From an uncultured Verrucomicrobiota bacterium (GTDB lineage: Bacteria > Verrucomicrobiota > Verrucomicrobiia > Opitutales > Opitutaceae), in contig CAIRBK010000042.1 in assembly GCA_903876795.1 (NCBI GenBank), positions 1-63,099 on the forward strand: 63,099 nt of DNA. The letters run 5' to 3'. The notes beneath the pieces are model-generated. The model was not told the origin of the DNA, did not search any database, and saw only the letters and a program-made list of their open reading frames with translations. Both the position numbers and the translations under genes were made by a program. Below, in pieces: positions 1-63,099 of this stretch; the first letter of the stretch is position 1, and each line of letters begins with the position of its first letter.

Positions 1-306
1 ACCACGTGAAATCATGATATTAAACACCTGTTAACCCACGCTTTTTGCGAGTGCACTCACGCTGGCCTCAGCAGGATGATTTAAAATCACATCTGGAAAT
101 GAAATTAGGACCTCCCTTAAAAACAGATTACTAAGAAATGCATTTTAGGTAATTGAATAAAGTTTTAGTGATAGAAAAAAACGCCAAATTCAACACCACA
201 CCCCTATTGGTAAGACCGTCCGCAATTAATACAGCGCTTTGTTCAAAATAGATGCTCAGCCATCAAATTAGCACAAGCCTGTAGTAGAGACCCCATAAAC
301 TACCAG
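1..306. other. AT-rich leader without a gene
   Basis: No open reading frame with coding character is visible here. The stretch is much richer in A and T than the rest of the window. At 20-41 two units, TTAAA-N6 and TTAAC-N6, follow each other with an 11-bp period and resemble the Pho-box-like repeats found elsewhere in the window. The nearest downstream start is about 265 bases away, so I treat that match as weak. Confidence 0.5.
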
Positions 307-690
307 ATGAAAACTCGTCATACTGCCCCGGTCTTCCAAGTCACCGATTTAGAGATTTCACTTAAACACTACACGGAGATTCTCGGCTTCAGCCACGACT
401 TCCGCTTCGGCGATTATGCCGGTGTAAAGATCGGTGATATCTGTCTACATTTGTGCGGCCACTCAATACACCAACGGCCCATTGGCGGTGGCTCTGCTTA
501 CATATTCTGCGAAGAACCGGTTGATGCCTATCACGACGAACTCGTCACCCGCGGAGCGAAAGTGCTCACCACGCCCAAAGACTACGCCTATGGCATGAGG
601 GATTTCATCGTCGCCGATCCCGATGGTAACCACTTGGCCTTCGGCTGCCGGTCTGGGGACATAGCACCTGTTCTAAGCACCACTAAATGA
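307..690 (+). CDS. VOC/glyoxalase-fold protein
   Basis: A 127-residue single-domain protein of the vicinal oxygen chelate (glyoxalase/bleomycin-resistance) superfamily. The N-terminal half (APVFQVTDLEISLKHYTEILGF) has the typical strand-helix pattern. The C-terminal half carries the usual RDFIVADPDGNHLAFG segment, whose DPDGN turn precedes the last metal-ligand strand. Family members bind a divalent metal and are either isomerases/dioxygenases or drug-binding resistance proteins; nothing here selects between these. It is followed after about 34 bases by a GNAT gene on the same strand and may be co-transcribed with it. Confidence 0.8.
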   Translation: MKTRHTAPVFQVTDLEISLKHYTEILGFSHDFRFGDYAGVKIGDICLHLCGHSIHQRPIGGGSAYIFCEEPVDAYHDELVTRGAKVLTTPKDYAYGMRDFIVADPDGNHLAFGCRSGDIAPVLSTTK

Positions 691-724
691 TAAGCCCCGC
701 TTGGCTTTGCGCCCACCTCTCGCG

Positions 725-1195
725 ATGAATCCACGGCGAGCGCTCGAAACAGATTTGCCGGCAATCCTCCGATTATACGGTTTTTTGCATCCAGACGACC
801 CGGTCCTCGACCCGCACACGACCGCCGTGCAAGTCCACTGGCATTCAATTTTATCTGACTCCCGGCTGAGCTATTTTGTCGCCGAAACAGAGGGACACAT
901 CGTGACAACCTGCACCCTGACTTTGATTCCTAACCTTACCCGAAACCTGCGGCCTTACGGTGTCATTGAAAATGTCGTGACCGACCCAGAGCATAGGCGA
1001 AAGGGCGGAGCTACGAAGGTGCTGCACTACGCATTAGAAGAGGCGTGGCGGGAGGGATGTTACAAGGTGATGCTTTCAAGCGGCAGCAAACAAGAAGGCA
1101 CCTTGCGGCTCTATGAGTCGGCGGGGTTTCAGCGTGGTGTAAAAACGGGCTTCGTCGTTTATCCGCCCGCATCCACCAGCGCAAACTGGCGGTAG
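725..1195 (+). CDS. GNAT N-acetyltransferase
   Basis: About 156 residues with GNAT architecture. The acetyl-CoA pyrophosphate-binding loop reads EHRRKGGATKVL, followed by the helix and the FYESAGF-like motif (LRLYESAGFQRG). An upstream in-frame TTG at 701 exists, but the ATG at 725 places the canonical N-terminal strand at the start and is preferred. The substrate cannot be read from the sequence. The 3' end overlaps the convergent ABC exporter gene by 37 bases (1159-1195), so the two genes share their terminal coding sequence on opposite strands. Confidence 0.8.
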   Translation: MNPRRALETDLPAILRLYGFLHPDDPVLDPHTTAVQVHWHSILSDSRLSYFVAETEGHIVTTCTLTLIPNLTRNLRPYGVIENVVTDPEHRRKGGATKVLHYALEEAWREGCYKVMLSSGSKQEGTLRLYESAGFQRGVKTGFVVYPPASTSANWR

Positions 1196-2994
1196 AGGTC
1201 GTGGTAATCGCCGCGCTGCGCAAGCAGCTCCAGATGCGAGCCCCGTTCCACTATCTGCCCTTCCTTTAACACCAGAATCTGATCGGCGCGCCGGATTGTG
1301 CTCAGGCGATGCGCGACCACAAAACTCGTGCGTCCTTCCAACAGAAGAACCAGCGCCTGCTGCAAACGGCTTTCCGTGATCGTATCCACCGAACTCGTTG
1401 CTTCGTCCAAAATCAGAATTCGCGGGTCGGCCAGCAAGGCCCGCGAAAAACAAATCAACTGGCGCTGTCCCAACGACAGACTGGTGCCTCTCTCTCCGAC
1501 CTCGGTTTTCAACCCATTGGGCAAGCTCTCCAACAAATCGAGGCAATCCAGACTGCGCGCAGCCTGCCGCACCTCATCGTCGGTGGCCTCGGGACGCCCC
1601 AAGCGTATGTTGTCCATGACCGTACCAGTGAAGAGAAAGTTAGTCTGCAAAACGATGCCCATCTGCCTTCGTATGGAATGCCCGGTCAGCTTCTGAATAT
1701 CCTGCCCGTCGATACAAAGTTTACCGTCGGTCGGCAGGTAGAACTTCGCGATCAAGTTGATGATAGACGTTTTCCCGCTACCGGTGTGACCGACCAAGGC
1801 CACCATCTGCCCGGGCTCGGCCGTAAACGTGATGCCCCGCAAAACCAACCTTCCGGGATCGTATGCGAAAGTGACTTCTCGGAACTCCACCCGCGCACCC
1901 TTGACTTGGCCCGAAGGCCGGACAAGTTCCCGCGCATCCGGCGCATCACACCACTCCGGCTGCAAATCAAGCATACGGAAAACGCGCTCTGCGCCCGCCA
2001 ACGATGTAATAGCCTGCGTATGCAGCTGGCTGATGCGCTGGAGCGAGTCGAAGAACAAGTTTGGTAAAAAAAAGAATGCGATCAGACTGCCAATCTCCAT
2101 GCCGGCATACCCATGAAGCGCTCCGTAGCCTCCCACCACCAGCAAAGCTGCCACAAAAAACTGACTGTTTAGCTCAATCAAAGGCACATAAAGCGCCGTT
2201 TGATCAGCCAGCAGCACATTGTTGTCCGCGTGTTTATTCACCAAGTCCTCGTAAATTTCATCGTTTTTGACCTGCCTGGAATATCCCTGGATCACCCGCA
2301 TCCCGCGAACCGACTCAGCCAAGCGACCCGTGATTCGGCTCTGACTTTCAGCCACGGCCCGCGAGAGCTGTTTCAAGCGCGGAAAAAAGTGTCCGTTTGT
2401 GATCCAAACCAAGGGCCACACCGCGAGTAATACGCAAAAAAGCACCCAATTATAATATAACATAAGGGCGGCCGCGCCGATCATTTGCCCAAAAAGCAAC
2501 AGGCTGAAGAAAAACACTCCCTGCACTCCGTTGCGCACCGCCTCGATGTCGGTGATAACGCGGCTCAAAATCCCGCCCAGCTTGGTTTTATTATAATAAC
2601 CCATGGGCAAATCCTGCAGCTTGCGAAAAATGCCATCACGCAAGTCATGCACCACCGACTCGCCAAGCTCCAGCGCCATGCGCTGACGGAAATGAAAGGT
2701 CAGTTCGGTGAACATGGCCAAGGCGAAGAAGCCGATCGCCCCCCAGACGGCCCCCTCGTAACGCCCGCCGCTGATCGGCCCGTTTATCACCGCCGCCAGC
2801 GCCCAGGCCAAAGCCGGCTTTTGAATCGCCCTTAAGAGTGTAAGCGCAAAAATCGTGTTTCGCTTTACCGCGTAGGCGCGTGTAAAGCCCAGCAGCCTGC
2901 GGACCATGGACCAGTTAATAGACTTTTCGTCCGTGCCCGCGCCTGGAACACGAGGGACGGCACCTTGGAGACCGGCGGCGGCGTGCAGGCTCAT
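1159..2994 (-). CDS. ABC exporter half-transporter (subunit with the functional Walker B)
   Basis: A 611-residue type-IV ABC exporter half-transporter: a six-helix membrane domain (about residues 30-330) followed by a nucleotide-binding domain. The Walker A motif is GHTGSGKTS. Walker B is ILILDEAT with the catalytic Glu at about residue 531, and the switch His lies in VVAHRLST. The signature motif is altered to LSLGQ (about 506-510) instead of LSGGQ. It lies immediately downstream of, and overlaps by 4 bases with, the partner gene at 2991-4862. The altered signature complements the defective Walker B of the partner, as in heterodimeric exporters such as TM287/288. The substrate is unknown; lipid or drug export are the usual roles. 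Confidence 0.9.
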   Translation of the reverse strand: MSLHAAAGLQGAVPRVPGAGTDEKSINWSMVRRLLGFTRAYAVKRNTIFALTLLRAIQKPALAWALAAVINGPISGGRYEGAVWGAIGFFALAMFTELTFHFRQRMALELGESVVHDLRDGIFRKLQDLPMGYYNKTKLGGILSRVITDIEAVRNGVQGVFFFSLLLFGQMIGAAALMLYYNWVLFCVLLAVWPLVWITNGHFFPRLKQLSRAVAESQSRITGRLAESVRGMRVIQGYSRQVKNDEIYEDLVNKHADNNVLLADQTALYVPLIELNSQFFVAALLVVGGYGALHGYAGMEIGSLIAFFFLPNLFFDSLQRISQLHTQAITSLAGAERVFRMLDLQPEWCDAPDARELVRPSGQVKGARVEFREVTFAYDPGRLVLRGITFTAEPGQMVALVGHTGSGKTSIINLIAKFYLPTDGKLCIDGQDIQKLTGHSIRRQMGIVLQTNFLFTGTVMDNIRLGRPEATDDEVRQAARSLDCLDLLESLPNGLKTEVGERGTSLSLGQRQLICFSRALLADPRILILDEATSSVDTITESRLQQALVLLLEGRTSFVVAHRLSTIRRADQILVLKEGQIVERGSHLELLAQRGDYHDLYRQFALVDAGG

Positions 2995-4862
2995 GCGAGG
3001 GCCTCCACCACGTTCGCTTCCAGCGCGAGAATGCGGCGACTTTCATCATCAACCATTTGTAACATGGCCGCCCGTCGATACGCACCATCCTGATTGATCA
3101 ATTCGGCGTGGGTGCCAAGTTGTACAATGCGCCCTTTTTCCAAAACCACAATACGATCGGCCCGCCGCAAAGTACTCAGCCGGTGCGCGACAATAAAAGT
3201 TGTTCGCCCTTGGATCGCGCTTTCGATCGCGGTCAAAATTTCATGCTCCGTTTCGGGATCGATCGACGCGGTCGGATCATCCAGCAAGAGCACGGAAGGG
3301 TTTGTAAGCAAAGCCCGGGCGATGGCCAGGCGCTGGCGCTGGCCGCCCGAAAGATCGACACCGCTTTCACCCAAAACCGTTTGATACCCCTGGGGCAGAG
3401 CCTCGATAAACTCGTGCGCCCGCGCGGCCTTTGCCGCCGCGATCATCGCTTCCGGTGACGCCTCCGGGTGGCCGAAACAAATGTTAGCCGCGACCGTGTC
3501 GCTAAACAAAAAACTCTCTTGAAACACCACGCTCACATGCCGCCTGAGCGACTGCAGCTCCAATTGCCTTATATCAATTCCGTCCAGGCGGACAGTGCCC
3601 CGGCTCGGATCATAAAAACGAGGAATCAGGCTCAGCAAAGCACTTTTGCCCGACCCCGTCTCGCCCACGATGGCCACGCATTCACCCGCGCCAATGTGCA
3701 GGTTCACGTCCTTCAAGACCGATTCTCCGGCCACGTAATCAAATGACACCTGATCAAGGTGTACATCGCCCTTGCAGCGTACCAATAACGTGGGTTCCTT
3801 GGGCGAAGAGACGCCCAGCGGAGCGTCCAGGATTTCAAAAACGCGCCCGGCGCCGGTCAGGCTTTCTTGGACGCCATTCGCTATTTGAGCGACCATCGAC
3901 ACCTGGTTGGAAAACTGCTGAAGCAACCCGGCGAAGACCACCAGCCCCGCCCCCAGCGGTATGGACCCGTCAATCACCAGTTTGCCGCCGTATAAAAGCA
4001 GCACCGCGACGTTTACTTGGGTCAGCAGATCAATGGACGGAGTGAAAATGCTCACCCGCCAAAAAATACGTTGTTTTTGACGACGCACCGCCTGGTTTTC
4101 GGCGCGAAAACGCCGCCCCATTTCGTCTTCTCGCGCGAAGCCCTTGATAACATTCACGCCCTGTACGCACTCAACCAGCGTCAGAATCATGCGGTCGAAC
4201 AAGTCGCGGTTTTTTAAGTATTCCGGATGTACCATTCGAGAAAAAATGATACAAGCCATCCAGAGCACCGGCAGGGTCGCCAGACAGGCCAGGGTTAACT
4301 TGACGTCGATCAAGAGCATATAACTTAAATATACAACCAATGATATAAACGTGACCAAGGTCTGGATGAGCACGGTTTCCACAAAGGTGCGAATAGCCTG
4401 AATGTCGCCCGTGGCGCGGTTGATGATGGCGCCCGTGCTTTGCTGATCGAAGAAACGAAAACCCAGATACTGGAGTTTCGAGTACACCGCAGCCTGCAGA
4501 TCAGCGACCACTTGCCGGTGGACGAGGCGGGCCAGGGTGTTCCCGGCCAGCCAATTGAGCACGGTGCGGAGCAGAGCCGAAAGAATCACCAGGCCGGAGA
4601 TGACCAGCACCACGCCCCAAGGCGACCAGACTGCCGGCGGCGACCAACCAAGAGGCCACGCAAACGGTTTTGAACCAGGGTTTAAGACACTATTAATGTA
4701 GTCGATGCCCAAACCGGTGAAACCCAGACCCGAGAGCCCGAGCACGATCAGCAAAAATTGGCATCCCAACACTTTCAAACAGCCGGTCCGGTGTTTCCAG
4801 CAAAGCTGCAAAAGACGTTTGAAAATGAGCGACGAAGTTTGAGGGACGGACTGGGTGTTCAC
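2991..4862 (-). CDS. ABC exporter half-transporter (subunit with degenerate Walker B)
   Basis: A 623-residue half-transporter with an N-terminal six-helix domain and a C-terminal ATPase. Walker A is GETGSGKSA and the signature is the normal LSGGQRQ. Walker B reads LLLDDPTASID, so the catalytic Glu is replaced by Asp at about residue 529. This substitution marks the degenerate site of heterodimeric ABC exporters; the altered LSLGQ signature of the next gene would complete that same degenerate site. It starts with GTG. It is the first gene of a two-gene operon divergent from phnG, and the intergenic space holds the phnG Pho-box-like element. Confidence 0.9.
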   Translation of the reverse strand: MNTQSVPQTSSLIFKRLLQLCWKHRTGCLKVLGCQFLLIVLGLSGLGFTGLGIDYINSVLNPGSKPFAWPLGWSPPAVWSPWGVVLVISGLVILSALLRTVLNWLAGNTLARLVHRQVVADLQAAVYSKLQYLGFRFFDQQSTGAIINRATGDIQAIRTFVETVLIQTLVTFISLVVYLSYMLLIDVKLTLACLATLPVLWMACIIFSRMVHPEYLKNRDLFDRMILTLVECVQGVNVIKGFAREDEMGRRFRAENQAVRRQKQRIFWRVSIFTPSIDLLTQVNVAVLLLYGGKLVIDGSIPLGAGLVVFAGLLQQFSNQVSMVAQIANGVQESLTGAGRVFEILDAPLGVSSPKEPTLLVRCKGDVHLDQVSFDYVAGESVLKDVNLHIGAGECVAIVGETGSGKSALLSLIPRFYDPSRGTVRLDGIDIRQLELQSLRRHVSVVFQESFLFSDTVAANICFGHPEASPEAMIAAAKAARAHEFIEALPQGYQTVLGESGVDLSGGQRQRLAIARALLTNPSVLLLDDPTASIDPETEHEILTAIESAIQGRTTFIVAHRLSTLRRADRIVVLEKGRIVQLGTHAELINQDGAYRRAAMLQMVDDESRRILALEANVVEALA

Positions 4863-5009
4863 CGTCCCAATGGGCGCCCCCGAGTCCCGGTTGGGTCAAA
4901 TATAAAGACTTCATTAATCAAAGATTCACCTGCTCTTTGCGGTAACTTTACCGAAGCCAACCGGAACTGGTTCCGAACGAAACTCCCGGCGGACGCAATT
5001 AATCGCACA

Positions 5010-5042
5010 TTCACTTTCGATTTATTTAACCTTAACACCCGG
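5010..5042 (+). promoter_or_regulatory. Pho-box-like triple direct repeat before phnG
   Basis: Three 11-bp units in tandem: TTCAC-N6, TTTAT-N6, TTAAC-N6 (unit starts 5010, 5021, 5032). The 11-bp periodicity and the T-T-C-A-C/T-T-A-A-C cores match the known architecture of PhoB boxes. The last unit begins 27 bases before the GTG of phnG, which leaves little or no room for a leader. Confidence 0.75.
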
Positions 5043-5058
5043 CTGCGAGATTCGCGGG

Positions 5059-5490
5059 GTGCAAGCCATCCATCAAGACAACGACAGTGTTCTTACCGAG
5101 TGTGAGCTCCCGGCCCTCAAGCGCCTGGTTGAATCGCTCGAAACCCGTCACCACATCCAGGTGATAAAAAACCCCGGCATCTGCCTGACCATGGTGCGCG
5201 CCGAGGATTCTCTTGAAAAACAGGAGTTCTTTCTCGGCGAAGCCTTGACTACCGAATGCGAGGTCTCCGTGGATGGCCGCCCCGGCTATGGTCTCTGCCT
5301 CGGAGAAGAGCCCATCCGCAGTTACTGCGTAGCGGTTTGCGACGCCTTGCTCCACGGCGAATCCGCCGCACCGGCAGAATTGCTGGCATTCTTGGAAGAA
5401 CACAGGGCACTGCTCATCGCCCGGGATACCGAGGAGTTTAATCACATCCTGCGTTCCCATGTGGATTTCAAACTGATGGAGCAGGACTAG
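5059..5490 (+). CDS. phnG: C-P lyase subunit PhnG
   Basis: A 143-residue PhnG homologue, close to the E. coli length of 150. PhnG is part of the PhnGHIJ core that, with PhnI, attaches a phosphonate to the C1 of ATP ribose with loss of adenine. The conserved core is visible as FFLGEALTTECEVSVDG, followed by GYGLCLGE and the helix AVCDALLHG. GTG at 5059 is the only reasonable start, since PhnG needs the preceding helix. It opens a 13-gene operon that runs to 16449 without a gap larger than about 55 bases. The start lies just downstream of a Pho-box-like triple repeat. Confidence 0.93.
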   Translation: MQAIHQDNDSVLTECELPALKRLVESLETRHHIQVIKNPGICLTMVRAEDSLEKQEFFLGEALTTECEVSVDGRPGYGLCLGEEPIRSYCVAVCDALLHGESAAPAELLAFLEEHRALLIARDTEEFNHILRSHVDFKLMEQD

Positions 5491-5545
5491 TCTCACTCCA
5501 TCACTGTAAACGCGCCACCGCCATCACCTTCCTACCCGATTTTTT

Positions 5546-6154
5546 ATGCTCCGAGAAACAGTATATAACGAGATTTTCGACTCCCAACGCCATTTCCGGA
5601 CCATCCTCGACAGCATGTCCCGGCCCGGAAAGTTGAATCGCTTCGCCCCGATCCCGCTCACCCCTCCCGCCGGTCTTGCCAAACCCGCCGCTTATGTGGG
5701 ACTCGCCCTCCTCAACGCCGATGTTTCCTTCCACGCGGAACTGCTCGGACCTGAGGCCGTTGCTTATCTCCGCGTAAACACCCACGCTCAGGCCGCCGCC
5801 CCCGGACTCGCCGATTTCTTTTTCGTGCGCGGCAGCGATGGCGGTGCCGCAGCGCTCATCGCCGAAGCCAAATTGGGGCTGCCCGCCTATCCCGAAACCG
5901 GGGCAACCTTCGTGTTCCAAGTCTCCCGACTGGGCAAATCATCCAACATTGGCGGACTCCAACTGGAGCTCACCGGGCCGGGGATCGAAACTCGCGAAAT
6001 TATTTTTGTGGAAGGGCTTAACCCCGATTTGATCACCGCGATCAAGACTCGAAATGTGGAGTTTCCTCTTGGTTTGGACGCCATGTTCGTCAGCGAGGAC
6101 GAATCCATTATGTGCCTTCCCCGCACCACTCGCGTGCTCGTGACCAATCTTTGA
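5546..6154 (+). CDS. phnH: C-P lyase subunit PhnH
   Basis: A 202-residue PhnH homologue (E. coli 194). PhnH is a PLP-transferase-fold protein without PLP that sits at the ends of the PhnGHIJ core complex. Typical segments are FRTILDSMSRPGKLNRF near the N-terminus, the central FFFVRGSDGG, and GTTF-like GATFVFQVSRL before the C-terminal strand pair ending in LPRTTRV. The start ATG at 5546 gives full-length alignment. The gene is followed by phnI after 12 bases. No sign of decay. Confidence 0.92.
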   Translation: MLRETVYNEIFDSQRHFRTILDSMSRPGKLNRFAPIPLTPPAGLAKPAAYVGLALLNADVSFHAELLGPEAVAYLRVNTHAQAAAPGLADFFFVRGSDGGAAALIAEAKLGLPAYPETGATFVFQVSRLGKSSNIGGLQLELTGPGIETREIIFVEGLNPDLITAIKTRNVEFPLGLDAMFVSEDESIMCLPRTTRVLVTNL

Positions 6155-6166
6155 CCCGCCTTTACC

Positions 6167-7312
6167 ATGGGATATGTTGCAATCAAAGGTGGCGAAGACG
6201 CCATCGCCAACGCCAACGAGCTGGTGGAGTTTTATCGTATTAAAGCGCGCACCAAGCCGATAGAACTCGCGCAAATACTGGGACAGTTCCGCCTGCTCAT
6301 CGACAAAATCATGGGCGAGGGTTCTCTCTACGCTCCCGAGCACGCGGCTCTTGTCCTTAAACAAAATGAAGGCGACGTTTTCGAGTCGGCCTTTATGTTG
6401 CGCGCCTACCGGGCCACCCTGCAACGTCGCTACTATTCCGAAAAACTGGCCACCCGCGAAATGTTCGTGCGCCGTCGCATCTCCTCGGCTTTTCGAGAAA
6501 TTCCCGGCGGTCAAATTCTCGGCCCAACTCGTGATTATAGTCAGCGTTTGCTCGACGCTCGCCTCGTAACCGAGACCATGGGAGACATCGACGCCTTCCT
6601 CGGTGAGTTTGAAGCCAAACTGGATCGCTCCTCGCTTCACGGCGTGCCCACGCTCTCCAAGGTCATTGATTTACTACAGTCCGAGGGGCTTTTACGGGAA
6701 GTGGAAGCCGATACCAATCGGCGCGTGGTGGATATAACCCGGGAGGCCGTAAAGTTTCCCGCTCCCCGCTCGGCGGCGTTACAGATGCTGGCACGGGCGG
6801 AAACGGGCGGCATCATGTCGCTGGCGTACAGCGCACAACGTGGATTCGGCTCGGCCCACGCCACGGTGGGCGAGCTGCGCGTAGGAGAGGTTCCCGTGCG
6901 TGTACGCGACGCCCGCGGACGCGTACGCTTGATCGGGCGCATCCGGGTCACCGAGGCCGAGATGATCTCCAAGATTAAAACCCAAAAGAAAGACCCCGTG
7001 CCTTATCTGTCATTGGGCTACGGTCTTTGTTTTGGGCAAAACGAAACCAAGGCGATTTCTATGGGCATCCTGGATCGTACGATGCGCTCCGGCGGCGACG
7101 CGCCATGCCAGACCCAGGAGTTTGTACTTTATCATACCGAAGGCATCGAAAGCTACGGTTTCACCAACCACTTGAAACTGCCCCACTACGTCACCTTCCA
7201 ATCGGGTCTAAACAACCTGCGTCAGGCGGTGGAGCGTAAAGAAAAGAACCGCGGAAACCTGGGTTTCGGCAGCAAACCCGCCCCGCAAAAAATCAACCAA
7301 CCCGCTTCCTGA
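6167..7312 (+). CDS. phnI: C-P lyase subunit PhnI (core copy)
   Basis: A 381-residue PhnI (E. coli 354). PhnI is the nucleosidase-like subunit that acts with PhnG, H and L to form ribose-1-phosphonate 5-triphosphate. Conserved blocks include SSAFREIPGGQ, FPAPRSAALQMLARAETGGI, SKIKTQKKDPVPYLSLGYG and QEFVLYHTEG. The C-terminal NHLKLPHYVTF keeps both histidines (about 335 and 340) that correspond to the zinc-binding His328 and His333 of E. coli PhnI. A paralogue at 53121 lacks both. phnJ follows after a single base, so translation is probably coupled. Known role and structure are from the E. coli complex. Confidence 0.94.
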   Translation: MGYVAIKGGEDAIANANELVEFYRIKARTKPIELAQILGQFRLLIDKIMGEGSLYAPEHAALVLKQNEGDVFESAFMLRAYRATLQRRYYSEKLATREMFVRRRISSAFREIPGGQILGPTRDYSQRLLDARLVTETMGDIDAFLGEFEAKLDRSSLHGVPTLSKVIDLLQSEGLLREVEADTNRRVVDITREAVKFPAPRSAALQMLARAETGGIMSLAYSAQRGFGSAHATVGELRVGEVPVRVRDARGRVRLIGRIRVTEAEMISKIKTQKKDPVPYLSLGYGLCFGQNETKAISMGILDRTMRSGGDAPCQTQEFVLYHTEGIESYGFTNHLKLPHYVTFQSGLNNLRQAVERKEKNRGNLGFGSKPAPQKINQPAS

Positions 7313-7313
7313 C

Positions 7314-8201
7314 ATGATCACCGAGTCCAAATTTCAACAAACCTATAACTTCGGCTTTATCGACGAGAGCACGAAAAAGGAAATCCGCCGCAAGCTGCTC
7401 AAGGCCGTGGCCATCCCCGGCTACCAAGTGCCCTACTCGTCGCCCGAGATGCCCATAGCCCGCGGCTGGGGCACCGGCGGCCTGCACGCCACGCTCTCGC
7501 TCATCGGCCCCGAGGATATTTTCAAAATCATCGACCAGGGCAGCGATGCCTCGGTCAACGCGTGCAATCTGCGCGACTTCGTCAAGCGCATGACCAATTG
7601 CCGCACCACCTTCGACACCGCCGAAGCCACCCTCATCCAGACGCGCCATCGCAAGCCCGAGGAGATCCTCACCGACAAACAAATCATCGTTTTCCAGGTG
7701 CCCCAGCCCGAGCCCCTGCGCAGTGTCGAGCGTTACGAGTTCAAAACCCGCCTGATGCACGCCGAGGCCGACTACGCCAAGATGTGGGTTTCGCTTTACG
7801 AAAGCTATGTGAAGTTCGGCGCGATCATGCAGGGTGCCGGCTACCCGGTTCGCGTGAACGGGCGCTACATCATGACGCCTTCGCCCATCCCCCGCTGGGA
7901 CGTGCCCAACCTCTCCATGGCTCCCTGCCTGCACGTCTTCTCCGCCGGTCGCGAAAAACGCCTCCACTGCGTACCTCCTTTCACCAAGGTCGAGCCGCTT
8001 GAGTTCGAGGATGTGAAGTTTCACGTCGAGGACTTCGGCGCCATCACCTGCGCTGCCTCCGGTGGCGACAAGGCCTTCATGGACGAAATCTACGAGTCAG
8101 AGACTTCGCGCAAGTTCGTGATGAACGACTCCAACTTCATGGACAAGGTCCGCTCTGGCACCCGCCCACCCCAGCGTCTCTTCACCAATCCGACCGTTTA
8201 A
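7314..8201 (+). CDS. phnJ: PhnJ homologue lacking the iron-sulfur and thiyl cysteines
   Basis: A 295-residue PhnJ homologue (E. coli 281), uninterrupted and well conserved: KAVAIPGYQVP with the glycyl-radical Gly (residue 36), RGWGTGG, ATLIQTRHR, VNGRYIMTPSPIP and AGREKRLHCVPP. E. coli PhnJ uses Cys241, Cys244 and Cys266 for the [4Fe-4S] cluster and Cys272 for the thiyl radical. The aligned positions here are Cys246, Ser249, Met270 and Met276 (ITCAASGG, then KFVMNDSNFM). Three of four essential cysteines are therefore missing and no other CX2C pair is present (Cys at 84, 96, 205, 219, 246). PhnJ normally cleaves the C-P bond by radical SAM chemistry; that reaction is not expected from this sequence. 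The codons are ordinary and there is no frameshift. Confidence 0.93.
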   Translation: MITESKFQQTYNFGFIDESTKKEIRRKLLKAVAIPGYQVPYSSPEMPIARGWGTGGLHATLSLIGPEDIFKIIDQGSDASVNACNLRDFVKRMTNCRTTFDTAEATLIQTRHRKPEEILTDKQIIVFQVPQPEPLRSVERYEFKTRLMHAEADYAKMWVSLYESYVKFGAIMQGAGYPVRVNGRYIMTPSPIPRWDVPNLSMAPCLHVFSAGREKRLHCVPPFTKVEPLEFEDVKFHVEDFGAITCAASGGDKAFMDEIYESETSRKFVMNDSNFMDKVRSGTRPPQRLFTNPTV

Positions 8202-8222
8202 TCGCACCGTATCCCACCTCCC

Positions 8223-9077
8223 ATGAATTACCAAGACTCTGACAACGGCTGGCTGCTGCGGGTGCGCAATCTCACGAAGATTTACGGCGATCCAATCTCC
8301 AATTCGATCCAATACACCGGTCCGGCCCACGGAACCAACATCTGTCCCGAGACCGACGCCATCGTCGCGTGCGCCGAGATCAACTTCGACCTGTATCCCG
8401 GCGAGGTTCTTGGTGTGGTCGGCGAATCGGGCTCAGGCAAGAGCACCCTTGTACAACTGCTTTACTTCGACCAAATGGCCACCGGAGGCGAAGTACATTT
8501 CAAGGCAATTGATGAGGGCAAAACCAATATAGTAACCCTCTCCAACCAACGTAAACGTCAGGCCCGTTCCAGCCTCATGGGCATGGTTTATCAAAACCCG
8601 CGTGACGGCCTGAACTTCAACTTCTCCGCCGGCGGCAATATCGCCGAAAAACTGCTCATGGCGGGTAATTTCCACGTGGGCCGCATCCGGGAGAGAGCCA
8701 GCTTCCTGCTCGAAAAAACGGAGGTTCCGGTCAAGCGCATGGACAATACACCGGCCACGTTCTCCGGCGGCATGCAACAGCGGGTACAAATCTCCAAGGC
8801 CATAGCCAACAACCCTCCTTTGCTCTTTCTGGACGAAGTCACCAGCGGCCTGGATGTTTCCGTACAAGCAAAAGTGCTCGATCTGATCCGGCACCTCCAA
8901 CGTGAACTCGGGGTGTCCATGATCGTGGTATCCCACGATCTCGCGGTCATCCGCATGCTGACCGATCGCACGCTGGTCATGAAAAACGGCCGTATCGTCG
9001 AGTCCGGCCTCACCGACCAGATCCTGCAAGACCCGCAGCATCCCTACACCCAGCTGCTTGTCAGCAGCCTGCTTTGA
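8223..9077 (+). CDS. phnK: C-P lyase accessory ABC protein PhnK
   Basis: A 284-residue ABC-type ATPase, longer than E. coli PhnK (252). The difference is mostly an insertion of about 25 residues (about 24-50, including TGPAHGTNICPETDAIVACA) before the GEVLGVVGESGSGKST Walker A region. The signature FSGGMQQRVQISKA and the C-terminal ESGLTDQILQDPQHPYTQLL are characteristic of PhnK. Walker B reads LFLDEVTSGLDVSVQ, with Val in place of the usual Pro but the catalytic Glu kept. In E. coli PhnK docks on PhnJ in the core complex and is not a transporter ATPase. Confidence 0.92.
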   Translation: MNYQDSDNGWLLRVRNLTKIYGDPISNSIQYTGPAHGTNICPETDAIVACAEINFDLYPGEVLGVVGESGSGKSTLVQLLYFDQMATGGEVHFKAIDEGKTNIVTLSNQRKRQARSSLMGMVYQNPRDGLNFNFSAGGNIAEKLLMAGNFHVGRIRERASFLLEKTEVPVKRMDNTPATFSGGMQQRVQISKAIANNPPLLFLDEVTSGLDVSVQAKVLDLIRHLQRELGVSMIVVSHDLAVIRMLTDRTLVMKNGRIVESGLTDQILQDPQHPYTQLLVSSLL

Positions 9078-9100
9078 TAAACCGCCGATCCACTCTCACC

Positions 9101-9814
9101 ATGCCCACGCTCCTCAAGGTTCAGAACGTATCGAAGCACTTTCAGCTTCATATCCAAAATAATAAACACATCCCCGCGTTGCACGATGTGTCTTTCGAAA
9201 TGGACCAGGGCGATATTCTCGGTCTCACAGGCAAGTCCGGCTCGGGCAAGAGTTCGCTGATGAAGTGTATCTACCGCACCTACCTGGTGAATTCCGGCAC
9301 CATCCAGCTTCATACTGATTCGGGGGCCGTTGTTGATCTGGCCACCGCCAACGAGCACGAAGTCCTGAAAATTCGTAAAACCGAAATGTTTTACTGCTCG
9401 CAGTTTCTCAGCGTGATCCCTCGCGTGCCGGCGGTGGATGTCGTGGCCGAGTCCCTCACTCGCAAAGGACACGACCACGCCGAGGCCCGCGCTCGCGCCC
9501 GCGACCTGCTCGACCAACTGGGGCTGCCGCAGGAACTCTGGGACGCCTTCCCCGCCACCTTCTCCGGCGGTGAACAACAACGGGTCAATGTCGCCCGGGC
9601 CATCATCGCCGCGCCCCGTTTCTTGCTCATCGACGAGCCCACCGCCTCGCTCGATGCCAAAACCAAGGACGTGGTCATCGACCTCGTGCTCGCCTTGAAG
9701 GCCAGGGGCACCTCCGTGGTTTTGATCACCCACGACCAGCACACCCTGGAACGCATGTCCAGCCGCCGGCTGCACTTGGAGTTCGGCCGCGTGCGTGAGC
9801 TGGCCACCGCTTAA
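9101..9814 (+). CDS. phnL: C-P lyase accessory ABC protein PhnL
   Basis: About 237 residues, a soluble ABC ATPase of the PhnL type. Walker A is GKSGSGKSS, the signature FSGGEQQRVNVARA, and Walker B LLIDEPTASLD. The FYCSQFLSVIPRVPAVDVV segment is typical of PhnL. The ATG at 9101 is preferred over an in-frame start at 9074 that would reach into phnK. PhnL is required for phosphonate transfer to ATP and associates with the PhnK-bound core. It lies 23 bases after phnK and 22 bases before the first phnD. Confidence 0.92.
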   Translation: MPTLLKVQNVSKHFQLHIQNNKHIPALHDVSFEMDQGDILGLTGKSGSGKSSLMKCIYRTYLVNSGTIQLHTDSGAVVDLATANEHEVLKIRKTEMFYCSQFLSVIPRVPAVDVVAESLTRKGHDHAEARARARDLLDQLGLPQELWDAFPATFSGGEQQRVNVARAIIAAPRFLLIDEPTASLDAKTKDVVIDLVLALKARGTSVVLITHDQHTLERMSSRRLHLEFGRVRELATA

Positions 9815-9836
9815 GACCGCGCAGCCCGCACCTTTG

Positions 9837-10796
9837 ATGTTTGTACTGACGATGACCCCCAGGCCTCAGCTGGTTGTGCGCGCCTTGATCATACTCGCGT
9901 TGTCGTGTTTTGCGCTCCTGGGCTTGCCCGGTTGCAAAAAACAGTCGCAGTCCGGTGCGTCCGATGCGCGTCCCTCGATCCTCAGAATAGGCTGGGTCCC
10001 CAACGAGGAGGACGTGGAGAGAAGGGCGCGTTGGGAAGGGCTGCGCGCTTACTTGGAAAGACGCCTGGGCATGCCCGTGGAACTTCTCCAGACGGGCCAA
10101 TATTCGGCCGCCATCGAAGCGATGCGCGCCGAAAAACTGGACGTCTGCGGTCTCGCTCCCTTCGCGTACTTGATCGCGAGCGAGAAGGGCGCCGCCGAGC
10201 CGCTGGTCGCTCCTGGGTTCTCCGATGGTCAACCCAACCGTTACCGCTCCGGGTTCATCGTTCCCAAGGAAAGCCCGATTCGCACCATGGAGGACGTGAA
10301 AGCCCGCGCCCGCGAACTCACCTTGGCGTGGGCCGATCCGGCATCTGCCTCCGGTCACCTGGTGCCTCGCGCTTTTCTGGAGTCCATCGGCATGAACCCG
10401 GAGAAGGACTTCAAACAGGTGATTTTCTCCATGAACCACACCGGCTCCATCATGACGGTCAAAGCCGGCAAAGTGGATATCGCCGCCATCACCACGACTT
10501 CCCTGCGCAACATGATCGAGAAAAAGCGCATTGCCGACGGCGACGTCCGCGTGATCTGGGAATCCGAGCCCATCATGGCTTCGATCATCGCAATGCGCCG
10601 AGACCTTTCTCCCGCCTTCAAGGACGAGCTGCGTGCCGCCTACCTCGCCTTCGCCACCGAAGATCCCTCCGGCTGGAGCGCGCTTGCCCCCATTTATCTC
10701 TCACCCGGAGTGGTCTGGGTCGCCGCGCAAGATTCGGATTTCGAGTCGCTGCGTAAACTAGCTCGCGGCGTGAAGCAGTTGCACCTGCTCAACTAG
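9837..10796 (+). CDS. phnD: Phosphonate-type ABC binding lipoprotein, copy 1
   Basis: About 319 residues. The N-terminus is a lipoprotein signal with lipobox LPGC (Cys33 from the ATG at 9837; an ATG at 9852 is an alternative start). The mature part is a PhnD/PtxB-type periplasmic binding domain, with the strand LRIGWVPNEEDVERRA, the core EAMRAEKLDVCGLAPFAYL and the hinge-region block DPASASGHLVPRAFLESIG. It is the first of three tandem paralogues that share close wording with copy 2, which points to local duplication. Family members bind phosphonates, phosphite, hypophosphite or phosphate esters; the ligand here is not readable. Confidence 0.9.
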   Translation: MFVLTMTPRPQLVVRALIILALSCFALLGLPGCKKQSQSGASDARPSILRIGWVPNEEDVERRARWEGLRAYLERRLGMPVELLQTGQYSAAIEAMRAEKLDVCGLAPFAYLIASEKGAAEPLVAPGFSDGQPNRYRSGFIVPKESPIRTMEDVKARARELTLAWADPASASGHLVPRAFLESIGMNPEKDFKQVIFSMNHTGSIMTVKAGKVDIAAITTTSLRNMIEKKRIADGDVRVIWESEPIMASIIAMRRDLSPAFKDELRAAYLAFATEDPSGWSALAPIYLSPGVVWVAAQDSDFESLRKLARGVKQLHLLN

Positions 10797-10832
10797 GGCC
10801 CGCGCACGTTCCGGTTGTCATTTCCCACTGCC

Positions 10833-11768
10833 ATGACCGCCGCGAAGCCCTTCTTCCTTTTGTTCGTATTTGTGGCGCTGATGTCGCTTGCCGGCTGCGG
10901 AAAACCGTCCGAATCCGCCCAGTCGCCAGCTGCGCCTCGCCCGAAAACTTTGCGCATCGGCTGGGTTCCCAACGATGAAGACGTGGAACGCCGGGTACGT
11001 TTTACTTCCCTCACGAATTACCTCTCCCAACGCCTGAACATAAAGGTCGAGCTCGTCGAAACCGGCACCTACAGCACGGCCATCGAAGCCATGCGCGCAG
11101 GCAAGCTCGACGTCTGCACGCTCGGTCCTTTCGCCTACCTGATCGCGCACGAAAAAATCGGGGCCCAAGCCTTGATCGCTCCCGGCACCCCCGCCGGTGC
11201 GGTCAACACCTACCGATCGATCTTTGTGGTGCCCAAGGACAGCCCTCTCCGCTCCATGGACGACGTGAAGGCCCGCTCCCGCAGCCTCACCCTCGCCTGG
11301 GTGGATCCGGCCTCTGCCTCCGGCCATCTGGTGCCGCGCGCCTATCTCGAATCCATCGGCATAAACCCCGAAACCGATTTTAAGAACACCCTTTTCACCC
11401 TCAGCCATCTGGCCTCCGCGATGACAACCAAGGCCGGCAAAGTTGACCTGGCCGTCATCACCGAAAACACCCGCCGCGACCTCATCGCCAAGGGTCGCCT
11501 GGCCGAGGAGGATCTGCGTGTCCTTTGGACCTCCGCGCCCATCGCCACCAGCGTCACTGCGGTCCGAGGCGATTTATCCGATGCGTTTAGGGAAGAGCTC
11601 CGTGCCGCCTACCTCAGCTTTCGCACCGAAGCGCCCGAGTCATGGAAGGCCTTTGCCCGTTTGTTTCCCGATCCTACGACAATCTGGGTAGCGGCCCGGG
11701 ACAGCGACTACGACGAACTGCGCGCCCTGGCTCGCGGCGTGAAAAACATGGATCTCCTCGCCAAATGA
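10833..11768 (+). CDS. phnD: Phosphonate-type ABC binding lipoprotein, copy 2
   Basis: About 311 residues starting at the ATG at 10833 (an in-frame TTG at 10815 is less likely). Lipobox LAGC, Cys22. The mature sequence closely follows copy 1 (RIGWVPNDEDVERRVRF, EAMRAGKLDVCTLGPFAYL, DPASASGHLVPRAYLESIG), so these two are the most recent duplicates. Its stop codon overlaps the start of copy 3 by four bases (ATGA), which suggests coupled translation. The binding specificity is unknown; differences in the pocket strands could broaden the ligand range of the shared permease. Confidence 0.9.
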   Translation: MTAAKPFFLLFVFVALMSLAGCGKPSESAQSPAAPRPKTLRIGWVPNDEDVERRVRFTSLTNYLSQRLNIKVELVETGTYSTAIEAMRAGKLDVCTLGPFAYLIAHEKIGAQALIAPGTPAGAVNTYRSIFVVPKDSPLRSMDDVKARSRSLTLAWVDPASASGHLVPRAYLESIGINPETDFKNTLFTLSHLASAMTTKAGKVDLAVITENTRRDLIAKGRLAEEDLRVLWTSAPIATSVTAVRGDLSDAFREELRAAYLSFRTEAPESWKAFARLFPDPTTIWVAARDSDYDELRALARGVKNMDLLAK

Positions 11769-12688
11769 AGGTACGCCCCGTCCCGCTGTCTCTTCTCGCC
11801 GGCTTACTGTGCATGGGTGTCCTGGCCCTCGTCGGATGCTCGCCGGCCGCCTCCGAAGCTCCGGCCCCCTTCCGCATCGTGTTCGTGCCTCAAACCGGGA
11901 TGGAGGAACAAAGCGTCGCCGCCTACCGCGCGCTGCAAACCTACCTGGCCCCCCGCCTGGGCCGCCCGGTGGAAATCACCCAGGTCGTCAACGCCAACGC
12001 CGCCATGGAGGGCCTGCGAGCGGGCAAGCTCGACATGAGCAACTTCTCCCCGTGGCCCTATCTGATCGCAGCCGATAAAATCGGGGTTCGGGCCATTCTC
12101 TACACCCACGATCCCGAACAAAAACCGGTCTCGTACTGCGGCGTGTTGGTCACCCCCGCCAACTCGCCTCTGGCCGCGCCGGAGCAGTTGCGCAGCCAGG
12201 CGAAAAATCTGGTTTTCGCCTTTGAAGAACCCGTCTCCACCTCGGGCCATTTTGTGCCGCGCGTTTTTCTCCACTCGCTGGGGATAAAGCCCGAAACCGA
12301 TTTCAAACAGGTCGTCTACGGAATGGACGGCATCGCCAATCTGCTCGCCGCGAAATCCGGCCGGGTGGATGTCGCCGCACTAAGCGACACTTCGCTCGAT
12401 CGTGCCGTTGCCCAGGGCCGCGTCCGTGCCGAGGAGTTTAACGTTCTTTGGCGCTCCGCCCCTTTGCTGAGCACTCTGGTGGCCGTGCGCACCGCGTTGC
12501 CCGCAGATCTGCAAAATCGCGTCGCCGCTCTTCTACAGGCCATGCCCGTAGAAGCCCCGGAATTGTGGGCGATTTTTCGGAAGAATTTTTCAAACCCCGT
12601 GAGCGGTTTTTCCCCCGTGCAGCCCGACACGCTCGACTACTTTCGCGAGGCCATCCGCACCGTTCCCGGCCTGGCCGATCCGTCTTGA
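11765..12688 (+). CDS. phnD: Phosphonate-type ABC binding lipoprotein, copy 3
   Basis: About 307 residues from the ATG at 11765, inside the stop codon of copy 2. Lipobox LVGC, Cys25. It is more diverged than copies 1 and 2: the first strand reads RIVFVPQTGMEEQSVAAY and the core EGLRAGKLDMSNFSPWPYL, while the hinge-region block EPVSTSGHFVPRVFLHSLG is kept. The Glu/Asp-rich ligand segment after the first strand is changed, which would fit a different ligand. It is followed by phnC after 30 bases. Confidence 0.88.
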   Translation: MKVRPVPLSLLAGLLCMGVLALVGCSPAASEAPAPFRIVFVPQTGMEEQSVAAYRALQTYLAPRLGRPVEITQVVNANAAMEGLRAGKLDMSNFSPWPYLIAADKIGVRAILYTHDPEQKPVSYCGVLVTPANSPLAAPEQLRSQAKNLVFAFEEPVSTSGHFVPRVFLHSLGIKPETDFKQVVYGMDGIANLLAAKSGRVDVAALSDTSLDRAVAQGRVRAEEFNVLWRSAPLLSTLVAVRTALPADLQNRVAALLQAMPVEAPELWAIFRKNFSNPVSGFSPVQPDTLDYFREAIRTVPGLADPS

Positions 12689-12718
12689 ATTTTCACCCGA
12701 CCTCAACCTTTCACCGCC

Positions 12719-13558
12719 ATGCTTCACGTCGAAAATCTCACCAAAAAACTCCCCGATGGTCGCCTCCTTCTCGACCGTGTAAGCCTCAAGGTTTCGCGCG
12801 GTGAATTCGTCGGCATCCTCGGCGCCAGCGGCGCGGGTAAATCGCTCACCCTGCGCTGCATCCTCGGGCTCACCAAAGCCGACAGTGGCACCGCCACCTT
12901 GCACACCGAAGCCTGCGGCGGAAAATCCTATGACCTGCTCACCTGCAAGGGCCGCGAACAGCGCAACTGCCGCCGCCGCATGGGCGTGATTTTCCAGGGG
13001 TTCAACCTGGTCAAACGGCTGCGCGTGCTCGACAACGTCATGATCGGGCGCCTGGCCCGCATCCACCCGTTGCGTTCCTGGCTCTACGGTTTCACCGACG
13101 CCGAGGCCGCCGAGGCGCTGGAAGCCCTGCGTCGGGTAAAAATGGATATGCACGCCGACCGCATCACCGGCTCGCTCTCCGGCGGCGAGATGCAACGCGT
13201 GGCCATCGCCCGCGCGATTTTTCAAAAACCCGCGATCTACCTGGCCGACGAGCCCATCGCGGCCCTCGACCCCAGCAACTCGCTCGGGATCATGAAACTG
13301 CTGGCGCCGCTGGCGCAGGAAACGCCGGTCGTCGGCGTCTTTCACCAGCCGGAAATGACGGCTCGTTTTTGCACCCGCGTAGTGGCGATCAAGGCTGGTC
13401 GCGTGGTCTACGACGGTGACCCGCGTCTTTCCCATAATCAGCTCCAGGACATCTACGGCGACGAGTTGATGCAGGTCCTGCGCCCCGCGCCCACAACGCC
13501 CGAACCGGCGATTGCCGAATCCTCACGGAGCCTGCCCGTCTTGGCCAACTTCGCCTGA
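12719..13558 (+). CDS. phnC: Phosphonate ABC transporter ATPase PhnC
   Basis: A 279-residue import ATPase of the PhnC family. Walker [10 protein letters not shown], the PhnC-type block GVIFQGFNLVKRLRVLDNVMIGRL, signature LSGGEMQRVAIARA, Walker B IYLADEPIAALDP, and a switch-region His in VVGVFHQPEMT. It has a C-terminal tail of about 30 residues rich in Pro, Ala and Ser beyond the usual domain end. It would energise the two permeases that follow. Only one ATPase gene serves three binding proteins in this operon. Confidence 0.92.
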   Translation: MLHVENLTKKLPDGRLLLDRVSLKVSRGEFVGILGASGAGKSLTLRCILGLTKADSGTATLHTEACGGKSYDLLTCKGREQRNCRRRMGVIFQGFNLVKRLRVLDNVMIGRLARIHPLRSWLYGFTDAEAAEALEALRRVKMDMHADRITGSLSGGEMQRVAIARAIFQKPAIYLADEPIAALDPSNSLGIMKLLAPLAQETPVVGVFHQPEMTARFCTRVVAIKAGRVVYDGDPRLSHNQLQDIYGDELMQVLRPAPTTPEPAIAESSRSLPVLANFA

Positions 13559-13586
13559 TTTTCCGCCGCAAGCGTTCTTACCCGTC

Positions 13587-14435
13587 GTGTCCGTCCCTTC
13601 GCCTTCACCGAGCCCTCAGCCGGTCGCCCCAGCGGCACCGCCCCAACGCCCTACCGTCGTTCCGCGCCGCCTGCGCCGCCCGTTGCTCATCGCCGCGGTG
13701 CTGGTGCCGCTCGTGATCGTTTCGGCCTGGCTGTGTCAGGTGAGATTTTCCGGCCTGTGGCATGACCTCGGGAAGGGCCTCGAAGTCATACGGTTCTTTT
13801 TTCCGCCGGACTGGAGTTCCCTGCGGGAAATGGCCGGTCCGGCCTTGGTCACCGTGTTGCTGGCCGCGTTGGCCACTCCGCTCGGCGTATTGTTGTCCCT
13901 CGGTTTCGGACTCGCCGGCGCGCGCAACATCGCCCCGCCTTGGCTGCGCACGACCGCCCGAGCTCTCATCGGCGTGGAGCGCGCGCTTCCGGAAATCATC
14001 GTGCTCCTTTTGCTGGTCGCGGCGTTGGGCGTGGGTCCGTTTCCGGGCGTGATCGCGCTGGCCATCGGCAGTGTCGGCATGTTGGGCAAGTTATTCGCCG
14101 ACGCGATCGAGGAGATCGACCCCAAGGTCCTCGAATCCGTGTCCTGCGTGGGGGCCACGCGTTGGCAGGTCATCCGCCACGCCGTCCTGCCCGAGGTCAT
14201 GCCGGCGTTTTTGGCCAACTCCATCTTTCGCTTCGAGGTCAACATCCGCGCCTCCGTGCTGCTCGGCGCGGTGGGCGCGGGCGGCATCGGTTTCGAACTC
14301 TCGAAGGCCATGTCGTTACTCGAATATGAACGCGCCATGATGGCCGTGCTCGTCACCTTGCTGCTGGTTTTCGGAGCCGAGCGCGTCTCCGACTGGTTGC
14401 GCGCCAAAGTCATGGACGGAGGTCGCCTCGCATGA
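13587..14435 (+). CDS. phnE: Phosphonate ABC transporter permease PhnE, first
   Basis: About 282 residues from the GTG at 13587; the in-frame start at 13512 would lie inside phnC. A proline-rich cytoplasmic N-terminus (VPSPSPSPQPVAPAAPPQ) precedes five or six membrane helices. The ATPase-coupling EAA loop is visible as ESVSCVGATRWQVIRHAVLP, and the C-terminal GAVGAGGIGFELSKAM is typical of PhnE. Its stop overlaps the start of the second permease (ATGA). The two permeases probably form a heterodimer. Confidence 0.9.
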   Translation: MSVPSPSPSPQPVAPAAPPQRPTVVPRRLRRPLLIAAVLVPLVIVSAWLCQVRFSGLWHDLGKGLEVIRFFFPPDWSSLREMAGPALVTVLLAALATPLGVLLSLGFGLAGARNIAPPWLRTTARALIGVERALPEIIVLLLLVAALGVGPFPGVIALAIGSVGMLGKLFADAIEEIDPKVLESVSCVGATRWQVIRHAVLPEVMPAFLANSIFRFEVNIRASVLLGAVGAGGIGFELSKAMSLLEYERAMMAVLVTLLLVFGAERVSDWLRAKVMDGGRLA

Positions 14436-15274
14436 GCACCCTGACCGCTGCACCTGCTTTGACCCCGGCCGCCTATGTGCCGCCGTCCGCACAGTTTCGC
14501 CGCCGCATGATTTGGCTGGGGTCGTGCGCCCTGTTGATGGTCCTCGGCGGCGTTTATCTGAAGTTCAAGCCGTGGATGCTCTTCACCGATTTCCACCACC
14601 TGGTGCGGCTCGGCGGCGAGATGCTGCCGCCAAACCTGGCGATGCTCTGGCACAAACCCGCGTTGTTCAAAACCATCGGCGAAACGGTCGCCATGTCCTT
14701 CCTCGGCACGCTGCTGGGCGGGGCGGTAGCGTTCGTGCTGGCGTTTTTCGCCTCGCGAAACACCGCGCCGCACCGGTTGCTCCGCGCGTTCACCCGCCTC
14801 GGCTTCGGTCTGGAGCGGGCCACCCCCAATTTTGTCGTCTTGCTGGTTCTGTTCATCGCCTTCGGCTACGGCCCGTTTGCCGCCATGCTCGCCCTCGCCT
14901 TGGGCAGCGTGGGGCTGTTCGGAAAACTCTTCGCCGACGCGATCGAGCAGGCCGACCCCGGCCCGTGCGAATCCGTCGCCAGCGTGGGCGCGACCCGTCT
15001 GCAGGTCATCCGCTACGCCATCATTCCCCAGATTCTGCCCTCCGTGGTGGCCAACAGTTTCTACGCCTTCGACGTCAACCTGCGCGCCGCCATCGCCCTG
15101 GGCGTTTACGGCGGCGGCGGCATCGGCTTCGAGCTGCAGCTGGCGATGAAGGTCCTGCGCTACCCCGACGTGCTGGCGCTCATTCTCTTCATCATCGTGC
15201 TCATCACCGGAATGGAACGCGTATCCGACTTCGTCCGACGCCGGCTGATCCAGAGCTCCGAATCCCTGAAATAA
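14432..15274 (+). CDS. phnE: Phosphonate ABC transporter permease PhnE, second
   Basis: A 280-residue PhnE paralogue with the EAA loop ESVASVGATRLQVIRYAIIP and the C-terminal GVYGGGGIGFELQLAM. It begins four bases before the end of the first permease and is followed by phnM after 11 bases. The tandem pair is common in phosphonate importers with heterodimeric membrane domains. A long reading frame on the same strand runs through this gene in another phase into phnM; that is only an accident of high GC content. Confidence 0.9.
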   Translation: MSTLTAAPALTPAAYVPPSAQFRRRMIWLGSCALLMVLGGVYLKFKPWMLFTDFHHLVRLGGEMLPPNLAMLWHKPALFKTIGETVAMSFLGTLLGGAVAFVLAFFASRNTAPHRLLRAFTRLGFGLERATPNFVVLLVLFIAFGYGPFAAMLALALGSVGLFGKLFADAIEQADPGPCESVASVGATRLQVIRYAIIPQILPSVVANSFYAFDVNLRAAIALGVYGGGGIGFELQLAMKVLRYPDVLALILFIIVLITGMERVSDFVRRRLIQSSESLK

Positions 15275-15285
15275 TTTTTCCCTCC

Positions 15286-16449
15286 ATGAACCGCTCCATC
15301 CTCACCAACGCCCGCATCGTTCTGCCCGATGCCACCATCGCCGGCTCCGTTGTTCTCGAAAACGACCGCATCTCCGAAATACTTCCCGACCGCCATTTCG
15401 CCGAAGGCGTGGATCTCCACGGCCAGTGGCTGATCCCCGGGATTGTCGACCTGCACACCGATTACCTCGAAAAGGAAATCAACCCCCGCCCGAAGACCAA
15501 TTTTCCCCTGCCCATCGCCTTTCACATGATGGACCAGCGTGCCCTCGCCTGCGGCCTCACCACCGTGCTCGGCGGAGTGCGTTTCTCCAACGACCGCGAC
15601 AAGGAATCCACCCTCTGGGGCGGCAACGGCCTGGCTCTCGCCGAGGCTTACGAAGAACTCCGCCGCACCGCGCTGGCCCGCCACTTCCTGCACGTGCGCT
15701 GGGATACCAACTTCGAGCCGGTTGACCACCTGCTCGAAGCCATGGCGAATTTTGAGTGTATCGGGAACATCGTTTACAACGAAAACATCCCCGGCGAACG
15801 CCAGTTCCAGGATCTCGATGAGCTGGCCCGCAAACGCGCCGCGCGTGGGGACAAAACCATCGCCGAGGCCCGCGCCGAACTTGATGAACGCATCCGCATC
15901 GGACGCAGCATCAACAACCGCCCCAAGGTGAAGGCCGCCTTTGCCGGAAAACTCTGCCTCGGCAGCCACGACGACACCACGGTGGAACACGTGATCGAGG
16001 CCCAGGCCATGGGCTGCACCCTCGCCGAAATGCCGACCAGCCTCGTGGCCGCCAAAAAAGCCAAGGAGCTCGGCCTGTCCGTATGCATGGGAGCGCCCAA
16101 CTACCTGCGCGGCGGCTCGCACTGCGGCAACTTGTCTGCCGTGGAAGCTCTGGAGCACGGCCTGGTCGATGCCTTCTGCAGCGACTACCACTTCCCGTCG
16201 CTGCTCGGCACGGTGGTCCTCATGATGTCGCGCGGGCTTTCCGCCGCCAACGCGGTGAAAATGGTCACCTTGAACCCCGCTCGCATCCTCGGCCGTGACG
16301 CCGATTTCGGCAGTATTGAAGTGGGCAAGAAAGCCGACTTGGTCGCATTCCACTTACGCGGAACTTTCCCTTTCGTCTCGGCAACCTGGGTCGATGGCCG
16401 CTTAAAACTCCAGCTTGGCACCGCCCCTGCGGTTCCGGCGCACGTTTGA
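15286..16449 (+). CDS. phnM: PhnM-like amidohydrolase with altered active-site segment
   Basis: A 387-residue amidohydrolase-superfamily protein of the PhnM family, starting at the ATG at 15286. PhnM releases pyrophosphate from ribose-1-phosphonate 5-triphosphate. The first metal motif VDLHTDYLEKEINPRP, the SHDDTT strand, GAPNYLRGGSHCGNLSAVEA and CSDYHFPSLL are present. However, the segment that reads SFMDHTPGQ in canonical PhnM (and in the second copy at 20309) is IVYNENIPGERQF here, so Asp-His-Thr is replaced by Asn-Glu-Asn. It is the last gene of the operon. It may hydrolyse a different intermediate; this is inference. Confidence 0.82.
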   Translation: MNRSILTNARIVLPDATIAGSVVLENDRISEILPDRHFAEGVDLHGQWLIPGIVDLHTDYLEKEINPRPKTNFPLPIAFHMMDQRALACGLTTVLGGVRFSNDRDKESTLWGGNGLALAEAYEELRRTALARHFLHVRWDTNFEPVDHLLEAMANFECIGNIVYNENIPGERQFQDLDELARKRAARGDKTIAEARAELDERIRIGRSINNRPKVKAAFAGKLCLGSHDDTTVEHVIEAQAMGCTLAEMPTSLVAAKKAKELGLSVCMGAPNYLRGGSHCGNLSAVEALEHGLVDAFCSDYHFPSLLGTVVLMMSRGLSAANAVKMVTLNPARILGRDADFGSIEVGKKADLVAFHLRGTFPFVSATWVDGRLKLQLGTAPAVPAHV

Positions 16450-16481
16450 TAATTGACGGGCAACGGCAAACAATACGCTCT

Positions 16482-17438
16482 TTAGTCAGCTTCGGATTCA
16501 GCCGAGATCCGCACCTTGTTTTGATCAGACAGGGCGCGGATCTCGTCATAAAGACCCTTCGCACACTTCACATATACCAGGTTCTCATCCCTATATTGAG
16601 CCATTATTTTTCTGCTCAATTCTGGTTCTTGTTTATTTAAATTCAATAAAGCGGTTTTCACTTCTTGCTTCAAGGCCTCAGGCAAAGCTGCGCGAATTGC
16701 CAACGGTCCGTTGGGCAAGGGCTCCGATATCCAAAGCACGTTGATAGCGTCAGGCGCGATCTTACCTTTGCGCAATAAACTTTGTAATGTAGTATTGCTC
16801 ACCCCGGCCAAATCAGCTTTTCCCAGCGCCACGTTTAGCACCGCCACGGTGTGGCTGAGTGTATAATCCGTACTCTTAAAGTCTCGCTCTGGTCGCAGGC
16901 CCAAGGTGGCCAGCTTGGCTCGTGGCACAAGATGCCCCGAGTTTGATGCCGGGTCGGTGTAGTTGAATTGTATGCGAGCTGCCTGCGCGGGTACATCTTT
17001 CAGGTTAAGGAATCCCGTGTGCTTTCCAGAAATGAAAGCGCTCTGATACATTCGAGGGCCTTTGGCTTCCTGTCCCGGCACCACGATCGCCTCAGCCGCG
17101 CCACGTTTCTCCGCCAAAACATATGCAAATGGACCGAGACCGATAAGATCAATTTTACCACTGGCCAACGCCTCGATGGCCGGCCCATAGCTCTCGGTCC
17201 GCACCAGCTCCACCTTAATTCCGAGAACTCGGCTAAGATAACCGCCCAATAAACGCGTGGCGCCCTCGCGATCCACCGTGGTCTCCTCGGTTGGCGTATA
17301 CCCGATGCGCAGGATTGCGGGTCGCGCCGACGAATCGTCATTCTCTGGAGGAGCGGTCCGTCGCTCACAGCCGGCATACAAAAGACACATCAGGGCCAAT
17401 ACCGTTGTGGTAAAACCCCGCGTTGTTTCCCTGATCAT
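16482..17438 (-). CDS. phnD: Phosphonate-type ABC binding lipoprotein, copy 4
   Basis: About 318 residues from the ATG at 17438; that ATG overlaps the stop of the upstream methyltransferase (ATGA), which supports this start over 17483. Lipobox YAGC, Cys24. The mature part has the PhnD pattern: RIGYTPTEETTVDREGATRL, EALASGKIDLIGLGPFAYV, DPASNSGHLVPRAKLATLG. It is the last gene of the six-gene phnM2 operon and has no permease beside it, so it probably feeds the phnCEE transporter of the facing operon. Its base composition is lower in GC than its neighbours. Confidence 0.88.
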   Translation of the reverse strand: MIRETTRGFTTTVLALMCLLYAGCERRTAPPENDDSSARPAILRIGYTPTEETTVDREGATRLLGGYLSRVLGIKVELVRTESYGPAIEALASGKIDLIGLGPFAYVLAEKRGAAEAIVVPGQEAKGPRMYQSAFISGKHTGFLNLKDVPAQAARIQFNYTDPASNSGHLVPRAKLATLGLRPERDFKSTDYTLSHTVAVLNVALGKADLAGVSNTTLQSLLRKGKIAPDAINVLWISEPLPNGPLAIRAALPEALKQEVKTALLNLNKQEPELSRKIMAQYRDENLVYVKCAKGLYDEIRALSDQNKVRISAESEAD

Positions 17439-18088
17439 TTCACGCGTCCTTCGATTAACCAGTAATATCCAAGCTGGGTCCATTTCAGCCCCGCCGCTAG
17501 ATCTGCCAAAACCGCCCTAACCTCGGCCTCGTCGGGAAAGTTTTTTAACACTTCGTGTCTTTCACCGTTGGTCAACTGGCGGAGCTGGAAGGTGTTGCCC
17601 TCAGCATCGGTCCGACAAAGCGGGGTGCTGCTGCCGGGCACATAACTGTTGTCCAAGAAGATAAAGGATGCACCGGGATGCAAACGGGCGAAAAAAGCAT
17701 TTAAAAATGCCCTCAACTCCGCGCGTCTGACGTGCGACCACCAAAAGGCCGCGAACCCGGCCGTGACCGGAAAGGGCGCAGGCGGCGGAGCAAAGGCGTC
17801 CGCGTTGGCAAAAACCACTTTTGTACTCCCCTCCAGCCGAGCGCGGGCCAAAATCAATACTTCGTCATTATGGTCCGTGGCAAAAACGCCCGAGCACTGA
17901 GGTTCTATGACCTCCGTCCAGAATCCCGTGCCGCAGGCGACTTCATAGACGGCTTTGCTGCTGAACGCCCCGGCCAGCGCAGTGCGGAGCGTCGCCAAGT
18001 CAGCCTGCCGTTCCGGTTTTTCATAGATACGATCATATTCGCGGGCGCGGCGGGCATAGTAATCGAGCATTTCGGGATCGGCGGGCAT
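17435..18088 (-). CDS. SAM-dependent methyltransferase in the phnM2 operon
   Basis: A 217-residue class I methyltransferase. The SAM-binding motif I is YEVACGTGFWTEVI, motif II starts at ATDHNDEVLILARARL, and motif III corresponds to HPGASFIFLDNSY. It lies 6 bases after the HAD gene and overlaps phnD4 by four bases, so it belongs to a phosphonate operon. The substrate is not known. A role in modifying an intermediate or dealing with a side product is possible but not shown. Confidence 0.82.
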   Translation of the reverse strand: MPADPEMLDYYARRAREYDRIYEKPERQADLATLRTALAGAFSSKAVYEVACGTGFWTEVIEPQCSGVFATDHNDEVLILARARLEGSTKVVFANADAFAPPPAPFPVTAGFAAFWWSHVRRAELRAFLNAFFARLHPGASFIFLDNSYVPGSSTPLCRTDAEGNTFQLRQLTNGERHEVLKNFPDEAEVRAVLADLAAGLKWTQLGYYWLIEGRVK

Positions 18089-18094
18089 AAAACA

Positions 18095-18784
18095 TCAGGA
18101 GGCTTCGCGCATCGCCTCGACCAGGTCCAGCATTTCCGGCAGTTCCCGGAACCGGCAGGCCCGGAATGCGGCGAAGTCGGGCTGGCTGAACTGGGCTTCG
18201 CCTATCCACAAACTCGCTATCCCCGCTTCGCGAGCGGCCTCAAACCCGGAACGTCGGCTCGCCCCGACATACAGCGTATCCGCACGGGTAACCCCCAGGC
18301 AGCCGATGGCTTGTTCCAACAGCTCGCGATCCAGCGTGGCGCGACCGTGCGGCTCGGTGATAAGCACCGTTTCCAAAAACTCGATCAAACGCGCCGATTC
18401 CAGCCGGGCGGCTTGCTCACGCACGGTGCCCTCCGCCACGATGCCGAGCCGATAGCCCAGGCGGTTGAGCCGCCCCAGTGTGGCTCGTGCCTCGGGCCGC
18501 GCTTGCGGCCCCCTTGGAAAGGCATGTTTGTATTCCTGAGCGAGAAAACGCGCGGCGGCCGAGGGCAACCCAAACTCCCGTACAAACTCTCCGTAAACCA
18601 ACTCCGGGTCCTTCGGGTTCTCCGTGTATAAACCATACAGTCGCGACGCGAGTCGCGCTTCGTCGTCGCAGTTCGAGGCCACCGCATCGCTCCAGCGTGC
18701 GGCCTGCTCCTTAAAAAAAGCCTCCGCACCGTTGTTTGGCAAAAACAAGGTCCCTTCCGGCTCGATTAACAAAGCCCGAATCAT
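18095..18784 (-). CDS. HAD-fold protein without catalytic aspartates
   Basis: A 229-residue HAD-superfamily protein whose fold is clear but whose catalytic motifs are lost. Motif I is IEPEGTL, where DxDGT is expected, so the nucleophile Asp and the general acid Asp are both Glu. The motif III Lys is replaced in [10 protein letters not shown], and the motif IV acids are gone in [17 protein letters not shown]. The HAD at 27605 in this window keeps all of them (FDLDRT, KKPASE, VGDNLAADVEG) and aligns over the full length. It overlaps the hexapeptide gene by 4 bases. A binding or regulatory role is more likely than phosphatase activity. Confidence 0.85.
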
Positions 18785-19470
18785 GGATTGGGCGCCAAGC
18801 TGGCGGGGATCGGCGTCGTCCCGTATTTCTTCAAAAACGCATCCATATCGAGCAGATCTTTAAAGCGCTCGACCAAGGAGGCCCGGTCCCATTCCCACCA
18901 TGCGATGGCCAGCAATTGCTCGATGACCTCGGGCGGGAACCGATACTTGACCACCCGGGCCGGCACGCCTACCGCAATCGCATACGGCGGAATATCTTTG
19001 GTAACCACCGCACCCGAGCCGATCACCGCCCCCGTGCCGATTTTTTTGCCCGCGATCACTGTTACGCCATGGCCTATCCAGACATCGTGCCCGATGATAC
19101 ACCGGTGATCCCGGCGCCATTGGAAAAACTCGGCGTCCTCCGCCACATCGAAACCATATTGGATGCGCCGATAGGTCGAATGATGCTGCGTCACGCGCCA
19201 GGTCGGGTGGTTGCCCGGATTGATCCGCGTTTGCGCCGCGATGGACGCAAACCTCCCCACATCGGTCCACACCATGCTCACGTGACCGGCCAGATAGCTA
19301 TAATCACCCAGGGTGGATTCCGCGACCGAACAATGCGGGCCGATGTCGGTCCACCCGCCCAACTCGCTTTTGCGCACCGTGGCGGTGGCATGGATCGAGG
19401 GCGTCTCGCTCAATTGCTTGGGCGCGTGGGCGGTTTTAGGCTCGGGAAAGGCTTCGATGTGATGCAGCAT
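18781..19470 (-). CDS. Phosphonate-associated hexapeptide-repeat transferase
   Basis: A 229-residue left-handed beta-helix acyltransferase. The imperfect hexapeptide repeats run from about residue 25 to 180, with [20 protein letters not shown] and [22 protein letters not shown] closing the helix. Together with WWEWD near the C-terminus these are typical of the transferase family found in phn operons, sometimes thought to take the role of the aminophosphonate N-acetyltransferase PhnO. It lies 15 bases after the 2H phosphoesterase gene. Acceptor and donor are not readable. Confidence 0.88.
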
Positions 19471-19485
19471 AAAAAAACGTCCGGC

Positions 19486-20280
19486 CTAGAACCGGTAGGT
19501 CGGCAGCTGGGGCAGCGGCCGGAACTCGGCCAGATGATCGTAGGCCCGCAACTCGGCCACGGGCATGGAAAACAACAGGTTTTGCTCAGCCAGACCGCGA
19601 TTCAAGTCGCTCACCACACCAACCAACCGCACCCGTTCGGCTTCGTCCATATTCGCCTCTATATAACCCAGCGTGATATGCCCGATAAACGGCCGGGTGC
19701 GTTTGATGCCCAGAGCGGCGATGTCGGGATGTCCATAAAAAAGATCCCTCAACGCGAGCACGCGATCAAACGCCGCTTTTTCATGAAACACACCAAGCAC
19801 GCCGAGCGCGGTGCCAAATAAACTGATGCCCACCATGCGCATGACCGGCACCTCGCCGGCGTCCGCGGCCAACGAACCCAAAATCGTGGCCACGCGCTCG
19901 GGATATACATCGGCAATCCCGGCCCGCACCACCTGACGGTGATAATTTTCGTCCGAAAGGGTGTTGGCCAAGGTCTGGTGAAAACTGGCCGGCGGCAGGG
20001 GGTAAAACGCATCCCGATTATCAAAACCGGCCATGAGCGCCTGCTGCACCTCGCTCAAGGTTCTGGCCGTGGCGTCGTTGTCGGGCGTACTGTTTAACAC
20101 CGCGAGCACGGCATGGCCCTGATACGGCGTCGGCACCCAAGCGTTGCCTTCGCGGCGAAACTTTCCAGCCGGACCCAGTTTCTGCGCGCGAGCGATCAGG
20201 CCGCGGGGCGAAACCTCGTGCCATTGGCGCTGCTGATAATCGTCAAAGGGGAGCTCAAGCGGGATCTCGGGAGTTTTCAT
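19486..20280 (-). CDS. 2H phosphoesterase (DUF1045-like) of the phosphonate operon
   Basis: A 264-residue protein with two H-x-T-h motifs, FHQTLAN and GHITLGY, the mark of 2H phosphoesterases that open cyclic nucleotide or ribose phosphates. Its place directly after phnM2 matches the DUF1045 family, annotated as phosphonate-metabolism protein in other genomes. C-P lyase yields 5-phosphoribosyl 1,2-cyclic phosphate, which PhnP opens in E. coli. No PhnP-type metallo-beta-lactamase gene is present in the window, so this enzyme is a natural candidate for that step. This is inference from motif and context. Confidence 0.82.
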   Translation of the reverse strand: MKTPEIPLELPFDDYQQRQWHEVSPRGLIARAQKLGPAGKFRREGNAWVPTPYQGHAVLAVLNSTPDNDATARTLSEVQQALMAGFDNRDAFYPLPPASFHQTLANTLSDENYHRQVVRAGIADVYPERVATILGSLAADAGEVPVMRMVGISLFGTALGVLGVFHEKAAFDRVLALRDLFYGHPDIAALGIKRTRPFIGHITLGYIEANMDEAERVRLVGVVSDLNRGLAEQNLLFSMPVAELRAYDHLAEFRPLPQLPTYRF

Positions 20281-20308
20281 ACGATGTTACAACCCGAATA
20301 ATGGAATG

Positions 20309-21520
20309 CTAGGAAGCACCGACTTGTAACTGCGCCACCCGGTCGCGGCCTGCCATATGCACGCGTTCGCCGCGCACAAAGGTCTGAGCCACCACCGGCG
20401 ACTCGCCCCGCAGCTGGACCACGATCAAATCCGCCTCCTTGCCTACTTCAATACTCCCGGTGTCTTGAGCGACTCCTGCGGCGCGGGCGGGCACCAGCGT
20501 GGCGGCGTTCACCGCTTCGTGCAATGGCAACACCCCTTCCCGCGCCAACTTGAACACCGCGTGAATCATGGCCGGCGGGTAATAATCCGAACACAATGCG
20601 TTTACCGCTCCCGCGCGCATCGCTTCCGCCACGTTGAGATTGCCGGTAAGCGAGCCACCGCGAAATACGTTGCTCGCGCCGCCAAAGACTTCGAGCCCGA
20701 GCTCGCGAGCGGTCTCGGCGGATGCCATGTTGATGGGAAATTCGCATATAGTGACCCCCAAGTCATGCATCTGCCGCACTTTTTCCGGGGTGTCGTCATC
20801 ATGCGATGCAATGGGCACCCCGAAGCCCAGGGCCAGATCGGCCACGGACTTCATCTGCTCCAAGGTAAGGCGGGGACGCGCCTGCTTTTCCGACAAAATA
20901 CGCAAGGCCTGCGCCTCGTCGATACCCAGTTTGGACTGACGCTGTATAAACAATTCCCGGGTATATTGGCCCTGCCCGGGGGTATGATCCATGAAAGACA
21001 ATAAATCCACCACCCCATCCTCCAAAAGACCCCGCACCAATCCCAACGCGCCCGGGCCCATGCCCACCACTTCATAACGGGCGTGGATGCGCGTCTTGGC
21101 CAGGGTGTGCCCCGCCGCCATCGCGCAAACTCCATCGACCACTTGTCTGCGCGAGTAGCGCGAACGATTGTTTAACTCCGATTCCTCGTACCCGAAGTGC
21201 AGGGAGTGATAGACCGTCGTGATCCCGCAGGCCACCAGTTTACGGTCGAGTTCCTGCACCGCCACATCGATCGGGAAATCCGCCGAGGGACGCGGAGTGA
21301 TTTCTTTCTCCAACGTATCCGTATGCAGGTCGATCAAGCCCGGCATCACGTAAGCGCCCCGCAAATCGAGCGTTTCATAATCACCGCTAAACAGTCCGCT
21401 CAACTCGGCCGCCTCACCCACCCCGACGATTCTCCCGGCGCTTATCGCGACGGCCGCATTGGCCATGATGCCTGCGGGCGTTATTACGGTGGCTTGAGTC
21501 AGAAGGCGGTCAGGCGACAT
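20309..21520 (-). CDS. phnM: RPnTP hydrolase PhnM (canonical copy)
   Basis: A 403-residue PhnM with all usual motifs: IDLHTDTLEKEITPRP, the active-site segment LSFMDHTPGQGQY, PIASHDDDTPEKV, VFGGASNVFRGGSLTGN and LCSDYYPPAM. PhnM converts alpha-D-ribose 1-phosphonate 5-triphosphate to the 5-phosphate with release of pyrophosphate; it is a metal-dependent amidohydrolase. It leads a six-gene minus-strand operon and has a Pho-box-like triple repeat upstream. The intact motif contrasts with the altered copy at 15286. Confidence 0.94.
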   Translation of the reverse strand: MSPDRLLTQATVITPAGIMANAAVAISAGRIVGVGEAAELSGLFSGDYETLDLRGAYVMPGLIDLHTDTLEKEITPRPSADFPIDVAVQELDRKLVACGITTVYHSLHFGYEESELNNRSRYSRRQVVDGVCAMAAGHTLAKTRIHARYEVVGMGPGALGLVRGLLEDGVVDLLSFMDHTPGQGQYTRELFIQRQSKLGIDEAQALRILSEKQARPRLTLEQMKSVADLALGFGVPIASHDDDTPEKVRQMHDLGVTICEFPINMASAETARELGLEVFGGASNVFRGGSLTGNLNVAEAMRAGAVNALCSDYYPPAMIHAVFKLAREGVLPLHEAVNAATLVPARAAGVAQDTGSIEVGKEADLIVVQLRGESPVVAQTFVRGERVHMAGRDRVAQLQVGAS

Positions 21521-21554
21521 ACGTTATAATAGGGATGTATGGAAACGCTAAGCC

Positions 21555-21587
21555 CGCGGGTTTAAGATTGGATTAAGAACGCATTAA
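21555..21587 (-). promoter_or_regulatory. Pho-box-like triple direct repeat before phnM2
   Basis: Read on the minus strand, three 11-bp units follow each other: TTAAT-N6, TTAAT-N6, TTAAA-N6. The last unit begins 45 bases before the phnM2 ATG. A TATAAC sequence lies right before the start codon. The orientation suggests control of the phnM2 operon rather than of the divergent EEP gene. Confidence 0.7.
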
Positions 21588-21651
21588 AAGACGGTGGCGT
21601 TGCCGCCTTGGGCTCGCGTACCTGCGCTTTGCCCGCTTTCCCGTTCTTGTA

Positions 21652-22443
21652 ATGACGACGACCCGGTCCCTGCGCATACTCACGCTAAACACCTGGAAAA
21701 ACGACGGTGATTATCCCGCGCGGATCATCGCCATGTCCGCAGGCTTACGCGAGCTCGACCCGGACGTGGTGCTACTCCAGGAGGTTTTTCACGTGTCCGA
21801 ACCGGCAGCCGAGGCCGACACCGCCCGCGCCCTCGCGGAGGCGCTCGGTTTGACCACGGTTTACGCTCCCGCCCGCGCCAAACCGCGCCTCTGGCGCGAC
21901 CGCTCCCTCCCCAGCGAATCCGGGCTCGCGGTGCTCGTGCGCGGCGAGATCCTCGCGCACCACACGCTTCAACTCCCTTCCACCCCTGCGGGCGGGGAGC
22001 GCATCGCCCTGTTGGCTAGCGCCGTCGTTCGTGGCTGCACCGTCACCGCCGCCTGCGTGCACCTCTCTCACCTGCGCGGCGACGATGCCGGCCGCCGCGC
22101 CCAGCTCGATCAGGCGCTAGCGGACCCCGTTTGGTTTTCTCCGGCGGATCTGCGTGTGCTCGGAGGTGATTTTAACGCGACCCGCGAATCGGCGGTCTGC
22201 AGCCATTTAAACAACCACCCGACTCTCGACCTCGCCGAAGCCTTCGCCTCGCTCGCCAGCCCGCCGCCCACCCACCCGCTCCCTCCGGTTCCCGGACGCG
22301 GGCGCGCCATCGACCTGCTCTACTCGCTGAAACCGCGCCAGTTCGGAACCGCGCCTGCCCCGATACGCGTCGGCATCGGCCTGGATTCACCCGTCGGAAA
22401 CGTCTGGCCCAGCGACCACGCCGCCGTCTGGGCGGATTATTAA
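21652..22443 (+). CDS. EEP-family phosphodiesterase
   Basis: A 263-residue endonuclease/exonuclease/phosphatase-fold protein. Catalytic motifs are complete: LTLNTWKNDG (metal-site Asn), VVLLQEVF (Glu), GGDFNAT, and the C-terminal SDHAAVW. No signal peptide is seen, so it acts in the cytoplasm. It is divergent from phnM2 and starts a three-gene set with a PdxK-like kinase (10-base gap) and phnN. The context suggests a phosphodiester substrate linked to the ribose phosphates of the C-P lyase pathway, a second candidate for the PhnP step; a nuclease or unrelated function cannot be excluded. Confidence 0.82.
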   Translation: MTTTRSLRILTLNTWKNDGDYPARIIAMSAGLRELDPDVVLLQEVFHVSEPAAEADTARALAEALGLTTVYAPARAKPRLWRDRSLPSESGLAVLVRGEILAHHTLQLPSTPAGGERIALLASAVVRGCTVTAACVHLSHLRGDDAGRRAQLDQALADPVWFSPADLRVLGGDFNATRESAVCSHLNNHPTLDLAEAFASLASPPPTHPLPPVPGRGRAIDLLYSLKPRQFGTAPAPIRVGIGLDSPVGNVWPSDHAAVWADY

Positions 22444-22452
22444 ACCAAGTTT

Positions 22453-23208
22453 ATGCAAGCGCCCAAAATCCTCTGCGTTAACAGTTTTACCGTTCACGGT
22501 GTGGTTGGCCTTAAACCCTTCATAAACGCCCTCGGTGCCCATTGCCTGCCTGTGCCCAGCCTGCTGCTCACCGGCCCGGGCAACATGCCGGGAGTGCGCC
22601 GCGTCGAATCCGATTTCACCACCTTGCTGGAGGGCACCCTTGCCGCCTGCGCCGCGCGCGCCGAGCGAGTCGTTCTCTTCTGCGGCTACCTCGCCCACGC
22701 CGGTCAAATCGACACCGTCCTGGCCGCCTGCGAGCGATACCAGGACCTTATCATCGAGCGCGTCATCGATCCGGTAAGCGGCGACGAGGGCAGGGCCTAC
22801 GTGGCGCCGGACTTGATCGCCGCCTGGCCGCGCTTGCTAGCCGTGGCGGACTGGGCTTTGCCCAACCGCACCGAGCTTTCCTTGTTGAGCGGCCAGACCG
22901 ACGAAGCAGCCTGGCACGAATGGCGCACGCGTTTCCCCGCGCTTTCTTTGCTGGTCACCAGTTGGGAAGAGACGGACACGCACATCACGACCCGCCTCTT
23001 CCACCGTGGAAATGAGCACCACTTCGAAGACGAACGCCTGCCCGGTCGCTACAGTGGCAGCGGCGATCTCTTTGCCGCCCGTTGGCTGCGCGCCCGGTAT
23101 TTGTCGGGCCTCGACCCCGCGCAAGCGGTCCGGTCCGCCACCGCCGAAGTGAGGGCGGCCATCCTGCACGCCCGCGACCGCGACACCCGTGACTTGGTCG
23201 CGATTTAA
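22453..23208 (+). CDS. PdxK/PfkB-like small-molecule kinase
   Basis: A 251-residue ribokinase-superfamily protein closest in pattern to pyridoxal kinases: short, without the sugar-kinase lid. The anion-hole/catalytic motif is YSGSGDLFAARWL, and the ATP-binding region has VDPVSGDEGRAYV (as RVIDPVSGD) and LPNRTELSLLSG. Placed between the EEP gene and phnN, it may phosphorylate a product of the ribose-phosphate branch, or may make pyridoxal phosphate for an unrelated need. The substrate is not settled by the sequence. Confidence 0.75.
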   Translation: MQAPKILCVNSFTVHGVVGLKPFINALGAHCLPVPSLLLTGPGNMPGVRRVESDFTTLLEGTLAACAARAERVVLFCGYLAHAGQIDTVLAACERYQDLIIERVIDPVSGDEGRAYVAPDLIAAWPRLLAVADWALPNRTELSLLSGQTDEAAWHEWRTRFPALSLLVTSWEETDTHITTRLFHRGNEHHFEDERLPGRYSGSGDLFAARWLRARYLSGLDPAQAVRSATAEVRAAILHARDRDTRDLVAI

Positions 23209-23253
23209 TCCGCCATTTATCAAACCCTAACGCGCCTCCGGCAGGCTTGCGCG

Positions 23254-23817
23254 ATGGGCACCTTATTTTACGTCGTGGGCGCTTCCGGCGCGGGCAAAGA
23301 CTCTCTCCTCGGCTACGCCAGGGAAAAACTCGCCGGGGCGGCACCCGTGCTTTTTGCCCACCGCTACATCACCCGCCCGGCCGACGCAGGCGGGGAACAC
23401 CACGTGGCCCTCACGCCCGCCGAGTTTGCCCTGCGAAAGTCACTCGGGCTCTTCGCCCTCGACTGGGAAAGCCACGGCCTGAGTTACGCGCTCGGCCTGG
23501 AAATCGACGCCTGGCTGGCCGCCGGGGCCAACGTCGTGATGAACGGCAGCCGCGGCCACCTTCCCGAAGCGTCGCGGCGTTACCCGACCAATCTGTGCGT
23601 GGTGTTGATCACCGTCGATCCCGCCATCCTGCGCACGCGCCTCGTGGCCCGGGGCCGTGAATCCGCCGCCGAGATCGACGAGCGCGTGGCGCGCTCAGCC
23701 GCCTTCACCGTCAAGCACCCGAACCTAAAAATCATCCGCAACGAAGGCCCGCTGGCGACGGCAGGCGAGGAGCTCGTCTCTTTGTTGGCGGGAATCGCAA
23801 ACAGCCCCCATCGGTAG
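23254..23817 (+). CDS. phnN: Ribose 1,5-bisphosphate phosphokinase PhnN
   Basis: A 187-residue guanylate-kinase-like P-loop protein of the PhnN family (E. coli 185). Walker A is GASGAGKDSL, with the KD that is typical of PhnN. Other family blocks are HRYITRPADAGGEHH, FALDWESHGLSYALG and VVMNGSRGHL. PhnN makes PRPP from ribose 1,5-bisphosphate and so returns the ribose of the C-P lyase pathway to nucleotide synthesis. It ends the EEP-kinase-phnN set and faces pyrF. Confidence 0.93.
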   Translation: MGTLFYVVGASGAGKDSLLGYAREKLAGAAPVLFAHRYITRPADAGGEHHVALTPAEFALRKSLGLFALDWESHGLSYALGLEIDAWLAAGANVVMNGSRGHLPEASRRYPTNLCVVLITVDPAILRTRLVARGRESAAEIDERVARSAAFTVKHPNLKIIRNEGPLATAGEELVSLLAGIANSPHR

Positions 23818-23859
23818 AGTCTGCTTGGGTCCGGGGATCATACGCGTCCCGCGTGTGCA

Positions 23860-23878
23860 GGTCGGCGTCCCGCCGACC
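23860..23878. repeat. Perfect inverted repeat between phnN and pyrF
   Basis: Eight-base arms GGTCGGCG and CGCCGACC with a three-base loop lie between the convergent phnN and pyrF genes. The hairpin would be very stable. No run of T follows on either strand, so it does not look like a standard intrinsic terminator; it may still halt transcription or be a remnant of a dispersed palindromic repeat. Confidence 0.6.
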
Positions 23879-23916
23879 AGTTCTGGAACGGGTGCCCGCT
23901 AAACAAGGACCAAGAT

Positions 23917-24762
23917 TCAGCAAAACAGCAGGCGTTTCGCTTTTTCCGCGAGACACCGGATAACGGTTTCTATTTCGGCCGGGCTGGATCCTTGGGCAAG
24001 GATGGCTCGGGAGACACTGGGCAATACCCTTGATCGCGCTGCCCCGAACCGGAACGCGACATCCTCCAGCCTCGCGCCTTGTGCGCCGATGCCGGGTGCC
24101 AGTAAGTAGGAATAGGGCAGGTCGGCGGCGACATCACCCGCGTCGGGCAGCGTAGCGCCGACCACGGCGCCGATGGGGCCATGCGTTTCGTCGGCAGGCC
24201 GCGAACCGTTTAACTTGGTGATTTCTCCGGCGATGTGTTGCGCCACCGTTTGTCCGTCGGCAAGGCGGGCGGATTGCAAGAGCGCGCCCTCGGGGTTTGA
24301 CGAGCGCACCACGACGAAAACGCCGCCCCCCTCAACAGTGGCGTAGTCGGTAAGCGGACGCAGTGCTCCAAATCCAAGATAAGCATGCACGGTGATCGCA
24401 TCGACTCGGATTGGACTGGAGGGAGAAAAATAGGCGTGGGCGTAGGCCTCGGCGGTGGCGTCGATGTCGCCCCGTTTGGCGTCGAGCAACACGAGCAGGC
24501 TACGAGCGCGAGCGGTAGCGATGATGGTTTCAAGCGCGCGCCCACCTTCGGCCCCGAAGCGTTCAAAGTAAGCGCTCTGCGGTTTGACGAGCGCGACGCA
24601 GCCCGAAGCGGAGGCGACGATGCGTTGGCCAAATTCAAGTGCACCCTCGGCTGAATCGGGCAGGCCGCAGGCCCGCAGTGATTCTCCCGAAGGATCGATC
24701 CCTACGCAAAGAGGACCGTGGGCCTGTATAGCAATTTTGAGGCGGTTTGAAAAGCTGGTCAT
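23917..24762 (-). CDS. pyrF: Orotidine 5'-phosphate decarboxylase (PyrF type 2)
   Basis: A 281-residue PyrF of the longer type 2 subfamily. It converts OMP to UMP in pyrimidine synthesis. The signature LLDAKRGDIDATAEAYA is complete and carries the catalytic Lys-Asp array. The N-terminal VGIDPSGE and the C-terminal phosphate-loop region LAPGIGAQGA also fit. It is convergent with phnN. The PRPP made by PhnN is used by PyrE (26464), so the neighbourhood joins phosphonate ribose salvage to pyrimidine synthesis, though this may be coincidence. Confidence 0.92.
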   Translation of the reverse strand: MTSFSNRLKIAIQAHGPLCVGIDPSGESLRACGLPDSAEGALEFGQRIVASASGCVALVKPQSAYFERFGAEGGRALETIIATARARSLLVLLDAKRGDIDATAEAYAHAYFSPSSPIRVDAITVHAYLGFGALRPLTDYATVEGGGVFVVVRSSNPEGALLQSARLADGQTVAQHIAGEITKLNGSRPADETHGPIGAVVGATLPDAGDVAADLPYSYLLAPGIGAQGARLEDVAFRFGAARSRVLPSVSRAILAQGSSPAEIETVIRCLAEKAKRLLFC

Positions 24763-24999
24763 GTGGTCGCGAAGAAGAGGGAAAAAGTCCGGACGTCTGA
24801 TGATTTATTCTATCGATTGCTAGCTTGTCAGTGCTGCGAGAGGGAGAGAATGAAAGACGCGGCGCGGGTCAACGACCCAGCCTACACGCCGGCGGATTGA
24901 GTCTCTGCGTCGAGCAAACTTGCAGCCGTGTTGTGATTTTTCGGTTACGACTTGAATTGCCGTTGCGGGCGGGAATTCGGCCCCCCTTTCGTAAGGCGA

Positions 25000-25770
25000 A
25001 TGCCCACTTGGAGCAGCGATCAATACCTTAAGTTTAACCGGGAACGCACGCAGCCAGCAATCGATCTTGCGGCGCGCATCGACCTCGCAGCGCCCGCGCA
25101 AATCGCCGACCTCGGCTGTGGCCCGGGTAACAGCACGACCGTACTCGCCCAACGTTGGCCCGGAGCCAAGTTGCTCGGCGTGGACAACTCCAAGGCGATG
25201 CTCGCCAGTGCCCAACGGGACTTCCCCGACCCCACATGGGTTGAAGCGGACATCGCATCCTGGGCACCCACCCGCACCTTCGAAGTCGTCTTCAGCAACG
25301 CCACCCTGCAATGGGTGCCGGATCATGCGACTCTCTTGCCCCGGCTTTTTGCATTGGTAGCGACAGGCGGCGCTTTTGCCATGCAAGTGCCGAATAACCT
25401 CCACCACTCGGGGCATCGACTGATGCGCGAGCTGGCCGTTTCACCTGAGTGGTGTCGGTTTTTCCCGCAGCCTACCCGCGAATGGCACGTCGAGAGCCCC
25501 GCCTTTTATTACGATTGTTTCGCCGCGCTCGCGTCGCGGGTTGAGCTCTGGGAGACCGATTACATTCACGTCCTCAATGGACCCGATGGCATCGTCGAAT
25601 GGTATCGCGGCACGGGCCTGCGTCCATGGCTCGAGGCATTGCCGGATGAGGCGACGCAGTCACGCTTCATCGAGGACTACACACGACTGATTGCGGAAGC
25701 CTACCCCCGCCAGGCCGACGGTCGGGTGTTGTTTCCCTTTCGTCGGCTCTTCGTGATCGCTTACCGCTAG
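25000..25770 (+). CDS. tam: Trans-aconitate 2-methyltransferase-like enzyme
   Basis: About 256 residues from the ATG at 25000 (E. coli Tam 252); the upstream in-frame start at 24952 adds an unrelated leader. The N-terminal MPTWSSDQYLKFNRERTQPA is the Tam hallmark. SAM motif I is IADLGCGPGNSTTVLA, followed by LLGVDNSKAMLASA. The family methylates trans-aconitate, an inhibitor of aconitase, in the cytoplasm. It stands alone between pyrF and a minus-strand operon. Confidence 0.88.
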   Translation: MPTWSSDQYLKFNRERTQPAIDLAARIDLAAPAQIADLGCGPGNSTTVLAQRWPGAKLLGVDNSKAMLASAQRDFPDPTWVEADIASWAPTRTFEVVFSNATLQWVPDHATLLPRLFALVATGGAFAMQVPNNLHHSGHRLMRELAVSPEWCRFFPQPTREWHVESPAFYYDCFAALASRVELWETDYIHVLNGPDGIVEWYRGTGLRPWLEALPDEATQSRFIEDYTRLIAEAYPRQADGRVLFPFRRLFVIAYR

Positions 25771-25802
25771 CGACCGAGCCTGACCGCACTGCTGAAAAGA
25801 AG

Positions 25803-26426
25803 TTAAATCAGCGTATCGCCGCTGGGTTCGTAGCAAAGATTATAGTCTTCGATCATGCCGTAGATTTCCTCGAAACGATCACGCGCCATTTGCCATACCT
25901 CGGACACGCGGTCGCGACCATCGGATGTTTTCCGCACCGCAGCCGGTATCCGGTGATAACCAAGCCGGGCGGGAATGGCGGCGCTCCTGACATTGGCAGG
26001 GTCGCAGTAAATCTCGGCGGTAAGCACATCCAATCCGCGAAAAGCCACGAACATGCAGCCGAGAACCGCCTCGGTGGCGTAGCCCCGCCGGGCTTCGTCG
26101 GCCCGCAGCCAATAACCGAAATTGGCGGTTCCCGATGCGGCGGTAATCCGAATGCTCACGCTGCCCAGCACGCGTGCGCCTTCACTTGAAAAGACTCCGA
26201 AGTGCAGACTTTCGCCCACTAAAAATTCGACCCGCTGACGCGCGATGCGCTCACGTTTTTTATCCAGTGATTCGGGCTCGTGGTGAGCCCAGGGCATCCA
26301 AGGACGGAGGTGTTCCAAACTCGTATCAATCGCCTCCTTCAAGCCCGCCGCATCGTCCAAATCCCAGCGACGAATAAGCAATCGAGGCGTTTCGATGGAA
26401 ATCGGTAGTTTATTCATGTCCGTCAT
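25803..26426 (-). CDS. RimJ/RimL-like GNAT acetyltransferase
   Basis: A 207-residue acetyltransferase of the ribosomal-protein-type GNAT group. The N-terminal ETPRLLIRRWDLDDAAGL and the acetyl-CoA loop ADEARRGYATEAVLG are characteristic, with RLGYHR as the last motif. It is the last gene in a minus-strand run that begins at 29703. Its acceptor is unknown. Confidence 0.82.
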   Translation of the reverse strand: MTDMNKLPISIETPRLLIRRWDLDDAAGLKEAIDTSLEHLRPWMPWAHHEPESLDKKRERIARQRVEFLVGESLHFGVFSSEGARVLGSVSIRITAASGTANFGYWLRADEARRGYATEAVLGCMFVAFRGLDVLTAEIYCDPANVRSAAIPARLGYHRIPAAVRKTSDGRDRVSEVWQMARDRFEEIYGMIEDYNLCYEPSGDTLI

Positions 26427-26463
26427 GGTTCCCGCAGATGAGCGCGGAACGGAGCGGGAAGGT

Positions 26464-26982
26464 TTAGCCGAGTTCGCTCTTCGTAAACAGGGCGGTCAAC
26501 ACGAGCCCTTCCCGCGCGAGGTTTTCGCGGCCGCCCGCCTCGCGATCAATCACGCACACGACATCCTTGATGACCGCGCCTTCTCCTCGCAGCTCCCGCA
26601 CCGCGTCGAAGATAGCACCGCCTGAAGTGACGACGTCCTCCACGATCAGGAGCCGGCGTCCGTGCACCTCGCCACCTTCGGCAAGGCGACAAGTGCCATA
26701 GTCCTTGGCCTTTTTTCGGATAAAAAGCGCAGGCTTCTCCGTAACTTGGGAAAGGAGCGTAGCGATGGGAATCCCTCCCATTTCTAATCCGGCCAAGGCG
26801 TCGAAATCCTGGGACAAACGCTCGGCCAAATGCCGCGCAACCGCGAGGAGCAGCACGGGGTCAGACTCGAAGCGATACTTGTCGAAATACTCGCTGGCGG
26901 TGACGCCGGAACGAAGCGTGAAAACGCCTTGAAGACGCGCGGCGGCGTTGATGGCACGGGACAATTCAGGGCGAGAAAGCAT
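26464..26982 (-). CDS. pyrE: Orotate phosphoribosyltransferase
   Basis: A 172-residue type I phosphoribosyltransferase. The PRPP-binding motif LLIVEDVVTSGGAIFDAV is complete, and the flexible-loop region IRKKAKDYGTCRLAEGG precedes it. PyrE transfers PRPP-derived ribose phosphate to orotate. The length is short for the enterobacterial form (213) but normal for the small OPRT group. It lies 15 bases after the ASCH gene. Confidence 0.9.
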   Translation of the reverse strand: MLSRPELSRAINAAARLQGVFTLRSGVTASEYFDKYRFESDPVLLLAVARHLAERLSQDFDALAGLEMGGIPIATLLSQVTEKPALFIRKKAKDYGTCRLAEGGEVHGRRLLIVEDVVTSGGAIFDAVRELRGEGAVIKDVVCVIDREAGGRENLAREGLVLTALFTKSELG

Positions 26983-26997
26983 GGTCGGAATTTCGGT

Positions 26998-27615
26998 CTA
27001 TGTCTTGGAATCAAGCGTTACTGGATAGAGGCGCAACCGGGCCGGAGCAGAACATACGGGATCAAGCGCACGAACATTGGCCAGCTCCCAGGCCAGCCAA
27101 CCCGGTTCCCAAACTGTGGCACAGGAGGCGGCAAGTTCGTCCTCACGCCAAGGATGCACGCCTACGACATCAACTAAAGCGAGCGCGACGCCATCGGGAT
27201 CTTCGCTCAGCCTAGAAACGGCAGTCGGGCGGCGGAGTATCGCGCAAAATGTTGAGTCGGATGGCGCTCGTGGAATCCCGAGGCGCACCTGGCTTGTGCA
27301 TCGAGCGGGTGCCGCGAGCGGCAGGCGGCCAACAGGTTGTGCGAGACAACCCGATCCGAGAGCCGTTTCTAGGCTCAAGCCTCCGCTGCTCAGGCGCTGG
27401 CGGTTTTGCACGATGAGCAGGTCGCGCAGCGGAAGTGTGTCCGGCCTCCAGCGACGTATCTCCAGTCGCTTCGCGCCGACGCGGATGTGGTCTCCGGCAG
27501 GCGCGACGACGGACAAGGCGGTGTAGGTTTGCGGGGTGGGGCGGGTCACGGGTGGCACATCGAGCTGCGGACGGGAAGCGGGCGTCGCACCGATAATCGC
27601 GATTTCAAGCGCCAT
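26998..27615 (-). CDS. ASCH-domain (PUA-like) protein
   Basis: A 205-residue protein in which I recognise an ASCH fold: LSVVAPAGDHIRVGAKRLEIRRWRPD near residue 35 has the G-x-K-x-x-E-x-R-x-W core, and the C-terminal GWLAWELANVRALDPV fits the last strands. ASCH domains are thought to bind RNA or nucleotides, and some are N4-acetylcytidine hydrolases. The specific role is not known. It starts 11 bases inside the end of the HAD gene. Confidence 0.68.
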   Translation of the reverse strand: MALEIAIIGATPASRPQLDVPPVTRPTPQTYTALSVVAPAGDHIRVGAKRLEIRRWRPDTLPLRDLLIVQNRQRLSSGGLSLETALGSGCLAQPVGRLPLAAPARCTSQVRLGIPRAPSDSTFCAILRRPTAVSRLSEDPDGVALALVDVVGVHPWREDELAASCATVWEPGWLAWELANVRALDPVCSAPARLRLYPVTLDSKT

Positions 27616-28258
27616 GGAGCAGCCACGTTTCCAGCTCCGAAAGGCTGCGCACCTTCACGCCTGAAAAAGCCGCCTCCGGATCATGCGCCGCGAACCACAC
27701 CGGCACCATGCCGGCCAAACGCGAACCCTCCACGTCCGCAGCAAGGTTGTCGCCGACGAACGCAATTTCATGCGGCGTCACGCCCAAACGCATCGCGGCG
27801 CGCAGGAAAATTTCACTGGCGGGTTTCTTCATTCCCTCGGCCTCGGAAATCACGATTGCGCTCATATAAGCATCCATTCCGGTGACCGTGATCTTGGATT
27901 TTTGCACGCGAACGGTTCCGTTTGTGACGATTCCCATCCGCCACCCTCGGGCGTGCAGGCGCGCCAAAACCGGCAGCGTATCTGGAAACGGACACATCGC
28001 CTCGCCGAAACTAGAGCGAAACTCAGCCTCCATGGTTGTCGCGATGGAAGGATCGATTCCGAATTCCTCGGCTAGGGTTTGATACATCGTTTTTTTGTCG
28101 CCGTAGCCATGGTCGTCCAAAAGCAGCAAACGCGACATAAACTCGGCTCGCATCGTAGGGTTTAAGTGCCTCTCCGCTTGCGAAGCGAAGAAAGCCGCCG
28201 CGCTTCCATCGCGATCCACCAGCGTTCGATCCAGATCAAACAGGACGGCGCGAATCAC
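27605..28258 (-). CDS. HAD-superfamily phosphatase (intact motifs)
   Basis: A 217-residue haloacid-dehalogenase-type hydrolase. Motif I is LFDLDRTLVD, motif II IVTNGT, motif III GMKKPASEIF and motif IV FVGDNLAADVEG, so the catalytic and Mg-binding acids are complete. Its cap is alpha-helical. It is the best in-window reference for the degenerate HAD at 18095. The substrate is unknown; phosphoglycolate-type or nucleotide phosphatases are common in this group. Confidence 0.86.
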   Translation of the reverse strand: MIRAVLFDLDRTLVDRDGSAAAFFASQAERHLNPTMRAEFMSRLLLLDDHGYGDKKTMYQTLAEEFGIDPSIATTMEAEFRSSFGEAMCPFPDTLPVLARLHARGWRMGIVTNGTVRVQKSKITVTGMDAYMSAIVISEAEGMKKPASEIFLRAAMRLGVTPHEIAFVGDNLAADVEGSRLAGMVPVWFAAHDPEAAFSGVKVRSLSELETWLLHGA

Positions 28259-28299
28259 GAGGCGTTATCCGTAATGAAGATTTTATCCCAAAAATCGCC

Positions 28300-29115
28300 T
28301 CAGCGCGCGAGCCCACGCTCCACCAGCCATGCCAGAGACCGGTCCTGTTTCTCCGGCGACATTTCCAAAATCAGGCGCGGGGTCTCGGGCAAGGTCGCCA
28401 GCGCGGCAAAAACCGCCCGCCAGCGAATCTCCCCATCGCCCACCGCCCAGTGCCGGTCGCTTTCCAGATCGGTGTCTTGCAAATGAACGTGAGCGAGCAA
28501 CTCGCCCGCCGCCATCACCCAGGTGTCCACCGGCGGGCCGCCGCGTGCGGTCATCAGGTGCGCGTGACCGGTGTCGATGCTGCGGCGCACCCAGGGCGAG
28601 GCAAAGGCCGTCACCAAGCCGTCGAGCGGATCGGTGCGCAGATCAAAGATATTCTCCCACACCAGCACGCAGCGCCGGTCCGCCGCCTCCTCCACCACGG
28701 GCGCGAGGTTTTCCACTGTCTGCGCGATCGTATCCGCCAGTTCCTGACCACGGAACCGGGTTTGCGCCTTGCCGAAAAAGGCGAAGGGACTGTGCAAGAC
28801 CAAATGCGAACCTCCGATCGCGGCGGTGAAATCCAGCGACTGCCGCAGCCGGTCGCGCAACACCGACACCAATTTCGCATCCGCCGAGGACCAGGGCATG
28901 CCATCGTAGGGTGCATGAACTCCGACCCGCCCCGTGTGACCATCCAACAGCGCTCGCGCCGAACGCGCTTCGCCGGCCCAGGCTCCGTCCAGAAAACCCG
29001 CCGTGCACGGATCCTGGATCTCCAGATCGCGCCCCGCCGCGAGAAGCCAATCCACGCGCTCGGGGAGAGCCGATAACCGCAACGCCGCGCCGACGACCAA
29101 GGGTATTTGTGCCAT
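28300..29115 (-). CDS. Xylose-isomerase-like TIM-barrel protein
   Basis: A 271-residue AP-endonuclease-2/sugar-isomerase-type TIM barrel. Metal-site segments are visible: VGVHAPYDG, LVLHSPF, CVLVWENIFDL (Glu), SIDTGHAHLM (Asp-x-Gly-His), HVHLQDTD (His) and LILEMSP (Glu). These are the usual positions for the divalent metal. The reaction is probably an isomerisation or epimerisation of a sugar or polyol. It sits in the middle of the minus-strand run. Confidence 0.78.
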   Translation of the reverse strand: MAQIPLVVGAALRLSALPERVDWLLAAGRDLEIQDPCTAGFLDGAWAGEARSARALLDGHTGRVGVHAPYDGMPWSSADAKLVSVLRDRLRQSLDFTAAIGGSHLVLHSPFAFFGKAQTRFRGQELADTIAQTVENLAPVVEEAADRRCVLVWENIFDLRTDPLDGLVTAFASPWVRRSIDTGHAHLMTARGGPPVDTWVMAAGELLAHVHLQDTDLESDRHWAVGDGEIRWRAVFAALATLPETPRLILEMSPEKQDRSLAWLVERGLAR

Positions 29116-29148
29116 GCCAGCAGCGTGACAGAGTCTCGTTAGAATCCG

Positions 29149-29703
29149 TTAAAGAGCAGGTGAACTTTGCTCTGTATTCGTCGCCCGCATGTCTTTGATT
29201 CCGGCCAAAAACTGCCGCACTTCGGCACGATTTTTAAAAATGTGCGTCCGCTTGCCTTCGGCCCTCGCCTGCTCGACCACGGCCAGGGTTTTTTCCCTTC
29301 GCAACGCGCGCCATGTCCAAATGTAACGCAGAAAAACCTTGTCAGGCAGCCTCTCCGGGCAGCCTTCGTTCAAATCGGGCCGTGGCCTGCCCAAATGCCG
29401 CCAAGCCCGGCTATACACCCTCGCCAGACAAAGCCAGCGACTGAAATCGAGAAAGATCATCGTATCGCAACGCTCGAAGCGCGCGGCCGATGCGTTGTTA
29501 TAATTCCCGTCCGTGATCCAGCGCTCGCCGGACACCAGCGCATCAAGCTGCGCTCTCCACTCCGCTTTGTCCGGCTCGACCCAGCCGGGACGCCAAAACT
29601 CCCGATCCAGGTGCACCACGGGCAAGCCGAGTCGCGCCCCGAGTTCGCGCGCCAACGTGGATTTACCCGCTCCACTGCAACCCAGAATGACAATGCGTTT
29701 CAT
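29149..29703 (-). CDS. Adenylate-kinase-like P-loop protein
   Basis: A 184-residue P-loop protein of the type called DNA topology modulation protein or FlaR. Walker A is [15 protein letters not shown], and the block PVVHLDREFWRPGW, then WITDGNY and DTMIFLDFSRWLCLARV are hallmarks. Its biochemical role is uncertain; a nucleoside/nucleotide kinase activity is likely. It is the first gene of the minus-strand run to 25803. Confidence 0.8.
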   Translation of the reverse strand: MKRIVILGCSGAGKSTLARELGARLGLPVVHLDREFWRPGWVEPDKAEWRAQLDALVSGERWITDGNYNNASAARFERCDTMIFLDFSRWLCLARVYSRAWRHLGRPRPDLNEGCPERLPDKVFLRYIWTWRALRREKTLAVVEQARAEGKRTHIFKNRAEVRQFLAGIKDMRATNTEQSSPAL

Positions 29704-29927
29704 GGCTGATAAAATGGGGCCTCTGAGATGGTTCCCGGCATGATCGGGTCAACCCACTTCGTTCTCTCACGCCAAAAATTTACGCGCGCCAACCATCGCC
29801 GGGCGTGAGTATTAAGATACCAACAAGACGGGGTTAATTTTGCGCTCCGTCGCTTCCGTTCCCTTGACGTTCCCGGCCATCAATCAGTCAATCCTTTTTC
29901 CGACCCTTCCCGGTTAGGAATGCCACC

Positions 29928-32354
29928 ATGAAGATTACTCGCTGTGATGTCGCTCTGGCACTCGCCCCGCTCCGCCGACGGCCCGGGACGGCGGTGATTT
30001 TGGTCATCCTCATCGCCGCGGCCTGCGCGTTGAGCACGGTGAACCTCTCCACGTTCCTTTTCCTCTACGCCCGCCCGTTGCCTTTCACCAACTACGAGCG
30101 CGTGGCCTATCTGGGCCAGGCGAGCGGAGTGCAGCGCAGTGCCGCCGGAGACCCGCAGACTCTGGACAATTTTCTTTTCCTGCAAACCGAGCTCGGTAGC
30201 GCGGAACGGGTCGCCGCCTACAGTGCTTGGCGCAACGAGACGCTCCGCCACCGCGATACGTCGGTCACCGTCACCGGTTGTTGGATCACTCCGGGCTTTC
30301 TGGAGATTCTCGGCGTGAATCCCGCGTTGGGCCTCAGCTTTTCCGATGCGGCGGCCATTCACCAAAGCCCGCGGCCCTTGATTCTTTCCGATAACCTGTG
30401 GACCCAGCGTTTTCAACGCGACGCGGCCATCGTGGGGCAGACCGTGTATTTGAACGACCGCCCTCATGTGATCGTCGGCGTGATGGGCGCGGGCTTCGAA
30501 ATGCCGGGACTTTCCCGCGACGAGCAACCGGCCTATTGGGCGCCGCTCAAGCCCGACGACATTCCCAAGGCGGATTGGAAATCACGCTGGTTCCCCACCA
30601 TCGCGCTGCTCAAGCCCGGGGTATCCCTGGCACAGTTGAACGCCGAGTTGGCCTTGGTGACGCCTCGTTTGCGCCAACTCCACCCGACGGTGATGGCGGA
30701 AAGAAGCCTCGTCGCGCACGATCTCAAGCAATGGGTGCTGGGCGATGTCCGGCGTTACTTCAATCTGCTCGTGATCGTCGCGGCCCTGCTCTCGGTCATC
30801 GTCTTGGTGAATCTCATCAATCTGCTGCTTGGGCAATTGGCCGACCGTCAGGCCTACATGGTGACCGCCCGCGCGCTGGGCGCCGACCAAATCCAGATGC
30901 TCACACCCCTCGTGTTGGAGTTTCTGCTGCTCGCGGTTGTCGGCTGCGTCGTCGGAGTGCCGCTCGCGCTCGCCTACCGTCATGTGCTCCTGGAGATGTT
31001 GGGCCGCGCGGGGCTGGCGCTGCCCACGTTCGAGCCCGCGCTGTATGGCGCCGTCGGCCTCGCGATCACCCTGCTGGTAGCCACCGCCGTGGTGCTGGGA
31101 GTTCGTATCTTGCAACGGCAGCAGAGCGGAGGCAGCGAACGACTGGTCGCCAGCACGCGCACGGTTATCGGTGGCTCGCGCGGATTGGTCGACGGAATCG
31201 CGGTCTTGGGGCAGACCGCGCTCGCGATCACTCTCCTGGTGGTGTGCACGTTGCTGGCGCTTGGCTTGAAACGACAAGCCTCCGCCAACGCCGACCTGCC
31301 GCTCATGAAGGTGCAGCGGGCTTTTCTGGTCATGCGTGTGGAAAAATACCCGACGCAAGAAGCACGGATCCGGCGGCTCTTTGAAGTCAAAGAAGCGCTG
31401 CGCGCATTGCCGGAAATCGAAGGCGTCGCGCTCGCCAACCCCGCGATGCCGCACGAGGGAAATCCCAAATACCGGATGATCGATGACCGCGATACCGTGG
31501 CGGCCAAGGATTCGGTGAAATACATCATTCGTCCTGCCGTCTGCCACGACTACTTCAAACTGGCCGGACTCAAGGTGATTTCTGGAAGAACATTTAGTGA
31601 ACAAGACATGGTTTCCAAACGCCGCTTGCTGGTCGTCAGCCAGAGTGCGGTTGAACTCCACTGGTCGGGGCAAGACCCGGTGGGCCGTCGCGTATTGATC
31701 AACCATCGGACCGACGATTGGGCCGAAGTCATCGGAGTCGTGGGCAATATCGAATCTGCGGAAACCAACCTCGACCTTCCCTTGGTATGGCGCTCCTTCA
31801 ACCACCATCCGTTTAACATAGCGGAACTCTTGTTTAATACGAGGACCGGAGCTCCCCTCTCTCGGCAACGGCTTGAAGAGGTTCTCAACCAGGTCGATCC
31901 CGACATCATCTTCGGTGAATACGGCACGATCACGCAACTGCAGGAGCGGCGGCGCTGGATGCCGGAGGCGATCGCGCGGCTGAGCCTGTTGCTCGCGGTC
32001 GTGGCGAGCGTGGTCTGCGCCTTCGGCATTTTTTCCATCTTGAATCGCCGGGTGGAGGCCTCTGCGAAGGACATCGCCGTGCGCAAAGCGCTCGGGGCTT
32101 CCGCCTGGCATATCATCACGAGTGTCGGAAAGCGCGATTTTCGCTGGGCCGTCAGCGGTGTCTTGGTTGGCGTGATTCTTTCGCTGGTGGCCGGGAGGCA
32201 CTTTTTTGAAGTGACCAACCTGCGCATGGTCGAGGTAGTGGGCGCGCCGTTGATCGGTGCCTCGGGCGTTTTGCTCGCGGCTGTGATGGGCGCGACGGTT
32301 CCCATCGCCCGCGCCTTGGCCGCGTCCACAGTGTCACTCTTGCGCGGCGAGTAA
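29928..32354 (+). CDS. MacB/FtsX-type ABC permease with two domains
   Basis: An 808-residue membrane protein with the duplicated layout of macrolide-export-type permeases: a first TM helix (about 20-45), a periplasmic MacB-like domain, three helices (about 280-410), a second TM-periplasm unit, and a C-terminal FtsX triple helix ending in SVSLLRGE. The ISLRKALGA-like motif appears as DIAVRKALGASAWHI. There is no ATPase domain; that is a separate gene at 33651. It heads the operon permease-adaptor-ATPase-outer-membrane channel. The export substrate is unknown. Confidence 0.87.
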   Translation: MKITRCDVALALAPLRRRPGTAVILVILIAAACALSTVNLSTFLFLYARPLPFTNYERVAYLGQASGVQRSAAGDPQTLDNFLFLQTELGSAERVAAYSAWRNETLRHRDTSVTVTGCWITPGFLEILGVNPALGLSFSDAAAIHQSPRPLILSDNLWTQRFQRDAAIVGQTVYLNDRPHVIVGVMGAGFEMPGLSRDEQPAYWAPLKPDDIPKADWKSRWFPTIALLKPGVSLAQLNAELALVTPRLRQLHPTVMAERSLVAHDLKQWVLGDVRRYFNLLVIVAALLSVIVLVNLINLLLGQLADRQAYMVTARALGADQIQMLTPLVLEFLLLAVVGCVVGVPLALAYRHVLLEMLGRAGLALPTFEPALYGAVGLAITLLVATAVVLGVRILQRQQSGGSERLVASTRTVIGGSRGLVDGIAVLGQTALAITLLVVCTLLALGLKRQASANADLPLMKVQRAFLVMRVEKYPTQEARIRRLFEVKEALRALPEIEGVALANPAMPHEGNPKYRMIDDRDTVAAKDSVKYIIRPAVCHDYFKLAGLKVISGRTFSEQDMVSKRRLLVVSQSAVELHWSGQDPVGRRVLINHRTDDWAEVIGVVGNIESAETNLDLPLVWRSFNHHPFNIAELLFNTRTGAPLSRQRLEEVLNQVDPDIIFGEYGTITQLQERRRWMPEAIARLSLLLAVVASVVCAFGIFSILNRRVEASAKDIAVRKALGASAWHIITSVGKRDFRWAVSGVLVGVILSLVAGRHFFEVTNLRMVEVVGAPLIGASGVLLAAVMGATVPIARALAASTVSLLRGE

Positions 32355-32373
32355 GCGCCCGCGTCTTAATCTC

Positions 32374-33639
32374 ATGGATATTGCCCGTCCCGATTTATCC
32401 CGTGAGCGACGTCGGCGGAGAATCGTCGTCGGTGTCGTCGGCGCGATCGTGCTCGTCGGATTGGTTGTCGGTCTGGCCCGGCTGAGTCCGGCGGCGCCTG
32501 CGGTGGACCGCGCGTTGGTCTGGATAGATACGGTCAAGCAAGGCCCGATGATTCGCCAGGTCCGCGGACTTGGCACTTTGGTGCCCGAGGAGATTCGGTG
32601 GGTCGCGGCGCGCACTCCCGGACGAGTCGAGAGCATCGTCGTGTATCCGGGCACTGCGGTGGAACCGGAAAGCGTTTTACTCATTCTCAGTAATCCGGCG
32701 GTGGAGCAGGCGGCCGCAGGGGCCGAGTCTCAACTGAAGGCTGCGGAAACAGAGTTGCTCAATTTGGAAGTACAGCTGCGCAGCGGCGTGCTGGCGTCCG
32801 AGTCCGCGGCGGCCTCCGCTCAGGCAAGTCTGGAGGCGAGTAAGTTGCGCGCCGAGGTTTATGAGGAACTTTTTGAAGAAGGCTTGGTGTCTTCGCTGGA
32901 AATGCGCCTGGCCAAAGTGAATGCCCGCCACTCCGCCGCTCTCAATGCCATCGAGATCAAGCGCTTGGCCTACGCCCAGGATTCGATTGCGCCGCAACTG
33001 GCGGTCAAGGCCGCCGAGGTGGAGCGACTTCGGGCCGAGGCGCACCTGCGACGCGCCGATGTGGAGGCGCTCACGGTGAAGGCTGGCATGAGAGGTGTGC
33101 TGCAACTCCTGCCGGTTGAGGTGGGCGCGCAGGTTCCTTCGGGAGCCAATCTCGCTCGCGTCGCCAACCCCGCTCGGCTCAAAGCCCAGATCCTGATTGC
33201 GGAAATCCAGGCCAAAGAAATTCAACTGGGCCAGCTGGCCCAAATCGATACCCGCAGCGGTAAACAGGGGCTAATCGAAGGCAAAGTCGTGCGCGTAGAT
33301 CCTTCGGTGCAGAACGGGACGATCACGGTCGATATCGGACTAACCGGGACCTTGCCGCTTGGGGCGCGCCCCGATCTTTCGGTGGACGGCGTCATCGAGC
33401 TGGAGCGCCTCGATAACGTGGTTCATGTGGGCCGCCCCTCCTTCGGCCAGGAAAGCGGGGCGGTGGATTTTTTCCAGCTTGAGCCGGATGGGGTGCATGC
33501 CTCCCGCAAACGCGTGCAGTTGGGGCGCAGCTCCGTCGCCTCCATTGAAATCCTGAGCGGGCTTCAGCCGGGCGACCGAGTCATACTTTCCGACATGTCT
33601 GCATCCAGTTCCCACCTCCGCATCCGCCTCGCCGACTAA
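32374..33639 (+). CDS. MacA/HlyD-type periplasmic adaptor
   Basis: A 421-residue membrane-fusion protein. One N-terminal membrane helix (about 24-44) anchors it, followed by a split lipoyl domain (VPEEIRWVAARTPGRVESIVVYPG), a long coiled coil (about 105-225), the second lipoyl half and a beta-barrel with AQILIAEIQAKEIQLGQLAQI. It would link the inner-membrane ABC permease to the TolC-like channel encoded two genes downstream. Confidence 0.9.
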   Translation: MDIARPDLSRERRRRRIVVGVVGAIVLVGLVVGLARLSPAAPAVDRALVWIDTVKQGPMIRQVRGLGTLVPEEIRWVAARTPGRVESIVVYPGTAVEPESVLLILSNPAVEQAAAGAESQLKAAETELLNLEVQLRSGVLASESAAASAQASLEASKLRAEVYEELFEEGLVSSLEMRLAKVNARHSAALNAIEIKRLAYAQDSIAPQLAVKAAEVERLRAEAHLRRADVEALTVKAGMRGVLQLLPVEVGAQVPSGANLARVANPARLKAQILIAEIQAKEIQLGQLAQIDTRSGKQGLIEGKVVRVDPSVQNGTITVDIGLTGTLPLGARPDLSVDGVIELERLDNVVHVGRPSFGQESGAVDFFQLEPDGVHASRKRVQLGRSSVASIEILSGLQPGDRVILSDMSASSSHLRIRLAD

Positions 33640-33650
33640 ATCCATTTACC

Positions 33651-34355
33651 ATGACCTCCACGCCTTCGCCGCTCATCGAACTGCATTCGCTCGCCAAGGT
33701 TTACCTCACCGACGAGGTCGAGACCCATGCGCTCTCCGGGATCAGCTTTTCCATCGCGAAGGGCGACTACGTCTCCATCGCCGGCCCTTCGGGCTGCGGC
33801 AAGTCGACGTTGTTGTCCATTCTCGGGCTGCTTGATACGCCCAGTTCAGGCACCTACTTGTTGAACGGGCGTCCCGTGCATGACCTGACGCAGGCTGAGC
33901 GGGCGCGCATTCGCAACCGGGATATCGGCTTCGTTTTTCAGTCGTTCAATCTCATCGGCGATTTGTCGGTCGCCGAGAATGTCGAACTCCCGTTGACCTA
34001 CCGTGGCTTGGCTGCGGCGGAGAGGAAGGCGCGCGTGCAGGAAGCACTTGAGAAAGTGGGCATGATGCACCGCGCGAAACATCTTCCGGCGCAGCTCTCC
34101 GGCGGCCAGCAGCAGAGGGTGGCGGTGGCTCGGGCGCTCGCCGGTCATCCGGCGGTGCTTTTGGCCGACGAGCCCACGGGGAATCTGGATTCAAAGAACG
34201 GAGACGCCGTGATCGAGCTCCTGCAGGAGCTGCATCGCGGCGGCGCCACCATCGTCATGGTCACGCACGATCCGCGCTTTGCGCGTCATGCCGCGCGCAC
34301 CGTCCATTTGTTCGATGGACGCATCGTTCAGGCGGAGGACGCGGTTCATCGCTGA
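33651..34355 (+). CDS. LolD/MacB-type ABC ATPase
   Basis: A 234-residue ATPase of the MacB/LolD group. Walker A GPSGCGKST, the group-specific FVFQSFNLIGDLSVAENVELPL, signature [14 protein letters not shown], and Walker B VLLADEPTGNLDS. It provides energy to the FtsX-type permease at 29928. The start follows the adaptor by 11 bases and its 3' end is 4 bases from the GTG of the channel gene. Confidence 0.92.
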   Translation: MTSTPSPLIELHSLAKVYLTDEVETHALSGISFSIAKGDYVSIAGPSGCGKSTLLSILGLLDTPSSGTYLLNGRPVHDLTQAERARIRNRDIGFVFQSFNLIGDLSVAENVELPLTYRGLAAAERKARVQEALEKVGMMHRAKHLPAQLSGGQQQRVAVARALAGHPAVLLADEPTGNLDSKNGDAVIELLQELHRGGATIVMVTHDPRFARHAARTVHLFDGRIVQAEDAVHR

Positions 34356-34359
34356 TCCC

Positions 34360-35835
34360 GTGCGTCGCGTTCTCCTTGGTTTTTGGCTGGTACTGGCGAT
34401 GTGGGCCGGTGGCGTCCGCGCGCAGCCGCTGCCGGCGGCCGAACCCGCGCGATTGACCTTAAAGCAGGCGATCGTTCAGGCGCTGGATCATAACAAGAGC
34501 ATCAAAGTGGAGGGATTTACCCGGTCCATTGCCCGGGCGGGTATGCTGGAGGCGCGAGGGCGCTTTGAGCCGGCGCTCACTTTTGCACGCACTTACACCG
34601 AAGACCAGGAGGCTGCGCCCGGGAGCTCCTCAGCCTTGCAGCGGGAGAAGACTGACGATTATCGGCTCGCACTCGAAGGTCTGACCCCGTGGGGCATGAC
34701 CTACGAATTCGGCGGCAGCACGCAGCACCAACGCACTGCATTCAACTGGATGGGCGGGGACTATACCACTTTTGGCGGTGTTTCGCTGACCCAACCCCTG
34801 TTGCGTGGATTCGGCTTCGGCTCCAGCCTGTATCGTGTTCGCCTGGCCCGGGCGGATCGCTCGATTTCGGAGTGGGGGTTTCGGCAGACGGTTATGACCA
34901 CGGTGACCCGGGTGGTGATCGGCTACAGCGATCTTTTGTTGGCGCACGAAAATCTGCAAATCGCGCGGCGAACGCGGGATTTGGTCGCGGGGTTGGCGAC
35001 GAGCAATGCGCGACGTTTTAAGGCGGGAAGCCTATCGGAAAGTGATGTTATACAGGCCCGCGCACAGGCGGCGCAGCGCGAAGAGGCGATCCTGGTGGCG
35101 GAGCGCGCGGTGCGCGACGCGGATAATGCGCTGCGACAATTGCTCGGAGAAAGTAGATTCTCGTTAAAAGGCCCCCTTCTCGACATCGAGCCTCCTGAGC
35201 CAAGCGAGCCGATTGTGGCTGCGGAGGAAGAGCTGTCGGCGGCGCTGGCACGCAGACCTGATTATCAGGGCGCTTTATTGGACGCCACGAAACAACGAGC
35301 GACGGTGTCGTATGAGCGCAACCAACTCCTGCCACAGCTCGATCTGGTGGGCAGTTATGGCTATGTCGGCAGGGATCAGGAGTTCTCGACCAGTCGACGC
35401 CAAGTGACGGAACAAGAAAACCGGGCTTATTCGGTAGGGGTGGTGGTGCGCGTGCCTTTGACTTTTGCCGAGGGTCGCGGGCGCGTGCAGGCCGCCCGGT
35501 TTCGTACGAAGCGGGCCGAAATGGATATAGAGCGCCTGGCGCAGGAAATTGCGTTGAGCATCACCCGGGCGGCGGGGCAGATAGATACCACACGCCAGCG
35601 AGTCACGGCCACGGAGATTGCGTATGAACTGGCCAGCCAGGCACTGGCGGGGGAGTTAAAAAAACTGCAGGCGGGCACGACCACCACCTTCGTCGTGCTC
35701 AATCTTCAAACGACCCTGGCGACCATTGAAACCAATCGAGCACGTGCCAAGGCGGACCATCGCCGGGCTATTACTCTCTACGAACAGGAGATCGGCGTGA
35801 CGTTGACCCGGCACAACATTGATCTCGCTCACTAA
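34360..35835 (+). CDS. TolC-family outer membrane channel
   Basis: About 491 residues from the GTG at 34360; an in-frame ATG at 34279 lies inside the ATPase gene. The signal peptide VRRVLLGFWLVLAMWAGGVRAQ is followed by two outer-membrane-efflux repeats with long helical hairpins (about 40-240 and 280-480). The conserved GVSLTQPLLRGFG strand is present. It completes a tripartite exporter with the three preceding genes. Confidence 0.88.
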   Translation: MRRVLLGFWLVLAMWAGGVRAQPLPAAEPARLTLKQAIVQALDHNKSIKVEGFTRSIARAGMLEARGRFEPALTFARTYTEDQEAAPGSSSALQREKTDDYRLALEGLTPWGMTYEFGGSTQHQRTAFNWMGGDYTTFGGVSLTQPLLRGFGFGSSLYRVRLARADRSISEWGFRQTVMTTVTRVVIGYSDLLLAHENLQIARRTRDLVAGLATSNARRFKAGSLSESDVIQARAQAAQREEAILVAERAVRDADNALRQLLGESRFSLKGPLLDIEPPEPSEPIVAAEEELSAALARRPDYQGALLDATKQRATVSYERNQLLPQLDLVGSYGYVGRDQEFSTSRRQVTEQENRAYSVGVVVRVPLTFAEGRGRVQAARFRTKRAEMDIERLAQEIALSITRAAGQIDTTRQRVTATEIAYELASQALAGELKKLQAGTTTTFVVLNLQTTLATIETNRARAKADHRRAITLYEQEIGVTLTRHNIDLAH

Positions 35836-35899
35836 ACCAACTTGTCTCGCGGCGTGGTGATCGACCGGCTATCCACCCTCTCACCGCACGAATCACCGC

Positions 35900-36319
35900 C
35901 TACTTCCGCCCCTCTTCGGCGTCTTGCAGGTCAAAGGTCGTTTGCAGGTCCGCCCGATCCGCCCAGCCGCGTTTCGCCTTGGAGGCCTGGAGTTTCTCCG
36001 AGTTTTCATCGCGCCAGCCACGCTTGGTCATGAAAGCGTTAAAATACTCGCACTCGTCCTCAGCGGGGCGATGCCCGGACAGAACAAAACACGCTTCCAA
36101 CACCGCTAAATCATCAGGTTGATTGCGCACCTGCTCCACTACAGTCTCATAGGGTAGTTTAAGAAAACGGCACATGCGTTTATCCAGCCCGCCGCCTAAA
36201 TTATAACCCTCGGGCAGTTGTGCGTCCGCGTGGAGGCGGATTTTGTCTAACATCCGGGCGAAAAAAACTAATCCGCCGATTTTCTCGTGGCCAGATTTGG
36301 GAAAGCGCTGGGTAGTCAT
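35900..36319 (-). CDS. DUF5069 protein
   Basis: A 139-residue soluble protein with the DUF5069 pattern: KIGGLVFFARMLDKIRLHAD near the N-terminus and LDKRMCRFLKLPYETVV after it. This family is common in Verrucomicrobia and Planctomycetes and has no assigned function. A triple Pho-box-like repeat sits directly upstream, between this gene and the end of phoR, which places it in the phosphate-starvation set by inference. Confidence 0.8.
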   Translation of the reverse strand: MTTQRFPKSGHEKIGGLVFFARMLDKIRLHADAQLPEGYNLGGGLDKRMCRFLKLPYETVVEQVRNQPDDLAVLEACFVLSGHRPAEDECEYFNAFMTKRGWRDENSEKLQASKAKRGWADRADLQTTFDLQDAEEGRK

Positions 36320-36341
36320 CGTTGTTGCCGCACACTAATGC

Positions 36342-36374
36342 AGTGTTGTTAAGGACCGATTAAAACCGCGTGAA
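36342..36374 (-). promoter_or_regulatory. Pho-box-like triple direct repeat before the DUF5069 gene
   Basis: On the minus strand the units are TTCAC-N6, TTAAT-N6, TTAAC-N6 with exact 11-bp spacing. The last unit starts 33 bases before the ATG at 36319. The element lies in the short gap after phoR, so it can only serve the DUF5069 gene. Confidence 0.75.
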
Positions 36375-36388
36375 TCCTTTCGACAGTG

Positions 36389-38200
36389 CTATATGCGTGA
36401 GAACGTAACCGCGAATCGACTGCCCTCGCCAAGACGACTCTTCACCTCGACGCGGGCGTCCAACACTAGCGCCATGTGCTTTACAATACTGAGACCAAGC
36501 CCGGTCCCGCCCTCCGTTCGCGCCCGCGCCCGGTCCACGCGATAAAAGCGCTCAAAGATGCGTTCCAAATGCTCCTCCGCGATTCCCACTCCGGTATCGC
36601 TTACCACCACCGTTATCTCCTCAGCCGCAGACGTGAACTGCACCGTCACTCGGCCACCCTTCATCGTATAACTCAGGGCATTTTTAAGCAGATTATTAAA
36701 AATGAGGCTCAGTGCTTCGTCATTGCCTGATATCCAGAGTTGCACCGGGGAAAGTTCACAAACCAAGGCCACGCCTTTCTGTTTCGCGATTTCACCAAAA
36801 TCCTGCACGCAGGCTTCAACGACCTTCGCCAAGTCCAGTCTTTGGCGTGTCGGCACTTCGACATCTGACTCCAAACGGGAGATGGCCAAAAGATCCTGCA
36901 CCAACTCATAAAGACGCGTGTTTTGATGTCGTATCCGTCCCAGAAACCGACTTCGCGTCTCCGCTGGCATGACGGGGTCGTCAATCATGGTATCCACCAA
37001 AGATCCGATGGCCGTTAACGGCGTCTTGAGTTCGTGCGATGCGTTCGCAGTAAAGGTCCTGCGCGTCTCTTCCAAACGTCGGATCTCGGTCAGATCATGC
37101 AAAACGAGCAGCACACCAAATGGGGCGCCGTCCTCATCGGTCAGGGGAGTTGCATCGATACGCACTACGCGTTTGCCGCTTGCCGCCGTAAATCGAGCCT
37201 CGCGACAAACACGACGAGCGGCCGAAACCGTCTCTTCATAAACAGCGCGCACTTCTGGCCAGACCAATGCCTCAGCCCAGGTTTTACCCGCCACTCCTTC
37301 GGGCAGACCCAGCCACTCCGCCGCCACACGATTTACATAAGCGATTTCCCCGCGAGCACTCACTGCCACCACGCCATCGGCCATGACCGCGAGCAGTGCG
37401 GCCAAACGTTTACGCTCCCGGGACTCCTGGCGTATGCGTCGACGTACTTCTCCCGCCATGCGATTGATCGTATCGGCCACCACACCGATTTCATCAGCCA
37501 CTCGGATCGGAATGCGTTCCTCAAAATTCCCTGCGGCGAGGTGACGACAGCTTTCACCGATTTCCGTCAGCGGCCGCGTAACATAACGGGTATAAAAAAA
37601 CCCCAAACCCAATGCGATTAGCACACTTATGCTAGTTCCTGCAAAAACCCGGTTCCTCAGCTCGACCTCACGCTCGAGAATTTTCGTCAGGGGCGAACCT
37701 ATGCGAACATAGCCTATCACATCGACTTCAAACAAGATAGGGCTTACAAGCAGAAGATAATCGCCCCCTTTTGGACTTAGCGGCCGCCGAGCAAGCCCAT
37801 AGTCCTTGCCCCGAGCGCTTAAATACTCCGGTGTTTCAAAAAGATTACTTAACTCGCTTCCGCCTTCTTCTTCGACCCCTGCCTGCGTGCCGTTGGCAAA
37901 CCAAAGGGAGAGATGCAATCCCGTGTCCTTGGTGATTTCGACCAATTGCTTGGCCAACTGATCTGACCAAAGGTGCGTGGGATTAGCCGCTTCCACCGAA
38001 GCCATCAGGCGGGCGAGATTATATAAATCCGTCTCCGTGTCGCGCAACGCATTCTTGCGCAGCTTGCCCAAAACCAGCGTGCCTATCACCGCCGCCGCAG
38101 TAAGCACCAGAATGGTATAACTTCGAAAGAGTTTCCAAAAAAACGAGCCCCGTAACCGCAGCGGAGCCGTCGTATTTGTAGCTAGGGTCGGAATGCTCAC
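36389..38200 (-). CDS. phoR: PhoR-like sensor histidine kinase
   Basis: A 603-residue membrane sensor kinase. Order: TM1 (about 25-45), a periplasmic sensor of about 140 residues, TM2 (about 190-210), a HAMP domain, a PAS domain (MADGVVAVSARGEIAYVNRVAAEWLG as its core), HisKA with the phospho-His in ASHELKTPLTAI, and the ATPase domain with NNLLKNALSYT, DTGVGI and GTGLGLSIVKH. A GTG start overlaps the phoB stop (GTGA). It would sense phosphate limitation through the Pst/PhoU system, which is not in this window, and phosphorylate PhoB. Confidence 0.88.
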   Translation of the reverse strand: MSIPTLATNTTAPLRLRGSFFWKLFRSYTILVLTAAAVIGTLVLGKLRKNALRDTETDLYNLARLMASVEAANPTHLWSDQLAKQLVEITKDTGLHLSLWFANGTQAGVEEEGGSELSNLFETPEYLSARGKDYGLARRPLSPKGGDYLLLVSPILFEVDVIGYVRIGSPLTKILEREVELRNRVFAGTSISVLIALGLGFFYTRYVTRPLTEIGESCRHLAAGNFEERIPIRVADEIGVVADTINRMAGEVRRRIRQESRERKRLAALLAVMADGVVAVSARGEIAYVNRVAAEWLGLPEGVAGKTWAEALVWPEVRAVYEETVSAARRVCREARFTAASGKRVVRIDATPLTDEDGAPFGVLLVLHDLTEIRRLEETRRTFTANASHELKTPLTAIGSLVDTMIDDPVMPAETRSRFLGRIRHQNTRLYELVQDLLAISRLESDVEVPTRQRLDLAKVVEACVQDFGEIAKQKGVALVCELSPVQLWISGNDEALSLIFNNLLKNALSYTMKGGRVTVQFTSAAEEITVVVSDTGVGIAEEHLERIFERFYRVDRARARTEGGTGLGLSIVKHMALVLDARVEVKSRLGEGSRFAVTFSRI

Positions 38201-38892
38201 GATTTCATCTGAAAGCGATAGCCCACCCCGCGAATCGTTTCGATGAGATCACGTCCGGCACCCAACTTGCGACGTATGGCCCGCACATGTACGTCGATAT
38301 TGCGATCCACCACCACCGCGTGATCGCCTATTATATGATTCAACAACAGATCGCGGGAATAAACACGGCCCGGATTTAAGGCCAGAAATCGCAGGAGCCG
38401 GAATTCGGTTGCGGTTAATACCACCAGAGCTCCCGCCAAAGTGACCTCATGGCGCAGGGAATCGATGATCAGATCATCAATTCGCACCAGATTGCTCGAC
38501 ACTTCGTCGCGTAGTTTTCCTCGACGCAGCACCGCTTTTACCCGAGCGATCAGTTCTCCATTACGAAAGGGCTTGGTCACATAGTCGTCCGCCCCAAAAC
38601 CCAAGCCGACCAAAACATCCGTTTCATCGCTTTTGGCCGTGACCATGATAACGCAAACACCCTTAAGCATCGGATCACTTTGCACGCGTCGACAGACCTC
38701 CAGGCCATCCATGCCCGGCAGCATCAAATCCAACAAAATCATATCGGGCGTATATTCACGAATCAGCTCCAGCCCGCGCATGCCATCGGCAGCCGACCAC
38801 ACCCGATATCCTTCATGTTTAAGACTATATTCAATTGCCTCGCGAATATCGGGCTCGTCTTCGACGATTACAATTTTGGGAGAGGTCGCCAT
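38197..38892 (-). CDS. phoB: PhoB-like response regulator
   Basis: About 231 residues from the ATG at 38892; the in-frame start at 39048 adds a leader without receiver character. The receiver has the acidic pair VEDEPD, the phospho-acceptor in LLDLMLPGMDG and the Lys in YVTKPF. The winged-helix DNA-binding domain has LTATEFRLLRFL and RNIDVHVRAIRRKLG. It is co-translated with phoR and is the obvious candidate to bind the 11-bp repeats in this window. Confidence 0.9.
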   Translation of the reverse strand: MATSPKIVIVEDEPDIREAIEYSLKHEGYRVWSAADGMRGLELIREYTPDMILLDLMLPGMDGLEVCRRVQSDPMLKGVCVIMVTAKSDETDVLVGLGFGADDYVTKPFRNGELIARVKAVLRRGKLRDEVSSNLVRIDDLIIDSLRHEVTLAGALVVLTATEFRLLRFLALNPGRVYSRDLLLNHIIGDHAVVVDRNIDVHVRAIRRKLGAGRDLIETIRGVGYRFQMKS

Positions 38893-39249
38893 AAATGGTC
38901 GGGAATAGTCGGCCAGGGTGGGTGCCCGCAAGTTCCCCAGGTTACTTTTATGTGATACTCCCGAAACTTTCCCAGAACTGTCAAACGCTTCGATGGCGTA
39001 ACAGACATTACTTCGGTGCCACGTTTGCATGGCCGCGTGGTGCGGCAAACCCAGCGGCCAGAATGCCCATGTCTCGACGACGAGAATATCTGTTGCAACG
39101 CGGGCCCCGGCTTCATGCCGCCCGCTTTCAACGGAACACTACGATGCCTTCTGATATTCGAGAAAGCGTCGTGGCCGCGGGTAAAATTCACACGAACGCT
39201 ATAAAAAATTTATGAGAACGTGACTTAACGAAGGCATTTTAACGGTGAA
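38893..39249. other. Intergenic region between the two PhoB-like genes
   Basis: This 357-base stretch separates the divergent phoB and orphan regulator genes. I see no gene in it. A sequence CTTAACGAAGG followed by CATTTTAACGG at about 39224-39245 recalls the Pho repeat but the spacing and second core are poor, so it is not listed as a site. Confidence 0.5.
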
Positions 39250-39951
39250 GTGACAAAACGCACAAAAATACTGGTGATTGAGGACGAACCTGACCTGCGA
39301 GATCTGCTCGTTTATCACTTAACCCGCGAAGGATTCGCCACCTTGGCCACCGGCGATGGCTACGAAGCGCTCAAGATCGCCCGGACCGAACACCCCGATC
39401 TCCTGTTGCTGGATGTGATGATAGACGGCCTGGACGGCCTAAATGTCTGCCAGCAACTCAAGGAAGATATCTTGGGTTCCGGCCTTAACATCATCATCGT
39501 TTCGGGTTTGGGCTCAGAAGCCGACATCACGCTTGGACTCGAAAAAGGTGCGGACGATTACATCCGCAAGCCCTTCAAAACCAAGGAAGTCATCGCCCGT
39601 GTTCGGACGGTGCTGCGTCGCGCCCGCCCCCTGAAACGCGATCCGGGCGACGAGGTGCTGGTGTCCCCGCCGCTCAGCCTGGACCCCGCCAGTCACGAAG
39701 TTCGCCTTTCGGGTGCCTCGCTCACCTTGACCGCATCGGAATACCGCCTGCTGCGCTATTTTCTTAGCCACCCCAACCGGGTGTTTACCCGGAACCAGCT
39801 GCTCGACCAATTGCACGAGCACAAACCCGACGTGATCGGCAGAAACATCGATGTTCATATTCGATCACTGCGCATGAAACTGGGTGTTCACGCTGGCATG
39901 ATCGATACCGTCAGAGGTGTCGGATACCGATTCATAGGCAAAAAATCCTGA
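39250..39951 (+). CDS. Second PhoB-like response regulator (orphan)
   Basis: A 233-residue OmpR/PhoB-type regulator with a GTG start. Receiver motifs are IEDEPD, LLLDVMIDGLDG (phospho-Asp, without the usual Pro after the Met) and YIRKPF; the Thr switch position is Ser (IIVSGLGSE). The DNA-binding part has LTASEYRLLRYFL and RNIDVHIRSLRMKLG. No kinase gene is adjacent. It is divergent from phoB and followed by the TonB-dependent receptor, so it may tune phosphate genes or that receptor. Confidence 0.86.
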   Translation: MTKRTKILVIEDEPDLRDLLVYHLTREGFATLATGDGYEALKIARTEHPDLLLLDVMIDGLDGLNVCQQLKEDILGSGLNIIIVSGLGSEADITLGLEKGADDYIRKPFKTKEVIARVRTVLRRARPLKRDPGDEVLVSPPLSLDPASHEVRLSGASLTLTASEYRLLRYFLSHPNRVFTRNQLLDQLHEHKPDVIGRNIDVHIRSLRMKLGVHAGMIDTVRGVGYRFIGKKS

Positions 39952-40028
39952 GGTTTTCCGTCACCGTAATTTAACGGAACTCAAATTACCTCTGTGGGAT
40001 TTCGCATCTCGACCAGACTCGGAAAACT

Positions 40029-40061
40029 TTCACGGGGTCTTCATTTGGCCTTAACATGACT
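40029..40061 (+). promoter_or_regulatory. Pho-box-like triple direct repeat before the TonB-dependent receptor
   Basis: Units TTCAC-N6, TTCAT-N6, TTAAC-N6 begin at 40029, 40040 and 40051. The last unit begins 82 bases before the receptor ATG, the longest leader among the sites found. Confidence 0.75.
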
Positions 40062-40132
40062 GCAGCACTTTGCGCCCCGTCTGGGGACGCCCTCGCCCCC
40101 AGGTACAAACTACATACAACCATATCACCTCC

Positions 40133-43100
40133 ATGAATCCATTTTCTGGTTTCTTGTCAGGCACCGGCAGGTCAGCCCTGCTTACCGCGGCGATTGTCAG
40201 TTCCGCGTTCGGCCAAAGCGCCACCGGCCTTATTGAAGGTCGTGTCCAGGATAGCGTTTCAGGCAAAAATCTCCAAGGTGCGATCATACGCGTCGTCGGC
40301 CAGGACAACCTGCGCGCGGAAACCGCGCGCGACGGCCTCTTTACCCTGCGCAACGTTCCCGTAGGAACCTACGAAGTCGAAGTTGCGTACTTCGGTTATG
40401 CCCCGCGGAAAGTCTCGACCAAGGTCGAAGGCAACGGCAAACCCGCCCGCGTTGACGTGGATATGGGCGTGGCGCCCGACGTCGTCACGATGGAGACCAT
40501 CACGGTCGAGGCCGAAGCCACCGGCCAGGCGCGCGCCACCAACCAACAGCGCGTCGCCCAAGCCATGATGAACGTCACTTCCGAAGAGATGCTCGGAACC
40601 ATGACCGACAACAACATCGCCACCGCCCTCCAGCGCCTGCCTGGTCTCTCCGCCAATGCGGACACCTTCTCCGAGATTCCCCGTTTTGTGAACATCCGCG
40701 GCTTCAACGCCGACCTTAACTCCGTCCAGCTTAACGGTTCCCGCCTGCCCACCTCGGGCAGCGGCCGCGGAGCCACCCCGGGCGCCGGCGACACCGCCCG
40801 CGCCTTCGCCCTCGATGATATTCCCGGCAACGCCGTCACTTCGGTTGAAGTTATCAAGGCGCCTACGCCCGACAAAGACGGCGACACCGTCGGTGGTATC
40901 GTCAACTTGGTGACCAAATCCGCCTTTGACCGTACCGGTCGCAGCATCGAGTTCCAGAGCGGCTTTGATTACATCGAGCTGCGCGAAAAACTCGTCCCCA
41001 ACTTCTCCGTGGGTTACAGCGACCTGTTCCGCGACAAGACCGTCGGTATTCGCTTCGATTTCAGCTACGCCAAGGGCGACGAAGGCTTCGACAACATCGA
41101 CTACGACAGCCGCCCCTCGCCCGCCGGTCTGCCATCCAACTCATACCTCAACCTGCCTTCCGGGAAACTGGTCCAGTTCCACGAGGACACCGAGTACAAC
41201 AACTACTTCATCGAGCGCGACCGCTACGGTCTCTCTGCCTCGCTCGACGTAAAAGTGAGCGACACCACTTCGCTTTACTTCAAGCCCGTCGTCACGAAGG
41301 AAGACCGCGTGGAGGACGATATCCGTTTCCACAAAATCATGGATAACCGCCACAGCCGCGATCTTACGAGCGCCGAACGCACCAACTCTGGCGCGGCGTT
41401 CACGGGAGCCTCGATTTTCAACGGCAGCAACCTGACTGCGGCTACTTTTACCGTTCCAAATATCGGCCGCGCAGTGCGCACAGGCACGGATAGCGCCCAG
41501 TACCGCACCCTCACCTCGCTGAGCGAGACCAATGCCACCACCTCGACTCTGCCCAACGGCCAAGGTCGCGGTCGCGCAGGTTACTTCCAGGCCGTCAACG
41601 AACGGGATATTCAGTTCTACTCGCTGGATCTTGGCGGCAAGACCACCATCAACGAATCCAACCTCACCTACGGCTTCTTTAATTCCAAGGCCAAGAAAGA
41701 CGAGGACACCCAACAAGCCAGATTCTACCGCAACGGTATTCAGTGGCAGTATGACCGTACGGATGAGAAGCGCCCTCAATACAATCCTGTGGCCGGCTCT
41801 CCTGATCCCTACGCGTTGCCAGCCAATCAACTCTCCACCACTCCTGATAGATTTACCCAGATCAATTCGAGTACCTCTGAAAACACGGGTAACGGTGTTA
41901 TCACAGCCATTCAGCGCGAGACCGAGGAATCCGTCAACCAGGGCCAACTTGACTTCGAGACTCCATTCCCGGACAGCACGGGAATCTTGGGCAAGTTTAA
42001 GACCGGCCTGAAGTACCGCACGATGGAGCGTACGTTCGATCAAAATCAGCAGTTCTACAACTTGGCCACGCCCGCAGCTTACAATAGCTTCAACTTCGCG
42101 TCGTACCTCAAAGAGAATGACAACACGGTAGCCGGGTTTGACATGCCCTACTACCCGGATGCAAAACGCCTGGTCGCCGCTGGTCGCGCCGGTCTGGATG
42201 GCCTGACTCAGCACACGGGGAACAGCCAGCGAGCTTCCTCGCTGAATGCCGATTATGAAGCCTCGGAAGATACGCTGGCCGGCTATATGATGGGAACCTT
42301 CGATCTTGGCTCGAAACTTCAGCTGACCACTGGTTTCCGCGCAGAGCACAACTGGTTTGAATCGGAAGTTCCGGTCTTGGACTCAAACAACTATCCGTTG
42401 CTGAACCGTGCGCCCGCCTTCTCCACCAGCGAGAATGACTACACGGTGTTACTGCCCGGACTCCACCTGCGTTACGAAGCCCGTCGCAACCTCGTCTTCC
42501 GCAGTGCCTACACCGAGACCTACGGACGTCCGTCCTTTACCGAGTTGATCGGCACGGCGGTGCTTAACGAAGCCGACAACACACTGACCATCGGCAACCC
42601 GGAGCTGGAGCCCTACACGTCCAAAAACTACGACTTCTCCGTCGAGTACTTCGGAGATTCCACCTACGTCCAGCTCGCGTTGTTCTACAAAGACGTCAGC
42701 AACTTTGTGAACGAGACCACCCGTACCCTCGACGGCCCCACGACCTTCAACGGCGTCACCCTTGCAGATGCCACCACCTACACTGTCACCACCTTCTCCA
42801 ACGAGGACAAGGCCACCAACCAGGGCGTGGAGCTCGCCAGCCGTTACAAGTTCATCCACATCCCAGAACCGTTCGATGGCTTGTATCTGGACGGCTCCGT
42901 GACCTACACCGATTCCTACGCCCGCTACGCGGATCGTCCCGGCGAGAAATTGCCGACCTACGGCGCGTCGGAGTGGCTCTACAATGTCGGTCTGGGTTAT
43001 GAGAAGGGCCGCATCGCCGCTCAACTGTCCTATCGCTATCGCAGCCCCTACCTCGAGGGACTCGACAGCATCGACCGTCAGAATCGTGACTCGGGATCGG

Positions 43101-43315
43101 GTCCCGACGCGCGAGATGATTGGTGGGGCGAGACGAAGTACTGGAACTGGGAGTCCAGCTACAAAGTCACCAAAAACTTCAAGGTGTACCTGAACATCAC
43201 CAATCTGTTCGAGTTCACCAACGTGGGTTACCAGAGCCCCCAGGAAAACAACTACCCCGAGGACAGCTACTGGCACCAGCGCCGCTGGAGCTTCGGCGTG
43301 AAGGGCACGTTCTAA
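40133..43315 (+). CDS. TonB-dependent outer membrane receptor
   Basis: About 1060 residues from the ATG at 40133; an in-frame start at 40070 lacks a signal. A signal peptide ends near SAFGQS, followed by a carboxypeptidase-regulatory-like beta-sandwich (about 25-115), a plug domain with NNIATALQRLPGLS and FVNIRGFNADLNSVQLNG, and a 22-strand-type barrel ending in RRWSFGVKGTF. This resembles the TonB-Xanth-Caul receptor group. A Pho-box-like element upstream suggests that it imports a phosphorus-containing compound. It is followed by a strong terminator. Confidence 0.92.
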   Translation: MNPFSGFLSGTGRSALLTAAIVSSAFGQSATGLIEGRVQDSVSGKNLQGAIIRVVGQDNLRAETARDGLFTLRNVPVGTYEVEVAYFGYAPRKVSTKVEGNGKPARVDVDMGVAPDVVTMETITVEAEATGQARATNQQRVAQAMMNVTSEEMLGTMTDNNIATALQRLPGLSANADTFSEIPRFVNIRGFNADLNSVQLNGSRLPTSGSGRGATPGAGDTARAFALDDIPGNAVTSVEVIKAPTPDKDGDTVGGIVNLVTKSAFDRTGRSIEFQSGFDYIELREKLVPNFSVGYSDLFRDKTVGIRFDFSYAKGDEGFDNIDYDSRPSPAGLPSNSYLNLPSGKLVQFHEDTEYNNYFIERDRYGLSASLDVKVSDTTSLYFKPVVTKEDRVEDDIRFHKIMDNRHSRDLTSAERTNSGAAFTGASIFNGSNLTAATFTVPNIGRAVRTGTDSAQYRTLTSLSETNATTSTLPNGQGRGRAGYFQAVNERDIQFYSLDLGGKTTINESNLTYGFFNSKAKKDEDTQQARFYRNGIQWQYDRTDEKRPQYNPVAGSPDPYALPANQLSTTPDRFTQINSSTSENTGNGVITAIQRETEESVNQGQLDFETPFPDSTGILGKFKTGLKYRTMERTFDQNQQFYNLATPAAYNSFNFASYLKENDNTVAGFDMPYYPDAKRLVAAGRAGLDGLTQHTGNSQRASSLNADYEASEDTLAGYMMGTFDLGSKLQLTTGFRAEHNWFESEVPVLDSNNYPLLNRAPAFSTSENDYTVLLPGLHLRYEARRNLVFRSAYTETYGRPSFTELIGTAVLNEADNTLTIGNPELEPYTSKNYDFSVEYFGDSTYVQLALFYKDVSNFVNETTRTLDGPTTFNGVTLADATTYTVTTFSNEDKATNQGVELASRYKFIHIPEPFDGLYLDGSVTYTDSYARYADRPGEKLPTYGASEWLYNVGLGYEKGRIAAQLSYRYRSPYLEGLDSIDRQNRDSGSGPDARDDWWGETKYWNWESSYKVTKNFKVYLNITNLFEFTNVGYQSPQENNYPEDSYWHQRRWSFGVKGTF

Positions 43316-43371
43316 GCGCAGCCCTCTGCTTCATTGGCTGACCGGTCTTAACCGGCATCCTTGCAAACTCA

Positions 43372-43400
43372 GGCCGGTCCCTCGGGGGACCGGCCTTTTT
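43372..43400 (+). terminator. Intrinsic terminator after the TonB-dependent receptor
   Basis: A nine-base-pair stem GGCCGGTCC / GGACCGGCC with a six-base loop is followed directly by TTTTT. It separates the receptor from the second phnCDE operon. Confidence 0.9.
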
Positions 43401-43444
43401 ATCGCCTCGAATCAACAGTGTCTCCGGGACGTCGTTGCCCAATC

Positions 43445-43477
43445 TTCACCGGGTCTTTCTCCGCACTTAACGAGGCG
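43445..43477 (+). promoter_or_regulatory. Pho-box-like triple direct repeat before the second phnCDE
   Basis: Units TTCAC-N6, TTTCT-N6, TTAAC-N6 begin at 43445, 43456 and 43467. The outer two match the consensus of the other sites exactly. The ATG of phnC2 is 41 bases after the start of the last unit. Confidence 0.72.
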
Positions 43478-43507
43478 TCGCGATGTTGGTTACCGCCGCC
43501 CTCTTGA

Positions 43508-44341
43508 ATGAACATCACCGTACACCACCTCACCCACCACTTCGGCAGCGGAGCCGCCCGGCGCGAGGTGCTTTCCGATTTAAGCCTGCACATCGCCCGT
43601 GGCGAAATGGTCGCCCTCATCGGCGCCTCCGGCGCGGGCAAATCCACCCTGCTGCGGCACCTCGCCGGCCTGCTCCCGGCCGATACCGGCGAGGTTTGCA
43701 TCGGCGGACGCCGGGTGCAGCACAACGGACGCCTCGCCCGCGACATCCGCTCCGTGCGCTCCGGCATGGCCATCATTTTCCAGCAATTCAACCTCGTCAG
43801 CCGCCTCACCGTTCACACCAACGTGCTCGCGGGCCTGCTCTCCCGCCGCCCTTGGTGGCGCACGTGGTTTTTTATCTTCCCCCGCGCCGATCACCACGCC
43901 GCCACCGTCGCGCTGGAACGCGTTGGCCTGGGTGATCGTGCAGCCCAGCGCGCCAGCACCCTCAGCGGCGGCCAGCAACAACGCGCCGCCATCGCCCGCG
44001 CCCTCGTGCAGGGTGCCGGCCTCGTCCTTGGCGACGAGCCCATCGCCAGTCTCGACCCCCGCAGCGCCCGGCGCGTCATGGAACACCTCGCCCGAATCAA
44101 CCGGGAGGACGGCGTCACCTGCCTGATCTCGCTCCACCAATTCGACTACGCCCTCGATTTTTGCCCGCGCACCATCGCCCTGGCCGGCGGCCGCATCGTT
44201 TACGACGGCCCCACCGCCGCGCTCAGCCCCTCCCAACTCTCCGAAATCTACGGCGGAACACCCGCGGTCACTCCAAAGACCGCGCAACCCGCCCCCGCAC
44301 CGGCCTCCGCGCCCGCCGAAGCCCTCCCTCTTCCCTCATGA
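43508..44341 (+). CDS. phnC: Phosphonate-type ABC importer ATPase, second system
   Basis: A 277-residue PhnC homologue. Walker [10 protein letters not shown], the PhnC-like [23 protein letters not shown], signature [14 protein letters not shown], Walker [14 protein letters not shown], and the switch His in [11 protein letters not shown]. The C-terminal 25 residues are rich in Ala and Pro. It opens a compact phnC-D-E operon in which each start overlaps the previous stop. It is not close in wording to the first PhnC, so this is an independent transporter. Confidence 0.9.
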
Positions 44342-45351
44342 AAACTCTGCTAACCCATCTCCTCTGCATCTTCTGCCTGATCCTCGGCACGCTGCCCGCC
44401 GCCGCCGAACAAACTCCGCTCAATTTCGGCATCGTGCCCACCGAGAGCTCGATCAACTTGCGCAAAGACTACGAAGCCCTGCGCGCCGATCTGGAGCGCC
44501 ACCTCGCCCGCCCGGTCGCCCTGTTTATGGCTCCTGACTACACCAGCATCATCGAGGCCATGCGTTTTAATCGCGTGCAGCTCGGCCTCTTTGGCAACCT
44601 CTCCGCCATCGACGCGGTGGACCGCGCCGGAGCCGAGGTTTTTGCCCAAACCATCGATAAGGACGGCAACCCCGGCTACTGGCCGGTCATTTGCGTGCCC
44701 GTCGCCAGTCCGCTCAAAACCCTGGCCGATCTGCATGCCCGCCGCGCCGAACTCACCTTCGCCATGAGCGACCCGCAAAGCACCTCCGGCACCTTGATGC
44801 CCGGCTACTACGCCTTCACTCTTTTCGGCATCAACCCCGAGCGCGAATTCAAAGCCTTCCGCCGCGCCAACCACGAAGCCAACCTCTACTCGCTCGCCCT
44901 CGGCCAGCTCGACGCCGCCACCGCCAACAACGAAGCCCTCTTCCGATTTCAAGGCGCCAAACCCGAGCTCGCCGCCAAGGTGCGCGAAATCTGGCGCGGC
45001 CCGCTCATCGCCTCCGATCCCTTGCTCTACCGAGCCGACCTGCCTGCCCAGCTGAAAACCCGCATCGCGGAGTTTTTTTACGGATACGGCTCCACTCCGG
45101 AAAACCAGGCCAAGATCGCCGCACTGAAATGGTCCGGTTTTCGCCTCTCGACCAACGAGCAACTCCGCCCCTACCGCCTGCTGCGCCTCATCCGCGAAGA
45201 GACCACGCTGCAAAACGACGCCACCGCCGCCCCCGAGAAAAAAGCCCGCCGCCTGCAAGAAATCGCCCGCGAACGCGCCGCCCTCGAAATCGCCCCGGCG
45301 GCCGCCCCGGCCCTCGCGCCCGTGCCTGCGGCCGCATCGCCCGCGCCATGA
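44338..45351 (+). CDS. phnD: Phosphonate-type periplasmic binding protein, copy 5
   Basis: About 337 residues from the ATG at 44338, which overlaps the phnC2 stop (ATGA). Unlike copies 1-4 it has an ordinary signal peptide ([25 protein letters not shown]) with no lipobox, so it should be free in the periplasm. The binding domain has [36 protein letters not shown] and [22 protein letters not shown] helical, Ala/Pro-rich extension of about 70 residues follows the domain. Ligand unknown. Confidence 0.88.
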
Positions 45352-46142
45352 GTACGCCCGCCTCGCCTTTCCCCAGGCCGTTTTCGTTGCGCCGGACGGC
45401 CCGAAACGCGGGAGTGTTTTTAGGCCTTGTCGCGCTCATGGCCTGGGCCTGGCAAGGCGCGCAACTCCGTCCGGGCGAACTTTGGACCAACGCCCACCAC
45501 TCGCTGGAATTTGCCCGCGGTTTCCTCTCCCCGGATTTCAGCGCCTGGCGCGAGATTCTCGCAGAGCTGCTCGTCACCGTTCACATGGCCTTGTGGGGCA
45601 CCTTTCTCGCCCTGCTCGCCGCCGTTCCCCTCGGCCTGATCGCCTCGGCCAACGTGGCCCCGTGGTGGCTGCGTCAACCCGTGCGCCGCACCCTCGACGC
45701 GCTGCGCGCAACCAACGAGATGGTTTTCGCCTTCATCTTCATGGTCGCCGTCGGACTCGGCCCCTTCGCCGGCACGCTCGCGCTCTTCGTCGCCACCACC
45801 GGCGTGCTGGCCAAGCTGTTCAGCGAGGTGACGGAAAACATCGACCCGCGCCCGGTGGAGGGCATCCGCGCCACCGGGGCTTCGCGGCTGGAAGAAGTGA
45901 TCTGGGGCGTGCTTCCCCAGGTTTTCCCGCTCTGGACCAGCCACGTGCTCTATCGCCTGGAGAGCAACGTGCGCGCCGCCTCCGTGGTGGGCATCGTAGG
46001 AGCGGGCGGCATCGGCCAAATGCTCAACGAGCGTTTCCGCATCTACGACTACGGCACCGTGGCCGCGATCCTCCTCGCCCTCATTGCCGCCGTCACCGCG
46101 ATCGACCTGCTTTCCTCCCGCTTACGCCAGGCCGCTCTCTGA
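45348..46142 (+). CDS. phnE: Phosphonate-type ABC importer permease, second system
   Basis: About 264 residues from the ATG at 45348, overlapping the end of phnD5. Membrane helices at about 20-40, 75-100, 125-160 and 215-255. The EAA loop is EGIRATGASRLEEVIWGVLP and the C-terminal motif is GIVGAGGIGQMLNERF. Only one permease gene is present, so it probably forms a homodimer, unlike the two-permease first system. The last 21 bases overlap the convergent GNAT gene. Confidence 0.88.
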   Translation: MSTPASPFPRPFSLRRTARNAGVFLGLVALMAWAWQGAQLRPGELWTNAHHSLEFARGFLSPDFSAWREILAELLVTVHMALWGTFLALLAAVPLGLIASANVAPWWLRQPVRRTLDALRATNEMVFAFIFMVAVGLGPFAGTLALFVATTGVLAKLFSEVTENIDPRPVEGIRATGASRLEEVIWGVLPQVFPLWTSHVLYRLESNVRAASVVGIVGAGGIGQMLNERFRIYDYGTVAAILLALIAAVTAIDLLSSRLRQAAL

Positions 46143-46610
46143 GTTTTTTGAGCAACGCAGCGCCTTGCGAAACGCGAACTGCGTCTTCGTCCGCTCGTAG
46201 CCGAGGCGCTCGTAAAAACCATGCGCGCGGGTGCGCAGCACATTGGACCGCAAGCCCAGCTGCTTCGCGCCGGCCGCTGCCGCCCAGGCCTCCGCCTGAT
46301 CCACCAAGCCCGCCCCCACGCCGCGACTGCGCCGGCTTTCATCGACGACCAGTGCCAGCAACTGGGCGTAATCATCCGCCTCCAAAAGAGGCAGCAAAGC
46401 CACATGCGCGAAGCCCGCGATTTCTCCCGCGATCTCCGCCACCAACAACGCGTGGCCCGCCGCGACCGAGACAGCGGCGAAACGCGCTTGAAACTGAGCT
46501 TCCTCGGTCGCGTAGCCCAGTTGCTTCAGCAGCGCACGAATGGCGTCGCCGTCCTGCGAATTGGCTGGCCGGTAACGAATGCCTTTTCCGTAGGTGAATT
46601 GGATTTCCAT
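46122..46610 (-). CDS. GNAT N-acetyltransferase
   Basis: About 162 residues from the ATG at 46610 (46625 adds five residues). The acetyl-CoA loop is ESRRSRGVGAGLVDQAE and the last motif FYERLGYERTKTQFAF, close to the aminoglycoside-6'-acetyltransferase-like group. N-terminal IRYRPANSQDGDAIRALL fits the first strand-helix unit. It overlaps the 3' end of phnE2-type permease on the other strand by 21 bases. The acceptor is unknown; an aminophosphonate role is only a guess. Confidence 0.82.
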   Translation of the reverse strand: MEIQFTYGKGIRYRPANSQDGDAIRALLKQLGYATEEAQFQARFAAVSVAAGHALLVAEIAGEIAGFAHVALLPLLEADDYAQLLALVVDESRRSRGVGAGLVDQAEAWAAAAGAKQLGLRSNVLRTRAHGFYERLGYERTKTQFAFRKALRCSKNSESGLA

Positions 46611-46630
46611 AAAAAGTCTCCACACCTGGG

Positions 46631-47707
46631 TTAACGCGCTTTCTCACTGCGCTTAATCTTACCGGCATAAACAAGACGCACGGTGAGATTAAATTCCTGC
46701 TCCCTTCCGGAGCGCTCACGCTCACGTTGACTGGTTTGCAGATGCACCCCCGCCGCCACCCCGTGGCCCAGTTCCTTGCGGGCATAAACCTCAGACAAGG
46801 TTTCCCGGCGGCGATCCGCCCCATCCGCACCCCAGCCCAGGGCCAAACCCAGACGCCAATCTTCGCCGGGTGCCCACTCCAGCCCGCCGGCCACCAACTT
46901 CGACGTGCGCGCCAGTCCGCCCTGCTCCGTGCCTCCGCGCACGAAGGCGCCCCAGCCGCCGCCCAGTCCGACTTCGTAACTCGCCGACACCCCGTGGGCC
47001 TCTCGTCCGCCGCGCTCCGTGAACCACGGAATCATACGCGATACCTGACCCGGCGCCCAACGCGCCCGCCATTCCACCGCGTGAAACCACTCGCCCCTCA
47101 GCGTTCGCACCGGACTGAGCCGCGCCGTGCCATTTGCGTCGTTCACGAGGTAAAGAATTCGCGATCCGTCGCCAAACTCCCGCGACACCAGCGCGCCCAG
47201 TCCGGTGCCCGGATCCGCCACCGCCGTGGGCCGCACAAACGGACGCGCGATAAATCGCCCCGTCTTGTCCGAGGCGTAACTCACCTTGTCGAGGTGGCTC
47301 TCCGGCGCGAACCGTCCCACCCCCGTTCTCCAGCCCTCCGCCCAGCGGCGAAACCAAACCGTTTTCCCAACCTTTAACGCCGATTCCTCCCTCAGTTGGT
47401 TAAGCTGAAAAACATAATCCTCCACGCGATCCGGTGTGTTTTTATCATCATCGATACGCCCGCCCTCCACTTCCGCCACCAGCTCGCCTCCCGCCAGCGG
47501 CCAAATCGAGGTCAGCTCATAAAAAACGATGCCCGCCGGACGCTCGCTGCGGAGATCCTGTCCCATAAAGCCCAGCTCCCACTCCCAGTCGGCCATCTCC
47601 AGCGCCCGCTCTCCCCAAGACGCCTTGGCCCCGATTTCCGTCGCTTTTAAACCCACACCAGAAAGCCCCGCCAAACCCCACCAGAAAAGTGCGCAGAATC
47701 GCGACAT
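46631..47707 (-). CDS. Outer-membrane porin-like protein
   Basis: About 358 residues from the ATG at 47707, where a signal peptide begins (MSRFCALFWWGLAGLSGVGL) and an AAGGTG ribosome-binding-like sequence lies upstream; the in-frame ATG at 47752 would read through a Pho-box-like element. The mature part is rich in alternating strands and aromatic residues and ends in FNLTVRLVYAG. The pattern ASDKTGRFIARPFVRPTAV and SREFGDGSRILYLVNDANG resembles OprB-type carbohydrate-selective porins. The assignment is moderate. Confidence 0.6.
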   Translation of the reverse strand: MSRFCALFWWGLAGLSGVGLKATEIGAKASWGERALEMADWEWELGFMGQDLRSERPAGIVFYELTSIWPLAGGELVAEVEGGRIDDDKNTPDRVEDYVFQLNQLREESALKVGKTVWFRRWAEGWRTGVGRFAPESHLDKVSYASDKTGRFIARPFVRPTAVADPGTGLGALVSREFGDGSRILYLVNDANGTARLSPVRTLRGEWFHAVEWRARWAPGQVSRMIPWFTERGGREAHGVSASYEVGLGGGWGAFVRGGTEQGGLARTSKLVAGGLEWAPGEDWRLGLALGWGADGADRRRETLSEVYARKELGHGVAAGVHLQTSQRERERSGREQEFNLTVRLVYAGKIKRSEKAR

Positions 47708-47723
47708 AACCCCAGCTTCACCT

Positions 47724-47755
47724 TCCCGAGTTAAGCCCGGATAAAGATTCATGAA
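47724..47755 (-). promoter_or_regulatory. Pho-box-like repeat before the porin-like gene
   Basis: On the minus strand TTTAT-N6-TTAAC have 11-bp spacing, preceded by TTCAT at 10 bp. The cores are in the same order as in the triple sites. The last unit begins 27 bases before the ATG at 47707. Confidence 0.55.
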
Positions 47756-47804
47756 TCCATTCCGCTCTTCCTTCGCTTCGAATACTCCGAAAAGCTCGCA
47801 AAAA

Positions 47805-47826
47805 TTAACCGAATCTTAATCCGGCG
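47805..47826 (+). promoter_or_regulatory. Two-unit Pho-box-like repeat before the MFS gene
   Basis: TTAAC-N6 and TTAAT-N6 at 11-bp spacing. The following GCGGTCC and a TTTACC 12 bases after the repeat are shared with the phnI2 upstream region (53059-53098). Over the first 26 bases the two regions agree at 21 positions. Confidence 0.55.
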
Positions 47827-47877
47827 GTCCTGCGTCTCTTTACCACTGATGCCCAAACTGCTCAGTCCCTTCCTCGC

Positions 47878-49104
47878 ATGTTCAGCGCCTTTCGCCACGT
47901 CAACTTCCGCCGTTTTCTCTTCGCCCAGTCCTTTGCCATGACTGGGCATTGGGTGCAGCAGATCGCGCTCGGCTGGCTCGTCTATCGCCTCACCGACTCC
48001 GCCTTCTACCTAGGCCTGGCCGGCACCTGCAGTCTACTGCCCAGCCTCCTGCTGACCCCCTTCGTCGGCGTGCTTGCCGACCAGTTTGACCGCCGCCGCA
48101 TTCTCCTCGCCACCCAGAGCGCCGCCCTCCTGCACTCCACCGCCCTCGCCGTCATGGTCTTCACCGGCCAGGCCTCCATCCCTCTCCTGCTGGCATTCGC
48201 CCTCTTCCAGGGAGTCATCCAAGGCTTCGACTGGACCAACCGCCAAAGCATGCTCGCCCAACTGGTGGACGACCGTGCCGATTTACCCAACGCCATCGCG
48301 CTAAACTCCACCTTCTTTAACCTCTCGCGTATCCTCGGCCCCACTCTGGCCGGTCTCGTCCTTCTATTCGCAAACGAATCCGCCTGTTTTCTGCTCGCCG
48401 CCGCCGGGGAAGCGACCGCGCTGCTCTTCACCCGCCGACTGCGCCTAGCGCCCACCGCGAAAGTCGCCTCGCGCCCCGCCTTCCTCGACGAGCTGCGCCA
48501 AGGTTTCAGCTACGCGTGGCAAGAGCCCGCCATTCGCCGCACCCTTGCCCGCACCGCCCTCTTCAGCGCCTGCGTTTTGCCCTACGTCACGCTGCTGCCC
48601 GTCTTTGCGACCAAGGTTTACGGAGGCGGCCCCGAACTGCTCGGCCTGCTCAACGCCGCCCCCGCGCTCGGGGCCGTGCTCGGCGGACTCCTGCTCGCTT
48701 CACGCCGCGACCAATCCGGCCTAGAACGCCGTATCTTTCTGGCGGGCCTGCTCTCCTCGGCCGCCGCCACCGGTCTGGCCTTTTCGCCCACCCTGGCCCT
48801 CGCCTTGCCCGCTCTGGCGGTGCTGGGCGCGGGACAAATCTTCCTGATGGCATCGATGAACACCCGCCTGCAAACCGTGGTGCGCGACGAACTGCGCGGC
48901 CGGGTGATGAGCTTGTTCAACATGTCCTTCATGGCCGCCCTCCCTGTTGGTCAACTGATCTTCGGGGCTGCCGCCGACTGGTTCGGTGTCACCCGCGTAG
49001 TCGCGACCGGCGCGCTGTTGGCCCTGGTCGGAAATCTCTGGCTGCACCGGCGCGCGCAGCCGGCGCGGGCCCTGACGCCTTGTGTCGCCGGTCGAGCTTT
49101 ATGA
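47878..49104 (+). CDS. MFS transporter (MFS_3/enterobactin-exporter type)
   Basis: A 408-residue major-facilitator protein with 12 predicted helices. The motif GVLADQFDRRRILL between helices 2 and 3 is the MFS signature, and LRGRVMSLFNMSFMA repeats it in the second half. The start MFSAFRHVNFRRFLFAQS is the usual N-terminus of the EntS-like group. A two-unit Pho-box-like repeat lies about 50 bases upstream. The substrate is unknown. Its stop overlaps the start of a truncated HAD gene (ATGA). Confidence 0.87.
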   Translation: MFSAFRHVNFRRFLFAQSFAMTGHWVQQIALGWLVYRLTDSAFYLGLAGTCSLLPSLLLTPFVGVLADQFDRRRILLATQSAALLHSTALAVMVFTGQASIPLLLAFALFQGVIQGFDWTNRQSMLAQLVDDRADLPNAIALNSTFFNLSRILGPTLAGLVLLFANESACFLLAAAGEATALLFTRRLRLAPTAKVASRPAFLDELRQGFSYAWQEPAIRRTLARTALFSACVLPYVTLLPVFATKVYGGGPELLGLLNAAPALGAVLGGLLLASRRDQSGLERRIFLAGLLSSAAATGLAFSPTLALALPALAVLGAGQIFLMASMNTRLQTVVRDELRGRVMSLFNMSFMAALPVGQLIFGAAADWFGVTRVVATGALLALVGNLWLHRRAQPARALTPCVAGRAL

Positions 49105-49295
49105 ACACGCCCCTTCAAGCCGCGTTCTTCGACCTGGATGACACGCTCTTCGATCATCATCACGCTCGGCGCGCCGCCCTGACGACTTTGCAGGAACAGT
49201 CACCCTGTTTCGCCAACTGTGATCTGAAGGAACTCACGGCCGCTCACGAGCGACACCTCCAGACCACGCATCTTCTCGTTCTCAACCGTCGATAA
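49101..49295 (+). pseudogene. Truncated HAD-type hydrolase
   Basis: A 64-codon frame whose ATG overlaps the MFS stop. It encodes only the N-terminus of a HAD hydrolase: AAFFDLDDTLFDHHHARRAAL holds the intact nucleophile motif, followed by the first cap helices, then stops at QTTHLLVLNRR. Family members need about 220 residues, so motifs II-IV are absent. No continuation is visible in other frames, so the rest was lost by deletion or rearrangement next to the PIN/antitoxin pair. Confidence 0.75.
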
Positions 49296-49505
49296 AGTGT
49301 AGTCAAAGCCCGGCTAGGTTGTGTTTCCGAAATAAATCGGGTCGGCGTGGGGGGGGGGAGAAGCAGGCTCGACCAAGGCGGCCGATACGGAGGCAACCCG
49401 GCGGGTCGTGCCGTCGAGGGCAACGCCGGCCCACCCTGCTTATCCTCTCACTCGCAGAGTTCGACGATCTGAGTTCTTTTAGAAACGCACCCTTACCACT
49501 TTGGA
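49296..49505. other. Junction region with a ten-G tract
   Basis: No gene is seen between the broken HAD frame and the PIN gene. An unbroken run of ten G (49349-49358) lies here, within GC-rich sequence. The segment looks like the scar of the event that cut the HAD gene. Confidence 0.5.
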
Positions 49506-49982
49506 CTATTTCTTCCGTCCGCCGCCCAACCGTTTCGGCACCTTGAGCCCTGCGGCCCGAGCCAGCGCCGACTGCGCGCCGTCCATCGTCAAAAACAGCT
49601 CCGCCCGCACCTGAACTGCGGTCGCCACATGCAGGACATCCAGCGTGCGATACCCTTCTTTGCGCGTGTGCGCCGCGCTCAAGCGTTCCGCCAGACTATG
49701 CGCGTCCGCCCATTCCACCTCGGTAAAAACGAAAACCCCTGCCGCCACGTTGGCGTCAAACTGTGCCAGCATCCGCCCCGTCTCCCGTTCCGGCCAGCCT
49801 TGAGTGCGATCCGCGTCGAATCGAAACGTCTGCAAACGCGCCGACTGCCTGAACTCAAACGCGACCAAGGTGGAGAGGGTGATCGTGCCCGGATTCTCGT
49901 GCGTATAATCCCAAGCCAGCGGAGAATTTCCCTGCACGTGAAGCAAGGCGCAGACGAACGAGGTGTCAGCGAAGACGATCAT
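49506..49982 (-). CDS. PIN-domain toxin (VapC-like)
   Basis: About 158 residues from the ATG at 49982; the longer in-frame start lies in the antitoxin gene. PIN motifs are IVFADTSFVCALL (first Asp), the central FEFRQSAR (Glu), and YRTLDVLHVATAV (Asp) with a last acid near FLTMDGAQ. Such proteins are Mg-dependent RNases. The ATG overlaps the stop of the upstream antitoxin gene by four bases, a typical toxin-antitoxin layout. Confidence 0.86.
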   Translation of the reverse strand: MIVFADTSFVCALLHVQGNSPLAWDYTHENPGTITLSTLVAFEFRQSARLQTFRFDADRTQGWPERETGRMLAQFDANVAAGVFVFTEVEWADAHSLAERLSAAHTRKEGYRTLDVLHVATAVQVRAELFLTMDGAQSALARAAGLKVPKRLGGGRKK

Positions 49983-50251
49983 CCTTCCTGTCCCTCGTTC
50001 ATGTAGTCCTCCATCGCCTGCACCTCCGCCGCCGTCATCGGCTTTACGTCGCCCCAGATCGCCCGCGCCTGAGCGCGAAAATCCGGCATGTTCAACAACT
50101 TCTTCCCCGTCCCGCCCGTCGCCGCGTCCGGCGGCACGAGCCGCGCCACCACCCGGCCACGCTTCGTGATCTCCACCGACTGCCCGTCCGACACCCATGC
50201 CGACACCCGGCGAAAATCATTTCTCAAATCGGCCACGGTCGCGGTTTTCAT
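49979..50251 (-). CDS. Phd/YefM-type antitoxin
   Basis: About 90 residues from the ATG at 50251 (50269 adds six). The Phd/YefM fold is visible in KTATVADLRNDFRRVSAWVSDGQSVEITKRGRVVARLVPP. The C-terminal part (WGDVKPMTAAEVQAMEDYMNEG) would be the toxin-binding tail. It should bind and silence the PIN RNase downstream and repress its own promoter. Confidence 0.86.
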   Translation of the reverse strand: MKTATVADLRNDFRRVSAWVSDGQSVEITKRGRVVARLVPPDAATGGTGKKLLNMPDFRAQARAIWGDVKPMTAAEVQAMEDYMNEGQEG

Positions 50252-50353
50252 GAGAGAACTATCTATCACGAGTAACTACCCGTCAAGCGCCCCCAACGCC
50301 GCCTCTCCGACTCCTCCGCGCCTTCCTTGGTTTATCCCGATGAGCGCCACCGA

Positions 50354-51343
50354 TCAACCATCTCCGAAACCGATCGCATCCAGCACGTAACGTTCCACCC
50401 GTCGATTCTCCCCCACCGCCGGATAATCGTGGATGTGCAAGGCCGGATTGAAATTCAGTTCCAGGATCGAATAGGCCGCATCCTCCCGCGCGTCCGCCAC
50501 GTCGGGTATGATCATATCCAGCCCGCAAATGTTCGCTCCCGCCGCCGCCGTCGCCCGCTCGGCCAGTCGTTTATACACCGCCGGCATCGTATCCGTATAA
50601 TCAATGCTGTCTCCACCTGTGCTGATGTTGGAATTTTTTCGCAGATAAACCGTCTCCCCGGCCCCCGGAACGCTCGCCGGCGTCAATCGCTGCCCGGCCA
50701 AAAACGCCGTTTCCACTTCGGCCAGGCGGATTTTCTCCAGCGGTTTCCGGTAACCTTCTCCGCGCTTCGGATCGCGGTTTTTTTCTGCCACCAGCGCCTC
50801 GATGTCGCTCACCCCGTCGCCGGTCACGTTGGCCGGCACTCGATGCAAAACCGCCCGCGTCACCCCGCCGATCACCAGAAACCGATATTCGCGCCCCTCC
50901 ACAAAATTCTCCACCAGGACCGTGCGGTCCAGCGCGAAAGCTGCCGCCACCGCCGCCCGATACTCCGCCTCGCCCGCGTCGTCACCAAGCAGGGCCACAC
51001 CATCGCCGAAATTGGTCGCGTTAGGTTTTACCACGATTCGTCGCCCGGCATGACGCGCAAAATCCGCGGCCGCCTCGCCCTCATCATCGTAACGCGCCCC
51101 GCCGGGCACTCTGAGCCCCGCCGCCGCCAGCACGTGCTTCGTCACCGCCTTGTTCTCCATCAACAAGGCGCTCACATAGGTATCGGCCGAGGTGCGCGTC
51201 GCCTGCTTCACATACTCCGTGCGCCCGTCGCGCGTGAGCACAATGAAGTTGTCCGCCGCGTCCAGCACCTCGACCGCCACCCCGCGCCGCAGCGCCTCTG
51301 CGATCAAGGCCTGGGTGGATAACTCCAAATCCGATGTATTCAT
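50354..51343 (-). CDS. ATP-grasp glutathione synthetase half of a split GshF
   Basis: About 329 residues from the ATG at 51343. It matches the C-terminal ATP-grasp part of bifunctional GshF/GshAB: VLTRDGRTEYVKQATRTSADTYVSALLMENKAVTKHVLAAAGLRVPGG-type opening, IVVKPNATNFGDGV (ATP-binding strand), ENFVEGREYRFLVIGG, and the metal-site ILELNFNPALHIHDYP. In GshF this domain joins glycine to gamma-glutamylcysteine. Here it is a separate gene 7 bases after the ligase gene. Whether the pair makes glutathione or a related thiol is not shown. Confidence 0.82.
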   Translation of the reverse strand: MNTSDLELSTQALIAEALRRGVAVEVLDAADNFIVLTRDGRTEYVKQATRTSADTYVSALLMENKAVTKHVLAAAGLRVPGGARYDDEGEAAADFARHAGRRIVVKPNATNFGDGVALLGDDAGEAEYRAAVAAAFALDRTVLVENFVEGREYRFLVIGGVTRAVLHRVPANVTGDGVSDIEALVAEKNRDPKRGEGYRKPLEKIRLAEVETAFLAGQRLTPASVPGAGETVYLRKNSNISTGGDSIDYTDTMPAVYKRLAERATAAAGANICGLDMIIPDVADAREDAAYSILELNFNPALHIHDYPAVGENRRVERYVLDAIGFGDG

Positions 51344-51350
51344 AAGATAG

Positions 51351-52838
51351 TTACTTTGCGCGTCCGGGCACTGCCGCCATCGCCGCTTCAGCCGCGTATC
51401 CGCGGGCCAGCGCCAGCCCCGCCTCCAAGGCGCCACCCGGAGTGGCGGCGACCAATCGCCGCCACCGATCCAGCGGCCTGTCTCGCCGCCCCGCCCAACG
51501 CTTCCGCGCCGCCGTCACCGCCTCGCCATAAGCCGGCCGAAGTTGCTCAGCGATCTCCGCCATAAATTCCAGCAACGGTAAAACCTCCCGTGCCCCTGCG
51601 GCTCCCGGCGACGGCCGACACTCGCACCACAAGCCGCCGCACAGGGTGGACCACCGCCAGCGCTCCGCCAACTCCGCCCGCTCCTCCACCCCGATCAGCT
51701 CCGCCGGTCGCAACAAACTCGCCAGAACCAGCACATGGAAAAACCGCAAGGCCTCCAGACCCACTCCGTTCGCCTCGAACGGATCCAGGTCAAACACCCG
51801 AAACTCCAGGTAACCCACGCCCTCCCGCGCCAGCCGCCGCAACGACGCCCCCGCCTCGTTCTTTTCCTCGCCCGCGCCGCCTGCGGTCTCCGGGCTCGCA
51901 CTCGTCTTTGGCCGCACCGGGCTGTAAAACTCACGCTCGTGAGCCAGCGCACCGCCGCTCCGCACCGCTGCCCCGAGCCGCTCCACGTAGCCGCCAAGCG
52001 AAGAAAAATCCACCCCCAGCGCCTCTGCCACACCCGGGGCCAGCCCGTAGCCGAGTGGACTCAACCGCACGCTCGAAATGGCCGCCGCGCACCGATCCGC
52101 CTCCGCTCGACTCTCCACCTCCGCCCCCGCCCGCAGGTCGCGCCAAAACGCCTTGTCCTCCGGCGGACTCATGCCCCAGAGCGCGTTAAACACATGCTGG
52201 TGTCGCAAAAAATTTCGCATCACCCCGAAGTAAATCTCATCGCGCCACTCCCTCTCGGGCCCGGTCGCCCCGCTAACCCGCCGCCAGGCCGCCAACAACT
52301 CCGCATCAAACGAAAAGTTGTAATGCACCCCGCTGATCGCCTGTCGCGCGCGCCCGTGGCGCCGCAACAACTCCGCCCGGTACGCCCGCGCCCCCGCATA
52401 CTCCGCCCGCCCACCAAACTCCGCCGCGCGCAGCCTCTCCGGCTCATCCCAGCGCCCGGGCAAGCTCAGCGGCCAAAACAACTCCGCGCCCAGCCTCTGC
52501 CGCAGGCGGCCATGCGCCTCTCCCAATGCCGTCCATGCCGTCTCCGGCGAGGCGCAGGGTGCGGTAATCAGCTCCACCTGACACTCGGCAAAATCGACCG
52601 TGATTCCAGGCTCCTCCGCAGCAAACGGATGCGGGGTAAGCGCGGTCCGCCCTTCGCCATCCACCCGGAGCCCTTCGCGTTCCAGGCCCCACCCGCCTCG
52701 GCTCATCGCTTCCGCGCCGCCCGCCGCAAGCAAGGCACGCAGATTTTCACGAGCTTGCTCCCACTGACCGGCCGAAGCTCGCGCACCGTGAGGTCGCTCC
52801 GATTCGCAATCGCATAAAGAGGATGTCGCCAGTGCCAT
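51351..52838 (-). CDS. gshA: Glutamate-cysteine ligase half of a split GshF
   Basis: A 495-residue ligase of the GshA/GshF N-terminal type. Recognisable blocks are GLEREGLRVDGEGR, the substrate region TVDFAECQVELITAP, ISGVHYNFSFD (as AISGVHYNF) and YLEFRVFDLDPFEANGV. It makes gamma-glutamylcysteine from Glu and Cys with ATP. Length and domain limits match the N-terminal domain of GshF, and the ATP-grasp part follows as the next gene. It is extremely GC-rich. Confidence 0.86.
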   Translation of the reverse strand: MALATSSLCDCESERPHGARASAGQWEQARENLRALLAAGGAEAMSRGGWGLEREGLRVDGEGRTALTPHPFAAEEPGITVDFAECQVELITAPCASPETAWTALGEAHGRLRQRLGAELFWPLSLPGRWDEPERLRAAEFGGRAEYAGARAYRAELLRRHGRARQAISGVHYNFSFDAELLAAWRRVSGATGPEREWRDEIYFGVMRNFLRHQHVFNALWGMSPPEDKAFWRDLRAGAEVESRAEADRCAAAISSVRLSPLGYGLAPGVAEALGVDFSSLGGYVERLGAAVRSGGALAHEREFYSPVRPKTSASPETAGGAGEEKNEAGASLRRLAREGVGYLEFRVFDLDPFEANGVGLEALRFFHVLVLASLLRPAELIGVEERAELAERWRWSTLCGGLWCECRPSPGAAGAREVLPLLEFMAEIAEQLRPAYGEAVTAARKRWAGRRDRPLDRWRRLVAATPGGALEAGLALARGYAAEAAMAAVPGRAK

Positions 52839-53058
52839 TTCCGAATCTAAGCACTTCGTCGCGAAAAGCGCCCGAAAGTCGCAATCAGTGCCGTTTTTTT
52901 TATTTGGTTAAAAACGATGGTAACTCACCCGGAAAAATATCGGCGACGTCTATTAAGAACCGATAAAGGGAGGTCCGAAAATCTTCGTCGGGGCTGCGCG
53001 GCGATTTTACCCCCCCTAAAGAGCTGCACCCGGAAACTCCCGGATCACGCGAAGAACC

Positions 53059-53080
53059 TTTACCAAATCTTCATTCAGCG
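53059..53080 (+). promoter_or_regulatory. Two-unit Pho-box-like repeat before phnI2
   Basis: TTTAC-N6 and TTCAT-N6 with 11-bp spacing, followed by GCGGTCC overlap and TTTACA 12 bases later. The arrangement is the same as before the MFS gene. The ATG of phnI2 is 51 bases after the start of the second unit. Confidence 0.55.
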
Positions 53081-53120
53081 GTCCGCCTCTTCTTTACACG
53101 CCGCAACTAGGCTTGGGGTT

Positions 53121-54230
53121 ATGAATCTCGCCTCCACTAGCAATCTTGCCGAAGCCACCGGCCACGCCCTTTCCAACGCTTTTGACCTAGCCCGCCGCGA
53201 GCGCCTGAGAAATCGCTCCACCCCGCTCGCGCTGGACTCCATTCGCACCCAGTTCCGCGCACTGATCGACAAGGTCATGGGCGAAGCCGGTCTCTACGCC
53301 CCCGAACACGCCGCCCTGGCCTTGCGGCAGGCCGAGGGCGACGCGCTTGAGGCCGTGGTCATTCTCCGGGCCTTCCGCGCCACGCTTTCCCGCACTTACC
53401 TCTCCGCCATCATCGACACCCGCACCATGCGCGTGCAGCGCCGCATCTCCTCCGCCTTTCGCGAAATCCCCGGCGGTCAGGTGCTCGGCCCCACGCTGGA
53501 CTACTCCCAGCGCCTGCTCGCCGCCCACCTCGCCCGCGAAACCCTCGGCTCGGTGGACACCTTTCTCAAAGCTTTCGATGAAAAACTCGACCGCTCCCGG
53601 CTCCGGCCCCTCACCACGTTCGGCAAAGTCACAGACCTGCTTCGCGACGAAGGCCTGCTGCGCCCGGTCGGTGATAGCAACGACACCCGCGTGCAGGACA
53701 TCATCCGGGAGCCCTTGCGTTTTCCCGCGCCGCGCTCCGCTCGCCTCCAGGCTCTCGCGCGCGCCGAAACCGGTGCCATCATGGCACTCGCTTACAGTGG
53801 GATGCGCGGCCAGGGCGGCGACCATCCCACCATCGGCGAAGTGCGCGTGGGAATCGTTGCCGTCATCGTGACCGATCCCCGCGGTCGCTCCCGACGCCTG
53901 GGAGGCTTGCTCGTCACCGAGGCGGAAAACATCTCGAAAATCAAAGTGAAGAAAAAGGATCCCGTGCCCTACATGTCTTTGGGTTACGGCCTCTGCTTCG
54001 GTCAAAACGAGACCAAGGCGATTTGTATGGGCATTCTGGATCGGTCCATGCGTGTGGGTGGCGACAGTGCGCCCGCCATCAGTCAGGAATTCGTGCTCTA
54101 TCACACGGAGGGCGCCGATGCCTGGGGCTCTATACAATCTGAAAAACTGGCGGATTATACTGGATTCCAAAGTGAACTGGTATTGCTCCGAGCCGCCGTG
54201 ACCAGAAAAGAAGCAAAGGCCAAGGAATAG
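53121..54230 (+). CDS. phnI: Orphan PhnI paralogue without zinc-binding histidines
   Basis: About 369 residues from the ATG at 53121; the in-frame start at 52917 adds a non-PhnI leader. It follows the core PhnI closely: SSAFREIPGGQVLGPTLDYSQRLL-type block, FPAPRSARLQALARAETGAI, SKIKVKKKDPVPYMSLGYG and QEFVLYHTEGA. At the C-terminus the core copy has NHLKLPHY, whereas here it is QSEKLADY: the two His equivalent to E. coli His328/His333 are Ser (about 340) and Asp (about 345). No other C-P lyase core gene is next to it. A Pho-box-like repeat precedes it, so it is probably expressed. It may be a regulatory or scaffold variant. Confidence 0.9.
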   Translation: MNLASTSNLAEATGHALSNAFDLARRERLRNRSTPLALDSIRTQFRALIDKVMGEAGLYAPEHAALALRQAEGDALEAVVILRAFRATLSRTYLSAIIDTRTMRVQRRISSAFREIPGGQVLGPTLDYSQRLLAAHLARETLGSVDTFLKAFDEKLDRSRLRPLTTFGKVTDLLRDEGLLRPVGDSNDTRVQDIIREPLRFPAPRSARLQALARAETGAIMALAYSGMRGQGGDHPTIGEVRVGIVAVIVTDPRGRSRRLGGLLVTEAENISKIKVKKKDPVPYMSLGYGLCFGQNETKAICMGILDRSMRVGGDSAPAISQEFVLYHTEGADAWGSIQSEKLADYTGFQSELVLLRAAVTRKEAKAKE

Positions 54231-54302
54231 CCGCCCGGGGCCGCGAAATAGCCACGCTCGTTAAAGATTTTAAAGGAACGCATTTCGATTTTGCGCAGAA
54301 AA

Positions 54303-54335
54303 GTCACCCGCCCTTTATGCGTGGTTAACACAACG
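54303..54335 (+). promoter_or_regulatory. Pho-box-like triple direct repeat before the propeller/phosphatase operon
   Basis: Units GTCAC-N6, TTTAT-N6, TTAAC-N6 begin at 54303, 54314 and 54325. The last unit starts 30 bases before the ATG at 54355. Cores and order agree with the phnG site. Confidence 0.75.
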
Positions 54336-54354
54336 AGGGCATGCTGTCGGGGTC

Positions 54355-55323
54355 ATGATGCTCCGCTCCCCTTTTTGCCTTTATATCATAAGATACGCAA
54401 CGCTTGCCGCTCTTGTCACTCTTGCCGCTCAGGCCGCTCAGGCCGCCTCGACCCCAGCTCCTGCCCCATTTGTAAAACTCCCCGCAGTGGCGCCGGTCTC
54501 GCTCATTCCATCCGCGAATCTGGAAGGTCCCCCCGGTTCGCGTGAAATCTCCGGCTTGGTCGCCAGCAAAATCCATCCCGGAGTTTTTTGGGCGCATAAC
54601 GACTCGGGGGACCAAACCCGAATCTATCCTGTCAATCGCTCCGGAAAAATCATTAAAAGCGCCAGAAGCGACGACGCCCCCGGTGTTTATATCGGCGGGG
54701 TGGTAAACAGCGACTGGGAAGACATTGCCCTCGATGCATCCGGCAGAGTTATCATAGCGGATGTCGGCAACAATAGTAACGCGAGGAAGGATCTTGTACT
54801 CCAGTATGTTATAGAGCCCGAGCCCACCGTTGGTTTTGCCCCTCTTTTTAAAAGCGTTTTTATACGTTACCCCGAGCAAAAGTCATGGCCCCCTGAAAAA
54901 TCGGATTTCAATTACGATTGCGAGGGCATTTTCACCAAGGGCGACACGGTTTACTTCGTAACCAAACGACGCAGTGACTCACTCACGCGTCTATATCGAT
55001 TAGATGCTCCTATAACGGGTGTCGTCAACGACCTGACCCCATTGGCAGATTTTGATATTCGCGGGCGCGCCACCGCCTCTGATGCAAGCCCGGACGGTAA
55101 GCGCCTGGCAATCTTAACTTACGAGGCAGTCTGGCTGTTTGAAGCCGCCACTCCTGGCGGAGACGATTGGTTCGCCGGCTCCGTCTGGTGGCTGCCCTTC
55201 AAAGACGTCAAGGGAGCCGAGGCTCTGGCCTTCGACGGCGAAGATACGCTGCTCATTGGAGCCGAAGAGGGAGCGGGAAAAATATACCCGGTGAAAATCT
55301 CCGATCTGCACCGGGTGCGTTAA
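54355..55323 (+). CDS. Secreted beta-propeller-like protein
   Basis: A 322-residue exported protein. The signal peptide ends near AAQAAQAAS. Repeated strand patterns such as SGLVASKIHPGVFWAHNDSGD, DWEDIALDASGRVIIADVGNN, CEGIFTKGDTVYFVTKR and GAEALAFDGEDTLLIGAEEG suggest a six-bladed propeller like those in SdiA-regulated or phytase-like families. No catalytic motif is certain. It is 23 bases from the phosphatase gene and shares its Pho-box-like promoter, so a role in phosphorus release is likely but unproven. Confidence 0.7.
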   Translation: MMLRSPFCLYIIRYATLAALVTLAAQAAQAASTPAPAPFVKLPAVAPVSLIPSANLEGPPGSREISGLVASKIHPGVFWAHNDSGDQTRIYPVNRSGKIIKSARSDDAPGVYIGGVVNSDWEDIALDASGRVIIADVGNNSNARKDLVLQYVIEPEPTVGFAPLFKSVFIRYPEQKSWPPEKSDFNYDCEGIFTKGDTVYFVTKRRSDSLTRLYRLDAPITGVVNDLTPLADFDIRGRATASDASPDGKRLAILTYEAVWLFEAATPGGDDWFAGSVWWLPFKDVKGAEALAFDGEDTLLIGAEEGAGKIYPVKISDLHRVR

Positions 55324-55346
55324 TATAGTCCGTCATTAATTTCCAT

Positions 55347-56981
55347 ATGCTTACAAAATTGTTTAATCACCGTCTAAGCGCGTATTCCGTTATTCTCCTG
55401 AGCGTGTTTTCAGGTCCGCTGTCCGCACACGAAGACCACTCACGCACGCCGGCACTTTATCCGGCCAAAGAGGCGCATCGCCCAACTCCCTTGCCCGATC
55501 GGGTGACGCTCACCTGGTCAGCGGATCCGGCAACATCGCAAGCCGTCACCTGGCGCACCGACACAAGCGTTTCCCACGCCGTGGCTCAACTTACCCTGGC
55601 GACCGACAGCCCCCTGAAGGCTCAACGCGACATCACCGCGACCACCCAGGGCTTTACCAGCGACCTTGGCGAAGCGCATTATCACTCGGTTGAGTTGACC
55701 GACCTAAAACCCGATACGCGCTACGCCTATCGCGTGGGTGACGGGGTCAACTGGAGCGAATGGCATCATTTCCGGACCGCCAAAAACGAGCCCGCACCCT
55801 TCTCGTTTGTCTATTTTGGCGACGCCCAAAACGACATCCGCACTCACTGGTCGCGAGTCTTCCGCGAAGCGGTTCTCGAAGCGCCTCGCGCCGCGTTTAC
55901 CCTGCACGCCGGAGATTTGATAAATCGCGCCCAGAGAGATGCTGAATGGGGTGAGTGGTTCGCCGCGCCCGCGTGGGTGAATGCGACCATACCGGTCGTC
56001 CCCACGCCCGGAAATCACGAATACTATAATGTTAATGCAGGCCCTGAGAAACAAAGGATTTGGAACACCAAAAACGGCGGCCAGGTGGCCGTGACCGCGG
56101 ATCTAAAAACACTGCGCGATGCTGCGGACAAGATCACGGGTTATGATTTGACCGCCCGGACCGCCGACGGTCGCTCCGCCTCGGCTCAGTTCGATGCTAA
56201 CGAGAAATTTACCTCGGTGGATGCGGGCTTCACCGAACTTACCGGCTATGTCTTAACTGACCTGACAGGTCTGGAGGCGGACAATCCTCCGCTGCGTGAT
56301 CGTATCGCCGAGCCAGGCATACGCACCTTGTCGTCGCACTGGAGGCGGGTTTTTACCTTGCCGCTCAACGGTCCGCCCGCCCTCGCCGAGTCGGTATATT
56401 ATTTTGATTACCAAGGTGCCCGAATCATTTCCCTCAACTCCAACGAACGCCAAGAAGAGCAGGTGGCCTGGTTGCGCGAGGTGCTTTCCCGCAATCCGAT
56501 GCGCTGGACCATAATCACCTTTCACCACCCCATATTCTCCCCGGCCAAGAACCGTGACAACCCGGCGCTTCGCGCGCTTTGGAAACCCGTTTTTGACGAA
56601 TATAAAGTGGACCTTGTTCTTACCGGCCACGACCACACCTACGCGCGCAGTGGCGATATGAAGGGTAGGGAAAGGGTGGGCACCCAAAACTTACCGGCCG
56701 GATACAATCAAGCTTACGATGCCTCCATAGGCACTGTCTATGTTGTCTCCGTGAGCGGCCCCAAAATGTATGATCTCACCTCCGATGCATGGGCGGTGCG
56801 TGCGGCCGAGGACACTCAACTATTTCAAATTATTACAGTGTCCGGTCAAATCCTGCGTTTCGAGGCCCGAACCGCCACCAACCGGCTCTATGATTCTTTT
56901 ACACTCAATAAAGTACCCGGATCCCCAAATGTACTCGTTGAAACACTGCCACTGGAATCGAGACGCCAACCCTCGAAATAA
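55347..56981 (+). CDS. Purple-acid-phosphatase-like metallophosphoesterase
   Basis: A 544-residue exported phosphatase. Signal peptide to about SGPLSAHE; fibronectin-type N-terminal domain (about 50-150, LTWSADPATSQAVTWRTD); then the metallophosphoesterase domain with YFGDAQND, LHAGDLINR, TPGNHEYY, IITFHHPIFS and LTGHDHTYAR, which supply the dinuclear-metal ligands. An insert of about 100 residues separates GNHE from the HHP motif. The protein should release phosphate from organic esters in the periplasm or outside. Its place after a Pho-box-like site fits phosphate starvation. Confidence 0.9.
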   Translation: MLTKLFNHRLSAYSVILLSVFSGPLSAHEDHSRTPALYPAKEAHRPTPLPDRVTLTWSADPATSQAVTWRTDTSVSHAVAQLTLATDSPLKAQRDITATTQGFTSDLGEAHYHSVELTDLKPDTRYAYRVGDGVNWSEWHHFRTAKNEPAPFSFVYFGDAQNDIRTHWSRVFREAVLEAPRAAFTLHAGDLINRAQRDAEWGEWFAAPAWVNATIPVVPTPGNHEYYNVNAGPEKQRIWNTKNGGQVAVTADLKTLRDAADKITGYDLTARTADGRSASAQFDANEKFTSVDAGFTELTGYVLTDLTGLEADNPPLRDRIAEPGIRTLSSHWRRVFTLPLNGPPALAESVYYFDYQGARIISLNSNERQEEQVAWLREVLSRNPMRWTIITFHHPIFSPAKNRDNPALRALWKPVFDEYKVDLVLTGHDHTYARSGDMKGRERVGTQNLPAGYNQAYDASIGTVYVVSVSGPKMYDLTSDAWAVRAAEDTQLFQIITVSGQILRFEARTATNRLYDSFTLNKVPGSPNVLVETLPLESRRQPSK

Positions 56982-57113
56982 CCGTAAAGAAAGACGCTTA
57001 AACAAACTTAACGATCAAAGTTCCCCGCACCCTATATTCATTGGGGAATTATTTGAACCAACCCTTCAGCAGAGCGTGAACACCGTCCCTTGTAAACCCA
57101 TCTGTCTTTATCC

Positions 57114-57794
57114 ATGATCATCACCTCCTTTTCAGCACTCCCGCCTATGGCCTTTCTCATGGGCTTGTCACCCATGGAACTCTTTTCCCACGGTGGCCCC
57201 ATTATGTGGCCGATTGCGGCCGTTTCCTTTCTGACGCTGGCCGTGGTGTCCGAGCGGACCATGTTCTTAATACGCGAAAGCCGGAAGCGTAAGCCGGAGA
57301 TGGTGACCAAAATCCTTGAGAAAATCGAGGCCAACGACGCCGAAGGTGCCCTCGCTTTGGGCAAAGCGAGCGGCGATTACATCTCTCGCGTGCTCGTTTA
57401 CGCGCTGGAGCACAAGGAACACGCCCCCTCCAATGCGTTCACCCGCGCCGCCAACCTAGAGTTGACCCGCTTTCAACAAGGCATGGCGACTCTTGACACC
57501 TGCATCACCGCCGCGCCCCTGCTGGGTCTTCTGGGCACCGTCACCGGCATGATGGGCACTTTCGGCGCCCTCGGTGAGGCGGACATCGGCGCCAGCGCAG
57601 GTAAAATCACCGGCGGCGTGGGCGAGGCCCTTATCGCCACGGCGGCCGGCTTGGTAATCGCCCTTATTGCCTTATTTCCTTATAATATTTTAAGCGCCCA
57701 TATTGAACTGGCTAAACACAACATTGCCGACGCCTCGCATGCGTTTGATCTGATCGCCAAAAAGCAGCGCCAGGGCGCCGAATCCGGAGTCTAG
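57114..57794 (+). CDS. exbB: ExbB/TolQ/MotA-type proton channel
   Basis: A 226-residue inner-membrane protein with three helices (about 30-50, 130-155, 175-200). The ITAAPLLGLLGTVTGMMGTF block in helix 2 and GGVGEALIATAAGLVIALIAL in helix 3 are diagnostic. It forms the proton-conducting ring that, with ExbD, drives TonB. It leads a seven-gene operon to 61857. Confidence 0.92.
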   Translation: MIITSFSALPPMAFLMGLSPMELFSHGGPIMWPIAAVSFLTLAVVSERTMFLIRESRKRKPEMVTKILEKIEANDAEGALALGKASGDYISRVLVYALEHKEHAPSNAFTRAANLELTRFQQGMATLDTCITAAPLLGLLGTVTGMMGTFGALGEADIGASAGKITGGVGEALIATAAGLVIALIALFPYNILSAHIELAKHNIADASHAFDLIAKKQRQGAESGV

Positions 57795-57824
57795 CCGCCC
57801 TGCGACTCACACCCTCCAACGTCC

Positions 57825-58262
57825 ATGAGTGATCCCGCGAAACAGGCCCTTTTCGTCGGCGGCGCGAGAAAGAAGGCCCGCATCGAAATCATTCCCTTGA
57901 TCGATGTGATTTTCTTTCTGCTGGCCACCTTTGTATTGTTTACGATTTCGCTAAATCCGGCCACCGGACTGAAGGTCAACCTGCCCCCTTCCAAGACCAG
58001 CCAAGCCCTGTCTGCCGAAGGAGCCGTTACCCTGACCCTCACCGCCGAAGGCACCATCGCCTGGGATAAAAACCCCGTCACCCTCGACGAATTCATCGCC
58101 CGGCTCCAGGCCTATAAACAGACCTCCGCAAACCCGCAGATCGTCATCAAAGGTGACGAGAAAGCGTTATTCTCCCAAGCCCGCTACATTATAAACGAGG
58201 TGCGCAAGGCGGGCATACGCAAAATCCTGATGGAGTCGCGCGCACTCCCCCCGGGCGCCTGA
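57825..58262 (+). CDS. exbD: ExbD, first
   Basis: A 145-residue ExbD with a cytoplasmic N-terminus, one membrane helix and a periplasmic domain. The proton-relay Asp is present in IIPLIDVIFFLLATFVLF. The C-terminal VRKAGIRKILMESR fits the periplasmic fold. It shares the helix region almost exactly with the next gene, an in-operon duplication. Confidence 0.92.
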   Translation: MSDPAKQALFVGGARKKARIEIIPLIDVIFFLLATFVLFTISLNPATGLKVNLPPSKTSQALSAEGAVTLTLTAEGTIAWDKNPVTLDEFIARLQAYKQTSANPQIVIKGDEKALFSQARYIINEVRKAGIRKILMESRALPPGA

Positions 58263-58289
58263 CCGGACGCCCACGAAAGCACTCTTACC

Positions 58290-58727
58290 ATGTCCAGTTC
58301 ATCCGGCGGATCACAAACCGCGAACGGCCCCAAAAAGGCCCGCATAGAGATCATTCCCTTGATCGATGTGATTTTTTTCCTGCTCGCAACCTTTGTTTTG
58401 TTCACGCTGTCGCTGAATCGCATACAAACCATGCCGGTCGAGCTGCCCCAGGCCTCGGCCGCCCCGGCTTCGCTGACCGACGACGAAACGCTGGTCATCC
58501 AACTCTCCGAAGGCGACACCGCTTACTGGAACAAGGAGCCGATTCAGACAAATGAAATTCCGGCGCGTCTCTTGAATTATAAAGCGTCGGTCAGCCGTCC
58601 CCGGGTACTGATCTCGGGTGATGATAAAGCCTATTATGGAGCCGCCGTACAGGCCCTGGATGAAGTGCGCAAGGCCGGTATCACGCAAGTATCCATTGAA
58701 ACCGCCTACCGGCCCAGCGGACGTTGA
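58290..58727 (+). CDS. exbD: ExbD, second
   Basis: A 145-residue ExbD paralogue with the same IIPLIDVIFFLLATFVLF helix and intact Asp, but a different periplasmic domain (MPVELPQASAAPASLTDDETLVI). Two ExbD copies may form a heterodimer in the ExbB ring, as in some Bacteroidota and Verrucomicrobia systems. Confidence 0.92.
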   Translation: MSSSSGGSQTANGPKKARIEIIPLIDVIFFLLATFVLFTLSLNRIQTMPVELPQASAAPASLTDDETLVIQLSEGDTAYWNKEPIQTNEIPARLLNYKASVSRPRVLISGDDKAYYGAAVQALDEVRKAGITQVSIETAYRPSGR

Positions 58728-58729
58728 CC

Positions 58730-59407
58730 ATGAACAAAGACCTGCTGCTTGGATTTGCGATTTCCCTTTTTGTACACACCGGACTGATCGGGGTGGGCGA
58801 GGCCTTGAAGGCGAAACCGGCGATTATCACCCAGAAAAATGAGGAGGCCCCGCTGGTCGAGCTTTTCGATCTGCCTCCCGTACTCGAACTGGAGCCCCCG
58901 CCTCAGGAAACACCCCAAGAAGGTCCGGCGGAGGAAACCACCGCCCTGGCGCCACCCTCATTGACGGACACCCCGTCGCTGGTGATAGACTCCGCGTTCG
59001 TACAACGGCTCCAGCCGCCCCCGCCTCCGGGCCTGCCCAAAGCCACTGGACAGATAACCATCCCGCCCGGGCGACCTGCGACCGGTTCCCTACGGACCGG
59101 TCTCGGCAATGTCTTTGATTTGGCCAACTTGGATCAACGCCCGGAAGCTCGGTTCCGGGCCACCCCCGTTTATCCCGAACACCTGAAACGCGCCGGAGTC
59201 ACCGGCCATGTCGTGGTTATGTTCATCGTCGATCCCACGGGCGCGGTGCGTGAGGCCTCGGCCGTGCGTTCCACCCATCGCGATCTGGAGACCCCCGCCC
59301 TGCAATGCATCCAAAAATTCAAATTTTCCCCGGGCCGTAAGGGCGGAGTAGCGGTTAGCACCCAAATGCGAATACAGATCGAGTTTACTTTAAATACAGG
59401 AGGCTAA
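58730..59407 (+). CDS. tonB: TonB
   Basis: About 225 residues from the ATG at 58730. One N-terminal helix (DLLLGFAISLFVHTGLIGVG), a proline-rich linker (about 45-120, with ELEPPPQETPQEGP), and a C-terminal TonB domain ARFRATPVYPEHLKRAGVTG, then DPTGAVREASAV and KFKFSPGRKGGVAV. It transmits energy to outer-membrane receptors such as the one at 40133. Confidence 0.92.
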   Translation: MNKDLLLGFAISLFVHTGLIGVGEALKAKPAIITQKNEEAPLVELFDLPPVLELEPPPQETPQEGPAEETTALAPPSLTDTPSLVIDSAFVQRLQPPPPPGLPKATGQITIPPGRPATGSLRTGLGNVFDLANLDQRPEARFRATPVYPEHLKRAGVTGHVVVMFIVDPTGAVREASAVRSTHRDLETPALQCIQKFKFSPGRKGGVAVSTQMRIQIEFTLNTGG

Positions 59408-59410
59408 CCC

Positions 59411-60772
59411 ATGTTTATAGTTAAATTTACTCATGGGTTCAGGATTTGTTGGCTGTTGCTGATCACCCTGCTCCCCGCCGCCTGCCTGGCCCAGCAGGCG
59501 TCGTCCGCCACCCCGTCCGAAATGGCTTCCGAATCGCTGGGAAAACTTCGCGCACTGGTCGCGGAAAATCAGCTCGACGAGGCCATCAAGCTGTTAAACA
59601 CCGGCTTGTCCGCAGCCATTCCCAAGAGCTACGATGTGGCCCTCTTTTCCCGTATAAAAGCCCAGGCGCTTTTGCAAAAATCGGCCTATCTGGAGGCTGC
59701 CCAAGCCTTGGAAACCACGCTGGAGCTGGGTACGCAACCCGGCTTTTTTACCGCCTCCGAAATGCGGGAACAACGATACCTGTTGTGCCAGATATACAAT
59801 CAATTGGCCAACGAAACGAAACCCGAGGAGACCGCCTTGAAGGCCCGCTTTCTGGACTTGGCTTACCAGAACCTGGAGACCTGGTTTAAAACCACCCCCA
59901 ACGCGCCGCCCGACGCCTACCTTCTGGCCGTATCCCTCCTCTACGGACAGGCCACCGCATCCCCGAATTCGATCAACAACGACAAACTGCGAGCAGCCAA
60001 GGTGGCGGCGACACGCGGCACTTACCTGCAATTAAAACCGAAGGATTCCTTCTATCTCTGGTTTCTCACTATTTCCCAACAGCTTGGCGAAGATATAGAA
60101 GCGGCAGAGACCCTGGAATTGCTGGCACGGAATAACCCCGGAAATTCGACCTACTGGGAGCAACTCTTTGCCACTTATGTGAGCCTTTCGCTCGACGCTG
60201 CTGACGAGGACTCCATGTATAAATATCAATTGCGGGCCGTTCTTACAGTGGAACGAGCGCAAGCGCTAGGATTCTTAAAAACCACCTCGGATCGGGTCAA
60301 TCTAGTTAGGCTTTATCTTGGCCTCGACCGGCCGCGCGATGCGGTGCGTTTGCTCGAAGCCGGACTCGCCGACGGCTCTATAGAAAATACTCGTGCCAAC
60401 TGGGAAATTTTATCTGCAGCTTATCAAGAGGCCCATGCACCCGACCAGGCCATCGATGCACTCAAGCGTGCTACCCGCGCACTGCCTCGCGAGGGTGTGA
60501 TCGAAGGAACGCTTGCGCAACTTCTCTACGACGCGGGCCGTTTAAAAGAAGCCCGCGACCACCTTCTTCGCGCTATAGAGAAGGGCAACCTGGATAAACC
60601 TGGGGCCACCCATGTGTTTCTCGCCTACACCGCCTACGAACTCGAAGATTACGCCATGGCGGCACGTTGGGCCAAGGTTGCGGAGACCCTGCCGGATGTA
60701 CAAATCAACGAACTTGTCCGCTTGCAAAAAGCCATCGCCGAAGGGGCCAATGAAAATAACGCTAGTAAATAG
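59411..60772 (+). CDS. Exported TPR protein of the TonB operon
   Basis: A 453-residue protein with a signal peptide ending near PAACLAQQ. The rest is all-helical and made of tetratricopeptide-type repeats (for example AIKLLNTGLSAAIPKSYDVAL, YLEAAQALETTLELG, AIDALKRATRALPREGVIEG). It follows tonB by 3 bases. Such proteins accompany ExbBD-TonB sets in Opitutaceae-like genomes; the role may be to organise receptors or peptidoglycan contacts, which is inferred. Confidence 0.8.
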   Translation: MFIVKFTHGFRICWLLLITLLPAACLAQQASSATPSEMASESLGKLRALVAENQLDEAIKLLNTGLSAAIPKSYDVALFSRIKAQALLQKSAYLEAAQALETTLELGTQPGFFTASEMREQRYLLCQIYNQLANETKPEETALKARFLDLAYQNLETWFKTTPNAPPDAYLLAVSLLYGQATASPNSINNDKLRAAKVAATRGTYLQLKPKDSFYLWFLTISQQLGEDIEAAETLELLARNNPGNSTYWEQLFATYVSLSLDAADEDSMYKYQLRAVLTVERAQALGFLKTTSDRVNLVRLYLGLDRPRDAVRLLEAGLADGSIENTRANWEILSAAYQEAHAPDQAIDALKRATRALPREGVIEGTLAQLLYDAGRLKEARDHLLRAIEKGNLDKPGATHVFLAYTAYELEDYAMAARWAKVAETLPDVQINELVRLQKAIAEGANENNASK

Positions 60773-60784
60773 TATTCCCTAATC

Positions 60785-61318
60785 ATGAAGAAATCCTATC
60801 TCATTATACCCCTGCTGGCCATGCTTGTTTTGGGCGGTTTAAACTATAATCATCAATTGGAGGCAAAGCAACTTACTCAAGCCAAAGAACTGCGAATCAA
60901 GCAGGAAAAAGAAGTCCGCCTAAAAACCGAGGGGGAAGCTCGTGAAAAGGCTACGGCCGCAGCATTGCTAGAACAAGAAAGACGCAAACAGGCGCGCGCC
61001 CAGACGGAACAACGCGAATCGGCCCGTAAGGAATCACGACTGGCGCTCACCCAGGCGCGTGATCGAGCCCAACTTGAGTTGGAAAAACGCACCCGCCTGA
61101 TTGAACTGCTCCAAAAAGAGATCGCCGCCGAAGAGGGAGCCGAGAAAAAAGCCCAGGCGAGACTAAAAACTTATAAAGCCCAGCAACAATTTCTCGAAAC
61201 CCACCTCGCCCTTTCCCGTTCCAACTTGCGCCGACTAGAGGGTGTGCTGGGCAAAATCATGCCCTTGGATAACACCACAACTGGTACGACGACGGCTACT
61301 TACAACCAGAAACCCTAA
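60785..61318 (+). CDS. TolA-like coiled-coil membrane protein, first
   Basis: A 177-residue protein with one N-terminal helix (SYLIIPLLAMLVLGGLNY) and a long charged coiled coil (about 25-150) rich in Lys, Glu, Arg and Ala. The tail is short and Thr-rich. It lies 12 bases after the TPR gene. The layout is that of the rod of TolA, without a recognised C-terminal domain. I know no assigned function. Confidence 0.7.
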   Translation: MKKSYLIIPLLAMLVLGGLNYNHQLEAKQLTQAKELRIKQEKEVRLKTEGEAREKATAAALLEQERRKQARAQTEQRESARKESRLALTQARDRAQLELEKRTRLIELLQKEIAAEEGAEKKAQARLKTYKAQQQFLETHLALSRSNLRRLEGVLGKIMPLDNTTTGTTTATYNQKP

Positions 61319-61341
61319 ACCCAAATACTAACCAGTAAAAT

Positions 61342-61857
61342 ATGAAGCCTTTTCATATCATAGCTCCGATTGTGTTATTTGGTATTTTTGGCGCTACCTA
61401 CCTGCACCACAGCAGGACTACCGCCGCCGCCGAGCAAACCCGCTTGACCGAGATCACTCAGGCTGCCGCCCAAGCGGACCTTGCCAAGGCGCAGGCGGAG
61501 CAAAAGGCCCGCGACGACGCCGCCCGCCGCGCGGCCGAGAAACTGGCGGGCGAACTCAAGGCTCAAGCCGAACTGGATGCCCGATGGGCGGCCGATGATC
61601 TCCGGCTTCGTGCCGAAACCGACGATTATATAAAACGTGGCGAAACGCTGGAGCGGAAAATAAAGGACTTGGAAGTCAAACTGGGCGCGGTGCGCGCCAG
61701 CACCCAAACTCTGACCGACGAAGCCCACACGCTGGCCCGCTCCGTTGAACTCGCGGACATTGAAAAACGAAACACCGAACTCGAAACCCAGCGTTTGACG
61801 GAAATACTTGTAAGTAAGGCCACAGGCAGTTCCGTCCCGCCCGCCACGCAGCCCTAG
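61342..61857 (+). CDS. TolA-like coiled-coil membrane protein, second
   Basis: A 171-residue protein of the same design as the preceding one: a membrane helix (HIIAPIVLFGIFGATYLHH) then Ala/Lys/Glu-rich coiled coil to about residue 150. It has little residue-level similarity beyond composition. It is the last gene of the TonB operon, 23 bases after its neighbour. A transperiplasmic stalk or spacer is a reasonable guess. Confidence 0.7.
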   Translation: MKPFHIIAPIVLFGIFGATYLHHSRTTAAAEQTRLTEITQAAAQADLAKAQAEQKARDDAARRAAEKLAGELKAQAELDARWAADDLRLRAETDDYIKRGETLERKIKDLEVKLGAVRASTQTLTDEAHTLARSVELADIEKRNTELETQRLTEILVSKATGSSVPPATQP

Positions 61858-61976
61858 CACTACTCCGTTAAGGATTAACGAAGAGTCGATGATGATGTCG
61901 GAAGGTGAGAAACGTGTCTGGCAGCGCGAGCACAGGCACAGAGAGAGGGGCTTCGATCAGCTGCGGCGGACTTCAG

Positions 61977-62903
61977 TCAGCGAGCGGAGTTTTTTGACCT
62001 ACGCATCCGGACGAGAAAGCAGAAGTCCAGGAAGCAAAGGGCAAGGTGGTGGTGGTGGTCGCGCCATGAACGACCCTCGAAGTGATCCATGCCCAGTTCC
62101 TCTTTGATCTGTTGATAGCTTTGCTCGATGGCCCGGCGCTGGTGCGCCAGTCGCACCAGTTCCTCGGGAGAGGTATCAGCCGGGAGGTTGTTGAGGTGGT
62201 ATTCAAACGTGCCGTCGCCGAGTTGCTCGATCAGCAGCCAGCGGCTGGCTCCGGGCTGGCGCGACCGCTCTTTTCGTTGGGACGCCTGGACCCGTAGCGC
62301 CACGGAACGCACGCACGCGCCATCGCCGCGGGGAAGCTTTACCTATCTCCAAGCGGCAGGTTGTTGCATCAACCGGTCCCGCCAGGCCGTCATCGTGAGC
62401 GGTTGCATGTCGGCGTATTGCACCTTGGCGTGCCTGGCCGGTCGCCCCCGCCCGGCCTGCGCCACTGCCGCCAACGCGTCCATCGGCCACGCCGCGATGT
62501 TCCCGGACACCTGAGCGACATGGAGCTCGCCTCGTTTTTCCAACTCGGCGGGCAGAGGCAGGATCACTCCATAAGCCGCATCGAACACCAGAGCCAGGTA
62601 GGCGGGCAACTGCGGCTTCATCTCAGCGAGCAATTCCAAAGCGATCCCCCACTTTTTCCTAAACACCTGTCTGTCCGGCAGCACTCCGGCATTGGTCATG
62701 CGCGCGGGGTCTTACGTCCATTCCGCCGGCAGATACAATCGCGCGGCCAAGGGCTCTATGGACTTGCTCTCTCCCTACCGCAGCAATCCCTCCAAATCCT
62801 TCCCGCACCAATGACGGCGTTCGCTCCGTCCAAACTCTGCGGCAAACTCCTCCACGTAGTCCGGCAGCTGTTGCCAAACCGCCTCGTTTTGCCGGGTGGT
62901 CAT
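61977..62903 (-). pseudogene. Decayed IS701-like transposase
   Basis: On the minus strand one reading phase, starting at the ATG at 62903, matches an IS701-type DDE transposase in pieces: MTTRQNEAVWQQLPDYVEEF, GESKSIEPLA, RLYLPAEWT, FRKKWGIALELLAEM with the first Asp in LVFDAAYGV, and RAIEQSYQQIKEELGMDHFEG near the end. It is broken by stop codons at 62775-62777, 62712-62714 and 62343-62345, all in the same phase. An internal deletion joins the EPLA segment to RLYLP. It cannot encode an active enzyme. Confidence 0.85.
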
Positions 62904-63019
62904 CAAGACGATTCAGCCTGACCACCCTTTTTTACTTTTCAATCTACTTGATGGAGTAGCGCTAGTGTTCTGACCTCTTAATGTCTTTACATATTACAGT
63001 TTTCGCACAGGCTCTTGTC

Positions 63020-63099
63020 ATGTCGAGAAGAGCTATTCCCTTGGTCTTGGATGATGAGCAACTTGCGGCCCTGCGAGAGTTGGAGAGGGCTGACAACAC
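63020..63099 (+). CDS. Start of an IS630-like transposase (cut by window end)
   Basis: The last 80 bases encode MSRRAIPLVLDDEQLAALRE and a few more residues, which looks like the N-terminal helix-turn-helix region of IS630-family transposases. The frame is open to the end of the window. Its position next to a decayed IS701-like element marks this end as an insertion hot spot. Confidence 0.5.
   Translation, partial: MSRRAIPLVLDDEQLAALRELERADN

Follow-up and report, generated by a model that had tools for sequence, protein, structure and literature searches.

The window analysed here, a stretch of 63,099 nucleotides from an uncultured member of the Opitutaceae, encodes a PhnJ in which three of the four cysteines of the canonical protein are replaced. 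Judged by its sequence, this Cys-less PhnJ is a member of the PhnJ family and of the C-P lyase complex, but it fails the radical-SAM motif of PhnJ. The form extends beyond the window to Thermus and to plasmids of alphaproteobacteria. In our best reading, which we regard as fairly probable, the Cys-less complex is a functional C-P lyase whose PhnJ holds no iron-sulfur cluster.

In oxic waters, C-P lyase sets methane and phosphate free from phosphonates. In E. coli PhnJ, C241, C244 and C266 bind a [4Fe-4S] cluster and C272 is the thiyl residue (restated in passages of PMC7916636, PMC11978286 and PMC9947105), and a section of PMC11978286 takes the four cysteines as a sign of PhnJ function. The canonical protein, with its motif CX2CX21CX5C, has been grouped with radical-SAM enzymes of unusual motif such as ThiC (in a part of PMC4389238); in contrast to these enzymes, Cys-less PhnJ misses three of the four motif cysteines. 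The mechanism of C-P lyase is disputed, because the glycyl-radical and cysteine sites lie about 30 Å apart in its structures (excerpts of PMC9947105 and PMC7916636). A natural lineage that lacks three of the four cysteines and keeps the remainder offers a direct way to test what the mechanism requires.

The Cys-less PhnJ and its distribution

The window phnJ (7314 to 8201, forward strand) is an intact open frame of 295 amino acids. The protein can be aligned over the entire length with E. coli PhnJ (PDB 7z15_D; E 4.1e-91) and is a full-length match to PF06007 with 405.5 bits (cut-off 25), which places it in the PhnJ family; in NCBIfam, no model matches PhnJ, that of E. coli included. E. coli PhnJ (L061) has exactly four cysteines in total, C241, C244, C266 and C272. 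Codons 36, 246, 249, 270 and 276 of the window gene read GGC, TGC, TCC, ATG and ATG, and the encoded G36, C246, S249, M270 and M276 stand in the alignment columns of E. coli Gly32, C241, C244, C266 and C272. The sequence-only reading had claimed exactly these replacements, and both codons and alignment bear it out: the canonical motif is broken, with C241 alone retained. Its claim that the radical glycine and the other PhnJ motifs are kept proved correct as well. G36 occupies the Gly32 position, which is invariant across all 65 aligned rows, and the residues that a part of PMC9947105 places at the bound PRcP (R107, H108, Q124 and the loop 47-50) are invariant in 39 of 39 Cys-less PhnJ. An AlphaFold model of the protein (mean pLDDT 61.9, poor in the C-terminal domain) was used for a fold search, which confirms PhnJ only.

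The alignment goes back to 78 PhnJ stretches, 66 of them distinct, from a genome-contig scan with the window PhnJ, from genome searches and from plasmid and phage records. One sequence (L030) was dropped because a break in its frame precedes the third cysteine column; the first two cysteines are present. Two broken copies (L043 and L055, see below) were left out of the counts. Among the 65 distinct sequences, 39 are Cys-less, 26 have all four cysteines and none is intermediate. The contig scan, whose patterns favour close relatives of the window PhnJ and which is no census, contributed 39 loci, 29 of them Cys-less. Outside the 65 rows, loci L083 to L091 comprise three further Cys-less forms (L086, L087, L088) and one canonical (L091), the remainder repeating earlier genomes. 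The Cys-less pattern keeps C241 and replaces C244 by S or T, C266 by I, V, L or M, and C272 by L, M, G or A; as read from the alignment, the three cysteines are replaced together as a unit. In the 45 C-terminal columns, exactly C241, C244, C266, D268 and C272 are invariant among the canonical rows, and only C241 and D268 are invariant in the C-terminal domain of all 65 rows.

Opitutales and Bacteroidota, the latter with the isolates Mucilaginibacter polytrichastri, M. endophyticus and Puia dinghuensis, account for 31 of the Cys-less rows. Six come from alphaproteobacterial plasmids (Haematobacter, Nitratireductor, Sinorhizobium B11, Rhizobium AB2/73, Mesorhizobium AR07 and Microvirga VF16) and two from Thermus thermophilus, one of them identical to the PhnJ of plasmid pVV8 of strain HB8. 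Every PhnJ found in the Opitutales, the order of the window, was Cys-less (4 of 56 genomes, 2 among 288 and 4 of 223, in overlapping sets); the 288-genome search gave five PhnJ matches, and the other three, from the same phylum, were canonical. The same holds for every PhnJ found in Bacteroidota (1 of 395, 3 of 254 and 5 of 261 genomes, again overlapping). PhnJ of any kind is rare in the Opitutales and Bacteroidota searched. Whole clades whose members lack the cysteines and keep phnGHIKL, for which the sequence-only reading had suggested a search, are present in the 65-row alignment. A search by title and abstract in the open-licence PMC literature found no description of a PhnJ without these cysteines.

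Two records deserve a remark. L016 (genome G344) is titled Beijerinckiaceae; the genome falls in the Puia family, its PhnJ groups with Bacteroidota and the record is probably mislabelled. In the class of G344, PhnJ was found in 1 of 345 genomes searched. L068 (OQ572413.1), titled Pseudomonas phage Y12 (UNVERIFIED), carries a canonical phn operon that is perhaps host DNA; the viral contigs scanned yielded no PhnJ relative.

Purifying selection acts on the Cys-less PhnJ. Pairwise comparison of the window, L002 and L041 gave dN/dS values of 0.062, 0.097 and 0.102, and the range over the 10 of 12 pairs that were measurable, two being saturated, was 0.010-0.156. Some copies do show decay: L043 (G037) has one in-frame TAG in its Cys-less phnJ, and L055 (G349 contig 25) is an additional Cys-less phnJ with a frameshift, which lies about 19 kb away from the intact copy. 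As an explanation of the pattern itself, however, a sequencing error, a pseudogene or recent decay has a negligible chance of being right, because the pattern is common to 39 of 65 distinct PhnJ, all 39 of them open and spread over four phyla, and dN/dS is low. Neither an error that hides the cysteines nor a sporadic recent loss, the two events named beforehand as fatal to the claim, was therefore borne out, and the clade-wide pattern and the tree also speak against the second.

A tree of the PhnJ body, built without the cysteine region, needs two changes; a single Cys-less clade appears in 12% of 200 bootstrap trees and has an AU p of 0.485. The tree of PhnI+J+K+L, for which 57 of the 65 loci were used, joins Thermus with the alphaproteobacterial set (SH-aLRT 100), apart from Opitutales/Bacteroidota (100), and does not reject one Cys-less clade (AU p 0.089). 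The trees thus fit one or two origins: either a single loss of the three cysteines, or two losses that took the same course. With L066 and L069 as the root, the E. coli clade lies farther from the Cys-less forms than does the canonical PhnJ of Marinobacter, Methylibium and Thiothrix plasmids, which differs from these forms in having all four cysteines; it is probably the second of the two major clades mentioned in a passage of PMC11978286. L066 and L069, from Klebsiella and Martelella plasmids, are canonical phnGHIJKL sets that have diverged very far; an iron-type ABC transporter lies next to them, and no phnM is annotated in these stretches.

The gene set of the window and the end of the pathway

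In the window, phnJ is the fourth of 13 co-directional genes on the forward strand in the order phnG-H-I-J-K-L-D-D-D-C-E-E-M. Upstream of it lie phnG (5059 to 5490; PF06754 81 bits, TIGR03293 92.8 bits with a cut-off of 89), phnH (5546 to 6154; PF05845 136 bits, TIGR03292 129 bits) and phnI (6167 to 7312; PF05861 423 bits). It is followed by phnK (8223 to 9077), whose best match, TIGR02323 with 260 bits, stays below the cut-off of 302.85, and by phnL (9074 to 9814; TIGR02324 268 bits, cut-off 256). By blastp, the transport genes are three for PhnD-type binding proteins (9795 to 10796, matched to E. coli PhnD; 10815 to 11768; 11765 to 12688, start inferred), phnC (12719 to 13558; also PF00005) and two phnE (13512 to 14435, with the true start probably further in, and 14432 to 15274). 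After them sits phnM (15286 to 16449; blastp against E. coli PhnM, start inferred), which completes the C-P lyase set of phnG, H, I, J, K, L and M in one row. Profile and blastp matches, all in one direction, hence confirm the intact 13-gene set with phnGHIKL and transport genes that had been described from the sequence. A fourth PhnD-type binding protein is encoded at 16482-17483; four such proteins at one phn locus suggest several phosphorus substrates. Upstream of phnG, at 5012-5038, a paired TTCAT/TTAAC-like stretch is a possible Pho box, and by eye it recurs before phnG in L002, L003, L004 and L005.

The zinc site of PhnI and the PRcP pocket of PhnJ are retained. PhnI keeps the zinc histidines (E. 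coli H328 and H333; HLKLPH in the window) within an HxKLPH motif in 39 of 39 Cys-less rows, and PhnJ keeps its pocket of R107, H108 and Q124. Near the histidines, Tyr is found at row position 326 in 37 of 39 Cys-less rows, and Glu replaces Asp at row position 329 in 36 of 39. Compared with the E. coli enzyme (PDB 4xb6, 7z15-7z19), Cys-less PhnJ is alike in fold, length, PRcP contacts, Gly32, C241 and D268, at about 51% identity, and the partners PhnG, H, I, K and L are present. It differs in lacking C244, C266 and C272, in a 2H-like gene in place of a PhnP over the cut-off, and, in the group of the window, in cysteines gained by PhnG.

Further downstream, the window encodes the ribose 1,5-bisphosphokinase PhnN (23254 to 23817, forward strand) with 226.9 bits to TIGR02322 (cut-off 156). 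PhnN exceeds the cut-off in 26 of 33 Cys-less genome handles, two of which (G024 and G335) give the same PhnN places and may be one genome; among the seven without it, one is just below. The idea that Cys-less operons lack phnN was therefore dropped as wrong. PhnP passed its TIGR03307 cut-off in none of the 33 Cys-less handles as against one of three canonical Verrucomicrobiota, so another esterase must serve. Weaker PhnP matches, among which a distant substitute may be present, occurred in all 36 handles and also in 10 of 14 control genomes besides E. coli. The candidate replacement is a 2H-phosphoesterase-like protein encoded on the reverse strand (19486 to 20280; LigT 20.8 bits, below the cut-off of 23.3), which has relatives in 30 of the 33 Cys-less handles and in none of the three canonical ones. 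2H enzymes open ribose 1,2-cyclic phosphates. In Mesorhizobium AR07, a DUF1045 gene, which we take to encode an esterase of the 2H type, and then phnN come after the Cys-less phnGHIJKLM in one row. DUF1045 is not a mark of the Cys-less form, because in S. chiapasense it follows a canonical phn set. Together, PhnN and the 2H-like gene suggest the usual route from PRcP to PRPP, with PRcP as the product of the Cys-less complex.

Between the 13-gene row and phnN lie a second PhnM paralogue (20309 to 21520, reverse strand; NF011990 389.8 bits, cut-off 233) and, near phnN on the forward strand, genes for an EEP-family phosphatase (21652-22443) and a PdxK-like kinase (22453-23208). A methyltransferase, a HAD protein and a phosphonate-type hexapeptide transferase (TIGR03308) are also encoded beyond the row. 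Relatives of the EEP-type phosphatase stand beside 10 of 33 Cys-less clusters and relatives of the kinase beside six, the window counted in both.

Further PhnJ copies and cysteines of the complex

The Cys-less PhnJ could work with a canonical PhnJ encoded elsewhere in the genome, an option raised by the sequence-only reading, and Microvirga VF16 does carry both kinds on separate plasmids (the canonical one on pMVF16-2). However, the genome of the window, which is 98% complete, has one PhnJ. Among 28 further Cys-less genomes (L010 not included), 27 have one PhnJ place and the 28th has only a broken second Cys-less copy. A second canonical PhnJ is thus rejected for the window's own genome and for 27 of its 28 relatives, and a general dependence of the Cys-less PhnJ on a canonical partner is highly improbable. 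On the other Microvirga plasmid, pMVF16-1 (NZ_CP069355.1), tblastn marks nine PhnJ places.

A cluster might instead be bound through other cysteines. For PhnJ itself, this was rejected for the lineage as a whole: C84, C96, C205 and C219 of the window protein are absent from other members, and five of the 39 Cys-less PhnJ have a single cysteine in the aligned core. Full-length reading bears out the one-cysteine PhnJ for L058, L059/HB8, L074 and L076, and reading over the matched part does so for L073. In Thermus HB8, PhnG, PhnH and PhnI have no cysteine, PhnJ has one (position 243, corresponding to C241), and PhnK and PhnL have one each. The PhnGHIJ core contains one cysteine per protomer and therefore leaves no possibility of an ordinary cysteine-ligated cluster there, although Thermus proteins may be poor in cysteine for other reasons. 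Taken together, the complexes of Thermus and the alphaproteobacteria offer hardly any place for a cluster.

The group of the window is a different matter. Opitutales/Bacteroidota PhnG have cysteine at the columns of window C15, C42, C67, C80 and C90 in 23, 19, 23, 24 and 23 of 24 rows, as against 2, 0, 11, 0 and 0 of 23 canonical rows, none of six alphaproteobacterial rows and 0, 0, 1, 0 and 0 of two Thermus rows (PhnG was located in 32 of 39 Cys-less and 23 of 26 canonical loci; PhnM was left out of the comparison). The group also gained cysteines at PhnJ C84 (31 of 31), at one PhnI column (27 of 31) and at one PhnL column (29 of 31). No cysteine column gained in another subunit was found to be common to all three Cys-less groups. 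The five PhnG cysteines are a possible new metal site, and they speak against calling the Opitutales/Bacteroidota group cluster-free: there, PhnG may have taken over the metal site or cluster of PhnJ, with cluster-based chemistry kept in another subunit. The four or five nearly invariant, group-specific cysteines favour such a move. We nevertheless rate it as quite unlikely, since the PhnG of a Muricauda MAG (L019) has just two of the five and some others are one short, the alphaproteobacterial and Thermus complexes have no such site, and the cysteines may be unrelated to metal binding. Binding of a cluster through other cysteines, which would have undone the claim of a cluster-free complex, is accordingly excluded by composition for the Thermus core and still live for the group of the window.

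Probable cleavage of the C-P bond by the Cys-less complex

We infer that the Cys-less complex would still make 5-phosphoribosyl-1-phosphonate and would still break its C-P bond at the PhnI-PhnJ zinc pocket. The product would still be the 1,2-cyclic phosphate, which an esterase of the 2H/DUF1045 type would open before PhnN leads to PRPP. No [4Fe-4S] cluster on PhnJ would take part in breaking the bond; C241, which is retained, may carry the thiol chemistry together with D268, and any radical at Gly32 would be started from outside PhnJ or would not be needed. We favour cleavage since most of the remaining pathway is retained and the Thermus stretch that was read shows no obvious second C-P enzyme. 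A role in activating the substrate for a different lyase is less likely, given that genes for the step from PRcP to PRPP are for the most part present. Cleavage without a PhnJ-bound cluster has, in our estimate, a better than even chance of being correct, while C241 as the working thiol is a tentative assignment. Against the cluster-free reading stands the accepted E. coli mechanism, which gives C272 and the cluster essential roles, and the pathway as drawn relies for its esterase on a LigT match below the threshold.

The complex could also perform the transfer and hydrolysis steps only, or take another substrate, with no C-P cleavage of its own. The residues assigned to cleavage are indeed absent, and genes for other enzymes (methyltransferase, HAD, EEP phosphatase, PdxK-like kinase) lie nearby. 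On the other hand, PhnN in 26 and the 2H-like gene in 30 of 33 handles point to PRcP as product, and Thermus HB8 has an annotated phnCDE-GHIJKLM with no obvious second C-P enzyme within the 20.8 kb read, which makes this alternative unlikely. Similarly doubtful is a complex that keeps radical chemistry, in which a distinct radical-SAM activase cleaves SAM in trans, as happens for pyruvate formate-lyase, with Gly32 and C241 as the glycyl/thiyl pair. Both residues are invariant in 65 of 65 rows, as such a pair would be, but nothing activase-like was seen by eye among the 25 most shared unlabelled neighbour groups of 33 Cys-less loci, many of which have short flanks, and none is annotated in the Thermus HB8 stretch read.

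A further alternative concerns the canonical enzyme. Its four-cysteine site may be mainly structural or redox-sensing, comparable to a zinc ribbon, so that C-P cleavage never depended on it and the Cys-less lineage swapped the metal for a hydrophobic core. Zinc ribbons with metal-free sister forms, as in pairs of ribosomal proteins, show such a joint loss of knuckle cysteines with hydrophobic replacement. The replacements in PhnJ (I, V, L or M, and mostly L or M) are typical of a packed core, the cysteine site is about 30 Å from Gly32 with PRcP at the PhnI zinc site (according to a section of PMC9947105), and a structure described in part of PMC11978286 shows zinc coordinated by the cysteines. 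Unlike the metal-free zinc ribbons, however, Cys-less PhnJ keeps one cysteine and one aspartate invariant, although loss of a metal site would free both C241 and D268, and the published chemistry of E. coli PhnJ depends on SAM and Gly32. We regard a purely structural or sensing site as improbable. The sequences are compatible with each of these possibilities: a C241 thiol with an outside radical, cysteines without any catalytic role from the start, relocation of the site to PhnG in one group, and no C-P cleavage.

Returning to cleavage without a cluster on PhnJ, the interpretation given from the sequence alone is supported in part: C241 is the only one left of the published cluster and thiyl cysteines, the rest of PhnJ is kept and the pattern is clade-wide. 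What had escaped it is the invariance of C241 and the presence of the form in Thermus and on alphaproteobacterial plasmids. A more general reading goes further than the Cys-less complex: the C-P bond might be breakable without an Fe-S cluster or Cys272 on PhnJ, C244, C266 and C272 would be a separable accessory that was lost jointly one or two times, and the universal chemistry would lie in C241, D268, Gly32 and the PhnI zinc pocket. To this we give somewhat less than even confidence. If cleavage does proceed without the PhnJ cluster and Cys272, the published assignment of ligands and thiyl cysteine needs revision. The protein of Thermus HB8 is annotated as C-P-lyase PhnJ, and gene catalogues do not separate the two forms; surveys of methane potential may therefore count an enzyme of uncertain chemistry. 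Under the same reading, the core complex of Thermus thermophilus HB8, with its single cysteine per protomer, would provide a heat-stable system.
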